DNA of 64,000 bases from Paradesertivirga mongoliensis (lineage in GTDB: Bacteria; Bacteroidota; Bacteroidia; Sphingobacteriales; Sphingobacteriaceae): the NCBI RefSeq assembly GCF_024436395.1, contig NZ_JAFMZO010000004.1, forward strand, positions 372,001-436,000. Direction: 5' to 3'. How positions within the stretch are numbered: the first letter of the stretch is position 1; every line of letters begins with the position of its first letter. The translations under genes and the position numbers were made by a program. Below are positions 1 to 64,000 of this stretch, piece by piece. The notes under the pieces were generated by a model. That model ran no database searches. It had not been told where the DNA came from and saw only the letters and a program-made list of their open reading frames with translations.

Positions 1-284
1 TTAACGGGGGGATGACTTCAAACACCTTTGTGCTCGAATTCTTGGCAGACCTCTTGGATTGTACGGTGGTTAATGGAAAAATGCCTGACGTATCAGCGCT
101 GGGTGCGGCTTATCTTGCCGGACTCGGAATAGGGATATTTGGTAGCATTGATGATATAAAGGAATTACACGGACAGAAACCAATCATTGAATCGGGTAAG
201 TACAAAGCCAATATTCAGCGCTATTACCAGGGATGGAAAGCTGTGATTGAGGAAAAAGCTGTTCTAACTGGTTTGGGCGAATGA
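1..284 (+). CDS. FGGY-family carbohydrate kinase, C-terminal end (partial)
   Basis: This is the last ~94 residues of an ATP-dependent sugar or polyol kinase; the 5' part lies outside the window. The frame is open from base 3 (Asn-Gly-Gly-Met). The GGMTSN segment followed by FLADLL matches the nucleotide-binding C-terminal domain of glycerol-kinase-like FGGY proteins, and the later ALGAAYLAGLG block is the usual helix of that domain. An in-frame ATG at base 12 is internal, because the GG just before it belongs to the motif. It closely resembles the GlpK C-terminus, but substrate cannot be assigned from this piece. Next to a pectin locus a sugar-acid or deoxysugar kinase is equally possible. 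Confidence 0.8.
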   Translation, partial: NGGMTSNTFVLEFLADLLDCTVVNGKMPDVSALGAAYLAGLGIGIFGSIDDIKELHGQKPIIESGKYKANIQRYYQGWKAVIEEKAVLTGLGE

Positions 285-342
285 AGATGGTCGCCTCTTT
301 GGTCATCTGATACGAAAAACCCCCTGTCCTTACAGTAAATTA

Positions 343-371
343 CTTGCCGTTTTGCAACTGCGATATGTTTG
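343..371 (+). promoter_or_regulatory. possible Bacteroidota promoter for the pectin enzyme cluster
   Basis: TATGTTTG at 364-371 fits the -7 consensus TAnnTTTG, with CTTG 17 bp upstream as a weak -33 element. It is the best promoter-like pair upstream of the DUF1593/PL1 run. A hairpin lies between it and the first gene, so either may be fortuitous. Confidence 0.25.
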
Positions 372-420
372 AATAAGTGTCTATGTTTTTTACCCTTTAT
401 ATTAATTCGTCATATAAAAA

Positions 421-449
421 GTCGGTTACCTCTTTGGGGCCGGCTTTTG
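421..449 (+). terminator. probable terminator after the FGGY kinase
   Basis: GTCGGTTACC and GGGGCCGGC can form a stem, with G-T wobbles, around a TCTTT loop, followed by TTTTGTTTG. It sits about 140 bp after the kinase stop. Confidence 0.45.
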
Positions 450-491
450 TTTGTTGAACCGATCTGATGCAAGATATATCATACAAGAGAA

Positions 492-1967
492 GTGTATAAA
501 CGATTTAAAATAATACATACAGTGATAAGAATTTTTATTGCTTTACTTACGATGATTTCGGTTACAGCTACGTTTGCACAGCAAAAGCCAGATAAAACAC
601 GAGTGATCGTCACTTCAGACGGAGAGATTGATGACGAATGCTCTATGGTCCGGTTTTTACTATATGCTAACGAATGGGATATTGAAGGCATCATTACCTC
701 CAGTTCACAGTACCACTGGCAGGGACACAGGTGGGCAGGCGACGACTGGCTAAACCCCTATCTTGATGCTTATCAAAAGGTTTATCCCAACTTAATTAAA
801 CACGATAAAGGGTATCCGACACCTCAATATCTCCGCGAACGTGCAGTATTGGGAAATGTCAAAGCTCAGGGAGAGATGGATGAAATTACCGCAGGCTCTC
901 AACTGATAGTAAAAGCATTGCTTGATAAGAGTGATCCACGCCCGGTTTGGCTACAGGCCTGGGGCGGAACCAATACCATTGCCAGGGCTTTGAAGACCAT
1001 TGAGCAGGAACATCCGCAGCGTATGGCCGAAGTCGCCGGAAAGATGCGCTTTTTCTTCATTTGGGAACAGGACTCCACCTATCAATCTTACATTCGCCCT
1101 CACTGGGGCAAATATAATGTCGAAACCATTATTTCGGACCAGTTCTGGGCAGTTGCTTACCAGTGGAATAAAATATTGCCTGAAGACAAGCAAGCCTATC
1201 TCAAGGCCGACTGGATGAAAGCAAATATCCTTGAAAATCACGGTCCGTTATGTTCGCTCTATAAGTCGCACGTACCAGGAAGTCACGGCCTGGCGGGCGA
1301 TACGAACTTTCAAGAGGGAGATTTTCGGTCAGAAGGCGATTCACCAGCATTTATGCATTTTATCAATACCGGTTTACGAAGTACCGAGTCGCCGTCATTT
1401 GGGGGCTGGGCGGGCCGATATATCAAAGTGCGGGAGAATACCTGGCTGGATCCGGTGCCGGAATCGGGGTATCAGTATCCCAAGGGAAGATGGTTTACAG
1501 GAACAGGCTGGGGAAGAAAATATATGCGGGAGACATATCCCAAAAATCAGGACCTGATGTACAAGTACTTTGACCCCATTGTACGCTGGGCTGACGATTT
1601 TCAGAATGATTTTGCCTCCCGGGCCGACTGGTGTGTCAAATCCTACAAAGAGGCCAATCATCCTCCGGTTGTTAAACTGAGCCATGCGCTGGATAGAAAG
1701 GCAAAGCCCGGCAGCAAAATTCAATTGAGCGCTAAAGGAACAACAGATCCGGATGGTGACAAACTGAACTATAGCTGGTGGCAGTATGAGGAAGCAGATA
1801 CTTATAAAGGAGCCGTCACCATTGAGAATGCGACTCAGCAGGTTGCCTGGTTTACAGTGCCTAAAGATGTGGTTACAGGAGAAGCCATTCATATTATCTG
1901 CGAGGTAAAAGATAACGGTTCGCCGCAATTAACAAGATATCAACGCGTAATAGTGAAGGTGCAATAA
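492..1967 (+). CDS. secreted DUF1593 (Sde182-type, nucleoside-hydrolase-like) protein A
   Basis: A 491-residue exported protein. A signal peptide (about residues 1-30, ending TFAQQ) is followed by a nucleoside-hydrolase-like domain in which TSDGEIDDE (Asp43, Asp47, Asp48) mirrors the metal-binding aspartates of inosine-uridine hydrolases. The last ~100 residues, from HPPV, form a beta-sandwich with DPDGD, the family's C-terminal domain, linked to cellulose binding in Sde182. The start is GTG at 492 preceded by AAGAGAAG; the next in-frame ATG (552) would remove half of the signal peptide. It is close in sequence to the protein at 7672. The family has no settled reaction; a glycosidic hydrolysis on pectin fragments is inferred from fold and neighbours only. 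Confidence 0.85.
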   Translation: MYKRFKIIHTVIRIFIALLTMISVTATFAQQKPDKTRVIVTSDGEIDDECSMVRFLLYANEWDIEGIITSSSQYHWQGHRWAGDDWLNPYLDAYQKVYPNLIKHDKGYPTPQYLRERAVLGNVKAQGEMDEITAGSQLIVKALLDKSDPRPVWLQAWGGTNTIARALKTIEQEHPQRMAEVAGKMRFFFIWEQDSTYQSYIRPHWGKYNVETIISDQFWAVAYQWNKILPEDKQAYLKADWMKANILENHGPLCSLYKSHVPGSHGLAGDTNFQEGDFRSEGDSPAFMHFINTGLRSTESPSFGGWAGRYIKVRENTWLDPVPESGYQYPKGRWFTGTGWGRKYMRETYPKNQDLMYKYFDPIVRWADDFQNDFASRADWCVKSYKEANHPPVVKLSHALDRKAKPGSKIQLSAKGTTDPDGDKLNYSWWQYEEADTYKGAVTIENATQQVAWFTVPKDVVTGEAIHIICEVKDNGSPQLTRYQRVIVKVQ

Positions 1968-1995
1968 TTAAAAACTGAACTTTAAAGATATCCAA

Positions 1996-3378
1996 ATGAA
2001 GAAAATCATTTTTTCAGGTCTAGTATTACTTACAGGAGTCAACAGTTTTGCCCAGCAACTTGCATTTCCCGGCGCAGAAGGGTACGGAAAGTTTACCGTC
2101 GGTGGCAGAGGGGGAAAGGTTTACGAAGTAACGAATCTAAACGACAGAGGAGAAGGAAGCTTACGGGCTGCTGTAGAAGCGTCCGGTCCGCGAACTGTTG
2201 TTTTCAGGGTGTCGGGTAATATAGAGCTCGAAAGTCCGGTAACCATTGAAAATCCATACGTTACTATTGCGGGTCAGACCGCGCCCGGCGATGGGATATG
2301 TTTGAAAAATCACCCTCTTGGTATCAATGCCGATCAGGTTATTGTCAGATACATCCGGGTACGACCCGGCGATGTATCCGGTAAGGATTACGATGCGGTT
2401 TCCAGCAGGTACACGAAGAATATCATATTGGATCATATATCAGCGAGCTGGAGTATCGACGAAGCTTTTTCGATTTACCATTGCGACAGTATTACGGTTC
2501 AATGGTGTTTGATTTCTGAAAGTTTGTACGGATCAAACCATGTAAAAGGAAGCCATGGATTCGGGGGTATTTGGGGTAGCAACTATAGCAGCTACCATCA
2601 TAATTTGTTGGCACACCATAGCAGCCGTAATCCCAGGATGGCATCTGGTGCTGGCTATACCGATTATAGAAACAACGTTATTTATAACTGGGGCTATAAC
2701 AGTCTGTATGGGGGCGAGGCTCAGCAAAAAGGAGCTAACCTGGGGAAGTTCAATTTTTCGACCTTTAATGTTGTGGCTAATTACTATAAACCAGGCCCGG
2801 CTACAAGAGCCGGAGAAATATCTTACCGGATTGCCAACCCAGGGGCCAGAAACGAAACCGATGACTTTGGCGAATGGTACATAGCGGATAATGTTGTGGT
2901 GGGCAATCCAGCGGTCTCGGCCAATAATTGGGAAGGAGGCGTACAAACAAAAATCTCTTTCGAAAGAATTAAACTTGATAAGCCCTGGCCATCTATGCAG
3001 ATCGGTCAACAAAGCGCTGAGGGTGCGTATCAGTTAGTACTCGAAAATGCGGGAGCCACTTTACCCCGGAGAGATGCCGTCGATTCCAGAGTTGTAAGTG
3101 AAACGAAGGGCGGTTATGCTACCTATGGCGGAGGATACAAGGCGGACCAGAAAGAGGGAGCTCTCTCGGGGAAATCAGGCATTATTGATTCACAGAAAGA
3201 TGTTGGCGGATGGCCTGAGTTGAAAAATTCGCCTGCACCAGAAGACACCGATCATGACGGGATGCCAGATGCATGGGAAAGTAAAAATGGCCTTAATCCA
3301 AAAAGCCCCGACGACAGAAATAAAGTAGCTGCTGATGGCTATACCATGCTGGAGAAGTTTCTTAACAGCATTAAGTAA
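1996..3378 (+). CDS. secreted pectate lyase, PL1-like
   Basis: A 460-residue protein expected to cut polygalacturonate by beta-elimination outside the cytoplasm. The signal peptide ends near residue 20 (SFAQQ). The mature start, LAFPGAEGYG then GGRGG, is typical of Bacteroidota PL1 lyases. Beta-helix landmarks follow: TIAGQTAPGDGI, VIVRYIRVRPGD, and the HHSSRNPR segment around the catalytic region. The C-terminus carries DTDHDGMPDAWE, a thrombospondin-type-3-like calcium motif also present in the lyases at 6326 and 58579. It starts 28 bp after the DUF1593 gene and ends 21 bp before the next one, so it is probably cotranscribed. The exact pectin type is not determined. Confidence 0.9.
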   Translation: MKKIIFSGLVLLTGVNSFAQQLAFPGAEGYGKFTVGGRGGKVYEVTNLNDRGEGSLRAAVEASGPRTVVFRVSGNIELESPVTIENPYVTIAGQTAPGDGICLKNHPLGINADQVIVRYIRVRPGDVSGKDYDAVSSRYTKNIILDHISASWSIDEAFSIYHCDSITVQWCLISESLYGSNHVKGSHGFGGIWGSNYSSYHHNLLAHHSSRNPRMASGAGYTDYRNNVIYNWGYNSLYGGEAQQKGANLGKFNFSTFNVVANYYKPGPATRAGEISYRIANPGARNETDDFGEWYIADNVVVGNPAVSANNWEGGVQTKISFERIKLDKPWPSMQIGQQSAEGAYQLVLENAGATLPRRDAVDSRVVSETKGGYATYGGGYKADQKEGALSGKSGIIDSQKDVGGWPELKNSPAPEDTDHDGMPDAWESKNGLNPKSPDDRNKVAADGYTMLEKFLNSIK

Positions 3379-3399
3379 AAGTAAGATATTGAGTTTAAT

Positions 3400-4827
3400 A
3401 TGTTAAAAATTAAAATGCGCCTTAGGCTGACTGTCATGATCCTGTTCCTCGCTGTATCTGCGAGTGCATTAGAGAAAAATCGTTTGTTTGTACTTACGGA
3501 TATTGGTGGTGATCCTGATGATCGCATGTCAATGGTGCGGCTCATGACCTATGCTAATCATTTTGACATCGAGGGACTTGTCGCCACTTCCTATGGAAGC
3601 GAGTACCGGATTTCTCCGGAATATCTTCACGAAATAATAGCTAATTACGGAAAGGTTCGTGATAATCTGGAACTGCATGAAAAAGGGTATCCCACCGCAG
3701 CATATCTACGGGAGCGCATTTCACAAGGACTATCACTGGATGGAATGCAGGCCGTTGGCAAAGGGAAGGACTCTCCCGGCTCCGAACTGCTGATACGTGC
3801 TGCAGATCAAAAAGACGACCGGCTTTTATGGGTAACGGTATGGGGTGGTCCCAATGTTCTTGCTCAGGCGCTCTGGAAAGTACGAGCCACAAGATCTCCG
3901 AAGGAACTGGCTAAATTTGTGGCCAGGTTGAGGGTGTACGCCATATCAGATCAGGACGACAGCGGTCCATGGATACGTAAAGAGTTTCCTGAACTTTTCT
4001 ACATTGTAACTCCGGGCGTCAATGCCGGCGGCGGTTTCCATCATGCAACATGGATCGCTATCGGCGGAGACAAATTTCATGGTCGCTTCGACGGAGCCGA
4101 CTTTTCGTTGGTGACCAATGAGTGGCTCGACAGAAATATCCGTAGCAAAGGGCCGCTCGGAGCTGTTTATCCCCGTTGGGAGTTTATGATGGAGGGCGAT
4201 ACACCTTCGTTTTTTCATCTGATCAATAATGGTCTGAGCAATCCCGAACGTCCGGATTGGGGAGGCTGGGGCGGTCGTTATGAACTATACACACCAAGGA
4301 AAGAAAAATGGTTTTTGGAACCAGAAAGCCGCCCCATCTGGACCAACGTGCAGGATGAAGTATTAGGTAACGATGGCGAATGGCACACCAGCAATCACGC
4401 CACTATCTGGCGCTGGCGTTCTGCCTATCAAAATGATTTTGCCGCTCGTATGGATTGGACCATTAAAGCCTACGATGAAGCAAATCATCCGCCGGTTCCA
4501 AAGCTTGATCATCCAAAAGAGATAACTGCCCGTCAGGGCGAACGTGTTAACCTTAGCGCTGTTAGTTCATCCGATCCTGACGGTAATGCACTTTCTTATG
4601 AATGGTTTTGCTATGGAGAGGCAGGTACACGGGCAATGTCGAACTCTCGTACAGGTGCGGTGTTAGATATTGAGAATTTTGACCAGCCGAAAGCCTCATT
4701 CATTGTTAAAACAAACCGTGTAATGTCGCCAGGAACGGGTACCATACATGTTATTCTTGCCGTTACTGACCACGGTACGCCCCGGCTAACCCGCTATCAG
4801 CGTGTAATAGTTAATGTAGTTCCATAG
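3400..4827 (+). CDS. secreted DUF1593 (Sde182-type) protein B
   Basis: A 475-residue paralogue of the proteins at 492 and 7672. A signal peptide (about 1-24) precedes [13 protein letters not shown] (Asp34, Asp38, Asp40, Asp41), the metal-binding loop in its canonical form, closer to true nucleoside hydrolases than SDGEIDDE of copy A. The C-terminal beta-sandwich starts at NHPPVPKL and ends [11 protein letters not shown], as in copy [13 protein letters not shown] motif is shared with the copy at 7672. The position between two lyase genes points to pectin oligosaccharide processing, but the substrate is unknown. Confidence 0.85.
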
Positions 4828-4955
4828 CTAGCAGGAGAGATATTAACAATGTATGTAAGAATGAGGGTACAAAAGATTGAGTCTTCGGAAAATATTATGT
4901 AATTCGTAGAGAATTAACCTAATCAGCTTAAAAAGCATGCAAAACATATCCAATT

Positions 4956-6248
4956 ATGTATAAGTATCGGTTAGTGTTGATTTTATTACTGTCCATGAGT
5001 TCATTTGCCTCGGTGGGTCAGAATCCTGTGCCGGTCAAACCCCGCATTATAGTCAGCACAGACATTGGCGGCACCGACCCCGACGACAATCAGTCGATGA
5101 TCCATCTACTAATGTATAGTGATAAGTTTGATATTGAAGGTCTGGTATCTTCACCATCATACGGAGATGGCAAAAAGGAGGAAATTCTGCGCACTATCGA
5201 TCTTTATGAGAAAGATCTTCCTAAAATGAAAACGCACATCAAAGGGATGGCTACTCCTGATTACCTGCGTTCAGTAACTAAACAAGGTCGTAAAGGCGGG
5301 GCTCCCTATCTCGGCTACACAACTGCAACGGAGGGTTCTAACTGGATTATTAAAAAGGCTAACGAAAAAAGTAACCGGCCGTTGTGGGTGCTCGTTTGGG
5401 GTGGCCTCGATGACTTAGCACAGGCCCTGCACGATGCTCCCGAAATTCAAAACAAGATTAAAGTGTACTGGATCGGTGGCCCCAACAAAAAATGGAGTAC
5501 CAACAGTTATGCCTATATAGCACAAAACTTTTCCGCTCTTTGGTTTATAGAATCTAATGCTGCCTACAGAGGCTTTTTTTCTGCCAATTCAACGCCGGAA
5601 AAACTGAGCGGTAAAAATTATTATGCCAATTATATTCGTGGAGCAGGTTACCTGGGCAAAGACTTTAAAAACAACCGCTACGAAGGTAACGTCAAAATGG
5701 GCGATACGCCTACATTACTTTACCTGATGGACGGCGATCCGGATAATCCGATGAGGGAAAATTGGGGAGGGAGCTATGAAAAACTCAGCCGCAGTCCGAG
5801 AATAGTTTATAACCGTAATACTACCCTGGCCGATACAGTACCGGTATACTCAATAGTTGAATTCAGCTTCAAAGGGCCAGAGGTGAATATACCGGTAGAT
5901 TCTGCATGTTTTACGATGGCTGTAAGCAACCAAAAATGGGATGGATTTTACCTTGGTAGCGGAAACTATGCGGTAAGGTACGCGCCAAAACAGAAGGAAA
6001 CACTCACGTATAAAGTAACCTCAACCATTCCGGGCTTTCAGGAGCATAGCGGAGCATTAGTGGTAAGTAATAGCTGGCCGGGTGAGCAATATCCTACAGA
6101 TTATTATTTAGGAGCTAGCTGGTTTACAGATAAGCCAGATCCCGAGTTGTTTGACGGCTTATGGCAGGGCGCCAAAACAGTGCTTAAATGGCGTAACGAT
6201 GTTTTACTGGATTGGGCAAAACGCTGGAAATGGCTTGCGGAAAAATAA
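4956..6248 (+). CDS. secreted DUF1593-like protein C with a divergent C-terminal half
   Basis: A 430-residue exported protein whose first ~270 residues match the DUF1593 nucleoside-hydrolase-like domain. After a signal peptide (about 1-22) comes STDIGGTDPDDNQS, with one extra Thr in the loop compared with copy B. The WGGLDDLAQALH and GGPNKKW segments correspond to other conserved family blocks. The end differs from its paralogues: there is no DPDG beta-sandwich ending in TRYQRV, but instead a FSFKGPEV segment and a Trp-rich tail (LKWRNDVLLDWAKRW). A 128-bp gap separates it from the previous gene, so it may have its own promoter. This looks like a distinct DUF1593 subfamily rather than a truncation. 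Confidence 0.78.
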   Translation: MYKYRLVLILLLSMSSFASVGQNPVPVKPRIIVSTDIGGTDPDDNQSMIHLLMYSDKFDIEGLVSSPSYGDGKKEEILRTIDLYEKDLPKMKTHIKGMATPDYLRSVTKQGRKGGAPYLGYTTATEGSNWIIKKANEKSNRPLWVLVWGGLDDLAQALHDAPEIQNKIKVYWIGGPNKKWSTNSYAYIAQNFSALWFIESNAAYRGFFSANSTPEKLSGKNYYANYIRGAGYLGKDFKNNRYEGNVKMGDTPTLLYLMDGDPDNPMRENWGGSYEKLSRSPRIVYNRNTTLADTVPVYSIVEFSFKGPEVNIPVDSACFTMAVSNQKWDGFYLGSGNYAVRYAPKQKETLTYKVTSTIPGFQEHSGALVVSNSWPGEQYPTDYYLGASWFTDKPDPELFDGLWQGAKTVLKWRNDVLLDWAKRWKWLAEK

Positions 6249-6325
6249 ACGGGATTTGATTTAAATCCGGCTGCAACCGGGAAGATGCCATTGATTTTTC
6301 AATGCTAAGGGATTAAAAATTTAAT

Positions 6326-7663
6326 ATGATGAAAAGGATATTTTATGGACTTGTTTTTTCTGTGTTACTGCAATCTGTTACTGCACAGCAACTTGCTTTT
6401 CCGGGCGCCGAGGGTTTTGGTGCTTACGCGAAAGGCGGACGTAGCGGAAAGGTTATTTACGTAACCAATCTGGATGATAGTGGCCCCGGTAGTTTGCGAT
6501 GGGCTGTGGATCAGGAAGGTCCGCGTACCATTGTGTTCGGAATATCCGGAACTATTGAACTTAAAAGCAGGTTGAACATCAACAGACCCTATATCACCAT
6601 TGCCGGACAAACCGCACCAGGAGAGGGTATTTGCCTAAAAGGTGAGACCCTGCAGATCAATACACATGACGTCATTGTCCGGTATATCCGTGTTCGTCTG
6701 GGTGATGGTTTGCATGGGCAGGGTAGTTTGCAGGGAAAGGACGCCATTAGTATTTCGGAAGGTCATGATATAATTGTGGATCATTGTTCGGCAAGCTGGA
6801 GCCTGGATGAAATATTGTCAACGTCTACCAGGAAGCCGGATCTTACCAGGGTGACCGTACAATGGTGCTTTATCACAGAAGGCCTTAATCCGGACAACCA
6901 CGGTTTTGGTTCACTGATTCGCGGAACAGGTGGGGCGAAGTATAGCTACCTTCACAATCTTTATGCGAATAACAGGGGTCGGAATCCTCGTCCCGGCAAC
7001 TATGATTCTAATCCGCACGACAAGGATCCACAGGGATTGCTGCTCGATTTCAGGAACAATGTTATCTATAACTGGGGAGGAGGACATGCTGGTTATAACG
7101 CCGATAAAGTAAGTGTTACAAACCTCAATTATGTAAACAACTACCTGGTTCCCGGAGCGGATTCTAAAACCGAAGGATTTGCATATTCTGAAGGTTCGCC
7201 TTATAACCGCGGCTATTTTGCGGGGAATTATTATAATGGCAAACTTCCTGGTAACCCATGGAGTGTGGTAAATTTTCCAAAAAGCTGGACGACCGAACAA
7301 ATCAGCGCTTACAAGCAGAACAAGCCATTGGGAACGGGGGCGTTGGATTCAGAAGATGCAGAGACTACATATAAACGTGTGCTTGAAAGGGGAGGAGCAA
7401 TTTTACCCAAACGGGATGCTGTTGATTCCCGTATAGTGAATGATATCCGGCGCCGAACAGGGAAGATCATCAAATCTCAGAACGATGTTGGAGCCTGGCC
7501 AAAACTAAGTTCAGCGACTCCACCTGCTGATACAGACCATGATGGGATGCCTGATAAATGGGAAAAGGAGAATAGCCTTGATCCGAAAAATCCGGAAGAC
7601 CGGAATAAAATAACTGAAGATGGCTACACGATGCTTGAAAAATATATTAACAGCATTCATTAA
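6326..7663 (+). CDS. secreted pectate lyase, PL1-like, second copy
   Basis: A 445-residue protein with a signal peptide (ending TAQQ near residue 21), then LAFPGAEGFG and GGRSGKVIYVTNL. TIAGQTAPGEGI, VIVRYIRVRLGD and NNRGRNPRPG are the same landmarks as in the lyase at 1996, and it ends with the same DTDHDGMPDKWE calcium motif plus DGYTMLEKY. Divergence between the two is clear (longer loops around the GLHGQGSLQG region), which suggests different chain-length or methylation preference rather than recent duplication. It is followed 8 bp later by a DUF1593 gene, repeating the lyase/DUF1593 pairing. Confidence 0.9.
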   Translation: MMKRIFYGLVFSVLLQSVTAQQLAFPGAEGFGAYAKGGRSGKVIYVTNLDDSGPGSLRWAVDQEGPRTIVFGISGTIELKSRLNINRPYITIAGQTAPGEGICLKGETLQINTHDVIVRYIRVRLGDGLHGQGSLQGKDAISISEGHDIIVDHCSASWSLDEILSTSTRKPDLTRVTVQWCFITEGLNPDNHGFGSLIRGTGGAKYSYLHNLYANNRGRNPRPGNYDSNPHDKDPQGLLLDFRNNVIYNWGGGHAGYNADKVSVTNLNYVNNYLVPGADSKTEGFAYSEGSPYNRGYFAGNYYNGKLPGNPWSVVNFPKSWTTEQISAYKQNKPLGTGALDSEDAETTYKRVLERGGAILPKRDAVDSRIVNDIRRRTGKIIKSQNDVGAWPKLSSATPPADTDHDGMPDKWEKENSLDPKNPEDRNKITEDGYTMLEKYINSIH

Positions 7664-7671
7664 CACCCATA

Positions 7672-9102
7672 ATGATGAATAAGATTTTGGTTGTTCTGTT
7701 TACATTCGTCATCAGCGGCACGTTTGCTCAGCAGCAGGCAGTTAAGACACGTGTGATCATCACGTCCGACGGAGAGATTGACGACGAATGTTCTATGGTA
7801 CGCTGCCTGCTGTATGCTAACGAGTGGGATATAGAAGGAATCGTAACTTCCAGTTCACAGTATCACTGGCGGGGCCACAAATGGGCAGGCGACGACTGGA
7901 TGAATCCTTATCTGGATGCCTATGAGAAAGTATACCCTAACCTGATTAAACACGACAAAGGCTATCCTACTCCACAATACCTTCGGGAGCGAACTGTGCT
8001 TGGGAACGTAAAAACAGAGGGCGAGATGGATGAGGTAACAGCCGGTTCGCAGCTTATCGTAAAAGAGTTGCTCGACAAAAGCGACAGTCGCCCGGTTTGG
8101 CTGCAGGCTTGGGGCGGCACTAACACCATTGCCAGGGCACTCAAAACTATTGAGCAGGAACACCCGGAACGCATGGAGGAAGTTGCTGCTAAAATGCGCC
8201 TTTATTTAATCTGGGAGCAGGACTCCACCTATCAATCGTATATCCGCCCGCATTGGGGTAAATACAAGATTTTAACCATCAACTCCGACCAGTTTGAAGC
8301 AATCGCTTATCGCTGGAAAGACACTCAACCCAAAGAAATACATCGCTTTTTTGAAGGTGCATGGATGAAGGAAAATATCCTGAACAACCACGGACCGCTC
8401 TGCTCACTTTACAAAGCTCACACCAAAAGTGACAAAGGTTTTGCTGAGGGCGATTTCCGCTCGGAGGGCGATTCGCCCGCTTTCATGCACACCATAGTTA
8501 CCGGCTTACGCAATCTGGAAAACCCCGATTGGGGCGGATGGGGCGGCCGTTATATTAAGGTTCGTGAAAATACATGGTATGATCCTGTGCCGGAAAAGGG
8601 GTATATATACCCTACGGGCCGCTGGTATGGAAGCAACGGATGGGGCAGAATGAGTTCAAAAAGAGGCGCCACAGCAGAAACAGATAGTAATCATCGCGCT
8701 TATTTTAAACCTATCTGGCGTTGGTCTGAGGCCTTTCAAAACGACTTTGCTGCAAGAGCAGACTGGTGTGTAAAGCCATATGAGGAAGCTAATCATGCAC
8801 CTGTACTAAAGTTGCGTGGGGATTTGGATCGAAAAGCAGAGCCTAATGATAAGGTTAAATTAAACGCTAAGAAAACGAAAGATCCTGATGACGATAAGCT
8901 TAGCTACCGCTGGTGGCAATATGTTGAAGCAGACAGCTACCAGGGCGGAGTAAGCATTTCGAATGCCAATAGCAAAAAAGCTTCTTTCACCGTTCCATCC
9001 GACATTAAAAAAGGGGAGACGCTTCATATTATTTGTGAGGTAAAAGATAATGGCACGCCACAGTTGACCAGGTATCAGCGGATAGTATTAACTGCTGAAT
9101 AA
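7672..9102 (+). CDS. secreted DUF1593 (Sde182-type) protein A'
   Basis: A 476-residue exported protein, very close to the one at 492 at both protein and DNA level: both have TSDGEIDDECSMVR, the SSSQYHW block, HDKGYPTPQYLRER and WLQAWGGTNTIARALK. The signal peptide ends at TFAQQ (about residue 21), with Asp33, Asp37 and Asp38 as predicted metal ligands. The C-terminal beta-sandwich (DPDDDK...LTRYQRIVL) is retained. Start ATG at 7672, 8 bp after the lyase stop, indicates tight coupling. The two A-type copies bracket the other DUF1593 and lyase genes, so the cluster reads A-PL1-B-C-PL1-A'. Confidence 0.87.
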   Translation: MMNKILVVLFTFVISGTFAQQQAVKTRVIITSDGEIDDECSMVRCLLYANEWDIEGIVTSSSQYHWRGHKWAGDDWMNPYLDAYEKVYPNLIKHDKGYPTPQYLRERTVLGNVKTEGEMDEVTAGSQLIVKELLDKSDSRPVWLQAWGGTNTIARALKTIEQEHPERMEEVAAKMRLYLIWEQDSTYQSYIRPHWGKYKILTINSDQFEAIAYRWKDTQPKEIHRFFEGAWMKENILNNHGPLCSLYKAHTKSDKGFAEGDFRSEGDSPAFMHTIVTGLRNLENPDWGGWGGRYIKVRENTWYDPVPEKGYIYPTGRWYGSNGWGRMSSKRGATAETDSNHRAYFKPIWRWSEAFQNDFAARADWCVKPYEEANHAPVLKLRGDLDRKAEPNDKVKLNAKKTKDPDDDKLSYRWWQYVEADSYQGGVSISNANSKKASFTVPSDIKKGETLHIICEVKDNGTPQLTRYQRIVLTAE

Positions 9103-9177
9103 TGGGCATGCCAATTCATAAACGATTATATTTTCCGGCTTTTTATCAATTTTAACAATCATATCTCAATAAAAATT

Positions 9178-10608
9178 ATGAGCCCCTTTACTTATACTCA
9201 CTATTCAATTTTGAAGGAAAAAAATCTCTCTGCGATAACGTGCAGACTCAAATCACTTCTAAGTTTTTTACTCCCTATTTTTCTTTCTGCCAGCTTATTC
9301 GCACAGGAGACTACTCCTGGCCGGGTACCGAGTTATCCCGTTCCGTATGAATTCCCTACTACAGACAGCATTAAAGGAGTGCTTCAGCGTGTCCGCTCGT
9401 ATTATGAAGCGACAAGTCCGCAAACGATCGTCAATTCCAAAACCGGAGAAAGAATAAAAGATTTTACGTCGTTCAACCCGCTGGCAATCCCTTCCAAAGG
9501 TTTCGCAAGTGAATGGTCGTACACACACGGTGTGGTGTTGTCTGCTTTCGACTATATATCAAAGGTAACAGGCGACGAAAGCTACGCTGCCCTTAATACC
9601 AGGTTTTACAACTATGTGGTGGATAACTTGCCTTACTTTGAAAAGGCTACTACGATAAAACCGGGGGAAAAAATAGGCAGCTGGGGACGTATTCTCCATT
9701 TTGAGGCGCTCGACGATTGTGGCTCCATTGGCGCGGCGATGATCAAAACCTATCAAAGGAATAAAAACGGTAAGTATCTTCCGGTTATAAACAGGGTAGA
9801 CGAGCATGTTTCCAAAAATCAGTTCCGCTTAACCGATGGAACTCTGGCTCGTAATCGTCCGCAGTATCAATCAGTTTGGGCTGATGATATGTATATGAGT
9901 GTCCCCTTCCTCACTAATATGGGAGTGTTAACAGGGAAGAAGAAGTATTTTGATGATGCCGCAAAGCAGGTGCTGCAAATGGGCGACAGATTGTATGTTC
10001 CCGGGAAAGAATTATTCGATCATGGCTGGAACCTAACTTCAGCCGCTTACGACCCACGGTTCTACTGGGGCCGTGCCAACGGCTGGTGTTTGATGGCGAT
10101 GGCAGAGCTCTTAAGTGCGATGCCCAAAGATCATCAGAGCCGGGATAAGATCCTTCATCTTTACCGCTCGATGGTGCGAAGCCTAGCCAGTCTGCAGGAC
10201 GGTACGGGGCACTGGCACAACCTGCTCGACAAACCCGATACTTATCTGGAAACTTCCTGCACAGCTATGTTTACTTACGCCATTGCAAAAGGCATTAATG
10301 AAGGATGGATCAGTCATGTTTATGGTCCGGTAGCGCTTACCGGCTGGAATGCAATTACCACCAAGGTTCTTCCCAATGGCGCTGTTGACGGCACCGTCGA
10401 GGGTACTACATTTGCCCACGACAATACGTACTATTACTACCGGGGAAAGAGTACGCAGGCTACACATGGGTATGGACCGGTCCTTTATGCCGGTGCCGAA
10501 ATGATTCGCCTGCTACAGAATGAGAAGTTGGAGATTCTGAAAGCAAAACCAAACGCGGTTAACAGCACCTATCATTTTCTCCTGAAAAGTGAATGGCCGA
10601 AAAAGTGA
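9178..10608 (+). CDS. GH105 unsaturated rhamnogalacturonyl/glucuronyl hydrolase
   Basis: A 476-residue (alpha/alpha)6-barrel enzyme that removes the 4,5-unsaturated uronic acid left on oligosaccharides by the lyases. The long N-terminus holds a signal peptide at residues 22-43 (SLLSFLLPIFLSASLFAQ). Family landmarks include the EWSYTHGVVLSAFDY helix, VWADDMYMSVPFL (the Asp thought to protonate the double bond), GRANGWCLMAMAELL and GHWHNLLD. The predicted start is ATG 9178; no closer in-frame ATG preserves the signal peptide. A 75-bp gap separates it from the DUF1593 gene. It is the natural partner of the upstream pectate lyases, acting in the periplasm. Confidence 0.88.
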   Translation: MSPFTYTHYSILKEKNLSAITCRLKSLLSFLLPIFLSASLFAQETTPGRVPSYPVPYEFPTTDSIKGVLQRVRSYYEATSPQTIVNSKTGERIKDFTSFNPLAIPSKGFASEWSYTHGVVLSAFDYISKVTGDESYAALNTRFYNYVVDNLPYFEKATTIKPGEKIGSWGRILHFEALDDCGSIGAAMIKTYQRNKNGKYLPVINRVDEHVSKNQFRLTDGTLARNRPQYQSVWADDMYMSVPFLTNMGVLTGKKKYFDDAAKQVLQMGDRLYVPGKELFDHGWNLTSAAYDPRFYWGRANGWCLMAMAELLSAMPKDHQSRDKILHLYRSMVRSLASLQDGTGHWHNLLDKPDTYLETSCTAMFTYAIAKGINEGWISHVYGPVALTGWNAITTKVLPNGAVDGTVEGTTFAHDNTYYYYRGKSTQATHGYGPVLYAGAEMIRLLQNEKLEILKAKPNAVNSTYHFLLKSEWPKK

Positions 10609-10649
10609 TGGCATACTTTGGGGCTGAATATTATGCGGTCGCAACGTTA

Positions 10650-11330
10650 TAAAACGTTTTTTAGAAAAAGAAGGCATGGGTCCTGATGAACTGAAAAGAG
10701 CAGGCCTGGGACTGTTGGCAATGGACGAGGCTTTTGATGAGTTGGAATTCCCTAAACGTAAATGGCTTTAGGGCTGGAACGTAGGAACTCCCGGACTTCA
10801 GGGGGAGACGATTACATTAAAGAATGGAGAGAAAGATGCCTGGCCGATATGGTAAAAAGAGACAGTACCATCTTTCTGTATTTGCCTGGAGCATCGGTAA
10901 CGAAGTAGATTATCCGAACGATCCTTATTCGCACCCTGTACTTGATGGGAACCGCGAAGGCGGCTTTACACAGGCCATGTATAGCGGCTACAAAAAAGAT
11001 GCTTCCGATGCCATGCGTTTGGGTGATATTGCAAAGCGGCTTGCTGCAGTAGTAAGGAGATACGATACGGCCGGTAACAGCTGGCTTGGCCGGTGTAGCC
11101 ATGTCGAACGAGACGGAATATCCCGGAGCACTAGATATTGCGGGCTATAGTTATACCGAGAGCCGCTACATTCAAAATCATAAACGTTATCCGAAACGTT
11201 TCGACAGTTCCTCTGGACCGGAATCTACTACCTGTGCGAGTCTGGCCGCTGGCCATCAGGCGGGTTCTATATTCAATAAGATATGGGTAAACCAAGCAAT
11301 GCAGGCTCCCCGATTTGGTCATTTACAATC
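10650..11330 (+). pseudogene. decayed GH2 glycoside hydrolase remnant
   Basis: Pieces of a GH2 (beta-galactosidase/beta-glucuronidase superfamily) catalytic domain are spread over several frames with stops. In order: AMDEAFDELEFPKRKW near 10720 (family pattern MDEAFDEW), then WSIGNEVDYPNDPYSHPVLD at about 10889-10948 with the Asn-Glu acid/base pair, RLGDIAKRLAAVVRRYD to 11070, GVAMSNETEYPGALDIAGY at about 11095-11150, and QFLWTGIYYL near 11210. The N-terminal sugar-binding domain and the C-terminus are missing. At least two frameshifts and several nonsense codons are needed, so it is not functional. It lies inside the pectin locus and records the loss of one enzyme, perhaps for galactan side chains. 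Confidence 0.85.
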
Positions 11331-11527
11331 AGGTACTCTCTCATCGAGTCCTGAGGATAGATTGAGACCAGTCATATGAACGCGTCAGATTGCCCCAGTT
11401 GACAACCTAAATTCCAGGAGTCTGGAAATTTATCTAAAGCTTTCAGGCTGCTTATCTAAAGACTGATTTGCCATCTCGGCGATAGGTTTTGCGGATGCAG
11501 CTGAGTAATTTTCTTATCGTTTTTTAG

Positions 11528-11585
11528 CCCCCCCTCAATATGTGGGTTTCCCCCCTTTTGCTTCCTTACTGTTCCTATAAATTTG
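11528..11585 (+). promoter_or_regulatory. PUL promoter with C6-22bp-C6 direct repeat and TAAATTTG -7 box
   Basis: C blocks at 11528-11534 and 11550-11555 are 22 bp apart, about two helical turns, with TGTGG at 11541. The second block runs into TTTG (11557-11560, a -33 element), followed 17 bp later by TAAATTTG (11578-11585), a perfect TAnnTTTG -7 box. The same layout occurs before the GH16-like gene at 27591-27648. Transcription would begin near 11592, giving a leader of about 185 nt for the susC-like gene. It is probably the target of the HTCS regulator encoded at 23370. The rest of the 11331-11777 gap shows nothing recognisable. Confidence 0.7.
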
Positions 11586-11777
11586 GATCATTAGAAATGG
11601 ATTACTCAGTTCTTAACATGAGTATGAGTTCTTGAGTAGCAAAATTATTAAACCGTATTCAAACTAAACTTAATTAAAATGGAACTAATTGTAAGCAGTA
11701 GCATCTTCCACCCGGGGGTCTAAAAGATTCTCAACCTAATCAGAAACCAAATTATTGTTCAACTAACCAAGTACTAA

Positions 11778-14700
11778 ATGAAGAAATTATTACAGAAAAA
11801 AGTTTCGCGGATTCTTGCGGTATTAACCTTATATGCTTTGATAGGAACAGACGCGTCTGCTAATGTCTTGGCCACAATGAGTTCCGCTCAGGATATTAGA
11901 ATTAAGGGAACGGTAACCGATAACAATGGTGACCCCTTGATAGGAGTGAGTGTAAAAGTAGAGAACTCACAAGCCGGAACAATCACAAACGTTAACGGAG
12001 ATTTTGAGTTCAGTGCTCCTGAAACAGGCATCTTGATATTCTCTTATATAGGATTTATGTCAAAAAAGATCCCGATAAATGGTAGAACCACTATCAATGT
12101 CAGCTTAGTACCCGATACCGAAAGTTTGAAAGAAGTGGTGGTGGTTGGGTACGGAACTCAAAAGAAAACTACTCTGACGGGAGCCATATCTACCATAGAC
12201 AATAAACAACTCGTTCAGTCTCCGGTCGCAAATATCAGTAATTCGCTGGCAGGCAGGCTTTCCGGAATAGTAGCTGTTCAGCAAAGCGGAGAGCCCGGGC
12301 AAGACCAGTCGCGGATTAAAATCCGGGGTATCGCTACATTATCTCAGGGTTTTGAATCGGATCCTTTGGTGATAGTAGATGGAGTGGAAAGAAACATGAA
12401 TCTTTTAGATCCCAATGAAATTGAGACAGTCAGCGCCCTTAAGGATGCATCGGCTACTGCGGTTTTTGGAGTGCGGGGGGCAAACGGCGTTATTATTATT
12501 ACAACCAAAACTGGCAAGATAGGGAAGCCTCAGATAAGCTATTCATCGAACTTTGGTATGCAGAATCCTACCCAGCTTCCAAAACTTCTGAATAGTTATG
12601 ATTACGCTACGCTTAGAAATGAAGCGCAGAAGAATATGGGACAAGCCCCTTATTTTTCATCCCAGGATCTTGAGACGTTTAAGAATGGAACGGATCCGAT
12701 ATTCCACCCGAATGTAAATTGGTTTGATGCGGTTTTAAAACCAAGCTCATTTCAACAGCAGCATAATTTTAATATTGGCGGGGGAGATAACAATACGAAG
12801 TACTTTATTTCTTTGGGGTATTTTGATCAAAACGGCTCATATGACGTAGGCGAGTTACAGAAAGAGTATTCTGCTAACCCCCGGTATAAACGGTATAATA
12901 TCCGGTCGAACTTTGATGTCAATTTTACTAAAGACTTTTCTGCTTCGATCAAACTTGGCGGTCAGATTGCCGACGTAAATTATCCTGGAGTTCCGGCTGG
13001 CGAAATATTTTTTAGAGTGTTGAACACCAACCCTATGATGAACCCGGGAGTGGTTGATGGGAAATTGATAAGCAGTGTGGATGGTCTTCCAAGCTCTTCC
13101 GGCAATCCCCTTGGCTTCCTCGCTACAAGCGGGTACCAGAATAATTTTAATAGCACCATAAACACCAATATAGGCCTGCAGCACAAACTGGATTTCATTA
13201 CCTCCGGGCTGAAAGTGAGAGGAGCCTTGGCTTACGATAGTTATTACCAACATAGAGTAAGCCGTCAAAAGTCTAGTCTTCAATACAGAATTGTGAAAGA
13301 CCCTTCCGATCCAAGCCGGCCGGTGTACCTACAGGACGGTGAAGAAGCTCCCTTTGGCTTTTCAGAAGGATACAATAGATGGAGAAAAATATACAGCGAG
13401 CTGGCTACCGAATACGCACGCAGTTTCGGAGGGCATAATGTTACCGGGCTGGTATTATACAATCTGGAGAAAATCCATAATCCAGATACCTATAATGGCG
13501 TGGGGTATGAGTTTGCCGAAATTCCAAGAGCTTACATGGGGCTGGTTGGCCGGGTAACCTATAACTTCAAAAGCCGTTACCTCACCGAAATGAACATGGG
13601 ATATAATGGTTCGGAAAATTTCCCCGAAAACAAGCGTTTCGGCTTTTTTCCTTCCTTCTCCCTTGGCTGGGTGCTTACAGAAGAACCCTTCATCCCGAAG
13701 AATAATATACTTTCCTTATTGAAAATTCGGGGAACCTACGGTGAGGTGGGAAATGATAGATTAGGTTCTCAGCGGTTTATGTACAGGCCCGATACTTATG
13801 TATACGGAGGTGGTTATTACTTTGGAGAGGTTGGGACTAATTACCAGTTTTATAACGGAGCAAGAGAAGGCCGCCTCGGTAACCCCGATATCACATGGGA
13901 AAGAGCGAAAAAGTCCAATATCGGTTTTGATGCAAAGTTTTTTAATGAAAAATTAAGTGTCACAGGAGACTTTTTCCGGGAGAAACGAGATAATATTCTT
14001 TGGAATCTCCAAACAGTTCCAGACCTGGTTCAGGCCACTTTGCCGGCTGCCAATATTGGAAAAGTAGACAATGAGGGCTTTGAATTTGATGCCGGATTTA
14101 ATAACAGTGTCCGAAAATTAAATTACTGGGTAAAAGCAAATTATTCCTTCTCAAAAAACAAAATTGTCTATCAGGATGAGCCTCCCCGTGCCTATCCATG
14201 GTTGCAGCGAACGGGTCAGCCGGTAGGACAGTACTTTGGTTTAGTGAATGAAGGCTTTTATAATACTGCAGAAGAATTGGCGGCTGCTCCTAAATCAGCA
14301 TGGACCAATCAATTGCAATTGGGCGACATCAAATACAAAGATCTCAATCTGGATGGCGTTATCAACGACAACGATATGACGGCGATCGGACATTCGACCT
14401 TCCCGCAAATCACGTACGGAATTTCCACCGGATTCGATTTTAAGGGATTTGATTTTTCTGTCCTTTTCCAGGGAGCAAGCAAGGTGTCAACTTATTTAAG
14501 TGAAATGGCTGCCTGGGCTTTTGATACAGACTGGCGGAGTGCACAATCCCGCATACATGATCGTTGGACTCCGGAGCGATATGCAGCCGGCGAAACCATC
14601 AGTTATCCGAGATTGGAGCTTTCTCCAACGCAAGGCAAGCATAATTACAGACCCTCAGATTTTTGGCTTGTTGATGGAAGTTATATACGCTTAAAAAACA

Positions 14701-14894
14701 TGGAAGTTGCTTATCGCTTTCAGGGGAATGCCCTGAGAAGAGTTGGCGTGAAATCTTTGAGGGTTTTCACTAATGGTAACAACCTGATCACCTGGAGCAA
14801 GATCAAAAATTACGATCCTGAAGCTCCCGCGGGAAGAGGACAGTTCTACCCTCAAATGAAAGTCTACAATTTCGGAGCAAGTTTACAATTCTAA
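11778..14894 (+). CDS. SusC-like TonB-dependent outer-membrane transporter 1
   Basis: A 1038-residue importer of oligosaccharides. After a signal peptide (to about residue 30) comes a carboxypeptidase-D-like regulatory domain (IKGTVTDNNGDPLIGVSV, about 41-115), a TonB box/plug start at EVVVVGYGTQKK, and the SusC plug signature with GRLSGI, IKIRGI and ALKDASATAVFGVRGANGV. The remainder is a 22-strand barrel ending in an aromatic residue (FGASLQF). The next gene starts 7 bp downstream and encodes its SusD partner. With lyases and GH105 nearby the cargo is probably unsaturated pectin oligosaccharide. It is the first gene after the C6-repeat promoter. Confidence 0.95.
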   Translation: MKKLLQKKVSRILAVLTLYALIGTDASANVLATMSSAQDIRIKGTVTDNNGDPLIGVSVKVENSQAGTITNVNGDFEFSAPETGILIFSYIGFMSKKIPINGRTTINVSLVPDTESLKEVVVVGYGTQKKTTLTGAISTIDNKQLVQSPVANISNSLAGRLSGIVAVQQSGEPGQDQSRIKIRGIATLSQGFESDPLVIVDGVERNMNLLDPNEIETVSALKDASATAVFGVRGANGVIIITTKTGKIGKPQISYSSNFGMQNPTQLPKLLNSYDYATLRNEAQKNMGQAPYFSSQDLETFKNGTDPIFHPNVNWFDAVLKPSSFQQQHNFNIGGGDNNTKYFISLGYFDQNGSYDVGELQKEYSANPRYKRYNIRSNFDVNFTKDFSASIKLGGQIADVNYPGVPAGEIFFRVLNTNPMMNPGVVDGKLISSVDGLPSSSGNPLGFLATSGYQNNFNSTINTNIGLQHKLDFITSGLKVRGALAYDSYYQHRVSRQKSSLQYRIVKDPSDPSRPVYLQDGEEAPFGFSEGYNRWRKIYSELATEYARSFGGHNVTGLVLYNLEKIHNPDTYNGVGYEFAEIPRAYMGLVGRVTYNFKSRYLTEMNMGYNGSENFPENKRFGFFPSFSLGWVLTEEPFIPKNNILSLLKIRGTYGEVGNDRLGSQRFMYRPDTYVYGGGYYFGEVGTNYQFYNGAREGRLGNPDITWERAKKSNIGFDAKFFNEKLSVTGDFFREKRDNILWNLQTVPDLVQATLPAANIGKVDNEGFEFDAGFNNSVRKLNYWVKANYSFSKNKIVYQDEPPRAYPWLQRTGQPVGQYFGLVNEGFYNTAEELAAAPKSAWTNQLQLGDIKYKDLNLDGVINDNDMTAIGHSTFPQITYGISTGFDFKGFDFSVLFQGASKVSTYLSEMAAWAFDTDWRSAQSRIHDRWTPERYAAGETISYPRLELSPTQGKHNYRPSDFWLVDGSYIRLKNMEVAYRFQGNALRRVGVKSLRVFTNGNNLITWSKIKNYDPEAPAGRGQFYPQMKVYNFGASLQF

Positions 14895-14901
14895 AAATAT
14901 T

Positions 14902-16653
14902 ATGAAAAGACTAAAGATAACAGCGGGAACTATGTGTTTCCTTTTATTGAGCGGATTTTTGCTTTCATGTAATAAGGATTTTCTTGAAAAGCCCTTGAGC
15001 AGTGATGTAACTATCGACACAATTTTTTCTACGAAGGTAAAAGCGGAAAGTTTTTTATGGGAAACTTATCGTACCAGCGTTCCTCAGGGCTTTCCACATG
15101 ACTGGGGTGCCGATGGAAGAGAGAATCACCATGATGGAATGTACGCATCCATGTTGATGGCAGCTAGCGATGAAGGGGATGTTTATGACAGCTGGCCGAG
15201 TTCCAATGTGCATAATGTTGGTTCCTGGAGCCCAAACTACAACGCCGAGGATCAGTTTGGATATCACTATAAAGGGATTAGGAATGCTAGTCTATTTATA
15301 GAAAATATTGGCAGGGTATCAGACATCTCTGAGACTGAAAAGCAACAGATGCGGGCAGAGGCAGTCGTGCTCCGTGCGCTTCAATATTCGGAGTTATTGA
15401 AGAGATATGGTGGAATACCTTTGGTGCTTCATTCGTTGAAGGCAACAGGTAACGTAAAAATCCCCAGGAGTTCTTTTCAGGAGTGCGTCGACTTTATAGT
15501 GAAAAGCTGTGATAGTGCAGCAGCTGTTCTTCCTCAAACTTACCCCAAAGCAAGTCGTGGCAGAATTACCAGCGGAACAGCATTGGCAGTAAAAGCAAGA
15601 ACGCTTTTATATGCAGCAAGCCCATTACACAATGGCACTCCTTACCTCGACGACCAAAAGAAACTAACAGGATATGGAAATTTTGACGTCCAAAGATGGC
15701 AATTGGCAGCCGACGCTAATAAGGCCGTACTCGACTGGGCCGCTGATAATGGTGTAGAGCTGGTAAAAACACATGCAGATCCTGCTATGAATTATGAGGC
15801 AGCGATAGCACAAACAGATAATTCGGAAATTATTCTTGCTAATAAAGGTGAAGGTTCATGGGGAGACTGGTGGCCTATGACTGGCCAATTTCTCATGCCA
15901 AGAGGTTTTTACGGGGGATGGTATGGCCATGGGGTAACACTTCAACATGCGCAAAAATATCAGACAACAGCAGGTGTCGATCAGGTATGGGACACTCAGG
16001 GCTCTTTTGCTGAATTTGTTCAAAAAATGCAGGAAATGGAACCTCGCTTCCAGCAATCAGTTTTTTATTCTGGTGGAAAATGGAATGATGAACTCGGCGT
16101 TCGGGAGTTTTTCAAAAGGTCGAACGGAAGCTGGACGGGCGGAGCTCCTGTCAACGGAGTTGGCTTTATGAAGAAATTCCTGACCAGAGATAGATGGGGC
16201 GATACCTATCAGCAATGGATAGTGTTTCGTCTGGCAGAATTTTATCTGAATTATGCAGAGGCGCTAAATGAAGTTACTCCAATGGCTGCCGAATCTTATT
16301 CTGCTTTAAATAAAATCAGGGAACGTGCAGGCGTGCCTCTAATTCTACCGGCCGATCCAAGATACAACTCTCAGGAAAAATTACGAGCAGCAATCAGACG
16401 TGAACGGGCCGTAGAACTCGCTTTCGAAGAGCACCGGTTTTTTGATGTGCGGCGTTGGAAGATTGCAGGAGAAGAGGGTGTTATGAAAGGCCAGATGTGG
16501 GGGCTGAATGTCTATGAACAAGCCGATGGAAGCAAAATATACAAAAAGGAGCCCTTCGAAAATAGAGTTTGGGAAGATAAAATGTATTTGTATCCAATAC
16601 CACAATCAGAGATCGATAAGGGCTACGTAATCCAGACACCGGGCTGGCTTTAA
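14902..16653 (+). CDS. SusD-like glycan-binding lipoprotein 1
   Basis: A 583-residue surface lipoprotein that caps the SusC barrel and captures glycan. A type II signal peptide has the lipobox LLSC (Cys23), followed by NKDFLEKPLS, the standard SusD opening. The TPR-like helical core includes AEAVVLRALQYSELLKRYGG and AEFYLNYAEALNEV. The C-terminal RagB/SusD signature is RRERAVELAFEEHRFFDVRRW, ending in DKMYLYPIPQSEIDK. It lies 7 bp after the susC-like gene and 23 bp before the second one, so all four genes probably form one transcript. Confidence 0.94.
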   Translation: MKRLKITAGTMCFLLLSGFLLSCNKDFLEKPLSSDVTIDTIFSTKVKAESFLWETYRTSVPQGFPHDWGADGRENHHDGMYASMLMAASDEGDVYDSWPSSNVHNVGSWSPNYNAEDQFGYHYKGIRNASLFIENIGRVSDISETEKQQMRAEAVVLRALQYSELLKRYGGIPLVLHSLKATGNVKIPRSSFQECVDFIVKSCDSAAAVLPQTYPKASRGRITSGTALAVKARTLLYAASPLHNGTPYLDDQKKLTGYGNFDVQRWQLAADANKAVLDWAADNGVELVKTHADPAMNYEAAIAQTDNSEIILANKGEGSWGDWWPMTGQFLMPRGFYGGWYGHGVTLQHAQKYQTTAGVDQVWDTQGSFAEFVQKMQEMEPRFQQSVFYSGGKWNDELGVREFFKRSNGSWTGGAPVNGVGFMKKFLTRDRWGDTYQQWIVFRLAEFYLNYAEALNEVTPMAAESYSALNKIRERAGVPLILPADPRYNSQEKLRAAIRRERAVELAFEEHRFFDVRRWKIAGEEGVMKGQMWGLNVYEQADGSKIYKKEPFENRVWEDKMYLYPIPQSEIDKGYVIQTPGWL

Positions 16654-16676
16654 TATCCACAGATAAACGAAAGAAA

Positions 16677-19670
16677 ATGAATAAAATATTTATACAATTA
16701 AATCTTGTTCTGGCCATTCTCTTAGGCTGTACCAATATAAGCAATGCCCAAATCTCTGTATCGGGTACTGTTAAGAACAAAAATGGCAGGGGCTTATCAA
16801 GTGTTAATATTGTTGATGCTAAAAATGGAACCGAATACAAAACTGATGAAACCGGGAGCTTTATAATTCAGGTGCGTGATTCTACCACATTGGTGTTTAA
16901 AAAGGCAGGCTATATTACTCAGGAGCATCTTTTTTTTCTGTCTGCAAATAAACGGGATATAGTGCTTGTAGAAGAACACGCAGGTAGAGACAAAGTGAGT
17001 GTTGCTTATGGCACTCAAAATTTTCAGCAGCTCACCTCCGCCATCTCAACAGTCGGTTCCGAAACACTTCGTAAAACTCCTGCGGCTACATTAAGCAATA
17101 CACTTTACGGCAGATTGCCAGGCTTAACGGTAATGCAGACTTCTGCCGAGCCCGGATATGACGCTCCCGCCATGTTTATCAGGGGAAAGGGGACTTATCA
17201 GAATAACTCTTTGCTGATTTTTGTCGATGGCTTTGAAAGTTCCTTTGATCAATTAGCGGTAGATGAGATTGAGAGTGTTTCGGTATTAAAAGATGCCGCG
17301 GCATTGTCTTTATACGGTATTAGAGGTGCAAATGGCGCGATTCTGGTAACCACAAAAAGGGGCGGGATCGGTAAAACTAAAATAACCTTAAATGCTCGAA
17401 CCGGCACCCAAGAGCCATCCAGACTTCCTCAGTCTGTAAGTGCCTATGATTATGCGCGACTTTATAATGAAGCTCTGACCAATGATAATTTAACCGGACA
17501 GTACTCAGCTGCTGCTCTCGAGGCTTATAGAACCGGATCCGACCCTAACAGATATCCGAATGTGAATTGGTACGACGAAGTTTTGCGCAAAAGTGCTCCC
17601 TTAAGTGATTATAGCTTAACCTTTCAGGGCGGAAATACAAATGCTAAATATTTTATACTGTTAGGGTATTTAAACAACCAGGGACTGTATGCTAACACTG
17701 ATAAAAAGCCGGTTGCTAACTCCAATGCAAACTTCAAAAAATACAATTTTCGGTCTAATATCGATTTAACACTGAATAAAATAGTATCGGCTTCTTTTGA
17801 TCTTGGCGGTCGATTGGAAGACAGGGCTTTTCCTAATTACGACGGTCCGACTTTGTGGAACAATTTAGCAAGGTACCCATCGAATATTTATCCTGTCAAG
17901 TATCCAAATCAGGCATGGGCCGGAAATGCTGTTTATACGGATAACCCTGTAGCTGCAGTGCTGGGGAGAGGTTATAGAACTTCAAACGACCGCAACTTAA
18001 ACGCCACTATGCGAATTACCGAAGATCTCGGGTTTCTCCTTCAGGGCTTGAAATTTAGTCAGTTAATGTCTTTGAACAATTGGCACCGGGGAAACTACAA
18101 CAGAACCAGATCGCTGTCTTATAGTGAAATGAGTGTCGTAACTAATCCGGCTGGCGAGGAATCTATCGTATATCAGAATAGGGGAAATACTAGCGACTAT
18201 TCAGTAGATCGGGGAGGGAATGATCAATGGAATCGTTCAAATTTCCAGTTGGCCTTGAATTACGATAAGTTGATAAAAGAACATGGATTATCGGCTATGT
18301 TGATGTACCATCAGGACGTGCTGAAAGTTAGCGGGAATGATGTGGATTATGCCACCCAAAATATCGCAGGCCGCTTCAACTATAGTTATCAATCCAAGTA
18401 TTTCACAGAACTTGGATTTTCGTATAGCGGATCTGAAAGCTTCGCCAAAGGCAACCGCTTCGGATTCTTTCCGGCACTATCAGCAGGCTGGTTGCTTAGC
18501 AATGAGAACTTTTTAAATACAAGCAAAGTTGTTGATTTCTTAAAGCTACGGGCCTCCGCCGGTCTCGTGGGGAATGACAGGTTAGCAGGCCGGAGATTTG
18601 CCTATGAGCAGGATTTCTACTATTCTGGTGGTTATAACCTCGGAGCAAATAATACGGTATGGGGAGCAATAGTTGAGGGGCCGTTGGGCAATCCGAATAT
18701 AACCTTCGAAAAATCCCTGAAATACAATATGGGGGTTGATGCCACATTATTAAAGCGCCTGGATATAACTCTCGACCTGTTTTCGGAAACTCGTTCTGAT
18801 ATTCTCGCCACAAGCGACGGCTCTGTGCCTTCCTATGTTGGAGTGCCTACGTCATTCCAGAATTTGGGAAAAGTTAATAATCGTGGTTTCGAGCTCGACC
18901 TGAAGTTTAATAGTAAAATCAGTGATTTTAGCTATTATATCCAGGCCGGAGCTTCTATGGCGCGGAACAAAATTATAGAGATGAATGAAATCTCCCGGCC
19001 GGAAGAGTATATGAAACGGACCGGGCACGCAATAGATCAATATTTCGGACTTGAAGCACTAGGCCTTTTCAATAGTTATGATGAGATTTCGGCCAGTCCT
19101 GTTCAGTCTTTTTCACCGGTTCAGCCTGGCGACATAAGATATAAGGATCAAAATGGCGATGGCTTTATTAATGAATATGATGAAGTTTCTCTTGGTTCCA
19201 GTTCTTATCCCGAGTTAACCTACACCACCACCCTGGGAGCTAAGTTTAAGGGATTACACCTTGAACTGTTTTTTCATGGTATTACCAATCGTAATGTTTT
19301 TACCAGTGGGACTTATTTTTGGGCTCTGATAAATAATAATAACGTAACACAAAATGCTTTAAACAGGTGGACTCCGGAAAACGCTGCTAATGCCACTTAT
19401 CCGAGGTTAACAACACTCCCGAATGAGAATAATTATCGGACCTCATCATTTTGGATGAAGTCAGGAAGCGTGTTACGGCTTAGAAATATTGAACTAGGCT
19501 ATTCTCTTGCCCCAAACCTGCTTAAGCATCTCAGGATTTCGTCTGCAAGATTTTTTGTTTCTGGTGTGAATCTTTTTACCTGGGATAAAATCAAAACAGT
19601 TGATCCCGAAGGTATGGGAGGATATCCTCCGTTGAAATCATATAACGCCGGTCTTCAGGTTCAATTTTAA
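16677..19670 (+). CDS. SusC-like TonB-dependent outer-membrane transporter 2
   Basis: A 997-residue paralogue of the transporter at 11778 and clearly diverged from it. Signal peptide to about residue 24 (SNAQ), regulatory domain from VSGTVKNKNGRGLSSVNIV, plug with VAYGTQNFQQLTSAIST, GRLPGLTV and VLKDAAALSLYGIRGANGA, then the barrel ending YNAGLQVQF. The usual VVVGYG of the plug is VSVAYG here. Two non-identical SusC/D pairs in one operon suggest import of two oligosaccharide classes, for example backbone and side-chain products. That division is inference. Confidence 0.94.
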   Translation: MNKIFIQLNLVLAILLGCTNISNAQISVSGTVKNKNGRGLSSVNIVDAKNGTEYKTDETGSFIIQVRDSTTLVFKKAGYITQEHLFFLSANKRDIVLVEEHAGRDKVSVAYGTQNFQQLTSAISTVGSETLRKTPAATLSNTLYGRLPGLTVMQTSAEPGYDAPAMFIRGKGTYQNNSLLIFVDGFESSFDQLAVDEIESVSVLKDAAALSLYGIRGANGAILVTTKRGGIGKTKITLNARTGTQEPSRLPQSVSAYDYARLYNEALTNDNLTGQYSAAALEAYRTGSDPNRYPNVNWYDEVLRKSAPLSDYSLTFQGGNTNAKYFILLGYLNNQGLYANTDKKPVANSNANFKKYNFRSNIDLTLNKIVSASFDLGGRLEDRAFPNYDGPTLWNNLARYPSNIYPVKYPNQAWAGNAVYTDNPVAAVLGRGYRTSNDRNLNATMRITEDLGFLLQGLKFSQLMSLNNWHRGNYNRTRSLSYSEMSVVTNPAGEESIVYQNRGNTSDYSVDRGGNDQWNRSNFQLALNYDKLIKEHGLSAMLMYHQDVLKVSGNDVDYATQNIAGRFNYSYQSKYFTELGFSYSGSESFAKGNRFGFFPALSAGWLLSNENFLNTSKVVDFLKLRASAGLVGNDRLAGRRFAYEQDFYYSGGYNLGANNTVWGAIVEGPLGNPNITFEKSLKYNMGVDATLLKRLDITLDLFSETRSDILATSDGSVPSYVGVPTSFQNLGKVNNRGFELDLKFNSKISDFSYYIQAGASMARNKIIEMNEISRPEEYMKRTGHAIDQYFGLEALGLFNSYDEISASPVQSFSPVQPGDIRYKDQNGDGFINEYDEVSLGSSSYPELTYTTTLGAKFKGLHLELFFHGITNRNVFTSGTYFWALINNNNVTQNALNRWTPENAANATYPRLTTLPNENNYRTSSFWMKSGSVLRLRNIELGYSLAPNLLKHLRISSARFFVSGVNLFTWDKIKTVDPEGMGGYPPLKSYNAGLQVQF

Positions 19671-19693
19671 TAATCGACTTAACATATAAAGTG

Positions 19694-21361
19694 ATGAAAA
19701 AATATTATTTATATATCTATGCCATAATCTCAGTACTCGCAATATCTTGTGATAAAGAGTTTCTCGATAGAAAGCTCGACACAAATTACGGCGAAGAGCA
19801 GGTGTTTTCTTCTTATACCCCGATGCGTGATTTTGGTATAGCTATATATACCTCGTTGCCCGAAGGGTTCAACAGAATTGATGCCGCGTTTTTAGCTTCC
19901 GCCACCGACGATGCGGTGCATTCGGGTACAGCAACCACCATTCAGCGGTTTAATAATGGTAGTTGGGGTCCTTTCATTAACCCGGATGACCAATGGGCGA
20001 GATTATATACAGGTGTTCGAAAAGCTAACTTTTTTCTCGAAAAGACGGTGGATTATAAAAACGTTCTCTACCGCGATACCATTACCGCAGCTGGAAAAAC
20101 TAATTACAATAATCAAATTAATGATATAAAATGGTTACGCGCCGAGGCGCGCTTTTTAAGAGCATATTTTTACTTCGAGCTTTTAAAGAGGTATGGTGGT
20201 GTTCCACTTATACTTACCACAATGTCAGCAGATGAATCTCCCCGCCCCAGGAATACCTTTAACGAGTGTGCCAACTTTATCGTAACAGAGATTGACGCGA
20301 TCAACAATGAGTTAAGGAACACATGGAGTGATCTGAATAGTGGCAATCAGATTGGCAGAGCTACCAAAGGGGCTGCACTAGCTCTAAAGTCCAGAGTTCT
20401 TTTGTACGCTGCCAGTCCTTTAAATAATCCGGCAAATGACTTACAAAAATGGGTCAGTGCCGCTGATGCTGCAAAAGCCGTAATAGCTCTTAATAGATAT
20501 TCGTTATTGGCAAACTACAGAGACTTGTTTCGATCCATGTCTAATAACGAATTTATCTTCGAACGCCGGTATTCTGCATCTAACAACTTAGAGCGTACAA
20601 CCTTTCCCGCAGGATTTGACGGAGCTGTTGGTGGAATAAATCCATCTCAAAATTTGATAGATTCTTATGAGACCACAAATGGGTTACCTGTTAATGCCGA
20701 CCCCTCGTATAATAGTCAGAATCCCTATGTCAACAGAGATCCGCGTCTCTTGATGACCGTTATCGTTAATGGTTCTACCTATAAAGGCAGGCCCGTAGAA
20801 GCCTGGATAGGAGGTAAAGACGGCCTTGGGAAACCGAGAGCTACCCGAACCGGCTACTACCTTAAGAAGTTTGCCGACGAAGGACTTGATCTGTCGCTCA
20901 ATCGTACGAGTAATCATGCCTGGGTATATTTCAGATACGCTGAAATTCTGTTGAATTATGCTGAGGCAATGAATGAAGCATATGGTCCTGATGTAACGCC
21001 TGCCGGATATACATTATCGGCCCGACAAGCAATCAATCTTGTGCGCAAAAGATCGTCGGTAAATATGCCAAATGTGATCGCCTCCTCTCAACCAGAATTT
21101 CGGGAAAAGGTTAGGAATGAAAGGCGGGTGGAGTTAGCTTTCGAAGAACATCGTTTCTGGGATGTTCGTCGCTGGAGGATAGGGCAGGTGTTTGCTTCTC
21201 CTGTTTATGGAATGAAAATTCTCAAAAACGGAACCTCGTTCTCCTTTGAAAAAACTCCGGTGGAGAACAGGGTATTCGAAGATAAAATGTATTTGTATCC
21301 AATTCCAGGAGCGGAAATAGATAAAGCCGGGGGAAGCTTGACGCAGAATCCTCAGTGGTAA
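19694..21361 (+). CDS. SusD-like glycan-binding lipoprotein 2
   Basis: A 555-residue lipoprotein partner of the second SusC. The lipobox is LAISC (Cys about 19), followed by DKEFLDRKLD. The SusD helical core has EARFLRAYFYFELLKRYGGVPL and WVYFRYAEILLNYAEAMNEA. The C-terminal signature is RRVELAFEEHRFWDVRRW, ending DKMYLYPIPGAEID. ATG at 19694 is preferred over the GTG codon just before it (19691). It lies 23 bp after the susC-like gene. Confidence 0.93.
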   Translation: MKKYYLYIYAIISVLAISCDKEFLDRKLDTNYGEEQVFSSYTPMRDFGIAIYTSLPEGFNRIDAAFLASATDDAVHSGTATTIQRFNNGSWGPFINPDDQWARLYTGVRKANFFLEKTVDYKNVLYRDTITAAGKTNYNNQINDIKWLRAEARFLRAYFYFELLKRYGGVPLILTTMSADESPRPRNTFNECANFIVTEIDAINNELRNTWSDLNSGNQIGRATKGAALALKSRVLLYAASPLNNPANDLQKWVSAADAAKAVIALNRYSLLANYRDLFRSMSNNEFIFERRYSASNNLERTTFPAGFDGAVGGINPSQNLIDSYETTNGLPVNADPSYNSQNPYVNRDPRLLMTVIVNGSTYKGRPVEAWIGGKDGLGKPRATRTGYYLKKFADEGLDLSLNRTSNHAWVYFRYAEILLNYAEAMNEAYGPDVTPAGYTLSARQAINLVRKRSSVNMPNVIASSQPEFREKVRNERRVELAFEEHRFWDVRRWRIGQVFASPVYGMKILKNGTSFSFEKTPVENRVFEDKMYLYPIPGAEIDKAGGSLTQNPQW

Positions 21362-21383
21362 TTCAAATCGTTATTTAAAAGTT

Positions 21384-23015
21384 ATGATCAGATTTTTCAA
21401 ATTATTGAAGTTTGAACCACTTATGGAAAAACGGAACTTTAAGCCAGCTATATTATTTTGCTTAATGGCAGTGTTATTTATACTATCGCCGGGCTCATTA
21501 CTTGCTAAGCTAACTAAAACACGTGCTGCTGGCAGAACTTATTATGTAAATGCACTTATAGGTAACGACGCTTACAACGGGCTATCGCGAAAGACTCCTT
21601 TCAAATCCCTTACAAAAGTAAATAGCCTGGTTCTTAGTCCCGGCGATTCAGTCCTGTTCTCAAATTCAACAGTTTATCGCGGCCACTTGAAAATAAATTG
21701 CCGCGGTACATCACAAATGAGCGTAGTGTTTGGTTCGTATGGTGCCGGGAACAAGCCGCAAATTAATGGCGCAGGCGATTTCTCTGAAGCAGTTTTGGTT
21801 TATAATTCTGAGTACGTTAAACTAGAAAACCTGGAGATTACCAATTTAGGCGCTACCTATAAAGCAGGAAGGATGGGGTTGCACATATTGATTGAAGATT
21901 TTGGAATCGCAAATAATGTCGTGATTTCTAATCTATATGTTCATGATGTTAATGGAACGAATGTAAAGAAAGACGGTGGCGGGGCCGGAATACACTGGAC
22001 GAATAAGGGGAAAACCGTCAAGTCTGCATTTAATGGACTGTTTATCGAAAATTGTAGAATCGAGCGGACCGATAGAAATGGAATCACAAGCTCAGCTTAC
22101 AGTTCCCGCTTAAATTGGTTTCCCAGTTACAATGTAGTTATCAGGAACAACACACTTAATGACATTGGTGGGGACGCAATTGTCCCCATCGGATGCGATG
22201 GAGCCCTGATAGAACATAATGTAGTTTTCAAAGCAGGCCAGCGTTTTCCGGAAGGTGATGCAGCCGCCGGAATATGGCCCTGGAGTTGCGATAATACCAT
22301 TGTTCAATTTAATGAGGTTGCATACACGGCAGGTCCCTGGGACTCACAGGGCTTCGATTCAGACTGGAATTGCAGGAACACGATTATACAGTATAATTAT
22401 AGCCATGACAACGCAGGCGGATTTTTACTCATTTGTAATGATGGAAGTGCAGGAAAGCCTGGAAATATTGGTAATGTAGGAACAATTGTCCGCTATAATG
22501 TGAGTGTTAATGATGGTTCCAGGCTAACCGGAAAGTCCGCTGGCTTTTCGCCGGTAATTCATATTGCCGGCCCGGTGAGTAATACCTCGATTTATAATAA
22601 TGTGATCTATCTTCCTAAAAAGGAATCTTCTAGAATAGATAGTACCATGATAGACATCACCAGCTGGCATGGTTACGCAGATAGTACCTTAATAGCTAAC
22701 AACATTTTCTGGGTTGCCGATGTCGCCAACTATCAAATTGGAGAAAGCACGAGGAATTTTTTTGAAAACAACTTGTATCATGGCCGGCATATCAACATTC
22801 CTGATGATCCTCATGCATTGACTTCTGATCCCATGTTCGTAAGTGTTCCGGTGAGTAGATCTCAAGGCTTTGATGCATTAAAGTGTTTTCAGTTAAAAGA
22901 CGATTCTCCGTGTATTAATGCCGGGAAGGTTATTGTCTCAACTAGTATCGTGGATTTTTTCAACAACCCTGTGCTTTCTGACAAAAAGCCAGCCATAGGT
23001 ATTTATCAGCCGTAA
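21384..23015 (+). CDS. secreted right-handed parallel beta-helix protein (PL9-like pectinolytic candidate)
   Basis: A 543-residue exported protein. A hydrophobic signal (about residues 23-42) precedes TYYVNALIGNDAYNGLSRKTPF, an opening shared with PL9-type lyases and other secreted beta-helix polysaccharide enzymes. Repeated Asn-rich turns (for example VVIRNNTLNDIGGDAI and IEHNVVF) mark the stacked coils of a parallel beta-helix. ATG 21384 gives a long leader and ATG 21423 (MEKRNFKP) a more standard signal peptide; the choice is open. It lies 22 bp behind the second susD-like gene and is followed by a strong terminator, so it ends the import operon. Lyase rather than hydrolase activity is a guess from family resemblance. 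Confidence 0.75.
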   Translation: MIRFFKLLKFEPLMEKRNFKPAILFCLMAVLFILSPGSLLAKLTKTRAAGRTYYVNALIGNDAYNGLSRKTPFKSLTKVNSLVLSPGDSVLFSNSTVYRGHLKINCRGTSQMSVVFGSYGAGNKPQINGAGDFSEAVLVYNSEYVKLENLEITNLGATYKAGRMGLHILIEDFGIANNVVISNLYVHDVNGTNVKKDGGGAGIHWTNKGKTVKSAFNGLFIENCRIERTDRNGITSSAYSSRLNWFPSYNVVIRNNTLNDIGGDAIVPIGCDGALIEHNVVFKAGQRFPEGDAAAGIWPWSCDNTIVQFNEVAYTAGPWDSQGFDSDWNCRNTIIQYNYSHDNAGGFLLICNDGSAGKPGNIGNVGTIVRYNVSVNDGSRLTGKSAGFSPVIHIAGPVSNTSIYNNVIYLPKKESSRIDSTMIDITSWHGYADSTLIANNIFWVADVANYQIGESTRNFFENNLYHGRHINIPDDPHALTSDPMFVSVPVSRSQGFDALKCFQLKDDSPCINAGKVIVSTSIVDFFNNPVLSDKKPAIGIYQP

Positions 23016-23075
23016 ATACCTGGCATCGATCAATAGTTAAATATCAGTATGCCCTCCTCAATAATTGGTTATATA

Positions 23076-23109
23076 AGACTTGTCTGACGCCCGTCAGATG
23101 AGTCTTTTT
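23076..23109 (+). terminator. strong rho-independent terminator of the SusCD operon
   Basis: AGACT-TG-TCTGACG and CGTCAGA-TG-AGTCT pair in two perfect blocks around a CC loop, followed by TTTTT. It separates the import operon from the regulator gene. Confidence 0.85.
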
Positions 23110-23279
23110 AGGAAAATCAAAAGGATATTTAACGGCGGGCTGATCATCAACACCGGAAGTTCACCTTTTTTTAGGAAAAGGGAACGAATCTAAGGGAATT
23201 GACAGTGCCAGGAGTTAAAGCGTATTGGAATAAATGGTTTTGAAAATCATCGATCAGATGCAACGTTTATTTATATATT

Positions 23280-23291
23280 ACGTAGCTACGT
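23280..23291. promoter_or_regulatory. 12-bp palindrome upstream of the HTCS gene
   Basis: ACGTAGCTACGT is a perfect palindrome 79 bp before the regulator's ATG, in an AT-rich stretch. It could be an operator or overlap the promoter. Apart from this and the terminator, the 23016-23369 gap shows nothing recognisable. Confidence 0.3.
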
Positions 23292-23369
23292 TGAAATTAT
23301 AAACCATTTAACTTTATTATTCAAACTTGTTAATCAGAACCCATCAGTTCGCCCTTGAAGGAAAGAACC

Positions 23370-26300
23370 ATGAAATATTTCTTTGTATCTTTTAGTCTGA
23401 TAGTTGCTTTGTATTTTAAATCAAGTGCTGTGGATTATCCCAGGTTTGAATATCTGGGCATCGAACATGGCTTGTCTAATAATGCAGTAACCAGCATATA
23501 TCAGGATAAGTTTGGATTTATGTGGTTTGGCACCTATGACGGACTCAACAGGTTTGATGGTTACAACTTTAAAGTATTCCGTAATACAATAAACGATTCT
23601 ACGTCCTTATCAAACGATAGGGTGGTGACAATACATGATGACAGGTCAAATAATTTATGGGTAGGGACTAAAAACGGGGTTAGCATCTACAATCGAATAA
23701 ATTCAAAGTTCAGCTCTCTTTCATTCACTTTTCGAAAGGAGAGAAGGAGACTCACAAATCCCATTAACGATATTAAGTCTGACCGGGGTGGCAATATTTT
23801 AATCGGTAGTGCTGGAGAGGGCCTTGTTTTTTATACATGGTCAAAGAAGGAAGCATCTAAAGTGCCTTTGAGAGTTGGCAAGAAGCTGGAGTATGGTTAT
23901 CACGTTCAGTCAATAGATATCGATCACTCGAATCGTGTGTGGCTATTTATTCAAAATAAGGGTATATGCAGATTTGACTATAAAACAAAGTCGGTCTATA
24001 TAGTAAATACCGGCATCAAAACGGGGATCTGTATGGAAACGGATCTATCCGGAAATATTTGGGTGGGCAATGAAAATGGCTTATACCGGTATGGAGTGGA
24101 GAGCAGGAAATTTGAGTCTATTGATGTTCCCAACTCCTCTGACATGGGTTTGATTCATGGCTTGACCTTCGATAAAAGCGGTGAATTATGGATATGCACA
24201 GATGCGAATGGTTTAACTGTTTTAAACACCACAACCTTCGCTGCGCAACATATTTATACCAATAAAAATAAGGGTTCGCTCACGAGTCTGGCGGTTAGTA
24301 CCATGTTTGAAGATAAAGATGGAAGAAAGTGGCTGGGAACCTTAAGAGGGGGGATAAATCTGATCGATCAAAAAAAGGATCGCTTTTCTACTATAGCACA
24401 CAACCCATTTGACAAGAATAGCATTATCAATGATTTTATTCTTTCGTTTTGTGAGGATGACAATGGTAAGCTCTGGATAGGTACAGACGGTGCCGGACTG
24501 AGTTATTGGGATAGGAACAAGAATGTATTCAGTCATTATTATCACGATAGTAAAAACCCAGCATCGTTGACGAGTAATAATATAGCCAGAATCATAAAAG
24601 ACTACAAGGGTGATATTTGGATAGCTACTTACGGAGGAGGTATTAATAAATTCAATAAGGCCAGGAAATCGTTTGAATATTATCCTTGTTTTAACCCTGA
24701 TCTGAAGTTTCATGAAAGATACTCCTGGACGCTTTTCGAGGACAGGAATAAGAATTTATGGGCAGGCAATTGCGCAGACGGCGGCCTTTACATTTTTAAT
24801 CGCCAGCGAAATAAGTTTGAATTATTCGACAATAATCTAAAAAACGTAATCACACTTACAGCAGATAAGAGCGGGCAATTGTGGGCGGGAACATTTTATT
24901 CGTTATTTAAAATTGATACGATCCATAAAAGGCACGATGTATATCCTATTGGTCAGGCCGTAAGGGCGATATACGAAGACCGAAAGGGCGATTTTTGGGT
25001 GGGAACAGAGGGAGGAGGATTGTTGTTGTTCAATCGGAAAAATGGAAGCTCAACGAATATAACCAGGCAACACGGCTTGGCAGGGAATTCAGTTCTGAAT
25101 ATTCTTGAAGATAAACAGCAAAACTTATGGATCAGTACGTTTACTGGGCTTTCCAAACTATCTGCCAATAGAAAGAATATTCGTAACTATTATGGCTCTG
25201 ATGGATTGCAAAGCAATCAGTTCAATTATAATGCAGCACTAAAATTGTCTTCAGGAGAATTTCTTTTTGGAGGTATAAAAGGGTTTAATATTTTTTATCC
25301 GAAAGACATAAGGCCAATAAATAGAAACCCGGAAATTTTTATTACCGGCTTAAGAATAAATAATCTTCCATACGAAGCGGACGGAAGCTCCAATCGTAAA
25401 AAAAGCGTTTATGAACTCACTGAGATAGTTATCCCTTACGATAAGGCAGTTCTTTCGGTTGACTTCGCAGCCTTAGAGTATTCGGCCCCCGATAAAATAG
25501 CCTATACATACTACCTGGAGGGATGGGATAAGAGTTGGAATACCGCCGGCAAATCCAGAATAGCTAATTACTCCAGATTAAGAGAAGGAACCTATTTGTT
25601 AAAGATTAAATCTACTAATACCGAAGGAGTTTGGGCAAGCAATGAACGGGTGCTGAAAATAAAGATCCTCGCTCCCTGGTGGCGCTCCTGGTGGGCATAT
25701 TGCTTTTATGTGGCCTTATTTGTCGGGATTCTTTATTGCTATAGTCTTTACCAAAGGAGACAAGAACGCCTGAAATATCAAATCGAGCTAGCGAATATAA
25801 AAGTCGAGCAAGAGCATGAATTAAATGAAAGAAAGCTATCATTTTTTACGAATATTTCTCATGAATTTCGGACTCCCTTAACACTGATTATCAACCCGAT
25901 TAAAGAGTTTTTAAACGACAAAAATGGTCAAATAGATCCCAAAGACCTGATAGTGGTTTATAGAAACGCCCGACGATTATTGAGCCTGGTGGATCAGTTG
26001 CTACACTTCCGGAAATCTGATACAGATGATTTGAAAGTTAGCAAAGTTAATTTGGTGACGTTCTGCAGGGAGGTATATTTATGTTTCATTCAGCAAGCGA
26101 AAATAAAGGATTTGAATTTTGATTTTATTTCTCCTGAAGACGAGATTGAGATTTATGCTGATAAGGAAAAATTGGAAATCGCATTATTTAATCTTATTTC
26201 GAATGCCTTTAAATATACCCCCTCGGGAGGAAAGATAACTTTGACCCTTTTTGATTTGGATTCAGAGGTGGAGTTACTTGTCAAAGATACAGGAATGGGA

Positions 26301-27437
26301 ATCTCTGAGGATGTAGGAGCAAAGCTTTTTGATGTGTTCTATCAAGGACGTGAAAAGGACCGATCAGGGAAGGCTGGTTTTGGAATCGGTTTGCATCTGG
26401 TGAAGAAGTTTATTGAGGGAAACGCAGGTCGGGTTTCCTATACAAGTAAAAAGGGGGTTGGTACAGAGTTCAAAATTAACTTGCTTAAAGGAAAGGAACA
26501 TTTTGATCCGTCTGTGATCGAACCTGAAGTCACTGAGCTGCCTGTCTTTCTTGAGGAATTAGTTGAAGATTACGAAGAAAATAGTCTGGCGGAGAACGTG
26601 AATGAAGATCCGTCTAGAGAGATGATATCAGAAAAATCATCTATGTTGATAGTGGAAGATGACGAAGATTTAAGACGCTATATCAAACAGTTGTTTCAGC
26701 CATCTTATTTAATCTATGAAGCAGATTCTGCCGAATCTGGCTATGAGCTTGCAAGAAAACATATCCCGGACATTATCGTTACTGATGTAATTATGGGTAA
26801 ATTAAGTGGAGTTGAACTGTGTTTGCAAATTAAGAATGAAGCCTCCCTTAATCATATACCAATAATTTTGCTCACATCCAGTTCTTCTTCTGAAATTAAG
26901 CTGAAAGGCATAGAAAGTGGCGCAGACGATTATATCACTAAACCCTTTGACAAGGAGATCTTAACTGCCAGGGTAGCCAATCTCTTGAAAAGTAAAAGTA
27001 ATCTTCAGCGTTATTTCTATAACCAGATCACCTTTAAATCGGATGATTCAACTGTTTCCGCAGAGTATAAGGAGTTTCTGGAAAAATGTATTGCAATAAC
27101 AGAGAAACATCTCAGTGATTCCAGTTTTAGCGTTCATACTCTGGCCTCGGAAATGGGGATAAGTTATTCCTCTCTTTATCAAAAAGTTAAGACCATTTCC
27201 GGGCGATCTGCAAATGAGTTTATTCGTTTTATCCGTTTGAGGAAAGCCGCTGAGTTATTCATAAATACAGACTGCAGGATAAACGAAGGAGCATTTAGAT
27301 GCGGATTTAATGATATGAAGCACTTTCGTGAACAGTTTAGCAAGGTATACGGGATGAATCCGTCCGAATATATTAAAAAGTATAGGAAAGCCTTTAAGAA
27401 GTTATACAAGTTCAACGAAAAGGTTAATAGAAGTTGA
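23370..27437 (+). CDS. hybrid two-component system regulator (HTCS) of the pectin locus
   Basis: A 1355-residue one-protein signalling system. A signal peptide (about 1-20) leads to a periplasmic two-bladed sensor built of propeller repeats (WFGTYDGLNRFDG, LWVGTKNGVSIYN and many more), then a Y_Y_Y domain (YYLEGWDKSWNT). One membrane segment lies at about 770-792. Cytoplasmic parts are HisKA with SHEFRTP (His about 830), HATPase with NLISNAFKYTP, DTGMGI and GFGIGL, a receiver at about 1091-1207 (VEDDED, VTDVIM phospho-acceptor Asp, TKPFD), and an AraC HTH at about 1237-1340. ATG 23370 is chosen because AAGGAAAG precedes it; a TTG at 23355 is in frame. Such proteins bind an oligosaccharide in the periplasm and activate the neighbouring susCD genes. 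Confidence 0.95.
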   Translation: MKYFFVSFSLIVALYFKSSAVDYPRFEYLGIEHGLSNNAVTSIYQDKFGFMWFGTYDGLNRFDGYNFKVFRNTINDSTSLSNDRVVTIHDDRSNNLWVGTKNGVSIYNRINSKFSSLSFTFRKERRRLTNPINDIKSDRGGNILIGSAGEGLVFYTWSKKEASKVPLRVGKKLEYGYHVQSIDIDHSNRVWLFIQNKGICRFDYKTKSVYIVNTGIKTGICMETDLSGNIWVGNENGLYRYGVESRKFESIDVPNSSDMGLIHGLTFDKSGELWICTDANGLTVLNTTTFAAQHIYTNKNKGSLTSLAVSTMFEDKDGRKWLGTLRGGINLIDQKKDRFSTIAHNPFDKNSIINDFILSFCEDDNGKLWIGTDGAGLSYWDRNKNVFSHYYHDSKNPASLTSNNIARIIKDYKGDIWIATYGGGINKFNKARKSFEYYPCFNPDLKFHERYSWTLFEDRNKNLWAGNCADGGLYIFNRQRNKFELFDNNLKNVITLTADKSGQLWAGTFYSLFKIDTIHKRHDVYPIGQAVRAIYEDRKGDFWVGTEGGGLLLFNRKNGSSTNITRQHGLAGNSVLNILEDKQQNLWISTFTGLSKLSANRKNIRNYYGSDGLQSNQFNYNAALKLSSGEFLFGGIKGFNIFYPKDIRPINRNPEIFITGLRINNLPYEADGSSNRKKSVYELTEIVIPYDKAVLSVDFAALEYSAPDKIAYTYYLEGWDKSWNTAGKSRIANYSRLREGTYLLKIKSTNTEGVWASNERVLKIKILAPWWRSWWAYCFYVALFVGILYCYSLYQRRQERLKYQIELANIKVEQEHELNERKLSFFTNISHEFRTPLTLIINPIKEFLNDKNGQIDPKDLIVVYRNARRLLSLVDQLLHFRKSDTDDLKVSKVNLVTFCREVYLCFIQQAKIKDLNFDFISPEDEIEIYADKEKLEIALFNLISNAFKYTPSGGKITLTLFDLDSEVELLVKDTGMGISEDVGAKLFDVFYQGREKDRSGKAGFGIGLHLVKKFIEGNAGRVSYTSKKGVGTEFKINLLKGKEHFDPSVIEPEVTELPVFLEELVEDYEENSLAENVNEDPSREMISEKSSMLIVEDDEDLRRYIKQLFQPSYLIYEADSAESGYELARKHIPDIIVTDVIMGKLSGVELCLQIKNEASLNHIPIILLTSSSSSEIKLKGIESGADDYITKPFDKEILTARVANLLKSKSNLQRYFYNQITFKSDDSTVSAEYKEFLEKCIAITEKHLSDSSFSVHTLASEMGISYSSLYQKVKTISGRSANEFIRFIRLRKAAELFINTDCRINEGAFRCGFNDMKHFREQFSKVYGMNPSEYIKKYRKAFKKLYKFNEKVNRS

Positions 27438-27590
27438 TTTGTCCGGCGATTTGAAATCTTGTAATGTTCAAGAACTTCTCTTAGCGTAGTTAATTTAGGA
27501 TCTAACAGGGTATTGAAAGTGGTTGTCTCTTTACAAAGATTCCCGATTATTTCTTGTGTTAGGGTCAATTCTGTTACAGCATCTTCGATA

Positions 27591-27648
27591 CCCCCCTTGT
27601 AATTGTGGTAATCCCCCCTTCCGATTTGGAAAAACAGTACAATATTTG
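27591..27648 (+). promoter_or_regulatory. second PUL promoter with C6-22bp-C6 direct repeat
   Basis: C6 blocks at 27591-27596 and 27613-27618 are 22 bp apart, with TGTGG at 27604, nine bases before the second block exactly as at 11541. AATATTTG (27641-27648) is a near -7 box, and its TTTG starts 32 bp after the second C block, identical to the first promoter. Predicted transcription start is near 27655, about 41 nt before the GH16-like gene. Confidence 0.65.
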
Positions 27649-27695
27649 AATTATCAGACCGGCTGATCTTTTATAAACTTAATAACTAACGAATT

Positions 27696-28616
27696 ATGAA
27701 CACAAAAATTAAATTGGGTATTCTTCCCCTGTTAACGATTTTTTTATTCTCGTCTTGTAGAAAAGCCGGACCAGAAGGGGTAAATGCAGATGTAAATGCA
27801 TCCGGATCAGGAAAGCAGTCGGCCTCTATAATGGGTAAGCCAGGGGGTGGAACACCAACAATTGCCTGGGAAACCGTAATGGACGGGACAAGTTTTACTA
27901 ATTATAGTTCTCTGGAAAGTACATGGAATTACCTCTATCCCTGGGGTTCTGATCACAACGGCTCGGCCCGAATGTATGCAAGCTCCACCGACCATAGCCA
28001 GGTATATATTGAGACATCTGGTATTCTTACCGTTAAGGCGACGCGTGTTCCGCAAACAGAGGGGGTAAGCAGCCATGATCCGCATTTACCCATACGTTAC
28101 CATTCCGGAGCTATTCATGCGAAGCCTCAGGTGGTGATAAATTCGCAATACGATGCGTGGGAGCTAAGCGGAGACTTCAAGGCTCCGATTAATTCCGGTA
28201 CATGGCCCGCATTTTGGATTACCGGTGCCCACAGCTGGCCGCCAGAAAGCGACATATTGGAATTCAAAGGGAACAATCTATGTTGGCAGAATACAGCAGA
28301 TGGTCCCGACTGGACAAACGTTGGCTGGGAAACCGTGAAAACGGTGGTGGCAGATGCACCTACAAACTGGCATAATTATAAGGTTGTACTTACCCGGCTT
28401 AACGACAGGAGAGGAGTTCCTACAAATAACGTAAAATGTGAATACTATATAGATGGAGTATTGAAAGGGACCCATACAGGCACTAACTTTTTTAACCAGA
28501 CATTTAATATTATTATCAATATGCAAATGGAAGGTGCAAGTGGCTCTTCTGGCCCTTTAGGGGATACATTCTTTTATGCTAAAAACATTATCGTTAAAAA
28601 AGGTAAAATTCAATAA
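27696..28616 (+). CDS. GH16-like glycoside hydrolase lipoprotein
   Basis: A 306-residue lipoprotein (lipobox FSSC, Cys about 21) with a concanavalin-A-like fold. PESDILEF contains the GH16 signature ExDxxE (Glu184 nucleophile, Asp186, Glu189 acid/base), flanked by GTWPAFWITG on the aromatic substrate-cleft side. A small Gly-rich linker (GKPGGG) follows the lipid anchor. A retaining endo-hydrolase of beta-linked glycans is expected. The substrate is uncertain, but sharing the C6-repeat promoter with the SusCD operon ties it to pectin, perhaps galactan or arabinogalactan side chains. It is transcribed alone and ends before a strong terminator. Confidence 0.75.
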   Translation: MNTKIKLGILPLLTIFLFSSCRKAGPEGVNADVNASGSGKQSASIMGKPGGGTPTIAWETVMDGTSFTNYSSLESTWNYLYPWGSDHNGSARMYASSTDHSQVYIETSGILTVKATRVPQTEGVSSHDPHLPIRYHSGAIHAKPQVVINSQYDAWELSGDFKAPINSGTWPAFWITGAHSWPPESDILEFKGNNLCWQNTADGPDWTNVGWETVKTVVADAPTNWHNYKVVLTRLNDRRGVPTNNVKCEYYIDGVLKGTHTGTNFFNQTFNIIINMQMEGASGSSGPLGDTFFYAKNIIVKKGKIQ

Positions 28617-28676
28617 AATATGATACTCAGTCGAGTAATATATTCCCCTGCTTGAGATGGTTAGGTAGTTGCTAAA

Positions 28677-28707
28677 GGCCGTCAGACACATGTCTGGCGG
28701 CCTTTTT
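28677..28707 (+). terminator. strong terminator after the GH16-like gene
   Basis: GGCCGTCAGACA and TGTCTGGCGGCC form a 12-bp stem (one G-T wobble) closed by CA, followed by TTTTT. It closes the pectin locus. Confidence 0.85.
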
Positions 28708-28818
28708 ATTATTTCGTCTGCCAATATAATCAAGGTCTTTACCTGAAAAAAAAGATAGCGAAACTGATAATAAAGTCCTTTTAATTCCCCCCATACACCT
28801 CTGCAGCCCATTAGTTTT

Positions 28819-30117
28819 ATGGCTAACAAAAAAGCCAAAATCATGATGATCAATTTTAAAAGCGCAAGTTTCAAGGATTTTGAAAACATCCCCGGCGCCG
28901 AACTGGGAGAGAGAGCGGCATATTTTGCTGAGTATCTTAATTATCTTAAATCCGAATCCCGTCTTAACTATCGGTTCGAAGCCAAAACCGGCTGTGGCCC
29001 CGAGCTGGAGCTGAATATCCCGGGTCAGGGAGGAAGGCGCTCGTACGTCAGTCTTGTTTCCAACGATTACCTCGGTTTCACCCAGCATCCCGAAGTTATC
29101 GCAGCGGCAATCGACGGTATCCTGCAGTTCGGTACAGGAGCGGGTGCATCGCCCGCTATTGGCGGACACTACAGTTTTCACGAGCAATTGGAAAAGAAAA
29201 TAGCCCGCTTTTTCAAGCGCAGCGATGCTATTGTCTATACCACAGGGTATACCGCCAACAGTGCTTCGCTCTTGTGTTTGCTGAAGAAAGAGGACCTGGC
29301 AATTTTGGATATGGCAGTACATGCCAGTGTGTATGAAGGTTGTTCGGCCACCAACGTAAAATCGTTTCTTCATAATAACCTTGACGCACTCGAACGCATT
29401 CTAATTGATGCTCAACGGCGCTACCGCACCCGGATGGTGATCATAGACGGAGTGTATTCCCAGGACGGCGACCTGGCGCCGCTGGATAGTATCCTCCGGT
29501 TATGCAGGGCATATGGCACTTACCTGATGGTAGACGATGCCCATGGTACGGGAGTTCTCGGACAGACCGGAAGAGGCCTGATCGAGCAGTATGGCCTCCT
29601 GCAGGAAGTGGATATTATTAGCGGCACTTTCAGTAAAACATTCGCCCATATTGGAGGCTACGTGATCGCCAGCCGGGATATTATCGATCTGTTAAAGTAC
29701 CAGTCCAGGCAGCATCTCTTTTCAGCTACGCTGAGTCCGGCATGCATGTCGATTTTGAAGGCTATTGATCTGATCGATGAAGAGCCGGACAGGCAAGAGA
29801 AGCTCTGGGAAAATATTAACTATTTCAGCGCGGGACTTAAAGCCCTGGGCTTAAATATCGGCAATACCGCTTCAGCCATCATCCCGGTTAAGATAGGCGA
29901 CCCCGTCCTCAACGCTGCAGCTGCCGCCATGCTTTTGCGTGCAGGGGTTTATACCAATCCGATCATGTATCCGGCTGTTTCGCGTAAAGATGCCCGCATC
30001 AGGATGAGTCTGATGGCAACACATACCCGCACACAGTTGGATAGAGTACTCAACGCCTTCGATGATATCGCTAAGAAATTAAGTTTACCTAAGGAGAACT
30101 ATGAAAAATCAAGATAA
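28819..30117 (+). CDS. alpha-oxoamine synthase family PLP enzyme (AONS/KBL/SPT-like)
   Basis: A 432-residue fold-type I PLP enzyme that condenses an amino acid with an acyl-CoA. SNDYLGF, the VYTTGYTANSA loop, VDDAHGTGVLG (Asp binding the PLP ring, about 239) and SGTFSKTFA (Schiff-base Lys about 272) are all present. It has an extra ~50 N-terminal residues compared with BioF. ATG 28819 or the MMINF start at 28843 are both possible. No bio genes are adjacent, so 8-amino-7-oxononanoate synthase is not supported; 2-amino-3-ketobutyrate ligase or a serine palmitoyltransferase-like role are alternatives. Its 3' end overlaps the TetR gene by 17 bp. Confidence 0.85.
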   Translation: MANKKAKIMMINFKSASFKDFENIPGAELGERAAYFAEYLNYLKSESRLNYRFEAKTGCGPELELNIPGQGGRRSYVSLVSNDYLGFTQHPEVIAAAIDGILQFGTGAGASPAIGGHYSFHEQLEKKIARFFKRSDAIVYTTGYTANSASLLCLLKKEDLAILDMAVHASVYEGCSATNVKSFLHNNLDALERILIDAQRRYRTRMVIIDGVYSQDGDLAPLDSILRLCRAYGTYLMVDDAHGTGVLGQTGRGLIEQYGLLQEVDIISGTFSKTFAHIGGYVIASRDIIDLLKYQSRQHLFSATLSPACMSILKAIDLIDEEPDRQEKLWENINYFSAGLKALGLNIGNTASAIIPVKIGDPVLNAAAAAMLLRAGVYTNPIMYPAVSRKDARIRMSLMATHTRTQLDRVLNAFDDIAKKLSLPKENYEKSR

Positions 30118-30730
30118 TCCTTCCCGAAGAAGGAATGCCGATACCTCGCGGCGGCTTCTGATCGAAGCTGTCGGAAAGGTTCTGGTAGACAAAGGGTACA
30201 CACACTGTACTCCTGCAGAGATTGCCCGGACTGCCGGTGTAGACAAAAAGCTGATCAATTATTATTTCGGCTCCGTAAATAACCTGCTCAAAACCTATAT
30301 CCATGAACGGGATTTCTGGATGCCCGTATTCCGTGAATTTGAGACACCTGACAATCCCAGAGATTACATTTTCGGTGTACTTAAAGATCAGCTGGAATAC
30401 TTCCTCAGAAATGAGGAGATGCAACAATTCGTTCATTGGCAGATCAGCGAATACCACCCGGTAATCAGTAGCGTTGCCATGCTACGGGAAAAGGAAGTAG
30501 AGCGTTTGCTGGAAATGTGCCAGGAGCGCTTTTCTGCCTCTTCGGTGAATTTAAATGCCATTCTGGCCCTTCTGGTTGGAGGAATCTACGCAGTGGTGCT
30601 GCAAAGTAAAACCGGTAACAGTCCGATGTGCGGAATAGACGTTAGCAGGGAGGCGGATCAGCAAAGCCTGCGTGATGCTATCGGGCAGATCCTGGAATGG
30701 GCTTGGGACGCCAGCGAGCCGCCCGGTTAA
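30101..30730 (+). CDS. TetR/AcrR-family transcriptional regulator
   Basis: A 209-residue regulator with an N-terminal HTH (about 15-60): SRRLLIEAVGKVLVDKGY, then PAEIARTAGVDKKLINYYFGS, the classical recognition helix ending in YYFG. The C-terminal helical ligand-binding domain is less conserved. The ATG at 30101 lies inside the 3' end of the PLP-enzyme gene, so translation is probably coupled. It may sense a lipid or amino-ketone made by the upstream enzyme; that link is inference. Confidence 0.88.
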   Translation: MKNQDNPSRRRNADTSRRLLIEAVGKVLVDKGYTHCTPAEIARTAGVDKKLINYYFGSVNNLLKTYIHERDFWMPVFREFETPDNPRDYIFGVLKDQLEYFLRNEEMQQFVHWQISEYHPVISSVAMLREKEVERLLEMCQERFSASSVNLNAILALLVGGIYAVVLQSKTGNSPMCGIDVSREADQQSLRDAIGQILEWAWDASEPPG

Positions 30731-30847
30731 TCGCCCGTGCTCTCCAAATCTACTGTCAAAACCTAATACCTTCATGATTGAAAAACCAAAACTTTGGCTC
30801 TGTATTAACCTATTAATAGAAAGACCAGAAAACTCAGAACAGCCCGC

Positions 30848-31594
30848 GTGTTAGCATCGGCTATCCCCGAAATGCTTACTTACATACAAACCACCTCGGC
30901 TAAGCACAAATTAATCATCCGGCGCCAACGCTCCATTTGCACTCAAACTGCTGTATTGATCCGGTATATCGACCAGCTCTATCTCGAATGGCGCTACTGC
31001 GGGCCTCCTGTGCTGGCTCGTGCGCTGATTTTGTTGCTGCAACTGGTTCAACAGCTTAATGCATTACTTCCTGCAACATGTCAAAAAGTACTTCTTCCAA
31101 GAGCATTGTTAGACCGCGCACGTCGCAGATACCGGAAGAGCTGCGATCATTTGCACATGGGCTTAGCGGTTCAGGGTGTATCTGCCGAATTGATTGAGCT
31201 GGCATTGTTGCCTCTCCACCAGTTGATGAAGAACGAGCCAATGGCATACAAACGCTTTGAGTATATCATGCAGCACCTTCGGCTTCTCAATAAACTTGTT
31301 CTTACTGCTGAAAGTTCTGAACAGGTTGATGACATCTTATGCCAAAAGTTGATAGCCGTCAACTACAACAACCTGCAGTTTATTGATTTCTGCGTGTCGG
31401 AATGGAAAAGTGCTTTAGGCAATATCCGCCAGTCACGCATGCAGCGGAGATTTATCAGGATGCAAAAGAAGAACCTGCTGGCTTTGGAAACAGAGGCTGC
31501 CTTTATTTATGACAGCCGGTTTGTACCGGCTAAGACAGCTTTGCTGAGATGGTTGCTGGAGGAGCAGAAAGCATTGAAAAAGGAGATTTGTTGA
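30848..31594 (+). CDS. hypothetical protein, Arg/Leu-rich and all-helical
   Basis: A 248-residue protein with no recognised family. It starts with GTG at 30848 or ATG at 30872. It has no signal peptide and no clear membrane segment. It is Leu-, Arg-, Gln- and Lys-rich, with amphipathic helices (for example ALILLLQLVQQLNALL) and a basic stretch RARRRYRK, so a soluble helical, possibly nucleic-acid-associated protein is plausible. It lies 117 bp after the TetR gene and is followed by a terminator. Real coding is supported by length and the absence of a competing frame. Confidence 0.6.
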   Translation: MLASAIPEMLTYIQTTSAKHKLIIRRQRSICTQTAVLIRYIDQLYLEWRYCGPPVLARALILLLQLVQQLNALLPATCQKVLLPRALLDRARRRYRKSCDHLHMGLAVQGVSAELIELALLPLHQLMKNEPMAYKRFEYIMQHLRLLNKLVLTAESSEQVDDILCQKLIAVNYNNLQFIDFCVSEWKSALGNIRQSRMQRRFIRMQKKNLLALETEAAFIYDSRFVPAKTALLRWLLEEQKALKKEIC

Positions 31595-31695
31595 GGTAGC
31601 GGCTAATTCAGGCGCCAGTCCGGCATTTTTTTCAAAAATTCTGTAACCTTTCATCCTGAAGCCCGTCTAATGAGTAGGTTTATAATTGGTTAGTT

Positions 31696-31732
31696 AAGCG
31701 CCTGCATTCTCCCCGTTTGCGGGCGCTTTTTT
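31696..31732 (+). terminator. rho-independent terminator
   Basis: AAGCGCCTGCA and TGCGGGCGCTT make an 11-bp stem (one G-T pair) with a 10- to 11-nt loop, followed by TTTTT. It ends the transcript of the 248-residue gene. Confidence 0.8.
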
Positions 31733-31783
31733 ATCACTGTATTTCACTTGCTTTTTCTAGCTTCACCATTATTAGTCACATTC

Positions 31784-32335
31784 ATGAAATACTTTTTAAT
31801 TCTGGTTGCATTATTACTGTCATCAACCGGCTATTCTCAGCAAAAAGGACCAACAGACATTAGGCCTGAAATCGAGGCTAAGATCCGGGTACTGGTTAGC
31901 AAGTCGGCAGCTAAATTTAACGACAGGCTGAAAAAGCAAAACTTAAACACAGACGAAATCGAGTTTAAACTCGACACTTTTGAGATTAATCATTACATGT
32001 CCGAATCTCTTAAGGTTGATTACAGCACCCTGGGAATGAGAAAAGCTGTCCATCAGGCAGCAGAAGCCTACGACAACCTGTTAAACAAATACTACAAAAA
32101 GCTGAATCAAAAACTTAAACCCGGGGATAAGGCTGCCTTACTAACAGCGCAACGGGCATGGCTTACCTATAGAGATGCCGAATTAAGTTTTAAAGGTACT
32201 CTTGGCAAAAGCCATTACTCGGGAGGTGGCACTATCGAGACTTTAATTCAATCTTCGTTTTATCTGGATATGATCAAAAAAAGGGTTGTTGAACTCTTTG
32301 AACACTATGGTTCAATCGGCAGAGGAATTCACTAG
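31784..32335 (+). CDS. LprI-like (DUF1311) secreted protein
   Basis: A 183-residue exported protein with a signal peptide (1-20, STGYSQQ). The C-terminal half has the DUF1311/LprI pattern AAEAYDNLLNKYYKKL...LLTAQRAWLTYRDAEL, where QRAWLxYRD is the hallmark. LprI relatives inhibit lysozyme, but most Bacteroidota members are uncharacterised. ATG 31784 is chosen because it gives the exact signal peptide; a TTG 36 bp upstream is in frame. Two decayed relatives lie at 33490-33765 and 40183-40227, so the family has expanded and decayed here. Confidence 0.8.
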   Translation: MKYFLILVALLLSSTGYSQQKGPTDIRPEIEAKIRVLVSKSAAKFNDRLKKQNLNTDEIEFKLDTFEINHYMSESLKVDYSTLGMRKAVHQAAEAYDNLLNKYYKKLNQKLKPGDKAALLTAQRAWLTYRDAELSFKGTLGKSHYSGGGTIETLIQSSFYLDMIKKRVVELFEHYGSIGRGIH

Positions 32336-32444
32336 CTTCTTGTAGCACTGCAGAGTTCCTGAAAGGAGACCACTTAGCAGGAAAAAATGGTAATACCTCT
32401 GTTGACCTGATTGTGTCCTCATGAAACAGGTGAGTGTTTTTGTT

Positions 32445-32464
32445 GGTTCGTGAGGAAACGAACC
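32445..32464. terminator. hairpin between convergent genes
   Basis: GGTTCGT and ACGAACC pair around a GAGGAA loop, in the 154-bp gap between the LprI-like gene and the convergent isomerase gene. There is no T-run. The 13-mer TTGGTTCGTGAGG at 32443-32455 recurs at 36196-36208. Confidence 0.35.
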
Positions 32465-32489
32465 CAGGCATAGAGCTAAACAGGACTGC

Positions 32490-33356
32490 TTACTTTTCTG
32501 AATAAACTTCTTTCAACTGGCGCGTTAAATAGATAAAAGAAAGCGGTATGTCTAATTCGGGTTGCTTAGTATTACCTTCAATAAAGATAGGCCCGCTATA
32601 TTTAGCGGCTTTAAGGGCTCTTAGATAGGGCTTAAAATTGTCGCCTTTTACGCCCGGCAGTGAGCGGGTTTCTTTTTCAGCTATTTCGCAGTAAACCAGA
32701 AGTTCACCCGCATCCAAAATACTTTGAGGCGACTCGCTCTCTCTCATCATATGAAAAATATCTGCATTTAATTTAAAATTAGGGTGATTAACTCTACGAA
32801 CGATTTCTGCAGCAGAAGCAAGTGTAGTCAGAAAATTTGTTTCCGAAGACTCCAGGCTTTCAAGTGCAATCATAACACCATATTTTTCTGCAGTAAAAGC
32901 GAGATTACGGCAAATAGCCGAAAAATCAGTCTTTGCCCGCTCAATATCATAGCTATCAGGAAGGCGTCTTGCCCCTCCGCTACCCTGCACTATAAGTTTT
33001 ACTCCGGCTTGTTTTGCGCGCATAAAAACGCTGTCAGCATAACGTAATACGTGTTGTTCGTTTACATCCGGGCCGGCAATTTTGAGCCTTGAGGGGAAGA
33101 AAATATTGCAAAGGAATACATTTGAGTGTGCCTGTTGTATTCTTTTTAAATTATTGGCAAACTGACTCTTGCTAAGAGCAGGCGACAGCATGCGTCCTAC
33201 AGATTCGCCCAGCATTTTAAAACCAGATGCATATACCAGTGAGTCTTGCTCCAGGGTAGCAACTATTCCTAGTTCGGGGATTCTCTGCGCTCTGAGACTG
33301 TTGCCTTCAAAAACTATGTTCAAGAGCAGGAACGATAAAATTAATTTGGCTTTCAT
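32490..33356 (-). CDS. secreted sugar phosphate isomerase/epimerase-like TIM-barrel protein
   Basis: A 288-residue AP2EC/xylose-isomerase-like TIM barrel with a signal peptide (MKAKLILSFLLLNIVF...), so it acts outside the cytoplasm and cannot use sugar phosphates made inside. Likely metal ligands are Glu in ALESLE, Asp in LNADIF and Glu in IFIEGN. The His ligand position, usually in an HxH block before the IAE, reads YCEIAE here, so one ligand appears changed. ATG (33356) is preferred to a TTG 18 bp upstream. Secreted members of this fold occur in Bacteroidota near 3-keto-glycoside enzymes. Actual substrate unknown. Confidence 0.78.
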   Translation of the reverse strand: MKAKLILSFLLLNIVFEGNSLRAQRIPELGIVATLEQDSLVYASGFKMLGESVGRMLSPALSKSQFANNLKRIQQAHSNVFLCNIFFPSRLKIAGPDVNEQHVLRYADSVFMRAKQAGVKLIVQGSGGARRLPDSYDIERAKTDFSAICRNLAFTAEKYGVMIALESLESSETNFLTTLASAAEIVRRVNHPNFKLNADIFHMMRESESPQSILDAGELLVYCEIAEKETRSLPGVKGDNFKPYLRALKAAKYSGPIFIEGNTKQPELDIPLSFIYLTRQLKEVYSEK

Positions 33357-33489
33357 ATTGTCGTCAATATACAAATTCTGACAGTCTGTTTAATTAAGTA
33401 TCATCGCCTCTAATCTAAAGAATATTTACAATACCGGACTGACACCTGGGGCTGGACATTGTTTTCACAGGAGGGTGACGGAGGGGCTA

Positions 33490-33765
33490 ATGCCTTAAGT
33501 ATGATTACGATACGAGTAATGAGACCGCTGTCCACCAGGCTGCAGAAGCATACGACGGCCTTTTAAATAAATATTATCAAAGGCTGCATCAGAAACTTCA
33601 ACCCCGAAGATGACGCTGCCTCAATAACAACGCAACGTGCATGGCTTGGTTACATAGATCCAGAGTTAAGCTTCAAGGCACTTTGGGAAAAGAGCCTTAT
33701 TCGGGTACCATCGAACTTTATTCAATCATTATTCTATCTGGATATAGCTAAGACGAAGCCAAGTG
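33490..33765 (+). pseudogene. decayed LprI-like (DUF1311) gene copy
   Basis: DNA clearly related to the intact gene at 31784. AVHQAAEAYDGLLNKYYQRLHQKL is readable from about 33530, then a frame change, then TTQRAWLGY and ELSFKA, then FIQSLFYLDIAK near 33720-33750. Frameshifts separate the blocks and the signal-peptide end is absent. The rest of the 33357-34024 gap shows no gene. Confidence 0.8.
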
Positions 33766-34024
33766 GCGTTATCTCGCTTTAAGAAATTCCTGCAAAGCAG
33801 CATTATATACACGTTTACCCTTGTGCTGCTTAATGAAAAAACCAGATTTACAGAAATACATATTGTAAAAGCTAAGCGAGGGGAATAATAGTAAGGCTGT
33901 ATCATCGTCCGGTAAGCCCTAAAGTTCACTGATCTTTCAATGATTTATTTTTCTGGACTACATATCTTTACCGTTTTTTTATATCTCTCATCATCGCTAT
34001 CTTGCCTGAACAATTAAACCATTC

Positions 34025-35764
34025 ATGCAAAACATACTGCTAAAAGCCATTCCTTCCCTGAAATATTGGATGTTTGTTATTACCTGCTTCCTCATTCCCC
34101 TGAGCGGTTACAGCATCGATAGGAAAAGTGACACAAGGCACGCGGCAAACCTGTCGAAACTTATCAGAGTAACAGAGAAAGTTGGCCGCTACCGCACGTT
34201 TGAAGCGAGTATCACCAATAACAAAACCTATGAAAATAAATTTACCGCTGTAGAATTACTCGTTCAGTACCAGGCACCATCCGGCCGGCTTATTGATTTT
34301 CGGGGTTTCTTTGATGGAGACGGAAAAGGCTCTGGCAACCTAATTTTGGGCAACGTTTGGAAAATGCGCTTTATGCCCGATGAATTGGGCACCTGGAAAT
34401 ATGTGTACCGCTGGACAGATGGTACCCCTGGGGGAAAGGGTAGTTTCGACTGCACAGCGCAGGGGCAAGGAAAAGGCGTATTGCAGGCTTACCTTAAAAA
34501 CCCGAGATGGTTTGCTTATAATGGCACAGAGCCCGTGTGGCTCAAATCCTATTACGAAACCGGTCACGGATCCATCGGGCAAGACTTTAACTGGATTGTA
34601 GACAATGTATACAGCAAGTTCAAGGAGCATGGCTATAACCATCTTCAGGTTAACTGGCTGCTTTCACTTTGTTGTTTCAAACAATATTATCTTGATGGAC
34701 CGGCTCCGCAAACCCTTGACCTGGCCCTCTACCAGGAAGGAAAGGCCTCGAGTACAATGAATTTTGACGTTTGGAAGCGTATGGAGCAGCATCTCTCCTG
34801 GTTAAATAACAATGGAATCAATGTACACATGTTCCTCGGGGTGGACGGGAGCAGGAACGAAGGCCCGGTCTGGGAAAAGTTATCTGCGGAAGAAAAAGAT
34901 TTTTTTGTACGCTATATGACCGCCCGGCTTGCTCCTTATGCTAATCTAGCTGGATGGAATTTTGTGTGGGAAGTAGATGGCAACCGCGAAAGTCATGAGT
35001 TGGGGTTTACCCGCTTAGTACAGAAATATGATGTTTTTAACCACCTGCGCACTTATGAAGACGAATTCCCGAGAGAAAACCATTATAATCTTCCTGAATA
35101 TACTTTTGCAGCCATCGAGAACCATCAGATCGCTTCTCCCGAAAAAGCAGAAGAACGCACGTTATGGCGCGATGCCTGGACGCATCATATGGCCTGCAAG
35201 CTGGGATATAGAGGGAAACCTGTTTTCATGTCGGAAGGAAACGCCCTTTGGCGCAGATTCTGGCACGAACGGGTAAATGCGACACAAGACGATTTGCGCC
35301 GCTCGGCCTGGGCTTGTGCAACAGCCGGAGCCTCTTTTACATGGAACGGCCATGCGAAAGAATATGAACTGTATGCCGGGGGCGAATCCGGCCTGCCTTT
35401 CAATGACAAGAACCCATTTACTGCTTCCGAAAAAGCAATAGATATTATTGCACAAATAATGCATAATGATATTCGCTTCGAGCGGATGCAGCCCAACGAC
35501 GAACTACTTTCAGAACATCAAACCCTTCGCGTTTATGCCCTTGCCGAACCTGGAAAACAGTACATCGTATTCGCACCCCAGGGGGAAAACTTCGCCTTGA
35601 AGCTTGAGAAAGGCAGCTACACTAAAAATACCTGGGTTGACGCCAAAACAGGTCGTAGAACGGCCGCTGCAGCAGTCCAGTCCACGGGCTCCGAAAAGCC
35701 TGTACAGTTTAAAGCTCCAGATGCCACTACTGATTGGGTTCTGATACTGAAAGGAGGTCTTTGA
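34025..35764 (+). CDS. DUF5060 glycoside hydrolase (apiosidase/cellulase-like TIM barrel)
   Basis: A 579-residue secreted enzyme. The signal peptide (about 1-30) precedes a DUF5060 beta-sandwich at about 45-150 (GFFDGDGKGSGN, WKMRFMPDELGTWKYVYRWTD), then a TIM barrel with HGYNHLQVNW, NNNGINVHMFLG, WNFVWEVDGN (likely acid/base Glu) and KPVFMSEGN (likely nucleophile Glu). The end, TTDWVLILKGG, is the usual small beta domain. These enzymes act on plant cell-wall side chains. It is monocistronic and about 6 kb from the pectin locus. The exact linkage is unknown. Confidence 0.82.
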   Translation: MQNILLKAIPSLKYWMFVITCFLIPLSGYSIDRKSDTRHAANLSKLIRVTEKVGRYRTFEASITNNKTYENKFTAVELLVQYQAPSGRLIDFRGFFDGDGKGSGNLILGNVWKMRFMPDELGTWKYVYRWTDGTPGGKGSFDCTAQGQGKGVLQAYLKNPRWFAYNGTEPVWLKSYYETGHGSIGQDFNWIVDNVYSKFKEHGYNHLQVNWLLSLCCFKQYYLDGPAPQTLDLALYQEGKASSTMNFDVWKRMEQHLSWLNNNGINVHMFLGVDGSRNEGPVWEKLSAEEKDFFVRYMTARLAPYANLAGWNFVWEVDGNRESHELGFTRLVQKYDVFNHLRTYEDEFPRENHYNLPEYTFAAIENHQIASPEKAEERTLWRDAWTHHMACKLGYRGKPVFMSEGNALWRRFWHERVNATQDDLRRSAWACATAGASFTWNGHAKEYELYAGGESGLPFNDKNPFTASEKAIDIIAQIMHNDIRFERMQPNDELLSEHQTLRVYALAEPGKQYIVFAPQGENFALKLEKGSYTKNTWVDAKTGRRTAAAAVQSTGSEKPVQFKAPDATTDWVLILKGGL

Positions 35765-35929
35765 GGCGTCTCGTACTGGAAGAAGCTACGACCAGTTCGG
35801 GTCGGCACCACTACCTATAGCGTAAGTTTTGATGTTGCCCGGGAGAAGATGGCTTCAATCGGGATTGTTGGCACACTGGTAGGCACAGGTAGTAACAGAC
35901 AGTTTCTTAAAATAAGTGCTGAAGGCTAA
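35765..35929 (+). other. in-frame open stretch after the DUF5060 stop (possible remnant)
   Basis: Beyond the TGA at 35762 the same frame stays open for 54 codons (GVSYWKK...FLKISAEG) to TAA at 35927. TTTYSVSFDVAREK reads like a beta-sandwich strand. It may be a decayed C-terminal extension or chance; about one in fourteen random stretches of this length would stay open. Confidence 0.25.
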
Positions 35930-35965
35930 AATACGTCCAAGTGCTATAATTCCGGTTTAATGTTT

Positions 35966-35999
35966 CAAGAGTATTTATTCAAAGAAGAGAATACTCTTG
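35966..35999. terminator. inverted repeat, possible terminator after the DUF5060 gene
   Basis: CAAGAGTATT and AATACTCTTG form a perfect 10-bp stem with a 14-nt loop. The following bases are AT-rich but lack a long T-run. Confidence 0.45.
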
Positions 36000-36152
36000 A
36001 TTTATGTGATTTTAACTGTCAAGCAGATCCGGTGCTTTTTTGTTGGATTGAAAACGACAAGAATTAGGGGAAGGCAATAAAATAAGTAAGCCCTCATATA
36101 TCTGTCAGAAGACTTTAAAAATGTTAGTGTATTCTATCCGACGTATTAATTC

Positions 36153-36393
36153 TGTTGCCCTGGTTCGAGTCTCAGGCAACACGTGGATGCCTTTATTGGT
36201 TCGTGAGGCCCACAATCAAAGTGAACCTCTCTTCAACGATTTTAAAACAATCCAAACTTTAATAAAAAAGGGTTGTACTTAGTACAACCCTACATCTACC
36301 TATGAAAAACGTCCTTTTGGGAAGGACGTTCAATGTTAACAAAAACATTGGGGTTAAACAAATTTTTTAATGCCTTAACCGATGTTAGGGCAT
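36153..36393. repeat. cluster of five hairpins in a gene-free stretch
   Basis: TGTTGCC/GGCAACA (36153-36181), AGGGTTGTA/TACAACCCT (36269-36291), AACGTCCTT/AAGGACGTT (36308-36330), CAATGTT/AACATTG (36331-36350) and ATGCCTTAAC/GTTAGGGCAT with loop CGAT (36370-36393) follow each other. The last is followed by TTTTCTTTT and may terminate. The first contains GGTTCGAGTC, resembling a tRNA T-loop, but no tRNA can be folded. Nothing else was seen in 35930-36444. Confidence 0.6.
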
Positions 36394-36444
36394 TTTCTTT
36401 TAAAAGGGTGGTTCAAATTCCGTAAAATCTTAGCCAGGTTCTTA

Positions 36445-36675
36445 CTAATCTAAATACCCTCCCAATCCATTCCCCCTCAAAATCCCCGTCAACTCAAACA
36501 ACATCCTATACCCAAAGCCCTCATGCTTCAGCATCTCATAAGCCTTACCCATTCTTAAAATATCTTCCAGTGTCCTATACCCATACGCGGCCGTAACAAC
36601 TTTAAACTCTTCGCTTACAGCAAGTTCGTTGATGGCTTGATTCAATAAGTTTTCCTTAAATTTTTGCTCCTGCAT
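36445..36675 (-). CDS. small protein resembling the RNA polymerase alpha C-terminal domain
   Basis: A 76-residue protein starting MQEQKFKENLL. From residue 25 the pattern GYRTLEDILRMGKAYEMLK, then GFGYRMLFELTGIL and NGL matches the helix-hairpin-helix arrangement of the alpha-CTD (IxTxxDLL, LLK, GxGxKSLxEI, LxxxGL). The frame continues 40 codons upstream but overlaps the inverted repeat at 36747, so the later ATG is preferred. An alpha-CTD-like fold without the rest of alpha suggests binding to UP-element-like DNA or to activators. Family assignment is by eye and tentative. Confidence 0.55.
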   Translation of the reverse strand: MQEQKFKENLLNQAINELAVSEEFKVVTAAYGYRTLEDILRMGKAYEMLKHEGFGYRMLFELTGILRGNGLGGYLD

Positions 36676-36746
36676 TATCGGTAGAAGGATTCTTACCGTC
36701 CCGGAGTAAGGGTGTGAAAACAAATAGCGTGGGACATCAGCAATCT

Positions 36747-36859
36747 GTAATCTGAGGTCCGCGAAGACCCAACAAACAAGATAAACTGAGCCCACGCATA
36801 ACGTGAGCAGTCAGTCTATTAGGCCTTGTTTGTTTAGAGATTTCGCGGTTTCAGATTAC
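36747..36859. repeat. long imperfect inverted repeat upstream of the alpha-CTD-like gene
   Basis: Arms 36747-36780 and 36825-36859 pair in three perfect blocks (GTAATCTGA 9 bp, CCGCGAA 7 bp, AACAAACAAG 10 bp) separated by small internal loops; a 44-nt centre contains a CACG/CGTG stem. On the minus strand it would lie in the 5' leader of the gene ending at 36445. It may be an attenuator-like RNA or a remnant of a small mobile element. The rest of 36860-37069 is AT-rich without clear features. Confidence 0.6.
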
Positions 36860-37069
36860 AAGTTTAATAGCTACTACTATTCGATATTTTCTATATGTCT
36901 TTTTACTCTATATTTTTCTGTCTTTTAAATTATCCCGCTAATATACAAAACACCTCATGCAGGATAAGGGAATTAAATGGAATATCCGTCCCAAAACCAG
37001 AATTGACAAAAAATACCGATTAATTCCCTTCAGGTAATAATACCCACAAATAATTTAGCCCCCGAATTT

Positions 37070-37083
37070 AAAAAAGGAGGTAA
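37070..37083 (+). promoter_or_regulatory. unusually strong Shine-Dalgarno sequence
   Basis: AAAAAAGGAGGT lies 3-4 nt before ATG 37084 and 18 nt before ATG 37099. Most Bacteroidota genes here have only A-rich leaders, so a full AAGGAGGT is exceptional. Confidence 0.6.
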
Positions 37084-37284
37084 ATGAAAATCAATACTAT
37101 GAAAAGAATGTACATCTATCCGAAAGACGTGGAACGAATCACCGGGAAGAGAAGCAGCTATTGCCGCAATCTTATCCAGCTAATCAGAGCTATTTATGGC
37201 AAAAAGAAGCACCAGGGTGTAACCGTAGCCGAGTATTGCGATTACATGAGTGTGCCAAGGGAAGAGGTTGAGCTCTACCTTTAG
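37084..37284 (+). CDS. small HTH-like protein
   Basis: A 66-residue basic protein. MKRMYIYPKDVERITGK, then SSYCRNLIQLIRAIYGKKKHQGVTVAEYCDYMSV resembles the small winged-helix/excisionase-like proteins common in Sphingobacteriaceae, with helix-turn-helix potential around residues 12-33 and 46-62. The start may be ATG 37084 or ATG 37099 (MKRMYIY). It is a single-gene transcript followed by a clean terminator at 37306. It lies between the alpha-CTD-like gene and the DUF6266 module and could regulate either. DNA binding is inferred from composition and pattern only. Confidence 0.6.
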   Translation: MKINTMKRMYIYPKDVERITGKRSSYCRNLIQLIRAIYGKKKHQGVTVAEYCDYMSVPREEVELYL

Positions 37285-37305
37285 GATTTAGTACATAAAA
37301 ACGAA

Positions 37306-37330
37306 ACCGGGCCTGTCGCCCGGTTTTTTT
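37306..37330 (+). terminator. strong terminator after the HTH-like gene
   Basis: ACCGGGC and GCCCGGT pair around CTGTC, followed by seven T. Confidence 0.9.
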
Positions 37331-37430
37331 ATGCGCTTTGGTTCGGAAATTCTTCGATCATTCTTCAGGAAATGCAGGTACCTGCTTATTACCTGGCTAT
37401 TACCTGGTACCGGAAAGCTGTGCAAAATCC

Positions 37431-37531
37431 TTCGGCCAGCTTCGGGATTTCCCTGAGTGTTGTTCGGGAGTTCTTCGGGACTTGTTCGGGAAATCCGCCA
37501 CTTTGTTCGGGAAAGCTTCGGGAAGCTTCGG
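37431..37531. repeat. helically phased TTCGG(GA) array
   Basis: TTCGG starts at 37431, 37441, 37463, 37474, 37485, 37506, 37517 and 37527; six of the eight are TTCGGGA. Spacings 10, 22, 11, 11, 21, 11 and 10 are all one or two turns of about 10.7 bp. The spacing is not a multiple of three, so it is not a coding repeat. It lies in the 545-bp gap between the HTH-like gene and DUF6266, where no convincing gene was found. A cooperative protein-binding array is possible. Confidence 0.7.
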
Positions 37532-37765
37532 AAATACTGCAAACCTGTCGCGAATTTGGTAAGAGCCAGGTAATTCTCAATTCGGCCTTAATCACCACCA
37601 GTATCCCGGCGCCCCAGCATGCCGGAGTATAGCAACCGGCAATTTGCCAGGAAATAGCAAAAACGCTGTAATGTGCCACAATATGCCCGTCTGGCCTTAT
37701 AGCGGCCCATTTATACCGAAATGCCGATTGCGACATGATTGATCCAGCCCGGGTTCCAGCCGCTC

Positions 37766-37773
37766 TATGTTTG
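37766..37773 (+). promoter_or_regulatory. possible -7 box for the DUF6266/lysis-like operon
   Basis: TATGTTTG matches TAnnTTTG and lies 58 bp before the DUF6266 ATG. The nearest upstream TTG (37739) is 24 bp away, slightly long for a -33 element. Confidence 0.3.
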
Positions 37774-37830
37774 TTCCATGAGCAGATAAGGTACGGCTCT
37801 TAAACAGATGGTTTAACTAAATTTTAGAAA

Positions 37831-38469
37831 ATGGGAATTATTAGAAATGGAGCCAATGGAGGCTTTTCCGGCAAGGCAGGGAGCGTTGTCGGCAGTAGTT
37901 GGAAGGATGTAGATTACATCAAGGGTTTACCCCGCAAGAGCAGTAAAGCGCCAACGCAATTGCAATTGGAGCAGCAGGCTAAATTTGCGCTGGCCATCCA
38001 AACCTTGCAGCCAATCACGGCTTTGCTGAACGATGGCTTTAAAGGCTCGAAGACTACGAGGGCAAGCGGATATAACCTGGCGATGCAGCACCTTCTGAAC
38101 AATGCGATAACCGGTATTTATCCAAACTATACGGTAGATTATACCAAAATGAAGATCAGTAAGGGCAGCCTGATCAAGCCATCCGACATTGTTATGCTGG
38201 TGGATGCAGGCGTGCTGCAACTCAGTTGGTCGGTATTGGTGTCGAAGTACGGCGCTTTTGCGGATGATGAGCTTACGGTATTAATTTATAATCCGGTAAA
38301 GAACATCTACCTGCCCGCTGAAGGAGCGCTGCGTGCCGATGGTGCGCTGGATGTTCCGCTTCCGGGCGACTTTACCGGCGACACCGTGCATGTCTTTATG
38401 TTCTTCAGCTCGCGTGATCTGACTAAGCAGTCGGAAAGTACCTATGCCGGAAGCATTTTAGTGGTCTGA
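37831..38469 (+). CDS. DUF6266 family protein
   Basis: A 212-residue protein without signal peptide or membrane segment. The opening MGIIRNGANGGFSGKAGSVVGSSWKD, with regularly spaced glycines, and the KSSKAPTQLQLEQQAKFALA block are the family hallmarks; the second half is beta-rich (VMLVDAGVLQLSWS, DDELTVLIYN). Function of DUF6266 is unknown. In Sphingobacteriaceae such genes often occur beside small membrane proteins and CHAP-type hydrolases, as here. A GC hairpin separates it from the holin-like gene 46 bp downstream. Confidence 0.8.
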   Translation: MGIIRNGANGGFSGKAGSVVGSSWKDVDYIKGLPRKSSKAPTQLQLEQQAKFALAIQTLQPITALLNDGFKGSKTTRASGYNLAMQHLLNNAITGIYPNYTVDYTKMKISKGSLIKPSDIVMLVDAGVLQLSWSVLVSKYGAFADDELTVLIYNPVKNIYLPAEGALRADGALDVPLPGDFTGDTVHVFMFFSSRDLTKQSESTYAGSILVV

Positions 38470-38479
38470 TTTTTTAACA

Positions 38480-38500
38480 AGGGGCGCTTAACGGCGCCCC
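38480..38500 (+). terminator. GC-rich hairpin between DUF6266 and the holin-like gene
   Basis: GGGGCGC and GCGCCCC pair around TTAACG, followed by ATTACTAATTTT. With no clean T-run it may give partial termination or act as a processing site. Confidence 0.55.
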
Positions 38501-38515
38501 ATTACTAATTTTATT

Positions 38516-38881
38516 ATGCAAGTATTACAAAATTATTTAGCCCCGGTATTCAGCATCAAACGCGAGTACCTGGCCATTACCTTTTGGTTATTGTTGTTCC
38601 TTAACTTTCCTTTCCTGGCGAGGTTTATCGATACTGCTTCGGCACCCATAGATCCGGGTGCGCTAAGCGCCATATTAATGGCCGTGCTGGCTTTGCTGCT
38701 TTTTAAAAGCCTTACATGGCAGCTCATCCGGGCCATCTGGCCGGTGTTAGGCACCTATTCAACATATCATTTCGAGTACAATTTTAAATCCCTGCAACCA
38801 TGTTCAAAAGTCATTATTTACTTAAGTTTCTATCTGCTGCTATTATTCTCGTTTGTGTTCACGCTTATGGCATTGATTTAG
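38516..38881 (+). CDS. small three-helix membrane protein, holin-like
   Basis: A 121-residue protein with three predicted membrane segments: about 20-38 (LAITFWLLLFLNFPFLARF), 48-70 (AILMAVLALLLF) and 98-120 (VIIYLSFYLLLLFSFVFTL). Size and topology match class I holins. It shares no sequence I recognise. The last 82 bases also encode the signal peptide of the following CHAP protein in another frame. It lies directly before a peptidoglycan hydrolase and a spanin-like lipoprotein, which is the main reason for the holin suggestion. Confidence 0.6.
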   Translation: MQVLQNYLAPVFSIKREYLAITFWLLLFLNFPFLARFIDTASAPIDPGALSAILMAVLALLLFKSLTWQLIRAIWPVLGTYSTYHFEYNFKSLQPCSKVIIYLSFYLLLLFSFVFTLMALI

Positions 38882-39477
38882 GAAAGGTGAAAGGTGAAAG
38901 CGGAAAGGTAAAAGGGAATGGTAGAGAGGTTAAGTTTGGGAGGGAGGTTAAAGTTGAAAGGTTAAAGGTAAAAGGGAATAGCAATGAGCTCAAGCGGAAA
39001 CGTGGAATACTTAAGGAGGTTTATACGGATGAGCTGGGTGTGCGCGAGTTTAGTAGCAGAAATGATGGGCCTGATGTAGAAAAATACCTCCGCTATGTAA
39101 GGCTGAAAAAGGGCCAGCCCTGGTGTGCCGCTTTTGTTTGCTGGGCACTCGGCGAAACTGGTATTAAGAATCCGCGAAGTGGTTGGTCGCCTGATCTGTT
39201 TCCTGCTTCCAAAGTGATCTGGCAACGGACAAGAGCCATAGCAGCTGGTGATATTGCCACTCCGCGTCAAGGAGATGTTTTTGGTGTCTGGTACAGTGAT
39301 AAGGGCAGGATTGCTCATGTGGGTTTTGTTGATAAATGGGATGGGAAATGGATAATATCGGTAGAAGGCAATACCAACGGTGCAGGAAGTGCCGAAGGCG
39401 ATGGGGTGTACCGGAAGCGCAGGCTTATTGCCTCCCTTTATAAAGTGGCTGATTTTATACAAGACAAGAGGATTTGA
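38800..39477 (+). CDS. secreted CHAP/NlpC-P60-type peptidoglycan endopeptidase (TIGR02594-like)
   Basis: A 225-residue protein with a signal peptide (YLLKFLSAAIILVCVHAYG, about 6-24). The catalytic domain starts near residue 80: GQPWCAAFVCWALGETG (Cys nucleophile), GDVFGVWYS, and GRIAHVGFVDKW (His), then EGNTN, the pattern of prophage-type TIGR02594 hydrolases. Between them residues ~28-70 form a low-complexity Lys/Gly/Val linker encoded by an AAAGGTRAAAG-type purine-rich repeat. The gene overlaps the membrane-protein gene by 82 bp and its TGA overlaps the TTG start of the next gene. It is probably the wall-cutting part of a lysis-like cassette. Confidence 0.75.
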   Translation: MFKSHYLLKFLSAAIILVCVHAYGIDLGKVKGESGKVKGNGREVKFGREVKVERLKVKGNSNELKRKRGILKEVYTDELGVREFSSRNDGPDVEKYLRYVRLKKGQPWCAAFVCWALGETGIKNPRSGWSPDLFPASKVIWQRTRAIAAGDIATPRQGDVFGVWYSDKGRIAHVGFVDKWDGKWIISVEGNTNGAGSAEGDGVYRKRRLIASLYKVADFIQDKRI

Positions 39478-40013
39478 GCAAGGCATTTGACATTTCAAAT
39501 TTGGCGGCAGGCAGGATTGTTCTGCCTGCTGCCTCGCTGCTGCTCTTGCTGCTTTTTGCACCAGCTTGTGCTGTTTTTCGTTCTGTAAATAAATCGGTAT
39601 CCGACAGTACTTCATTCAAACAGGTAGAATCTCAAAGCAACACCACGCTAAACGCAGAAATAAATCGAGATATGGTCTTTTCGTACACCGATTCTGATAA
39701 AATAAGCTATAGGGTAGAGATCATTCCGGAAGGCGAGTTTAGCTATTCTCCGGGAGCCGTATTTAAAGGGAGGGCAAAGTCGCTGACTATTTCGGGAAAA
39801 GAGGCAAGTTGGAAGGCAGGAAGCTTTATAGGCGCTGAGGAGCAGCAACTATGGCTCGACTCTGCTGGCACGACTGTAGCTAAAAGTGAGGTGCAGGTGA
39901 AAAACGTGAGCAGATCGCTGCATCGCAAAAACGGGGGCAGACAGAGCATTTTGCTACTAATCTTTTTGCTGTTGGTAGGACAGCTGTCGGTAAGGATCCG
40001 GAGAAGGATTTAG
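39474..40013 (+). CDS. lipoprotein with C-terminal membrane helix, unimolecular-spanin-like
   Basis: A 179-residue protein starting with TTG in a TTGA overlap with the endopeptidase stop. An N-terminal hydrophobic stretch ends in the lipobox FAPAC (Cys about 32). The middle is polar and beta-rich (MVFSYTDSDKISYRVEI, LTISGKEASWKAG). The end is a membrane helix SILLLIFLLLVGQLSV followed by RIRRRI. A lipid anchor for the outer membrane plus a C-terminal helix for the inner membrane is the architecture of phage u-spanins such as T1 gp11. Sequence homology was not recognised; the call rests on topology and position. Confidence 0.55.
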   Translation: MSKAFDISNLAAGRIVLPAASLLLLLLFAPACAVFRSVNKSVSDSTSFKQVESQSNTTLNAEINRDMVFSYTDSDKISYRVEIIPEGEFSYSPGAVFKGRAKSLTISGKEASWKAGSFIGAEEQQLWLDSAGTTVAKSEVQVKNVSRSLHRKNGGRQSILLLIFLLLVGQLSVRIRRRI

Positions 40014-40182
40014 TGTGTTGCAGTATTAAAATATTATCAAAGAAATGGTTGCTTTGTGTTATAAGGCTTCTCCTAAAGCCTTTTCAGCCCGCCTTAAATT
40101 AGTCTGCCCATATCATTCCGTTTATCAGTAAGCCATCACCATCAGGTTAGATTGCAAGTTTAAATGAGCTAAAGTTGAAATT

Positions 40183-40227
40183 GCATTTGTTACTGGCAAA
40201 AGCGATTACTCAGGAATAATTCAATCA
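40183..40227 (+). pseudogene. fragment of an LprI-like (DUF1311) gene
   Basis: AFVTGKSDYSGIIQS is readable here and matches KGTLGKSHYSGGG...LIQS near the C-terminus of the gene at 31784, with similar DNA (GGCAAAAGC, ATTACTC, AATTCAATC). Only about 45 bp remain. The surrounding 40014-40182 has nothing recognisable. Confidence 0.5.
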
Positions 40228-40229
40228 AG

Positions 40230-40254
40230 ATAGCGCAATCAGTGATTGCGCTAT
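40230..40254. terminator. near-perfect palindromic hairpin
   Basis: ATAGCGCAATCA and TGATTGCGCTAT flank a single G. AATTTTTTAC follows after 10 bp, so it may terminate transcription coming from the lysis-like operon. Confidence 0.5.
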
Positions 40255-40312
40255 TAGCTGATTAATTTTTTACAATCAACCGGGAGTCACCATATCTCCT
40301 TAGATTTGCAAT

Positions 40313-41590
40313 ATGGAAATTCTGATAATATTTTTTCTGATTATACTAAACGGAGTTTTTTCTATGAGTGAAATCGCGTTGGTATCATCTAAGAAATTTA
40401 CATTAGAGAGTGCTGCTAAGAAAGGCAATGGAAACGCCCGAAAGGCACTTGAACTGGCCGCTAGTCCGAATACCTTTTTATCTACTGTTCAAATTGGAAT
40501 CACTCTTATTGGTATCCTTACGGGTATTTATAGTGGCGAGAAACTCACCTCTGATTTAGTTGATCTGATTAACGATGTCTCCTATCTTGCACCTTATTCC
40601 GATACCTTAGCGGTAGTTTTAATTGTAATCATTATCACTTATTTTTCTATTGTATTTGGAGAATTAATACCTAAACGAATAGGGCTGGCTTTTCCTGAGA
40701 CTATAGCAACTCTGGTAGCCCGACCTATGAATGTGCTTTCGACAATGACCAGGCCATTCATCTGGCTACTGGCCAAGACCAACGACTTTGTTCTCGGCGT
40801 TTTTGGCATCAAGGATAAGAAAGACGGAATAGTGACTGAGGAGGAAATAAAGTCGATTATAGCTGACAGTACAAGTTTAGGCGAGATCCAGGAAATAGAG
40901 CAGGACATCGTTAAGCGGGTATTCGCTTTGGGCGATAGGAAGGCTGGTGAATTGATGACTCACCGATCAGATTTGACCTATATTGACCTGCATGATACTT
41001 TAGAAGAAATAAAGCGGAAAGTCGAGGCCGAACCACATTCGGTGTATCCGGTAATTGACAAATCGCCCGATAAAATAGTGGGGATAGTGTCTGTGAATCA
41101 GATATTTACTAAGAGTTTCTTAAACGAAAGTTTCAACCTGCTCGATCTTATTCAAAAGCCCTACTATGTTCAAGAGAATTTAGCTGCCTATAAGGTATTG
41201 GAAAAGTTTAAAGAGCATAAAGTTCACCTGGTTCTGGTAGTGGATGAGTATGGATCGATAGAAGGTGTGCTTTCTGTTACGGATGTTGTTGATGAACTAA
41301 TCGGAGATATTTCAATAAACCCGGCATTTGAAGAAGCTGATATTATTCAGCGCGACGAGAGTTCCTGGTTAGCTGACGGCCAATATGCGTATTATGAATT
41401 CGTGAATTACTTTGAAATAGAAGACGCCGGAGAGCCTGACGGCTTTACAACGTTGGGAGGACTTATTTTAAAGCATCTTAGCCATTATCCGGTTACTGGC
41501 GAAAAGATAAGGTGGAGAAATTTTGAATTGGAGATAGTTGATATGGATTCCACGCGAATCGATAAGATCTTAATTACTAAAATGTTTTAA
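40313..41590 (+). CDS. HlyC/CorC-family (CNNM) transporter
   Basis: A 425-residue membrane protein likely exporting magnesium or other divalent cations. It has a DUF21/CNNM domain with four membrane segments (about 1-190; NGVFSMSEIALVSSKK is the family start), two CBS domains (about 205-325; LMTHRSDLTYID, VLVVDEYGSIEGVLSVTDVVDELIG), and a CorC_HlyC C-terminal domain (about 340-425; LADGQYAYYEFVNYF). Length is typical. TAGATTTG at 40301-40308 would place transcription start at the ATG itself. Confidence 0.92.
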   Translation: MEILIIFFLIILNGVFSMSEIALVSSKKFTLESAAKKGNGNARKALELAASPNTFLSTVQIGITLIGILTGIYSGEKLTSDLVDLINDVSYLAPYSDTLAVVLIVIIITYFSIVFGELIPKRIGLAFPETIATLVARPMNVLSTMTRPFIWLLAKTNDFVLGVFGIKDKKDGIVTEEEIKSIIADSTSLGEIQEIEQDIVKRVFALGDRKAGELMTHRSDLTYIDLHDTLEEIKRKVEAEPHSVYPVIDKSPDKIVGIVSVNQIFTKSFLNESFNLLDLIQKPYYVQENLAAYKVLEKFKEHKVHLVLVVDEYGSIEGVLSVTDVVDELIGDISINPAFEEADIIQRDESSWLADGQYAYYEFVNYFEIEDAGEPDGFTTLGGLILKHLSHYPVTGEKIRWRNFELEIVDMDSTRIDKILITKMF

Positions 41591-41805
41591 CCTTATGTAT
41601 TGTAAAATACTCAAATCACCGACTTCTTCTGAAAAGAGTACATCCCTTCCAGAATAGACTAAGGTGTAACTCAAATTAATAAATTCTATACCACTCAACA
41701 GATCAAGCAAACCTCTACAGCCGGATGGATAGCGGCGTTAGTAATCACTAACTATTTATATGTTTTAATAATTTAAGCTATTTATGTTAGCATCAAAATT
41801 TCCAG

Positions 41806-42669
41806 ATGAAGTGGATCACCAGAGAGCGTCCTAAAATTGACCGTATTGCATGTCCCTGGCTAATTAAGCGGTTTGTCGACAACGAAGCAGAGTTTATTTA
41901 CGTCCCTTTTCAGGATGTTTTAACTAAAGCCCGCGAACTGAACGCCATTCCCTTTGATATTCCTGATGTAGAGTATACCCATTACGAAGACAAATGCACC
42001 TTCGATTACATCCTGAAAAAGCATAATCTTAAAGACCCTGCGTTACAGTCTATGGCTGTAATTGTAAGAGGGGCTGATACCGATGCCCACCATCTCGCCT
42101 CTCAATCCTCCGGGTTATGGGCAATCTCGGCCGGACTGGCATACAATACCTCTGACGATTTCGAGCTGTTAGAACGGGGAATGCTGATCTACGATGCTCT
42201 GTATAGTTGGGCAAAGCATCTTCAAAAAGAACGTCATACTCAAAACCCGATAGAGTATTTGCTTATTGAGGTGTTCAATAAGTATATCAAAGAGCAAAAA
42301 GACAGTAAAAAGAAGAACCCCGATTGGGCAATTGAGCTTAAAGAGATGATCCAGGATCAGATCGACACGAATTTAAGTTTAAGCCTGAAAAGCTTGTCGC
42401 AGGAGCTTAATGTTCATCCTGCATATTTGTCAAGAGAGTTTTCAAAGCACTTCGATAATTTATCTTTTGGAGAATATATCAGAAAGCTTCGCATAGAAAA
42501 GGCGATGGATCTTATCAGCAGCTCTAAGCTCTCTCTGTCTGAGATTGCTTATTTAACCGGATTTTCCGACCAAAGTCACTTCACCCGGATTTTTAAAAAA
42601 CATACCAGTGTAAGTCCCTCAGGATACAAGAAAAATCTCTCAAAAAGTAAAAAGGATACCAATAGTTAA
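41806..42669 (+). CDS. ChrB-domain/AraC HTH fusion, chromate-responsive regulator candidate
   Basis: A 287-residue protein. Residues 1-~140 match the C-terminal domain of chromate resistance protein ChrB (WITRERPKIDRIACPWLIKRF, CTFDYILKKH, VRGADTD). Residues ~175-280 are an AraC-type double HTH (LSLKSLSQELNVHPAYLSREFSKHF; LSEIAYLTGFSDQSHFTRIFKKHTSVSPSGYKK). Canonical ChrB has an unrelated N-terminal domain and no AraC HTH. Located 609 bp upstream of chrA in the same direction, it is likely to sense chromate or sulfate stress and activate the transporter; regulation is inferred. Confidence 0.85.
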   Translation: MKWITRERPKIDRIACPWLIKRFVDNEAEFIYVPFQDVLTKARELNAIPFDIPDVEYTHYEDKCTFDYILKKHNLKDPALQSMAVIVRGADTDAHHLASQSSGLWAISAGLAYNTSDDFELLERGMLIYDALYSWAKHLQKERHTQNPIEYLLIEVFNKYIKEQKDSKKKNPDWAIELKEMIQDQIDTNLSLSLKSLSQELNVHPAYLSREFSKHFDNLSFGEYIRKLRIEKAMDLISSSKLSLSEIAYLTGFSDQSHFTRIFKKHTSVSPSGYKKNLSKSKKDTNS

Positions 42670-42746
42670 ATCTGTTCTATTTCATGTGCGAGTATCCTAG
42701 TAACATTGTAGACTTTTAATTGAACTACAAGATACAAGGTGTTAAC

Positions 42747-43271
42747 ATGAGAAATTATTTTACAGGATTACTTTTAATTTTATTAAGCGTTTCGTTGCCG
42801 TCGATTGCACAAACTCCATCAATACAGGCACCAGTTCATATCTATCCCAGAATGGCGGGTTATGTGGGTATCATTCATCCTATCGTAACATTTGACAGTG
42901 ATGCTACGCACACTAACTTTAAACATTCTTATACCGTAGGGATGCCAACGGGCATTAATATCTGGAAGAGTCCGAAGGTGGGGTTTTCGTTTGAAGCGGT
43001 TCCTTTTGTAAGAACAGAGGATGGTGTGAGTAAAATGAGCAACTTCTTATTTCATCCCGGCATTTTAGCTGCCCTCGGAAAGGGCTACACTTTTGTGGGC
43101 CGTGCGGCTTTTGAAACTTCGGGAAGGTTTGGATTTACTCCGATTCTGAATAAAGTGGTAAAGAGAAACAAGCACAGTAATTATTTTGTAGCGGTTCCAT
43201 TGCCCGTTCGTTTCGGCAACGACAAACCCGCTTCATTTACGGCAGCTTTTCAATTTGGTTTAGGTTTCTAG
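42747..43271 (+). CDS. small secreted outer-membrane-type protein in the chromate module
   Basis: A 174-residue protein with a signal peptide (1-21, LPSIAQTP). The body alternates short beta-strands with aromatic residues and ends FTAAFQFGLGF, a pattern of small outer-membrane beta-barrels. ATG 42747 gives the best signal peptide; a TTG 27 bp earlier is in frame. It lies 7 bp before chrA and is surely cotranscribed. No family was recognised; a porin-like or periplasmic role in oxyanion handling is possible. Confidence 0.65.
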   Translation: MRNYFTGLLLILLSVSLPSIAQTPSIQAPVHIYPRMAGYVGIIHPIVTFDSDATHTNFKHSYTVGMPTGINIWKSPKVGFSFEAVPFVRTEDGVSKMSNFLFHPGILAALGKGYTFVGRAAFETSGRFGFTPILNKVVKRNKHSNYFVAVPLPVRFGNDKPASFTAAFQFGLGF

Positions 43272-43278
43272 AAATACT

Positions 43279-44445
43279 ATGCAGATGATCAGACCATATA
43301 CCTTAAAAGATCTTGTGATCTATTTCCTCAAACTCGGAACCTGGGGCTTCGGCGGTCCGGTAGCGCTGGTGGGCTACATGCACCGCGATCTGGTGGAAGA
43401 TAAAAAATGGCTCACAGAGGACGAGTATAAAGAAGGGTTGGCATTGGCTCAGTTAGCTCCGGGGCCACTGGCTGCACAGCTGGGTATCTACATCGGCTTT
43501 GTGCATTACCGGCTTTTAGGGGCAACCTTAGTCGGACTGGCTTTTATACTGCCCTCATTTATAATGGTTGTATTGCTGGGGATGGCTTATAAGCAGTATA
43601 GTGGTTTACCCTGGATGCAAGCTGTATTTTATGGCGTGGGCGCCTCAGTGATCGGTATCATCTGTATCAGCGCTTATAAGCTTACCATCAAGTCTATCAG
43701 TAAGCTAAACCTGTCTTCTGTCAAGACTAACTGGCTGCTCTGGGTATTTTACCTCATTGGTATTGTGGTGACAGTTGTTACTCAGCGTGAAGAAGTTTTA
43801 CTCTTTATCGCTACAGGCTTAATCTATATGTTTATCAAGGCTCCTCCGGCCTGGGCAAAGAAGCAGCCGGCCTTACCATCTATTGTACTGGCGGGTATCG
43901 GATTCTGGGAATATTCTACCGATACCTTAATTAAAATAGCCTTATTTTTTGCCAAAGCAGGAGCCTTTGTGTTTGGCAGCGGTTTGGCAATTGTTCCGTT
44001 CCTGCACGCTGGTGTTGTTCAGGAGTTTGGCTGGTTGAATGAGGCCCAGTTTGTCGATTCGGTAGCTGTTGCCATGATCACTCCAGGTCCGGTGGTGATC
44101 ACCGTAGGTTTTATCGGGTACCTGGTTGCCGGATTTCCCGGAGCTTCGGTAGCCGCCGCTGCAACTTTTTTGCCATGCTTTCTGTTTACCATCATTCTTG
44201 CGCCCTCATTTAATAAGATAGCAAAGAACCAAAGTATTAAAGCTTTTGTCGATGGCATTACCGCATCGGTTATTGGTGCTCTTGTTGGAGCGGTGATCGT
44301 GATCGCCTCACGGTCAGTTGTCGATATTCCAACTGCCCTAATAGCGATAGCCTCGATGCTGGCTTTGATTTATGTCAAAAAATTACAGGAGCCGCATATT
44401 ATCATTATTGCTGCTATCGTCGGGATTGTAATCAAGAGTATCTAG
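43279..44445 (+). CDS. chrA: chromate transporter ChrA (long-chain CHR family)
   Basis: A 388-residue inner-membrane protein that exports chromate. It has two homologous halves of about six helices each. The first carries FGGPVALVGYM and AQLAPGPLAAQLGIYIG; the second repeats them as FGSGLAIVPFLHAGVV and AMITPGPVVITVGFIGYL, the paired G-P-G-P signature of long-chain CHR proteins. It lies 7 bp after a secreted protein and downstream of a ChrB-domain regulator. Confidence 0.93.
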   Translation: MQMIRPYTLKDLVIYFLKLGTWGFGGPVALVGYMHRDLVEDKKWLTEDEYKEGLALAQLAPGPLAAQLGIYIGFVHYRLLGATLVGLAFILPSFIMVVLLGMAYKQYSGLPWMQAVFYGVGASVIGIICISAYKLTIKSISKLNLSSVKTNWLLWVFYLIGIVVTVVTQREEVLLFIATGLIYMFIKAPPAWAKKQPALPSIVLAGIGFWEYSTDTLIKIALFFAKAGAFVFGSGLAIVPFLHAGVVQEFGWLNEAQFVDSVAVAMITPGPVVITVGFIGYLVAGFPGASVAAAATFLPCFLFTIILAPSFNKIAKNQSIKAFVDGITASVIGALVGAVIVIASRSVVDIPTALIAIASMLALIYVKKLQEPHIIIIAAIVGIVIKSI

Positions 44446-44686
44446 TTAAAACCTCCAATTGATCTTCGCTAATCCCGATTTTTAGATATGATTTAGGCCG
44501 CTGGCTGAACGCACTTGTGTACTGTTAGAGTCTGATTTGCTCATCCTGCCTTTGTTAAGTCTTAAATAGGAAAGATCGGGTCTATGAAATAATTTACACT
44601 GTTTGCTTGCTTTTCTGTTGTAAGAAGATATAGTTCGGGATTATGGTCACGAATAGTCATCCCGGCAGCGGTTTACAATAGACAAT

Positions 44687-45670
44687 ATGAAAAACAAGAC
44701 GATTGGAATTATAGGACTGGGAAAGATGGGCGGCAACATGGCGATGCAGGCTATGGATAAAGGATATAAGGTGCTGGGGTATGATTTACACCCGAACGAG
44801 GAGCTTCAGAACCACGGTCTTGAGCAGAGTGGCAGCGTAGAAGAAATGATTTCAAAGCTTCCCGGGCCTAAAATTATCTTTATTTATGTTCCGGCCGGCG
44901 CTGTTATCGACCGGATACTGGAACAGCTTGGCGCTCTTCTTAAAAAAGGAGATATCATCGTCGATGGTGGAAATTCTTACTGGGGCGATTCAATCAGGCG
45001 TTCGCACAGTCTAAAAGAGCTTGGAATATACTTTGTCGATTGTGGTACCAGCGGCGGAGTAGATGGCGCACGCAACGGGGCCTGTTTTATGGCAGGCGGC
45101 GAACCGGAGGCGATGGAACATGTTGCACCAGTTTTAAAGGATCTTGCCGTGGAAAATGGCTTTGTCCATACCGGTTCGCCCGGCTCAGGGCATTTTGTAA
45201 AGCTGGTTCATAACGGAATTGAGTTTGGAATGCTGCAGGCTATCGGCGAAGGCATGGCCCTGCTGGCGAATTACAGGGAAGAGTTAAACTTTCCAGAGAT
45301 CTTGAAAACCTGGAACCATGGATCGGTGATCCGGTCGTGGCTTATCGAATTAATGGCGAGGGTTTACAACGAAAAGCAGGGATTCGAGTCGGTTCCTTCA
45401 TACATAGAAGATACCGGCGAAGTGAATTGGCTGGTGGCCGACGCGATGCGAATGGAAGTGCCGGTACCCGTTATTGCACAGTCGGTGATGCAATTATTCA
45501 CTTCACGCGATACGGTCCGCATTTCGGATAAAGCAGTTGCCATGATGCGCCATGGTTTCGGCGGACATCCCTTTGGGGAAGATGAGGGTATTAAATATGA
45601 GAGGAAGTTCGGAAAGACAGAAAATGTTGAGAGTAACTTTTTGTATAAAAAAAGGGGAAGTAAAAGTTGA
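44687..45670 (+). CDS. gnd: 6-phosphogluconate dehydrogenase, decarboxylating (short, probably NAD-type)
   Basis: A 327-residue cytoplasmic enzyme converting 6-phosphogluconate to ribulose 5-phosphate and CO2. IGLGKMGGNMA is the dinucleotide-binding loop; VDGGNSYWGDS, CGTSGG and GHFVKLVHNGIEFGMLQ (catalytic Lys-x-x-His-Asn) are conserved. It is about 140 residues shorter than the common Gnd, matching the short GntZ/YqeC-type group, often NAD-dependent. It is monocistronic. A 240-bp gap before it has no features. Confidence 0.9.
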   Translation: MKNKTIGIIGLGKMGGNMAMQAMDKGYKVLGYDLHPNEELQNHGLEQSGSVEEMISKLPGPKIIFIYVPAGAVIDRILEQLGALLKKGDIIVDGGNSYWGDSIRRSHSLKELGIYFVDCGTSGGVDGARNGACFMAGGEPEAMEHVAPVLKDLAVENGFVHTGSPGSGHFVKLVHNGIEFGMLQAIGEGMALLANYREELNFPEILKTWNHGSVIRSWLIELMARVYNEKQGFESVPSYIEDTGEVNWLVADAMRMEVPVPVIAQSVMQLFTSRDTVRISDKAVAMMRHGFGGHPFGEDEGIKYERKFGKTENVESNFLYKKRGSKS

Positions 45671-45920
45671 TATTACGAGGTTAAGGGTTCGTTTCTCCCC
45701 GCAAAGGTAGTCGGCATTACTACAAAGTAAACGGGCAGTACATGGAAGCATTGCGGTGATTAATCACGCATTACGAGTATTACTACGACGTAAATCGTCA
45801 CTACGGCGGTGTAAACGGACATTCTGGGGACCGAAGGCATTACACTCATTAATACCAAACCTTGCAATTCTATTGCATTCCCCTCGATCATATTTTACCG
45901 CGATCACTATATTTGTCGTA

Positions 45921-46229
45921 ATGAAAGTACTGGCCGTTTTCATGACGATTCTAATGCTCTTTACCGGGTCCGACCTCTGTGAGGATCAAGATGGCTCTGA
46001 AAACAAGGGCAGGGTGGAGTCTTGTAAAACAACTGATGATAGCCACCAGGAAGAGGAACCATGTACCCCGTTTTGTCATTGTTCACGCTGTCCCTTCTCT
46101 GTAGTACTGCCATCCGTACCCAGCCAGCATATCATTTCATTCCTGAAGATTGAAAAGTTTGACGGATACATCTCGCTAACTCCAATCCAGTTCAGCCCTT
46201 CAATCTGGCAGCCGCCGAAGTATTCGTAA
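45921..46229 (+). CDS. DUF6660-like small Cys-rich protein
   Basis: A 102-residue protein with a short hydrophobic start (MKVLAVFMTILMLF) and a Cys/His-rich centre (DLCED...ESCKT..., then PCTPFCHCSRCPF), typical of DUF6660 proteins found upstream of metal-related TonB receptors. ATG 45921 is chosen; the frame is open for another 55 codons upstream, but those look non-coding. It starts 66 bp before the TonB receptor gene. Metal binding in the periplasm is inferred from the CxCxxC cluster. Confidence 0.7.
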   Translation: MKVLAVFMTILMLFTGSDLCEDQDGSENKGRVESCKTTDDSHQEEEPCTPFCHCSRCPFSVVLPSVPSQHIISFLKIEKFDGYISLTPIQFSPSIWQPPKYS

Positions 46230-46294
46230 GAGTATCTGAAATTTATTATTCATATTATCAGGCCCGTAAAAAGGCCGGTCTAAATCATATTTTA

Positions 46295-48472
46295 ATGAAA
46301 AGATATTTTATATTTTTTGCTGTACTGGCGTGTGGTTTTACCGCCCTTGCACAAAATACCGTCACCATAACCCTTAAAGACGCTGAAACTCAGGCGCCCC
46401 TTATTGGCGCTAGTGTAGCAATAATCAACCTCCAAAAAGTATCGTCGACAAACCAACATGGAAATGTATCATTCTCAGGTCTGCCCAATGGCGTTCATAG
46501 CTTCGAATACCGCTATCTGGGCTATACAACCAAAATCGATAGTATTTCCTTTCCTTTAGCTGCCGCAAGTCCCATTGTTGTTTTATTAGAAGCAGCTGAA
46601 GGCGAAGAATTAGAAGAGGTTGTGGTTTCTTCCACCCGGAGCAGCCGGACAATCGCCAATATCCCCACACGGATTGAAGTAATTGCAGGCGAAGAATTAG
46701 ACGAGAAAGCGAACATGAAGCCGGGTGATATTCGTATGGTTCTGAACGAAAGCACCGGTATCCAAACACAGCAGACCTCGGCAACGAGTGCAAACGCATC
46801 GATACGAATCCAGGGGCTGGATGGAAGATACACCCAGATCTTAAAGGATGGTTTTCCTCTGTATTCGGGGGCGGCAAGCGGACTCGGTTTATTACAAACG
46901 CCGCCGCTGGACCTGAAACAGGTTGAAGTTATCAAAGGCTCATCGTCTACCTTGTATGGAGGCGGGGCAATAGCCGGATTAGTCAATCTGATCAGCAAAA
47001 CGCCAAAGGAAGAGCAGGAACTCAACTTTCACCTCAACGGCACATCAGCAGGCGGATTGGATCTGAATGGTTTCTACGGAGAGCGCTTCGGAAAAGCCGG
47101 CATAACCGTATTCGCGTCGAGAAACAGTAATGAAGCGTATGCACCCGGAAACATCGACCTTACGGCAATACCAGAGTTCACCCGTTACACGTTCAACCCT
47201 AAGTTATTTTTGTATTTTAACGATAAAACCTCTTTAAATTTGGGGGTCAACAGTAGCTTTGAAGAGCGTACCGGCGGCGACCTTCACTATATAAAAGGAG
47301 AGGGCGACGCCACCCACAGCTTTTTCGAAAGCAACAATTCTAAGCGCCTGTCTTCGCAATTTGCCCTCAAACATAAACTGTCAGAACATACCGAACTAAA
47401 CCTCCGCAATAGCGTAAGTTACTTTAACAGGAAGATCGGTATTCCGGCTTATTCATTTGATGGTACGCAATATGGAACATTCTCTGAAGCCAATATTACA
47501 ACAGGCAGCGACAAGAGCGAATGGGTGGCCGGTCTAAATCTCTGGACCGATCAATTCCGTGAGAACCAGCAGACCGCGGTACCCTTAAGAAACTACAATC
47601 AGATAACCTACGGCGCCTTTATCCAGAATAATCTGCATGCCGCTGAATGGCTCGAGCTTGAAACAGGCTTAAGAGGCGATTATGTCGTCGACTACGGTTT
47701 TGTTTTGCTCCCCAGGATTTCTGCCCTGATTAAAGTAAATGAAAAGTTTAACTCGCGGGTAGGAGGAGGCCTGGGGTATAAGACGCCGACCATATTCACC
47801 GAAGAAAGCGAACGGATCCAATACCAGAATGTTCTTCCAATCTCTGCAACAGTAAATAAGCTCGAAGAAAGCTACGGGTTTAATTGGGACCTGAATTATC
47901 GTACAACTCTCTTTCATGATGAGCTCTCTTTTAGTATCAACCATCTGTTCTTTTATACATTTCTGAATAATCCTTTAATGATGGAACCAGAAGCGGGCAG
48001 TGAATACAGGTTCACCAATTCAGCCGGGCACATGGATAGCAGAGGTATGGAAACCAACGTAAAGTTTGCTTACCACGACTTTAAGTTTTTTGTGGGATAT
48101 AGCTTAACTGATGCTAAAATTCATGTGGGTGATGATCTGCGGCAAAATCCCCTGACGGCAAAACACCGGTTAAATAACGTTTTAATGTATGAGGTGGAAG
48201 ATAAATGGAAACTTGGAGCCGAAGGATATTATTACGGTAAACAAACCCTGAACGATGGCGCCGCAGGCAAGCCTTATTGGATATTCGGATTTATGGCAGA
48301 GAAGCTCTGGAACCGCTTTTCGATATATATCAATTTTGAGAACTTCACCGACACCCGCCAAACCCGCTTCGACAGTATTTATACAGGTAGCATATCCAAC
48401 CCCGTATTCCGGGATATCTATGCTCCGCTAGATGGTTTTGTAGTTAATGGAGGCTTAAAATTACGATTGTGA
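46295..48472 (+). CDS. TonB-dependent receptor, probably metal or siderophore related
   Basis: A 725-residue outer-membrane receptor. Signal peptide to about residue 20, a carboxypeptidase-like regulatory domain (VTITLKDAETQAPLIGASVA), TonB-box-like EEVVVSSTRSS, plug (LNESTGIQTQQTSATSANAS, IRIQGLDGRYTQILKDG, VEVIKGSSSTLYGGGAIAG) and barrel ending VNGGLKLRL. It is shorter than SusC proteins and has no SusD partner. The DUF6660-like gene upstream suggests copper, iron or another metal. A 10-bp inverted repeat follows it. Confidence 0.88.
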   Translation: MKRYFIFFAVLACGFTALAQNTVTITLKDAETQAPLIGASVAIINLQKVSSTNQHGNVSFSGLPNGVHSFEYRYLGYTTKIDSISFPLAAASPIVVLLEAAEGEELEEVVVSSTRSSRTIANIPTRIEVIAGEELDEKANMKPGDIRMVLNESTGIQTQQTSATSANASIRIQGLDGRYTQILKDGFPLYSGAASGLGLLQTPPLDLKQVEVIKGSSSTLYGGGAIAGLVNLISKTPKEEQELNFHLNGTSAGGLDLNGFYGERFGKAGITVFASRNSNEAYAPGNIDLTAIPEFTRYTFNPKLFLYFNDKTSLNLGVNSSFEERTGGDLHYIKGEGDATHSFFESNNSKRLSSQFALKHKLSEHTELNLRNSVSYFNRKIGIPAYSFDGTQYGTFSEANITTGSDKSEWVAGLNLWTDQFRENQQTAVPLRNYNQITYGAFIQNNLHAAEWLELETGLRGDYVVDYGFVLLPRISALIKVNEKFNSRVGGGLGYKTPTIFTEESERIQYQNVLPISATVNKLEESYGFNWDLNYRTTLFHDELSFSINHLFFYTFLNNPLMMEPEAGSEYRFTNSAGHMDSRGMETNVKFAYHDFKFFVGYSLTDAKIHVGDDLRQNPLTAKHRLNNVLMYEVEDKWKLGAEGYYYGKQTLNDGAAGKPYWIFGFMAEKLWNRFSIYINFENFTDTRQTRFDSIYTGSISNPVFRDIYAPLDGFVVNGGLKLRL

Positions 48473-48579
48473 GGGCATGAAGTCTTGATCGTAAGTTAAG
48501 ACGGCTGCTGCTCGTCGCAATTTATAATTCCGAAGTTCCTATGGTAGATTTGTAATCCGTAGTAAAACTCCTCTCAACT

Positions 48580-48609
48580 ATCCGTAGAGTTCCGCAGGGC
48601 TCTACGGAT
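48580..48609. terminator. inverted repeat downstream of the TonB receptor
   Basis: ATCCGTAGAG and CTCTACGGAT pair perfectly; TCC/GGG extends the stem around GCA. An extra direct copy AATCCGTAG is at 48554-48562. There is no T-run, so it may be a terminator or an operator. Confidence 0.45.
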
Positions 48610-48757
48610 TCACAAATAGAAAAGAGTCTCCGACTCGGTTGCACTTCAATCCTTCTTAAAGGCGCATAATTCTCCCACCATAAACACCTGTTTTGCCCCT
48701 CCTTTATTAGCGTAATTATTTGTTTCTTAGCAATTGCTAAACTTTACCATAAAAACC

Positions 48758-50803
48758 ATGTTCCGGAAATTAAAAATAGTTCCTCTCATATTTTGCATAG
48801 CCATACTTCACAACGCTGTGCGGTCTCAAACGATCTCTTCAGATAGTCTTGCCGCACTTCGAACGCAGGCAGGTGCCAAACAGATCTTTAAAGTAAATCA
48901 ACCCGACCAGAAAATAAGTCCCCACACCGGAATGACCAGGAAGCACTGGAAGGAAGCGGCATTGTATCTGCTAAGCGGGGCGTTCAGCCATATCCATTCG
49001 CTCGACGATCCGATGAAGTTCCCAAAGCAACCAGGTAAGAGTTATCCGCGCGACGGAAAGTCAACTCCAACTGAGAAGATGGAAGGATTGTGCCGCACCA
49101 TGTTTATTGCCGGACCCTTACTCAAAGAGCATCCCGAAATGCAAATAAACGGAATTAAGGTTGGCGATTATTACCGCTACCAGATCGCAAAAATGCTCGA
49201 TCCGAAAAGCGATACCTATATCGAGGCCCGCCCTGCAAACGGAGGGCCCAGTCAGAAACTCGTAGAATTTGGCGGTCTTGCTGCATCCCTGCTTACCTCG
49301 CCCGAGATTTTCTGGGAACCCTTGCCGGCCAGCGTTAAAGAGTCTTTGTCGAAAACCATGTTGAGCTACGGCGACGGGCCAACCATAGACATGAACTGGC
49401 GGTATTTTAATATCCTGATCCTCAGCTTTTACAAAAGTCAGAACTATCAGGTAAACGAGACGCTTTTAAAAAGCTTGCTGGAAAAGGTCATCGCAGATTA
49501 TAAAGGCCAGGGATGGTATACTGATAGCCCGTATTACGATTACTACAGCATGTGGGCTTTCCAGATGTATGGTAAGATCTGGTCTCAGTATTTCGGCGAG
49601 AAGTATTACCCGGAATATGCAGGCAAACTGGCATCTTATTTCGACGATCTGCAAGACAACTACCCGCATATGTTCTCCAGAAATGGTGAAATGATTATGT
49701 GGGGCAGGAGCATTGCTTACCGCATGGGCGCTGCTGCTCCCTTCCCGATGATGGGTTTTAAAAACGACCCTAAAATTAATTATGGCTGGATGCGCCGAAT
49801 AGCATCAGGCTCGATCCTTCAGTTTATGAAACACCCCGATTTCTTGCAGGACAGCGTTCCGACTTTGGGATTTTACGGGCCATTTGAGCCAGCTGTACAA
49901 ACGTATAGCTGCCGTGGAAGCGCTTTCTGGCTGGGTAAACTGTTTTTGGGCTTGCTGGTGCCGGCTAACAGTCCGTTTTGGACCGCAGTAGAGAACGAAG
50001 GTGATTGGGAAACGAAAATGAAAGCAGGCGAGGTTTATGACAAATTTGCAAGCGGGTCGAATCTCCTTATTACGAATTATCCGGGCATCGGGGCATCAGA
50101 AATAAGATCATGGTGTTTCAGTAAAACTGTGGGCGTATACCAGGGAACAGAAAATTATACTCGTTTAGCTTATAACAGCGCATTTCCGTGGCAGGCAGAC
50201 GGAAAAAACGGAGAGGTTTCAATGGCCTACGTTTATAAAACATCAAAAGGTGCCTGGGAAAGCATGAGGATGTTTAATTTCAAAAAATACAAAGACAATG
50301 TATATTATCGCGATGGAGTTTTTGCTTCGGATACTTCGGTTAAACTGAATCTTGCAGAGATCACTCTTCCTAACGGAATCCTGCGATTAGACAGAAATAA
50401 CAGTAGGGTTTCCGCGCAAGTCAGATCGGGACATTATTCTTTGCCCGTTCTTTCGACTCCGATAAGGGACGAAAGCCGCACAATAAAAGGCCATAAGGTC
50501 AGGATAATTGATAATGGCGTTTATCAGTTGGCACTAGTGTCGTTGGCCGGCTGGGATCAGCTAGAAACGGTGTATGCCGATGGATTACACCCTTCTGCCA
50601 AACAGAGCGCTGTGATCGATGTATCGGATAATTTTGTTCCGGGCAGGGATAACCTGTATGCCACCCTAATGCTTTGGAAAAAATCCGGCGAAAAGTGGGC
50701 CGACAGGGAATTGATGCCGGTTAAAAAGCTTAAGTATTCGGCCTCAGCAAATGCGGTTAAGGTATCACTTGCGAACGGGCAAAAAATTAAGGTAAGTTAT
50801 TAA
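48758..50803 (+). CDS. secreted DUF2264 protein
   Basis: A 681-residue exported protein (signal peptide 1-21, AVRSQT). DUF2264 covers about residues 40-400: KHWKEAALYLLSGAF, KMEGLCRTMFIAGPLL, DMNWRYFNILILSFYKSQNY and WYTDSPYYDYYSMWAFQMYG. The fold is an (alpha/alpha) toroid like some polysaccharide lyases and GH105/GH88, and the C-terminal half is beta-rich, as in heparinase II/III-type lyases. ATG 48758 is used; TTG 48734 is in frame. Substrate unknown, but an uronic-acid glycan would fit the fold and the locus. Confidence 0.85.
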   Translation: MFRKLKIVPLIFCIAILHNAVRSQTISSDSLAALRTQAGAKQIFKVNQPDQKISPHTGMTRKHWKEAALYLLSGAFSHIHSLDDPMKFPKQPGKSYPRDGKSTPTEKMEGLCRTMFIAGPLLKEHPEMQINGIKVGDYYRYQIAKMLDPKSDTYIEARPANGGPSQKLVEFGGLAASLLTSPEIFWEPLPASVKESLSKTMLSYGDGPTIDMNWRYFNILILSFYKSQNYQVNETLLKSLLEKVIADYKGQGWYTDSPYYDYYSMWAFQMYGKIWSQYFGEKYYPEYAGKLASYFDDLQDNYPHMFSRNGEMIMWGRSIAYRMGAAAPFPMMGFKNDPKINYGWMRRIASGSILQFMKHPDFLQDSVPTLGFYGPFEPAVQTYSCRGSAFWLGKLFLGLLVPANSPFWTAVENEGDWETKMKAGEVYDKFASGSNLLITNYPGIGASEIRSWCFSKTVGVYQGTENYTRLAYNSAFPWQADGKNGEVSMAYVYKTSKGAWESMRMFNFKKYKDNVYYRDGVFASDTSVKLNLAEITLPNGILRLDRNNSRVSAQVRSGHYSLPVLSTPIRDESRTIKGHKVRIIDNGVYQLALVSLAGWDQLETVYADGLHPSAKQSAVIDVSDNFVPGRDNLYATLMLWKKSGEKWADRELMPVKKLKYSASANAVKVSLANGQKIKVSY

Positions 50804-50902
50804 GGGAACGCTCAGCGGAGATTTTATGGGAAAGAGTTGAAATGTAGCGGAAAATCAGCTCACATGACGACATATTTATGTATCCGCTTATGCTTACTGC
50901 AG

Positions 50903-53629
50903 TCATGTCTTTGGTAAAGTAAACCAAAAGGCGCTGCCTTTGCCGTATACACTTTCGACCCAAATCTTCCCGCCATGTCTGTCAACAATTTCTTTGCAGA
51001 TGTATAGACCAATACCCAATCCGGAAATGGATGGATTGAGCCCTTCGACCCGATAAAACCGGGTGAAAATATTCTTCAACTTCTCTTTTTCTATACCCAT
51101 GCCCCAATCTTTTACACCTACGGTAACCTGTTCTTTACTGTTTTGAAGAATTACTTCTATCTGGTTAGCAGAAGGTGAATATTTTATAGCATTAGTTAAA
51201 AGATTGACGATAAGCTGTTCAATTCTGTTAGGGTCGGCATTAATAATAATGCTTTCTGAATTGGATAAAAATGATATTGAATGACTCGTCTGAGCATTTC
51301 TGATAAGTTCAACGGCGTCCGCCATCACTTTGATTAAATCGAAGTCGCGTTTAACCAATTGAAGTTTGCCCGCTTCGATTTTAGAAACATCCAGCAAATC
51401 ATTTACCAGTGCCGACAGCTTCCTTACCTGCTGTACCGTTTTTGAAATGAATGATTTGGACTTTTCATCAGGATGTAAGCGTTGAAGTATCTGCATATAG
51501 CCCGAAATGCTGGTTAGCGGCGTTTTAAGCTCATGGCTTGCCATACCGATAAACTCATCTTTTTTGGCATTAAGACTTACCACTTCGTTATAAAGCTTGC
51601 CATTTGCTAACGATACGGACGCCTGCGAAGCAATCGCAGCTACCAGGTCTTCATGCTCTTTAGAAAACTTGCCGGCCTCCGGGTGCCCAAAAAATAATCC
51701 GCCAATTACTTCGCCCGAATTGGTTTTTACCGGCATGGCCAGGTAGCTTACAACCGGTAAATGTCCCATTGGCATGCCGTAATGAGGCGCACTTTTTCCA
51801 TATCTTGGATCCGTGGTGATATCATCTACCCTCACAACTCCCTCGCCCGAAAAAGTAGCATGAAAAACAGCAGTATTTCTTGGCATACCAAATTTCTCGA
51901 AGGCTTCTTTCGGAGCGCCGGAAAGCGTGTATAACATATAAGCTTCTCCGTCCTGGTCGTAAGTGTTATAGAAAAACGCCCCAAACGCCGCACCTGTCAG
52001 TTTGGTGGTGGCATCTGTTACCTTTTGAAGAATAGCTTCGATATCCAGGTCTTCCGCAATCTCTTTTCCCAAGGTATTGATAATCTTTAAGTTTGCTGCA
52101 TTGCGTTCACTTTCCTCAAGAGCTCTTTTAAGCGCGCTTACATCTCTCGCAATTTTTGACGCCCCGATAACGGTTCCCTTGCTGTCTTTGATAGGAGACA
52201 CCGATAATGAAATCGGAATTTCCTTTCCATCTTTAGATTTTCGAACGGTTTCGAAATGATCAATCTTATCACCCTGAGATACCTTTCCAATGATAACATC
52301 CTCTTCATTAAGCCTGTCGTCAGGAATCAATAACGAAATATGTTTTCCGATGACCTCGGCTTCGGTATAACCAAAAGTTTTCTCTGCAGCATTATTCCAG
52401 CTGGTAATGATGCCGTCGAGCGTTTTACTGATAATCGCATCGTCGGATGTGTTAACAATAGCAGCCAGAGTGGCCTGCCGCTCGTCCGCTCTTTTTAAGT
52501 AGGTAAGATCCCTGACAATTTTCGAAGCACCAATAACCTGACCCTGACTGTCTTTAATAGGTGAAACGGATAGGGAGATTGGAATCTGGCGCCCATCTTT
52601 CGTGAGACGAAAGGTTTCAAAATGATCGATTGGGAGGCCTTTTGAAATGTTATCCAGGATCAGATTTTCTTCATGCAAGCGGTCTGGTGGAATTAACATG
52701 GTAATGTGCATACCAACAGCTTCCTTTTCAGAATAACCAAAGAGTCTTTCGGCGGCTTTGTTCCAACTGGTAATAATCCCCTCTAAGCTTTTGCTTATAA
52801 TCGCATCGTCTGAAGTATCGACGATCGCGGCAAGAATAGCCTGTTTTTCGTAGGCCTTTTTTACCGCAGTGATATCCCGGGCAATTTTTGATGCACCAAT
52901 GATAATTCCGCGACTATCTTTTACCGGCGATACCGACAGGGAGATGGGTATTCTTCTGCCATCTTTCGATATGCGAATCGTCTCAAAGTGATCAATCGGG
53001 TTCCCTCTGGAAATATTTTTAATTATAAAGTCTTCTTCATCTAGTCGTTCGGGCGGAATCAGCATGGTGATATGCTTCCCAATAGCTTCCTCTTCGGTAT
53101 ACCCAAAAAGTCTTTCGGCAGATTTATTCCAGCTTGTAATGATGCCTTGAAGTGTTTTGCTGATAATGGCGTCATCTGAAGTATTCACAATGGCTGCAAG
53201 TATGGCCTGCTTTTCATCGGACCGCGTTTGGTGGGTAACGTCAATTAGGGTATTTACGGCGCCGATAAGCTTTCCTTCCTGATCAAACTTCGGCACAGGA
53301 AGTGGACGGAGATTTAATCGGGTTCCGTCGGGTCGTTCTACAATAATTTCTTCCCCCTCAATTGCCACTCCGTATTTTAAGGTACGGGATATCGGATGAT
53401 CTTCGGTCAGCATTGGCCGCCCGTCGGGGTAATAGATCTTCCAGGGGCCGCACCATAGATCGCGGCCAATTTCCGGATCATTTCCCCATAGCTTTGCTGC
53501 AGCTTTATTATAGGCCGTGATATAGCCTTTCGCGTTACATGAGTATACTGCAACTGGTAGATCGTCGAGAAGAGATTGCGTTTCGGCTTTATCGGCTTGC
53601 CCGTTTGCGAATAAATTTTCTTCACTCAT
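50903..53629 (-). CDS. soluble multi-PAS/GAF sensor histidine kinase
   Basis: A 908-residue cytoplasmic kinase without membrane segments. Domains in order: PAS1 (about 15-130), three near-identical PAS repeats of 122 residues (each AAIVxTSDDAIISK... to IGASKI(A/V)RD(I/V/L)), a GAF domain (about 510-670), HisKA with ASHELKTPLTSI, and HATPase with NLLTNAIKYSPSA, DWGMGI and LGIGLYICK. No receiver is attached and no response regulator gene is adjacent. PAS copies lack the Cys motif of LOV domains. It is divergent from a BLUF gene 108 bp away, which suggests shared light or redox signalling; that link is inferred. Confidence 0.93.
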   Translation of the reverse strand: MSEENLFANGQADKAETQSLLDDLPVAVYSCNAKGYITAYNKAAAKLWGNDPEIGRDLWCGPWKIYYPDGRPMLTEDHPISRTLKYGVAIEGEEIIVERPDGTRLNLRPLPVPKFDQEGKLIGAVNTLIDVTHQTRSDEKQAILAAIVNTSDDAIISKTLQGIITSWNKSAERLFGYTEEEAIGKHITMLIPPERLDEEDFIIKNISRGNPIDHFETIRISKDGRRIPISLSVSPVKDSRGIIIGASKIARDITAVKKAYEKQAILAAIVDTSDDAIISKSLEGIITSWNKAAERLFGYSEKEAVGMHITMLIPPDRLHEENLILDNISKGLPIDHFETFRLTKDGRQIPISLSVSPIKDSQGQVIGASKIVRDLTYLKRADERQATLAAIVNTSDDAIISKTLDGIITSWNNAAEKTFGYTEAEVIGKHISLLIPDDRLNEEDVIIGKVSQGDKIDHFETVRKSKDGKEIPISLSVSPIKDSKGTVIGASKIARDVSALKRALEESERNAANLKIINTLGKEIAEDLDIEAILQKVTDATTKLTGAAFGAFFYNTYDQDGEAYMLYTLSGAPKEAFEKFGMPRNTAVFHATFSGEGVVRVDDITTDPRYGKSAPHYGMPMGHLPVVSYLAMPVKTNSGEVIGGLFFGHPEAGKFSKEHEDLVAAIASQASVSLANGKLYNEVVSLNAKKDEFIGMASHELKTPLTSISGYMQILQRLHPDEKSKSFISKTVQQVRKLSALVNDLLDVSKIEAGKLQLVKRDFDLIKVMADAVELIRNAQTSHSISFLSNSESIIINADPNRIEQLIVNLLTNAIKYSPSANQIEVILQNSKEQVTVGVKDWGMGIEKEKLKNIFTRFYRVEGLNPSISGLGIGLYICKEIVDRHGGKIWVESVYGKGSAFWFTLPKT

Positions 53630-53737
53630 TCTAATCCTTAAACATTTCGAACTAAAAATTGTTCTGCGAACTTATGATTATCACAGGCAACATCAGTAGA
53701 CATTGCAGGGGCCTTAATTTCAAATACTTACTATTGA

Positions 53738-54124
53738 ATGAATTACTTTTATTTGATTTATTGCAGTGTTCCGGCAAGGAGGTTAAGTGATGAGGAAGTT
53801 GAAGAGCTTTTGTTGGTGGCCCGAAGAGAAAACAAACTTCGCGACATAACCGGTATGCTGCTGTGCCTGCCAGAAATGTATGTTCAGTTAATTGAAGGCG
53901 CTGAAGCTGATATACGACAGCTATATTTAAACCTGAGCCGCGACCAGCGCCATCATACGGTAACTATCTTGAAAGAAGGCCACTTGGAACAACGCTTCTT
54001 TCCGGATTGGTCTATGGGTTATGACCAGAAAAGTGTTACGTTAACTAATGCTGAAGATTCTTTCTGTATTTCGGATGAGAAGGTATTTGCCCTGTTTGAG
54101 ATTCTGGATGAGGGTTTTGGATAA
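53738..54124 (+). CDS. BLUF-domain blue-light photoreceptor
   Basis: A 128-residue stand-alone BLUF protein binding FAD. Flavin-contact residues are present: Tyr8 in YLIYCS, Asn32 in RENKLRDITGMLL, Gln50 in YVQLIEG, plus Trp91 and Met93 in DWSMGY. RDQRHHTV is the usual RDxRH segment. It has no output domain, so it must signal through a partner protein; the divergent PAS kinase is the obvious candidate. Confidence 0.92.
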   Translation: MNYFYLIYCSVPARRLSDEEVEELLLVARRENKLRDITGMLLCLPEMYVQLIEGAEADIRQLYLNLSRDQRHHTVTILKEGHLEQRFFPDWSMGYDQKSVTLTNAEDSFCISDEKVFALFEILDEGFG

Positions 54125-54260
54125 TTTGAGGGATGTAATCGCCGGGCGATTCTTGTCTAACAATGTTTAAAATGGTACAAAAAAATAAAAAAATCAAGAT
54201 TATATAATAAATATGGGCTTTGCTCGTCTATAGAATATAACTTGTGATAAGGTTTAGGTT

Positions 54261-54299
54261 GCCCTGATACTCATGCTCTCATAGTATCAGGGCTTTTTT
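54261..54299 (+). terminator. strong rho-independent terminator
   Basis: GCCCTGATACT and AGTATCAGGGC pair perfectly over 11 bp with an 11-nt loop, followed by six T. It lies 137 bp after the BLUF gene. Confidence 0.9.
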
Positions 54300-54653
54300 G
54301 TGTCTGAAGCTCCCTTCAATATGCTGCCGACGTTCTTTCCCCGCTATGTTTTAAAGTGGTTTCGATAGCCGATGTTTTAAGCTGGCTAAGAAACTTCTCT
54401 ATGCGGCCATACTTGGATAGTATTTTACAATATCATGTAAATATCCTATAAAATAAACTTTACCCGTCTCACTAGATTTGTTAAACAACCTAACCAATTA
54501 ACAAATAACTCCTTCAATACTGATAAGCTCTAAGGGCGGCTCGTGAATCAGAATTCAACCTTGAGGTTGCGAAGGCAGAACATTGTAAGCATTAAGGTCG
54601 GAAGGCCCTTTGCTCACAGAATTTAGCTAACCATTTAACCAGTTTCGTAATCA
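54300..54653. other. gene-free stretch before the Gfo/Idh operon
   Basis: No open frame, repeat or clear TAnnTTTG promoter was found in these 354 bases, although the promoter of the operon starting at 54654 must lie here. Confidence 0.5.
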
Positions 54654-55763
54654 ATGCATGAATTTACATTAGATCTCAAGATAGCTGCTCAAATGCCTTC
54701 AAGAAAAGACTGGAGGATTGGCACTATCGGCGCGGGTGCAATTGTGAAGGGATGTCATCAGGTAGCATACCGTAACGCGGGCTTTAACTCTTTTGGAATA
54801 GCCTCTCAAAACAAGTCGAACGCAGCAGAAGTCGCAAAAGAATTTCACATCCCTAATGTTTACGATTCCTGGCAACAGTTAATTAAGGATAAGAATATAG
54901 AGATTCTGGATATTGCTGTACCACCAGACATCCAGTTGGAAATAGTACGCGAAGCCGTGAAAGAAAGCGACCATATCAAGGGGATTCTTTGTCAGAAACC
55001 ACTGGCGATGAACCTTGAAGAGGCCAATGAAATTGTTCTTTTGTGTGAACAGGCCGGCGTTAAGCTGGCCGTAAACAGCAATATGCGGTACGACCAGTCG
55101 ATACGGGCTTTAAAAACTTTACTCGACAATAATTACTTTGGTGAAATAGTCCTTGCGACCATCGATATGCGAGCCATACCTCATTGGCAGGAATTTCTTA
55201 AAAAGTATGATCGCCTTGAAATGTTAAACATGGGCATTCATCATATTGATACCTTTCGTTACCTGTTCGGCGACCCGGAGAAAGTAACCGCCATAACCAG
55301 GAGCGATCCGAGAACAAAATTCTCTCACATCGACGGAATCAGCCAGTATACTTTTCAATATGCAGATGGGCTAATGGCAACCAGTCTGGACGACGTATGG
55401 GCATGGCAGGGAGAAGGTACTCAAAAAGACATGTACATCAGATGGCGGGTAGAGGGATTAGAAGGAATGGCTGTGGGCGAAATCGGCTGGCCGAAATTTC
55501 CTGAAAAGGGATTAAGTACGCTGAAGTTTACCAGCCGCAAATTCCCGGAGCAGTGGATTGAACCCGGCTGGGATACGGTTTGGTTTCCCGATGCTTTTGA
55601 AGGTACGATGGCGTCTTTGCTTCGCGCCGTTGAAGAGGATACACTTCCCGAAATAAATGGCCGCGATAACCTGCACACTATGGCAACTATCGAGGCGCTG
55701 TACTTGTCTGTCAAAGAAGAGCGAACTGTAAAATTATCCGAAACATTACTAACCCTTAAATAA
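54654..55763 (+). CDS. Gfo/Idh/MocA-family NAD(P)-dependent oxidoreductase
   Basis: A 369-residue cytoplasmic dehydrogenase. RIGTIGAGAIVKGCHQVAY is the Rossmann nucleotide loop, GILCQKPLAMNLEEA contains the family EKP-type motif as QKP, and MGIHHIDTFRYLFG holds the catalytic His/Asp region. The C-terminal beta-sheet domain is complete. ATG 54654 gives 18 residues before the Rossmann fold; ATG 54693 (MPSRKDW) is an alternative. It leads a four-gene operon with two TIM-barrel enzymes and a dioxygenase. It probably oxidises a sugar or cyclitol hydroxyl to a ketone. Confidence 0.88.
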   Translation: MHEFTLDLKIAAQMPSRKDWRIGTIGAGAIVKGCHQVAYRNAGFNSFGIASQNKSNAAEVAKEFHIPNVYDSWQQLIKDKNIEILDIAVPPDIQLEIVREAVKESDHIKGILCQKPLAMNLEEANEIVLLCEQAGVKLAVNSNMRYDQSIRALKTLLDNNYFGEIVLATIDMRAIPHWQEFLKKYDRLEMLNMGIHHIDTFRYLFGDPEKVTAITRSDPRTKFSHIDGISQYTFQYADGLMATSLDDVWAWQGEGTQKDMYIRWRVEGLEGMAVGEIGWPKFPEKGLSTLKFTSRKFPEQWIEPGWDTVWFPDAFEGTMASLLRAVEEDTLPEINGRDNLHTMATIEALYLSVKEERTVKLSETLLTLK

Positions 55764-55768
55764 GCCAA

Positions 55769-56686
55769 ATGATATCAGTAGGAATTTTTAATGGATATTA
55801 TCCATATACCTTAGTAGAAACCATCAGTAAAGTAAAAAAGGATGGATTCAATTGCATTCAGCTTGATCTTAGCTTTAAAGACTTCGACCTGAACGATCCG
55901 CACACCCTGCCTCAAACGCTAACCGTAGAAAAAGCGCGTAGCATACGTAATGCTTTTCGCGATGCCAATATCGAAATTGTCGCAATCTCGGGATATACGA
56001 ATCTTATATCTCCCGATCCGGAAAAAAAGCGTAGAAACATAGAGTATGTAAAAACGCTCTTAAAGTTTGCCCGCGAGTTTGGAACGCCTTATGTTATTAG
56101 TGAAACCGGAACTTATGAGCCGAGCAGCGACTGGGTTTTTCATGAGAAGAACGCAACAGAGGAAGCTTTTCAGGAAATTAAGGCCGTACTTGAAGAACTG
56201 GCCGAGTTTGCCTACAGGCATGATGCTGTATTTCTGGTAGAAAACTACGTGAACAACGTAATTGGTAGCGTAGATCAGTTGCTACGGTTATTCAGAGAGG
56301 TAGATCATCCGGGATTAGGGCTCCTGATGGATCCAACTAACTATTTTGATGGCGCTAATATTAAGAATGTGAATGCAGAACTTTACCGGATCTTCAATGC
56401 CCTGCAAGACAAAATTAAAATTGCCCATGCCAAAGACATAAAGCAGGCCGAAAGCAATGAGGAAAAGCATGCTGCAATTGATGCGGTAGAATCTCATACT
56501 TTCCGTGGTGCTGGTGATGTCGAACTTCCGGCAGCCGGCCTCGGCGTGCTGAATTACGAATTGTATTTAAAGCTACTTTCCAAAAAGCATCCAAATATTC
56601 CGCTGATTATTGAGCATTTAGACGAAGAGGATATTCCGCGCGCTAAACGCTTCGTAGACGATACATTAAAAGCAATCGGCGCGTAG
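55769..56686 (+). CDS. AP2EC-type TIM-barrel enzyme (sugar isomerase/epimerase-like) 1
   Basis: A 305-residue TIM barrel without signal peptide. Predicted metal ligands are all present: Glu in VISETGTY, Asp in LLMDPTNYF, His in IAHAKDIK, and Glu in LIIEHLDEED. A Lys/Arg-rich stretch (DPEKKRRNIEYVK) follows the loop that would cover the active site. It starts 5 bp after the dehydrogenase stop. Isomerase, epimerase or eliminase on a keto-sugar fits the context. Confidence 0.85.
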   Translation: MISVGIFNGYYPYTLVETISKVKKDGFNCIQLDLSFKDFDLNDPHTLPQTLTVEKARSIRNAFRDANIEIVAISGYTNLISPDPEKKRRNIEYVKTLLKFAREFGTPYVISETGTYEPSSDWVFHEKNATEEAFQEIKAVLEELAEFAYRHDAVFLVENYVNNVIGSVDQLLRLFREVDHPGLGLLMDPTNYFDGANIKNVNAELYRIFNALQDKIKIAHAKDIKQAESNEEKHAAIDAVESHTFRGAGDVELPAAGLGVLNYELYLKLLSKKHPNIPLIIEHLDEEDIPRAKRFVDDTLKAIGA

Positions 56687-56792
56687 GCTTAGCGCTATAT
56701 TAAGGCGATGTGCTATTCTCTGCTGGCGGAGGTGACTAACGCATCGGGCCTCTATGATATAATATTACTCTACTATAATAAAATTTAATACC

Positions 56793-57623
56793 ATGAACGA
56801 CTTGAAACTAAGTATTGAGCAGAAAACCGCATACGACCGGGACGGATACCTTATTGTGAAGAACTTCTTGACTAAGGAAGAGGTAAGTTTACTTTATAAC
56901 CTTGCTACCGGCGATGATGTGCTGAAAGACAAAGCATTTGATTTTAATGATCAATCCGGTAAACGGACAAAGCTTACTCTTTGGTTCACACCCGGCGATG
57001 ACGCTTATGGTTTGTTAACCCGTAGCGAAGCTCTTGTTCAATCGGTACAGGATTTACTGGGCCCGGGAGAGGTTTGCCACTTCCATTCAAAATTGATGCA
57101 AAAAGAGCCGCAGGTAGGTGGCGCCTGGGAATGGCATCAGGATTATGGGTATTGGTATAAAAACGGGTTCCTGTTTCCGGATGCCATGATCAGTGCGATG
57201 CTTGCGCTTACAGAAGCGACGATACAGAATGGATGCTTACAGGTGCTGAAGGGTTCACATAAAATTGGCCGCATTGAACACAGCTTTGCAGGCGAACAGC
57301 AGGGTGCAGATATGGACTTTGTGAATGAGGCAATTGGCCGTTTCGAGCGTGTTTATGTAGAGTTAGAACCAGGAGATCTGCTGTTTTTCCACAGCAACAC
57401 CTTACATATGTCGGAAGCGAATACTTCAGATAAGCCTCGTTGGTCGATGATCTCAGCTTACAATTTAAGCTATAATAAACCTTTCCGCGAAAAGAATCTG
57501 TCGTGTATTACGCCGGTACAAACGGTTGCTAATAATGCAGTTATGTCGTCTGGCGTTAAGGGCTTATCTGCAGATCGTGACTTCCTTCAAAAAGAAGATG
57601 AGATAACCTTAAAGGTGAAGTAA
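56793..57623 (+). CDS. phytanoyl-CoA dioxygenase (PhyH)-like Fe(II)/2-oxoglutarate enzyme
   Basis: A 276-residue oxygenase. The facial triad is visible: His115-x-Asp117 in WEWHQDYG and a distal His (205, in NTLHMSEAN), with an Arg a few residues later (KPRWSM) for 2-oxoglutarate. FLTKEEVSLLYNLA near the start is the usual PhyH entry. It is in the same direction as its neighbours, 106 bp after the TIM-barrel gene and 25 bp before the next. It would hydroxylate or oxidatively cleave (for example demethylate) the operon's substrate. Substrate unknown. Confidence 0.85.
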   Translation: MNDLKLSIEQKTAYDRDGYLIVKNFLTKEEVSLLYNLATGDDVLKDKAFDFNDQSGKRTKLTLWFTPGDDAYGLLTRSEALVQSVQDLLGPGEVCHFHSKLMQKEPQVGGAWEWHQDYGYWYKNGFLFPDAMISAMLALTEATIQNGCLQVLKGSHKIGRIEHSFAGEQQGADMDFVNEAIGRFERVYVELEPGDLLFFHSNTLHMSEANTSDKPRWSMISAYNLSYNKPFREKNLSCITPVQTVANNAVMSSGVKGLSADRDFLQKEDEITLKVK

Positions 57624-57648
57624 TTATTTTCGTATTTAAATTAACGAA

Positions 57649-58476
57649 TTGAAGTTCAAGTTCTTTTGCCCCAGATGGGGAAGTGAAAATATTAGCTGGG
57701 ATCTGTTTTGCCAGAGAGTGAAAAACGAAGGGTACGACGGAGTGGAATACGGTATTCCGAACGAAGTTGAAATAAGGGAGCTGGATGAAGCCTGGCAGAG
57801 TTTTGAAAAGCATGGCTTAGACGTGATTCCCCAGCATTATGGCACTTATGACGCTGATTTTTCGCGTCACTTTGATAACTATGCTGGCTGGCTTGAAATG
57901 GTAAGGCCCTATCCGGCGCTAAAGATTGATTCTCAAACCGGAAAGGACTATTTTTCCTTTGAGCGGAATAAACGGTTGATCGAACTGGCGGCAGAGCATA
58001 CGCGTTTATCTGGGGTCGCAGTATTTCACGAGACCCATCGCAATAAATTTACTTTTGCCGCCCATATTACGTTTGAGTATCTAAGCCGGCTTCCTGATTT
58101 GCGGATTACACTCGATGCTTCGCATTGGGTAAACGTGGCCGAATCGTTTCTGGAGGATCAGCAAGAAGCAATGGATCTCGCTATTCTGCGAACAGAGCAT
58201 ATTCACGCCCGTGTTGGATATCCCGAGGGCCCGCAGGTTCCAGACCCGGCAGCGCCCGAATGGAACGAAGCGCTGCAGTTTCATTTGAACTGGTGGGATA
58301 AGGTTGTTGAACGGAAGCGGTTAGAAGGGGAGACTTTAGTAACCATAACGCCAGAGTTTGGTCCGTATCCATATATGGTGCATTTACCATATTCGCAGAA
58401 ACCTGTTTCTGATCAATGGGCGAATAACGTTTACATGATGAACCTACTGAAGGAACGGTATCAAAAATCTTATTGA
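57649..58476 (+). CDS. AP2EC-type TIM-barrel enzyme (sugar isomerase/epimerase-like) 2
   Basis: A 275-residue TIM barrel, distantly related to the one at 55769. Ligand candidates are Glu in FHETHRNK, Asp in TLDASHW, His in HIHARVG and Glu in TPEFGP. The start is TTG at 57649 (MKFKFFCPRWG); no in-frame ATG gives a complete first strand. It ends the operon, just before a bidirectional terminator. RVGYPEGPQVPDP is typical of members found beside oxidoreductases in plant-glycan loci. Confidence 0.83.
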   Translation: MKFKFFCPRWGSENISWDLFCQRVKNEGYDGVEYGIPNEVEIRELDEAWQSFEKHGLDVIPQHYGTYDADFSRHFDNYAGWLEMVRPYPALKIDSQTGKDYFSFERNKRLIELAAEHTRLSGVAVFHETHRNKFTFAAHITFEYLSRLPDLRITLDASHWVNVAESFLEDQQEAMDLAILRTEHIHARVGYPEGPQVPDPAAPEWNEALQFHLNWWDKVVERKRLEGETLVTITPEFGPYPYMVHLPYSQKPVSDQWANNVYMMNLLKERYQKSY

Positions 58477-58510
58477 CCGAGAGTTCTTTCATCTTAATTT
58501 CATCAATTAA

Positions 58511-58550
58511 AAAAAGCCGGCCAGATTTTTATCTCTGATCGGCTTTTTTA
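58511..58550. terminator. bidirectional terminator between convergent genes
   Basis: AAAAAGCCG with CGGCTTTTT, plus inner CAGA/TCTG, form a stem with A-run before and T-run after, serving both the operon at left and the lyase gene at right. Confidence 0.85.
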
Positions 58551-58578
58551 GCAGATTCTGGCAACAGAAAGATAAAAG

Positions 58579-60108
58579 TTATTTAACCTGATCTTCCGTG
58601 ATCTTTTTCACGAGGCTATTGATATACACCTCAATGTTATCATATCCGGTACTTAAATTCCTTCCGTTTGCATTAGCCACCTTTGGATCCAGTTTATTCG
58701 CGGTTTCCCAATCGTCAGGCATGCCGTCTTTGTCGGTATCATTTGGTGCTGGCAGCGATTGTAACGTCGGCCATCCGCCTACGTCTGTCTGCGAATCGAT
58801 AATACCGTTTATTGCTCCTTTTGAACCAGGGAAAGAAAACGTTTTATTTTTAACGTTATCCATAATTCTCAGATCAACCGCATCTCTTTTCAATGAAGCG
58901 CCGCCATATTCCAGCACACGTAAATAGGCAACTTCCGCGGTATGAGTGGTTACGTTATTATTGGTAGGATGCTCAGTATCACGTTTCATAGCGGCTTTGT
59001 CGGCCTCAGAAACAGTTCCATAACTGCTGTGAAACTGATTATATACTCCAAGATTCCAATTATCACCGGTAACATTAGGATAGCCTGCAACGAAGTTTCC
59101 GTTTATGTAAAACTTACCCCAGATGTCGTACACTTCCGTTCCTATAGTCTTGTTTTTATCAGCAGAGAAAATCCTTCCGCCTTTCGACCCGGTGGGTGTG
59201 GCCGGCCCTGGCTTATAATAATTATTTACAAAGTTAATATTCATGGCTTCACCACCGTAAGCGCTGTTACCCGCCCAATTATAGATTACATTGTTTCTAA
59301 AATCTACCAGATCGGTAAGTGCGAAAGCCTTACCAGCTTCCTCGCCAAAGCGAGGATTCCGGCTGTCGTGATGAGCCAGTAAGTTATGATGAAAAGATGA
59401 TTTTTTACCGCCCCAGATTCCTCCATAACCATGCGCGCCTTTATCGTGAGCAGAGTTTTTTAAGCTTTCAGAGATGATTGTCCATTGAACGGTGGTGTTC
59501 TCGTTGGCGTAAAACGACAGCGTTTCGTCTACCGCCCAGCTTACAGAACAATGATCGACCATTAAACCTTTACGGAACCTGCTACCAAGGGCATCGGCTT
59601 CAACGCCTTTTTCATCTCCCATTCTGAAACGCATATATCTTATCACAACATTGTCGGCACTGATCGTTACCGGGTAGTTTTTTATACAGATACCATCTCC
59701 GGGAGCAGTCTGACCAGCGATAGTAACGTTTCCATTTTTTATATCAAGATTTGAATTCAGGGCTATAGTGCCCGAAACTTTAAAAACGATGATCCGGGCT
59801 CCGGTTTGATTAATTGCATACCGTAAGGTTCCTTCCTGTGTTCCATCAGAAATGGTGGTTACAGATATAACCCTGCCTCCGCGTCCTCCGGTTATATCTT
59901 TTGCAAACCCTTCCGCTCCTGGAAAAGCTATGGCCGTTTCATTAACGGGCGTGGGCGGTGTTGGTGGTACTGGCGGTGGTGGCGTTACCGGGGTATCAAC
60001 TACCTTTTTCTCCTCTGGCACTGGCGGAGATGTTTTTTTGCAGGAAGAAAAAGTTAATGATGTTAAAGCCAGGGCTAGTGTAAGGGTAAGTAAACGGTTC
60101 AAGTTCAT
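58579..60108 (-). CDS. pectate lyase lipoprotein, PL1-like, with Pro-rich linker
   Basis: A 509-residue lipoprotein. The lipobox is FSSC (Cys23), followed by KKTSPP and a Pro/Thr/Val linker (about 27-56) that holds the enzyme off the membrane. The catalytic beta-helix begins IAFPGAEGFAKDITGGRGG and has TIAGQTAPGDGI, VVIRYMRFRMGD, GLMVDHCSVSWAVDE and HHDSRNPRFG. The C-terminus carries DTDKDGMPDDWE, the calcium motif of the other two lyases. It is transcribed alone and is surface-anchored, unlike the two soluble lyases at 1996 and 6326. It may do the first attack on pectin. Confidence 0.92.
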   Translation of the reverse strand: MNLNRLLTLTLALALTSLTFSSCKKTSPPVPEEKKVVDTPVTPPPPVPPTPPTPVNETAIAFPGAEGFAKDITGGRGGRVISVTTISDGTQEGTLRYAINQTGARIIVFKVSGTIALNSNLDIKNGNVTIAGQTAPGDGICIKNYPVTISADNVVIRYMRFRMGDEKGVEADALGSRFRKGLMVDHCSVSWAVDETLSFYANENTTVQWTIISESLKNSAHDKGAHGYGGIWGGKKSSFHHNLLAHHDSRNPRFGEEAGKAFALTDLVDFRNNVIYNWAGNSAYGGEAMNINFVNNYYKPGPATPTGSKGGRIFSADKNKTIGTEVYDIWGKFYINGNFVAGYPNVTGDNWNLGVYNQFHSSYGTVSEADKAAMKRDTEHPTNNNVTTHTAEVAYLRVLEYGGASLKRDAVDLRIMDNVKNKTFSFPGSKGAINGIIDSQTDVGGWPTLQSLPAPNDTDKDGMPDDWETANKLDPKVANANGRNLSTGYDNIEVYINSLVKKITEDQVK

Positions 60109-60378
60109 AATATCAGTTTTCAGGAAGTTTAAATAGCAGGAGGAAACAATACCAACCGGGCATTCGTCGCTTCTGTATTCGATTTTAGTTAGTAGTTTAT
60201 TGGTTTACTATTGTATTCGTACTTGCAAACTTCGGTGTAAGCTGCAGGCTACGGGTTCAAAAAGCGGTACAAAAGGTTTAAATTTTGATATCCGTGTGTT
60301 GCCGGTCCAAAATTATGGTGTATAGGTTCCTTTGGTAGAAATAAAGACTGGAAAGGGGAGACGTTTCTACATTTGTAC

Positions 60379-61569
60379 TTAGGCTATTTTGTAATACTTC
60401 CTGCCGCCAAGTAAAACTATCAGTGCAAATCCGCTGCAGAGAACTAATCCGACTGTCATGGGAAGCATGGTTTTTATATCCAGCAGGCCTATAAAAATAG
60501 TAGCAACAGAGCCAAGTCCCATTTGAATGAAGCCAAGCAAGGCTGCAGCACTTCCGGCATTTTGACTAAAAGGCCGCATGGCCAATGCCGAAGCATTAGG
60601 CATCACAAATCCAATAGGCGCCAGGAAACAAAACAACATAGCAGTTACAAGCCAAAAGCCCTCAAACTGAAAAAGAGCTGCCGTGAGCAATACCACACCA
60701 AACAAGTTTTGAAAAACAAATACTCTTGTTACGATCTGTTCACTGGTGAAGCGCTTTAAAAGAAGATTGTTAATCTGTGAGGCAGTAATCAGTCCGAAGG
60801 CGATAAACGCGAACAAAAAGCCATACTGTTGTTGGCTTAAATGATAATTTCCCATAAAAATACCGGGCGAACTAGCGATATAAGTGAATAAACAGCCAAA
60901 ACTTATTGCGCTCGAAAAGGCATAAACCATAAAATATCCTTCATTTACAACCGTTTTATAGCCATTTAATACAGAACGCACATTCAGGGAATGCTCCTTG
61001 TCGGCCGCCCTGCCTTCGGGAAGAAATAGAAATACCCCTAAAAGTATCACTGAAATAAGCATCGTCAATCCAATGAAAATTGCCTGCCATCCAAACCAGG
61101 CAGTAACATACCCGCCAATGGTGGGCGCCAGCATTGGTGAGGCACTAAGAACCAGCATCAGAAAAGAGAATATTCTTGCATTCTCGCTGGCAGGAAACAG
61201 ATCGCGGACCATCGCCGTGGCTGCAACTGAGGCGGCACAGGCGCCAATAGCCTGAACAAAACGAAGGACGATCAGAACCTCAATAGAGGTAGCGAAAGAA
61301 CAACCGATGGATGTGATACAATAGAAAATAAGTCCGGCATAGAGAGGAGCCTTGCGGCCGAAACGGTCCAAAATTGGACCATAAGCCAGCTGGCCAATGG
61401 CAATTCCAACAAAGAAAGAAGATAACGAAAGGGCGACTTTGCTCACCGTAGTGTTCAGAGCCGTGGCAATCTCGGGGAAACCCGGGAGATACATATCAAT
61501 AGAGAAGGGGACAACAGCGGTTAAAAGCCCAAGAATTAATATGGTGAGGAATTTTCTCTTTTTAGTCAT
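60379..61569 (-). CDS. Bcr/CflA-type multidrug efflux MFS transporter
   Basis: A 396-residue inner-membrane exporter with 12 predicted helices. GPILDRFGRKAPLYAGL is the MFS loop 2-3 motif, VLRFVQAIGACAASVAATAMVRD the drug/H+ antiporter helix, and ASPMLAPTIGGYV the motif-C-like segment typical of Bcr/CflA members. It is downstream of the HxlR gene in the same direction (24-bp gap), so the two are cotranscribed. Substrate unknown. Confidence 0.9.
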   Translation of the reverse strand: MTKKRKFLTILILGLLTAVVPFSIDMYLPGFPEIATALNTTVSKVALSLSSFFVGIAIGQLAYGPILDRFGRKAPLYAGLIFYCITSIGCSFATSIEVLIVLRFVQAIGACAASVAATAMVRDLFPASENARIFSFLMLVLSASPMLAPTIGGYVTAWFGWQAIFIGLTMLISVILLGVFLFLPEGRAADKEHSLNVRSVLNGYKTVVNEGYFMVYAFSSAISFGCLFTYIASSPGIFMGNYHLSQQQYGFLFAFIAFGLITASQINNLLLKRFTSEQIVTRVFVFQNLFGVVLLTAALFQFEGFWLVTAMLFCFLAPIGFVMPNASALAMRPFSQNAGSAAALLGFIQMGLGSVATIFIGLLDIKTMLPMTVGLVLCSGFALIVLLGGRKYYKIA

Positions 61570-61593
61570 AAGTTATAAGAAGGATTTTGAAAA

Positions 61594-61941
61594 TTACAGA
61601 GGACGGTGAGCATCGCCCCAGTTAGATAATACCTGCAGAACAGGTTTAAGAGTCTGCCCCAGAGGGCTTAGCGAGTACTCTACTTTTGGAGGAACCTCCC
61701 GGTAAACGGTGCGTTCAACCAACCCATCCTTTTCCAGCTCGCGGAGTTGTAATACAAGAATTCGCTCAGAAATATTAGGTAATACCGCTTTAAGCTGACT
61801 GTACCTCAAGGTTCCGGACACAAGTTGCCATAAGATGGAAGGTTTCCAACGGCCGCCAATGGCCTTCAATGTATAAGCCATACCACATCCCTGGTTTATT
61901 ACAATTTCATTCTCGAGGTTGGTGGAGCTTTGTTTTCGCAT
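61594..61941 (-). CDS. HxlR-family transcriptional regulator
   Basis: A 115-residue winged-helix regulator. GCGMAYTLKAIGGRWKPSIL holds the conserved N-terminal Cys that in YodB-type members senses quinones or diamide; LRYSQLKAVLPNISERILVLQLRELEKDGLV is the HTH and wing. It reads with the MFS gene and against the SDR gene. Two overlapping palindromes directly upstream are likely its operators. Confidence 0.92.
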   Translation of the reverse strand: MRKQSSTNLENEIVINQGCGMAYTLKAIGGRWKPSILWQLVSGTLRYSQLKAVLPNISERILVLQLRELEKDGLVERTVYREVPPKVEYSLSPLGQTLKPVLQVLSNWGDAHRPL

Positions 61942-61942
61942 A

Positions 61943-61981
61943 ACTTACATTTGTGTAAGTACTTAACAAATTTATAAGTAC
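61943..61981. promoter_or_regulatory. overlapping palindromic operators of the HxlR regulator
   Basis: ACTTACA-TTTG-TGTAAGT (61943-61960) abuts the hxlR start codon, and GTACTTA-N9-TAAGTAC (61959-61981) overlaps it. The half-site (G)TAAGT/ACTTA(C) occurs four times in the divergent 89-bp region, which resembles the sites of YodB/HxlR-type proteins. Confidence 0.7.
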
Positions 61982-62030
61982 GGGCGAATTTAAGTGTTTA
62001 GCTATAGCTTCGAAGAAATTTATAAATAAA

Positions 62031-62774
62031 ATGACACAGCATCTAAACAACAAAGTTGCACTAGTAACAGGCGGGAGCCGGGGCATTGGGGCCGCAATTG
62101 TACAACAATTGGCCGAAGAAGGCGCAGTGGTTTACTTTACGTATGTAAATAGCGTGCGGGAAGCAGAACAACTTGAAGCCGATCTCAGCGCTAAAGGCTG
62201 CAGGGTAAAAGCTATCAGGGCTGATAGTTCTGTTTCTGGTGAAGTAAGCCGGGCTATTGACGACCTGATACAGAAACATCAGCGCTTCGATATCCTGGTG
62301 AACAGTGCAGGGGTTTTTATCGGTAAGCCTTTCCACGAACATACTATGGAAGAGTTTGATGAGATCTTTGCCATAAACGTCCGAGCCGTAACCGAAGCTT
62401 GTCTCGCAGCAGCTAAAAACATGAATCTGCGTGGAAGAATTATAACGATCGGAAGCGGAATGGCCGATAAAGTTCCTTTTGCCGGCGCTACGTTTTATAC
62501 CATGAGCAAAAGCGCATTGCAGGGACTTACAAAAAGTTTGGCAAGAGAACTAGGGCCTAAAGAAATCACCGTTAATTTGGTACAGCCGGGCTCGGTAAAT
62601 ACTGATATGAATCCGGAAGATTCGCCGTCAGCAGATTTTCAAAGAAGTCTTATGGCGATTCCCAAATATGGCAAAGCCAGACATATAGCAGCTATGGCCT
62701 CATATCTGGTGAGTGAGGATGCTGAGTACACTACGGGCGCAGTGTTCACGGTAGATGGAGGAGCGAACAGCTAA
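62031..62774 (+). CDS. SDR-family oxidoreductase (3-oxoacyl-ACP reductase-like)
   Basis: A 247-residue cytoplasmic NAD(P)H-dependent reductase. VTGGSRGIGAAI is the cofactor loop, NSAGV the central motif, and catalytic residues are Ser in TIGSGM and Tyr-x-x-x-Lys in FYTMSKSALQG. VDGGANS closes the fold. Divergent from the HxlR gene and its operators, so probably controlled by it. A quinone, aldehyde or other electrophile reductase is more likely than fatty-acid synthesis in this context. Confidence 0.9.
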   Translation: MTQHLNNKVALVTGGSRGIGAAIVQQLAEEGAVVYFTYVNSVREAEQLEADLSAKGCRVKAIRADSSVSGEVSRAIDDLIQKHQRFDILVNSAGVFIGKPFHEHTMEEFDEIFAINVRAVTEACLAAAKNMNLRGRIITIGSGMADKVPFAGATFYTMSKSALQGLTKSLARELGPKEITVNLVQPGSVNTDMNPEDSPSADFQRSLMAIPKYGKARHIAAMASYLVSEDAEYTTGAVFTVDGGANS

Positions 62775-62804
62775 TTGAACGAACACATTTAATTTTATAC
62801 CGAT

Positions 62805-62843
62805 ATATGAACGCCCGGGTTTGTATAGCCAGGGCGTTCATAT
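62805..62843. terminator. terminator hairpin between convergent genes
   Basis: ATATGAACGCCC and GGGCGTTCATAT pair perfectly (12 bp), with a 15-nt loop, between the SDR gene and the PH-domain gene. Confidence 0.7.
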
Positions 62844-62872
62844 CTTTATTCTGGATTTTGGAAACGGCCTCA

Positions 62873-63286
62873 TCAATTAAACTTCATCAAAGGAAAGTCT
62901 GTGGTGAGGCTTTTTGCATTGAAAAGGTACGTTGCTAATATCCTGTATATCTCATTAGCGATTTCTGTGTTCCTGATCGTTTTTTTAATCGGCTTTTCTT
63001 CGTGTTGAAGATAGATGTTCAATTCGGCGTCGTCTTCATTCGAAGCTTTTCTCATCATCGAAAATTTTCTGATAGACCAGTATGGAATGCTTAATAGTTC
63101 ATGTCTGTCGCCTTTGCTGGTAAGAATGAGAAATAAACGTTGATTCGTTAAAATAAATTTATCCGAATCTAATTTCACTGCTTTTTCGATCGTCTCGCCT
63201 TCGGTGAATATGTTTCCATATTCAAGGAACATTTGTTTCTGCGATAACTCCATCGTATGGTTTGAATAGATGTTGAAGAGTCCCAT
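62873..63286 (-). CDS. bacterial PH-domain protein (bPH_1-like)
   Basis: A 137-residue (or 126 from Met12, MELSQKQ) cytoplasmic protein. LTNQRLFLILTSKGDRHELLSIPYWSIRKFSM, followed by DDAELNIYL matches the small bPH_1 family (LTNxRLxxxD...YxSIPYxSIxxF...DAEL). These proteins form ring-shaped oligomers of unknown function. It is monocistronic. Confidence 0.78.
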   Translation of the reverse strand: MGLFNIYSNHTMELSQKQMFLEYGNIFTEGETIEKAVKLDSDKFILTNQRLFLILTSKGDRHELLSIPYWSIRKFSMMRKASNEDDAELNIYLQHEEKPIKKTIRNTEIANEIYRILATYLFNAKSLTTDFPLMKFN

Positions 63287-63426
63287 TGGTATTCAGTTTA
63301 CATTTAGGTAAATGTGTGTTTTTCAGGTGAGGCAAGTTTAGGGATGTTAGATGAAGATAAGATGAAGAATTAAAAAAAATTAAATTCTTCAGATAAGAAA
63401 TTGAATTACCTGCCCGGTACTCCCGT

Positions 63427-64000
63427 TTACAGCCAGCCTTTCCTTTTAAACCAAAGATAGATAGCAAGGGTGATCATCACCATTACGAACAGCACAACGG
63501 GATACCCCAACTTGGTATGCAGTTCGGGCATGTACTCGAAATTCATTCCGTAAACGCCAACCACAAATGTTAACGGCATAAAAAATACCGAAAATACGGT
63601 TAAAACCCTCATTGTTTCGTTGGTGCGCTGCGAAGAAACCGAAAAGTACAAATTTAGCAGCTGATTGATATTTTCCGATAGTGAGTCATAAACGTTGTGA
63701 AGCCTTATATATAGGTCGCGGGTATCACGTGTGTTCACATCTCCTTCAGCGGTGTCGATGTTATCAATAATCTCATTCGAAAGAATAAGCATGCGCCGGG
63801 TAACATCTATTTTTCTTTTCAAGAAATATAATGCTCTTAAAAGAGGGACTTTCCGGGTTCTGATAAAAACCTGCTCCTCAAAATATTCAAGGTGACGGGC
63901 AGCTTTGTTTGAGGGTACATCATAAGTCAGCAGGCAAAGACGTATTAACAAGTTAAGAATATGCCTGCAACTTTTACAGTGGCCGTCATTAAGCAGGTCT
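63427..64000 (-). CDS. corA: CorA-family magnesium/cobalt channel (partial)
   Basis: The C-terminal ~190 residues of a CorA channel; the frame is open to the window edge, so the N-terminal cytoplasmic domain lies beyond it. The long helix (SNEIIDNIDTAEGDVNTRDTRD) leads to TM1 (VFSVFFMPLTFVVGV), the YGMNFE signature, and TM2 (VVLFVMVMITLAIYLWFK), ending in basic KRKGWL. A TTG at 63951 could be mistaken for a start but is internal. Confidence 0.92.
   Translation of the reverse strand, partial: DLLNDGHCKSCRHILNLLIRLCLLTYDVPSNKAARHLEYFEEQVFIRTRKVPLLRALYFLKRKIDVTRRMLILSNEIIDNIDTAEGDVNTRDTRDLYIRLHNVYDSLSENINQLLNLYFSVSSQRTNETMRVLTVFSVFFMPLTFVVGVYGMNFEYMPELHTKLGYPVVLFVMVMITLAIYLWFKRKGWL

Follow-up and report, generated by a model that had tools for sequence, protein, structure and literature searches.

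Gene content of the locus

The window, that is, the whole 64-kb stretch of Paradesertivirga mongoliensis DNA analyzed here, contains two susCD pairs, a gene for a right-handed beta-helix protein, a hybrid two-component system (HTCS) regulator gene and a GH16-like gene. In Bacteroidota, glycans are sensed mainly by HTCSs. The genes concerned are as follows.

11778-14894, + strand: susC1, TonB-linked SusC/RagA receptor, the first operon gene behind site 1
14902-16653, + strand: susD1
16677-19670, + strand: susC2
19691-21361, + strand: susD2
21384-23015, + strand: right-handed beta-helix protein, a distant relative of lacto-N-biosidase chains
23370-27437, + strand: HTCS regulator, 1355 aa
27696-28616, + strand: GH16-like predicted lipoprotein (weak Pfam match, below the curated cut-off), the predicted second target of the box described below

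These genes make up two transcription units with the same switch, namely susC1-susD1-susC2-susD2-beta-helix and GH16, with the HTCS gene between them. Pfam placed the periplasmic Reg_prop propeller, Y_Y_Y, HisKA, HATPase, receiver and AraC-type HTH of the regulator all in one chain, the arrangement that identifies an HTCS; its open reading frame has an alternative start, TTG at 23355. A PDB search with the GH16-like protein gave no match. Further upstream, positions 492-10608 are occupied by four Sde182-like proteins interleaved with two PelZ-like proteins and a GH88 enzyme. No intergenic C-pair of the kind described below was found in this group within the window, and it looks like a pectin-type gene group that has undergone repeated duplication and is controlled by other means.

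A C-tract direct repeat ahead of susC1

The intergenic region ahead of susC1 contains site 1, which reads GCCCCCCCTCAATATGTGGGTTTCCCCCCTTTTGCTTCCTTACTGTTCCTATAAATTTG by direct inspection of the sequence and is composed of the following features.

11528-11534, + strand: C block 1, C7, candidate first half-site, in the context TTTTTAGCCCCCCCTC
11541-11545, + strand: TGTGG, between the blocks
11550-11555, + strand: C block 2, C6, candidate second half-site, starting 22 bp after the start of block 1
11557-11560, + strand: TTTG, -33-like
11578-11585, + strand: TAAATTTG, the -7 box, a full match to TAnnTTTG at +28 from block 2

A sequence-only reading of this DNA had described two C6 blocks spaced 22 bp; the start-to-start spacing is correct, but the first block is C7. 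The same reading had described TTTG followed after 17 bp by TAAATTTG, and this layout was confirmed at 11557-11585. The susC1 start (11778) lies 192 bp downstream of TAAATTTG, and transcription is expected to start a few bases downstream of 11585.

We examined how often such features occur. The pattern C6-N14..20-C6 matched 3 times, with overlap, at 2 places within the 64-kb window, against 0.05 expected, and 0 of 100 shuffles reached the window count; across the whole 4.55-Mb genome, the same 2 places were found and no other. The + strand of the 64 kb contains five runs of C>=6, four of which form the two pairs. The promoter-like elements by themselves did not stand out: TTTG-N15..21-TANNTTTG was seen 2 times against 2.8 expected, and TTTG-N17-TAAATTTG without the C repeat was no better than chance. 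Taken alone, the -33/-7 pair of site 1 does not exceed chance; the C repeat is what makes the site. Random occurrence of the motif away from PULs, which the sequence-only reading had named as the observation that would speak against it, was searched for with the C6-C6 form, which proved to be confined to its own locus, and the outcome did not refute the reading.

The other place, a copy that the earlier reading had not listed (27591-27648 including its box), is site 2.

27591-27618, + strand: site 2, C6 (27591-27596) and C6 (27613-27618), 22 bp start to start, with TGTGG at 27604-27608
27641-27648, + strand: AATATTTG, the -7-like box of site 2, 5/6 consensus letters, at +28 from block 2

Site 2 lies between the HTCS gene and the GH16-like gene, 77 bp ahead of the start codon of the latter, and has the same register as site 1 (spacing 22, TGTGG at -9 from block 2 and the -7-like box at +28). 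Its transcription start is expected a few bases downstream of 27648.

Conservation in other genera

Relatives of SusD2 were used to obtain named loci with the same double-susCD arrangement. These orthologous loci contain a double susCD, often with beta-helix and GH16 genes, together with an HTCS. Pairs of C4+ blocks 20-23 bp apart were present ahead of susC1 in Pedobacter sp. B4-66, Parapedobacter soli, Fulvivirga, Algoriphagus locisalis and four Chitinophaga species; the blocks in relatives are mere C4-C5, two per site. A C-pair likewise precedes the GH16 relatives of Sphingobacterium, Fulvivirga and other family genomes, at a distance of 36-150 bp in several genomes. In three partly overlapping locus sets, the spacing of C-runs showed a peak at 20-23 bp in non-coding DNA (6 pairs in the own set, 19 in the named loci and 10 in the family loci, versus about 0.2-0.9 per other spacing), whereas coding DNA was flat.

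These data bear on whether the blocks could be chance C-runs in an intergenic region. Short C-runs do occur elsewhere, and the chance-level frequency of the -33/-7 pair fits such an origin; against it, 0.05 matches were expected and two places were found, both in the locus, and the repeat shows both the spacing peak and conservation across genera. The spacing peak already refutes chance for the class of sites, and a chance origin hardly deserves credit.

Architecture of the site class

We next aligned 38 sites, which were picked for C4+ at both blocks, so that the block letters are given by construction. The consensus is a TTTACCCC(C)T direct repeat with a [T/C]AnnTTTG-like box at +26..+28 and with TTTA ahead of each block, and the spacing is 20-23 bp, mostly 22 bp. 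In 19/38 sites, the interval +25..+29 from block 2 contains a box with at least 5/6 letters of TAnnTTTG, compared with 9% of shuffles, and the window sites have 6/6 (site 1) and 5/6 (site 2). The best -7-like match fell at +26..+28 in 35/38 sites within a search window of +23..+30, although many of these boxes are imperfect. The geometry is thus of the class II type, with a site that overlaps or abuts the -33 region at a near-fixed distance to the -7 box.

Two elements of the sequence-only reading turned out to be less general. The -33 box that it had proposed is present as TTTG at site 1, but no TTTG stands at the same place in site 2 or in most relatives; with 4/38 sites carrying it and 34/38 lacking it, it is not a regular part of the architecture. 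Promoters of the sigma-ABfr type in Bacteroidota have TTTG at -33 and TAnnTTTG at -7 (PMC7366714). Site 1 is like them in its perfect -7 box and its TTTG at -33, whereas at site 2 and most related sites the -33 box is missing and the second C block is there instead. The TGTGG between the blocks is common to both window copies, but it is private to the window, is not conserved in relatives and was rejected as a part of the motif. A search for CCCCC-N8-TGTGG-N4-CCCCC with <=1 mismatch in 151 family genomes gave few matches, 10 in 7 genomes with the window sites accounting for two, against 7 for the reversed control, and most of the matches had no -7 box.

Searches with the bare pattern gave little beyond the PUL promoters. 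ACCCC pairs at 17-29 bp start to start, counted genome-wide with no position filter, numbered 25 versus 35 in the reversed control, and a loose C4/C4/TAnnTTTG pattern allowing 3 mismatches was no more frequent than its control; C4 blocks mean little away from PUL promoters. A class-wide search for the exact C-pair with a perfect -7 box showed modest enrichment (30/395 genomes versus 17 for the reversed control). In the own genome, a perfect C-pair with TAnnTTTG was also observed ahead of rpsL-, rpsG- and fusA-like genes of a str operon (L234, G000:C3:725407-725462, - strand), which is probably chance or an unrelated use. The bare pattern is therefore a poor genome-wide predictor, and it is informative at PUL promoters adjoining an HTCS of the window clade.

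Association with the DNA-binding-domain clade of the regulator

In a larger comparison, 30 loci containing the DNA-binding-domain clade of the window HTCS were set against 30 loci of another clade, seeded by an HTCS of the own genome (L198). A C-pair at 20-23 bp scored as non-coding, anywhere in 20 kb, was found in 20/30 same-clade loci versus 3/30 loci of the other clade (P=1.1e-5; related loci lack statistical independence, so P values here are indicative only). Two of the 20 (L312 and L336) probably lie in the first codons of a susC and were scored as non-coding because the first 75 bases of every ORF had been left unmasked at its start. A cleaner test is the count in the 350 bp after the HTCS stop. 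Here, same-clade loci gave 16/30 strict matches on the coding strand versus 0/30 on the opposite strand, and 24/30 versus 1/30 with relaxed C3/C4 blocks, whereas the other clade gave 1/30 strict and 5/30 relaxed. At least 4/30 same-clade loci (L297, L299, L303 and L345) had no recognizable copy next to the HTCS. Nor is the box restricted to the clade, since repeats of this type also occur in some other-clade loci (L346, L349 and L353). Several residues of the HTH region, e.g. K1274, R1286, D1315, R1320 and Q1322, are kept by the clade and lacking in the other one; as a speculation, they might read the G-tract of the opposite strand.

The own genome showed a similar association. C-pairs also occur in the loci of the two HTCSs whose DNA-binding domains come next in similarity (69% and 54% identity), and almost none of the other HTCS loci has them. 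The exception is an HTCS of 36% identity beside C-pairs that are here assigned to the 54% one; counting this assignment, which is a judgement, the numbers are 3/3 versus 0/15 (P=0.001). At that place, two C-pairs (L196:965 and L196:1541) lie between the immediately adjacent HTCS with the dissimilar domain and a susC operon, which is followed by the window-clade HTCS (L195:6609-10724), two sensors flanking one promoter.

One alternative treats the C blocks, together with the -7 box, as a feature of the promoter or start region without a dedicated regulator, such as a C-rich element read by a sigma factor or RNA polymerase, a G-quadruplex or a hairpin. The near-fixed distance of the C-tracts from the -7-like box and isolated matches at non-PUL genes such as the str operon would be consistent with it, but the pairs track PUL genes and the DNA-binding-domain clade of the adjacent HTCS. 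Moreover, a G-quadruplex or attenuator was rejected, since two runs per site, of C4-C5 in relatives, are too few for a standard G-quadruplex and transcription from the expected start would not include a repeat located ahead of it. Taken together, we regard a regulator-free feature as very improbable.

A second alternative accepts a regulator of this clade but takes the main user to be a paralogous HTCS from another part of the genome, either the one on C2 (about 1.058-1.062 Mb) or the one on C3 (about 0.751-0.755 Mb), which would work in trans or alongside the local one. In its favor, the genome has three HTCSs of the clade, all with C-pairs in their loci, and the C2 locus has a paralogous beta-helix gene behind its C-pair (L193:9824, - strand). 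In addition, orphan C-pairs stand ahead of a GH16 paralog (L201:8976; C4:197 kb) and of a susC without a nearby clade HTCS (L205:9226; C3:375 kb), both of which are possible trans targets. On the other hand, the local HTCS gene lies between both window sites, the C6-C6 form with TGTGG is unique to the locus, and predicted HTCS regulons are mostly local according to Ravcheev 2013 (PMC3878776). A paralogue as the main user is therefore unlikely. The C2 HTCS (L193:9904-13998) is 59% identical overall to that of the window; no SusC/SusD match to those of the window was seen within the 20 kb of its locus that was covered, and this locus may work with the window locus.

A predicted operator of the local HTCS

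Overall, the C7/C6 direct repeat is very probably the operator of the HTCS encoded at 23370-27437. The sequence-only reading had assigned site 1 to this regulator, and the prediction has been strengthened by the second copy in identical register at the next transcription unit with none elsewhere in the genome, by C-pairs upstream of orthologous susC genes in several genera, by a peak in C-run spacing at 21-22 bp that is seen in non-coding DNA only, and by co-occurrence with the DNA-binding-domain clade of this HTCS and not with another. The repeat, its spacing and rarity, the second copy, the cross-genus conservation, the clade link and the fixed distance to a -7-like box are all computed results, and they are consistent with the following scheme. 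On sensing its glycan, the HTCS would become phosphorylated, and two AraC-type DNA-binding domains would bind in tandem on one helix face, two turns apart, each contacting a TTTACCCC(C)T-like half-site of the coding strand. The downstream half-site would occupy the -33 region, so that the regulator stands in for the -33 box and directs RNA polymerase to TAAATTTG, the -7 box that lies 28 bp further downstream, in a class II-like activation. The same switch at 27591-27618 would turn on the gene for the GH16-like enzyme, giving a two-promoter regulon. We infer activation as opposed to repression. The substitution for -33 contacts is proposed because HTCS domains are thought to bind direct repeats of ~21 bp and because EMSA shows binding to susC promoters.

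This arrangement resembles known predictions. Ravcheev 2013 (PMC3878776) describes predicted Bacteroides HTCS operators as two direct-repeat sites about 21 bp apart upstream of susCD and next to the HTCS gene. The spacing is interpreted there as the footprint of a dimer whose two halves sit on one DNA face, two turns from each other, and similar DNA-binding domains are stated to go with similar motifs. The window sites share with the operators described there the direct-repeat architecture with a ~21-bp period (22 bp at both sites), the susCD and HTCS context, with susC1 and the GH16-like gene downstream and the HTCS at 23370-27437 in the locus, the conservation in orthologous loci of other species, and a motif that tracks DNA-binding-domain similarity. 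What may differ is the C-tract half-site TTTACCCC(C)T, which occurs here across Sphingobacteriaceae, Chitinophaga and Cytophagales, the comparison with the published motifs being one of architecture. The near-fixed offset to a -7-like box was measured here for the C-tract sites.

The predicted HTCS operators found by our literature search came from Bacteroides only. A tentative and rather doubtful extension is that the CCCC-22-CCCC box forms a shared regulatory code, used by one clade over several Bacteroidota orders, with several paralogous HTCSs per genome reading the same operators. If so, HTCSs could cross-regulate each other's loci as well as the orphan targets on C4 and C3, forming a network of glycan sensors instead of strictly local switches. 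With a simple operator that is recognizable in sequence and belongs to one clade, regulons could be read directly from the genomes of soil and aquatic Bacteroidota, including non-PUL targets, and the present locus offers a two-promoter system for testing HTCS-DNA recognition and replacement of the -33 box.

With respect to binding, EMSA has demonstrated it for AraC-type HTCS DNA-binding domains on susC promoters with predicted sites: response-regulator fragments of BT4124 and BT4663 bind the bt4114 and bt4662 promoters (PMC11253607). The window HTCS has the same protein architecture, whereas those proteins belong to other glycan systems and its own binding is a prediction from sequence. Its receiver also differs, reading NHIP where the published consensus is S/CHIP, a position tied to inhibition between the receiver and the DNA-binding domain in HTCSs (PMC11253607).
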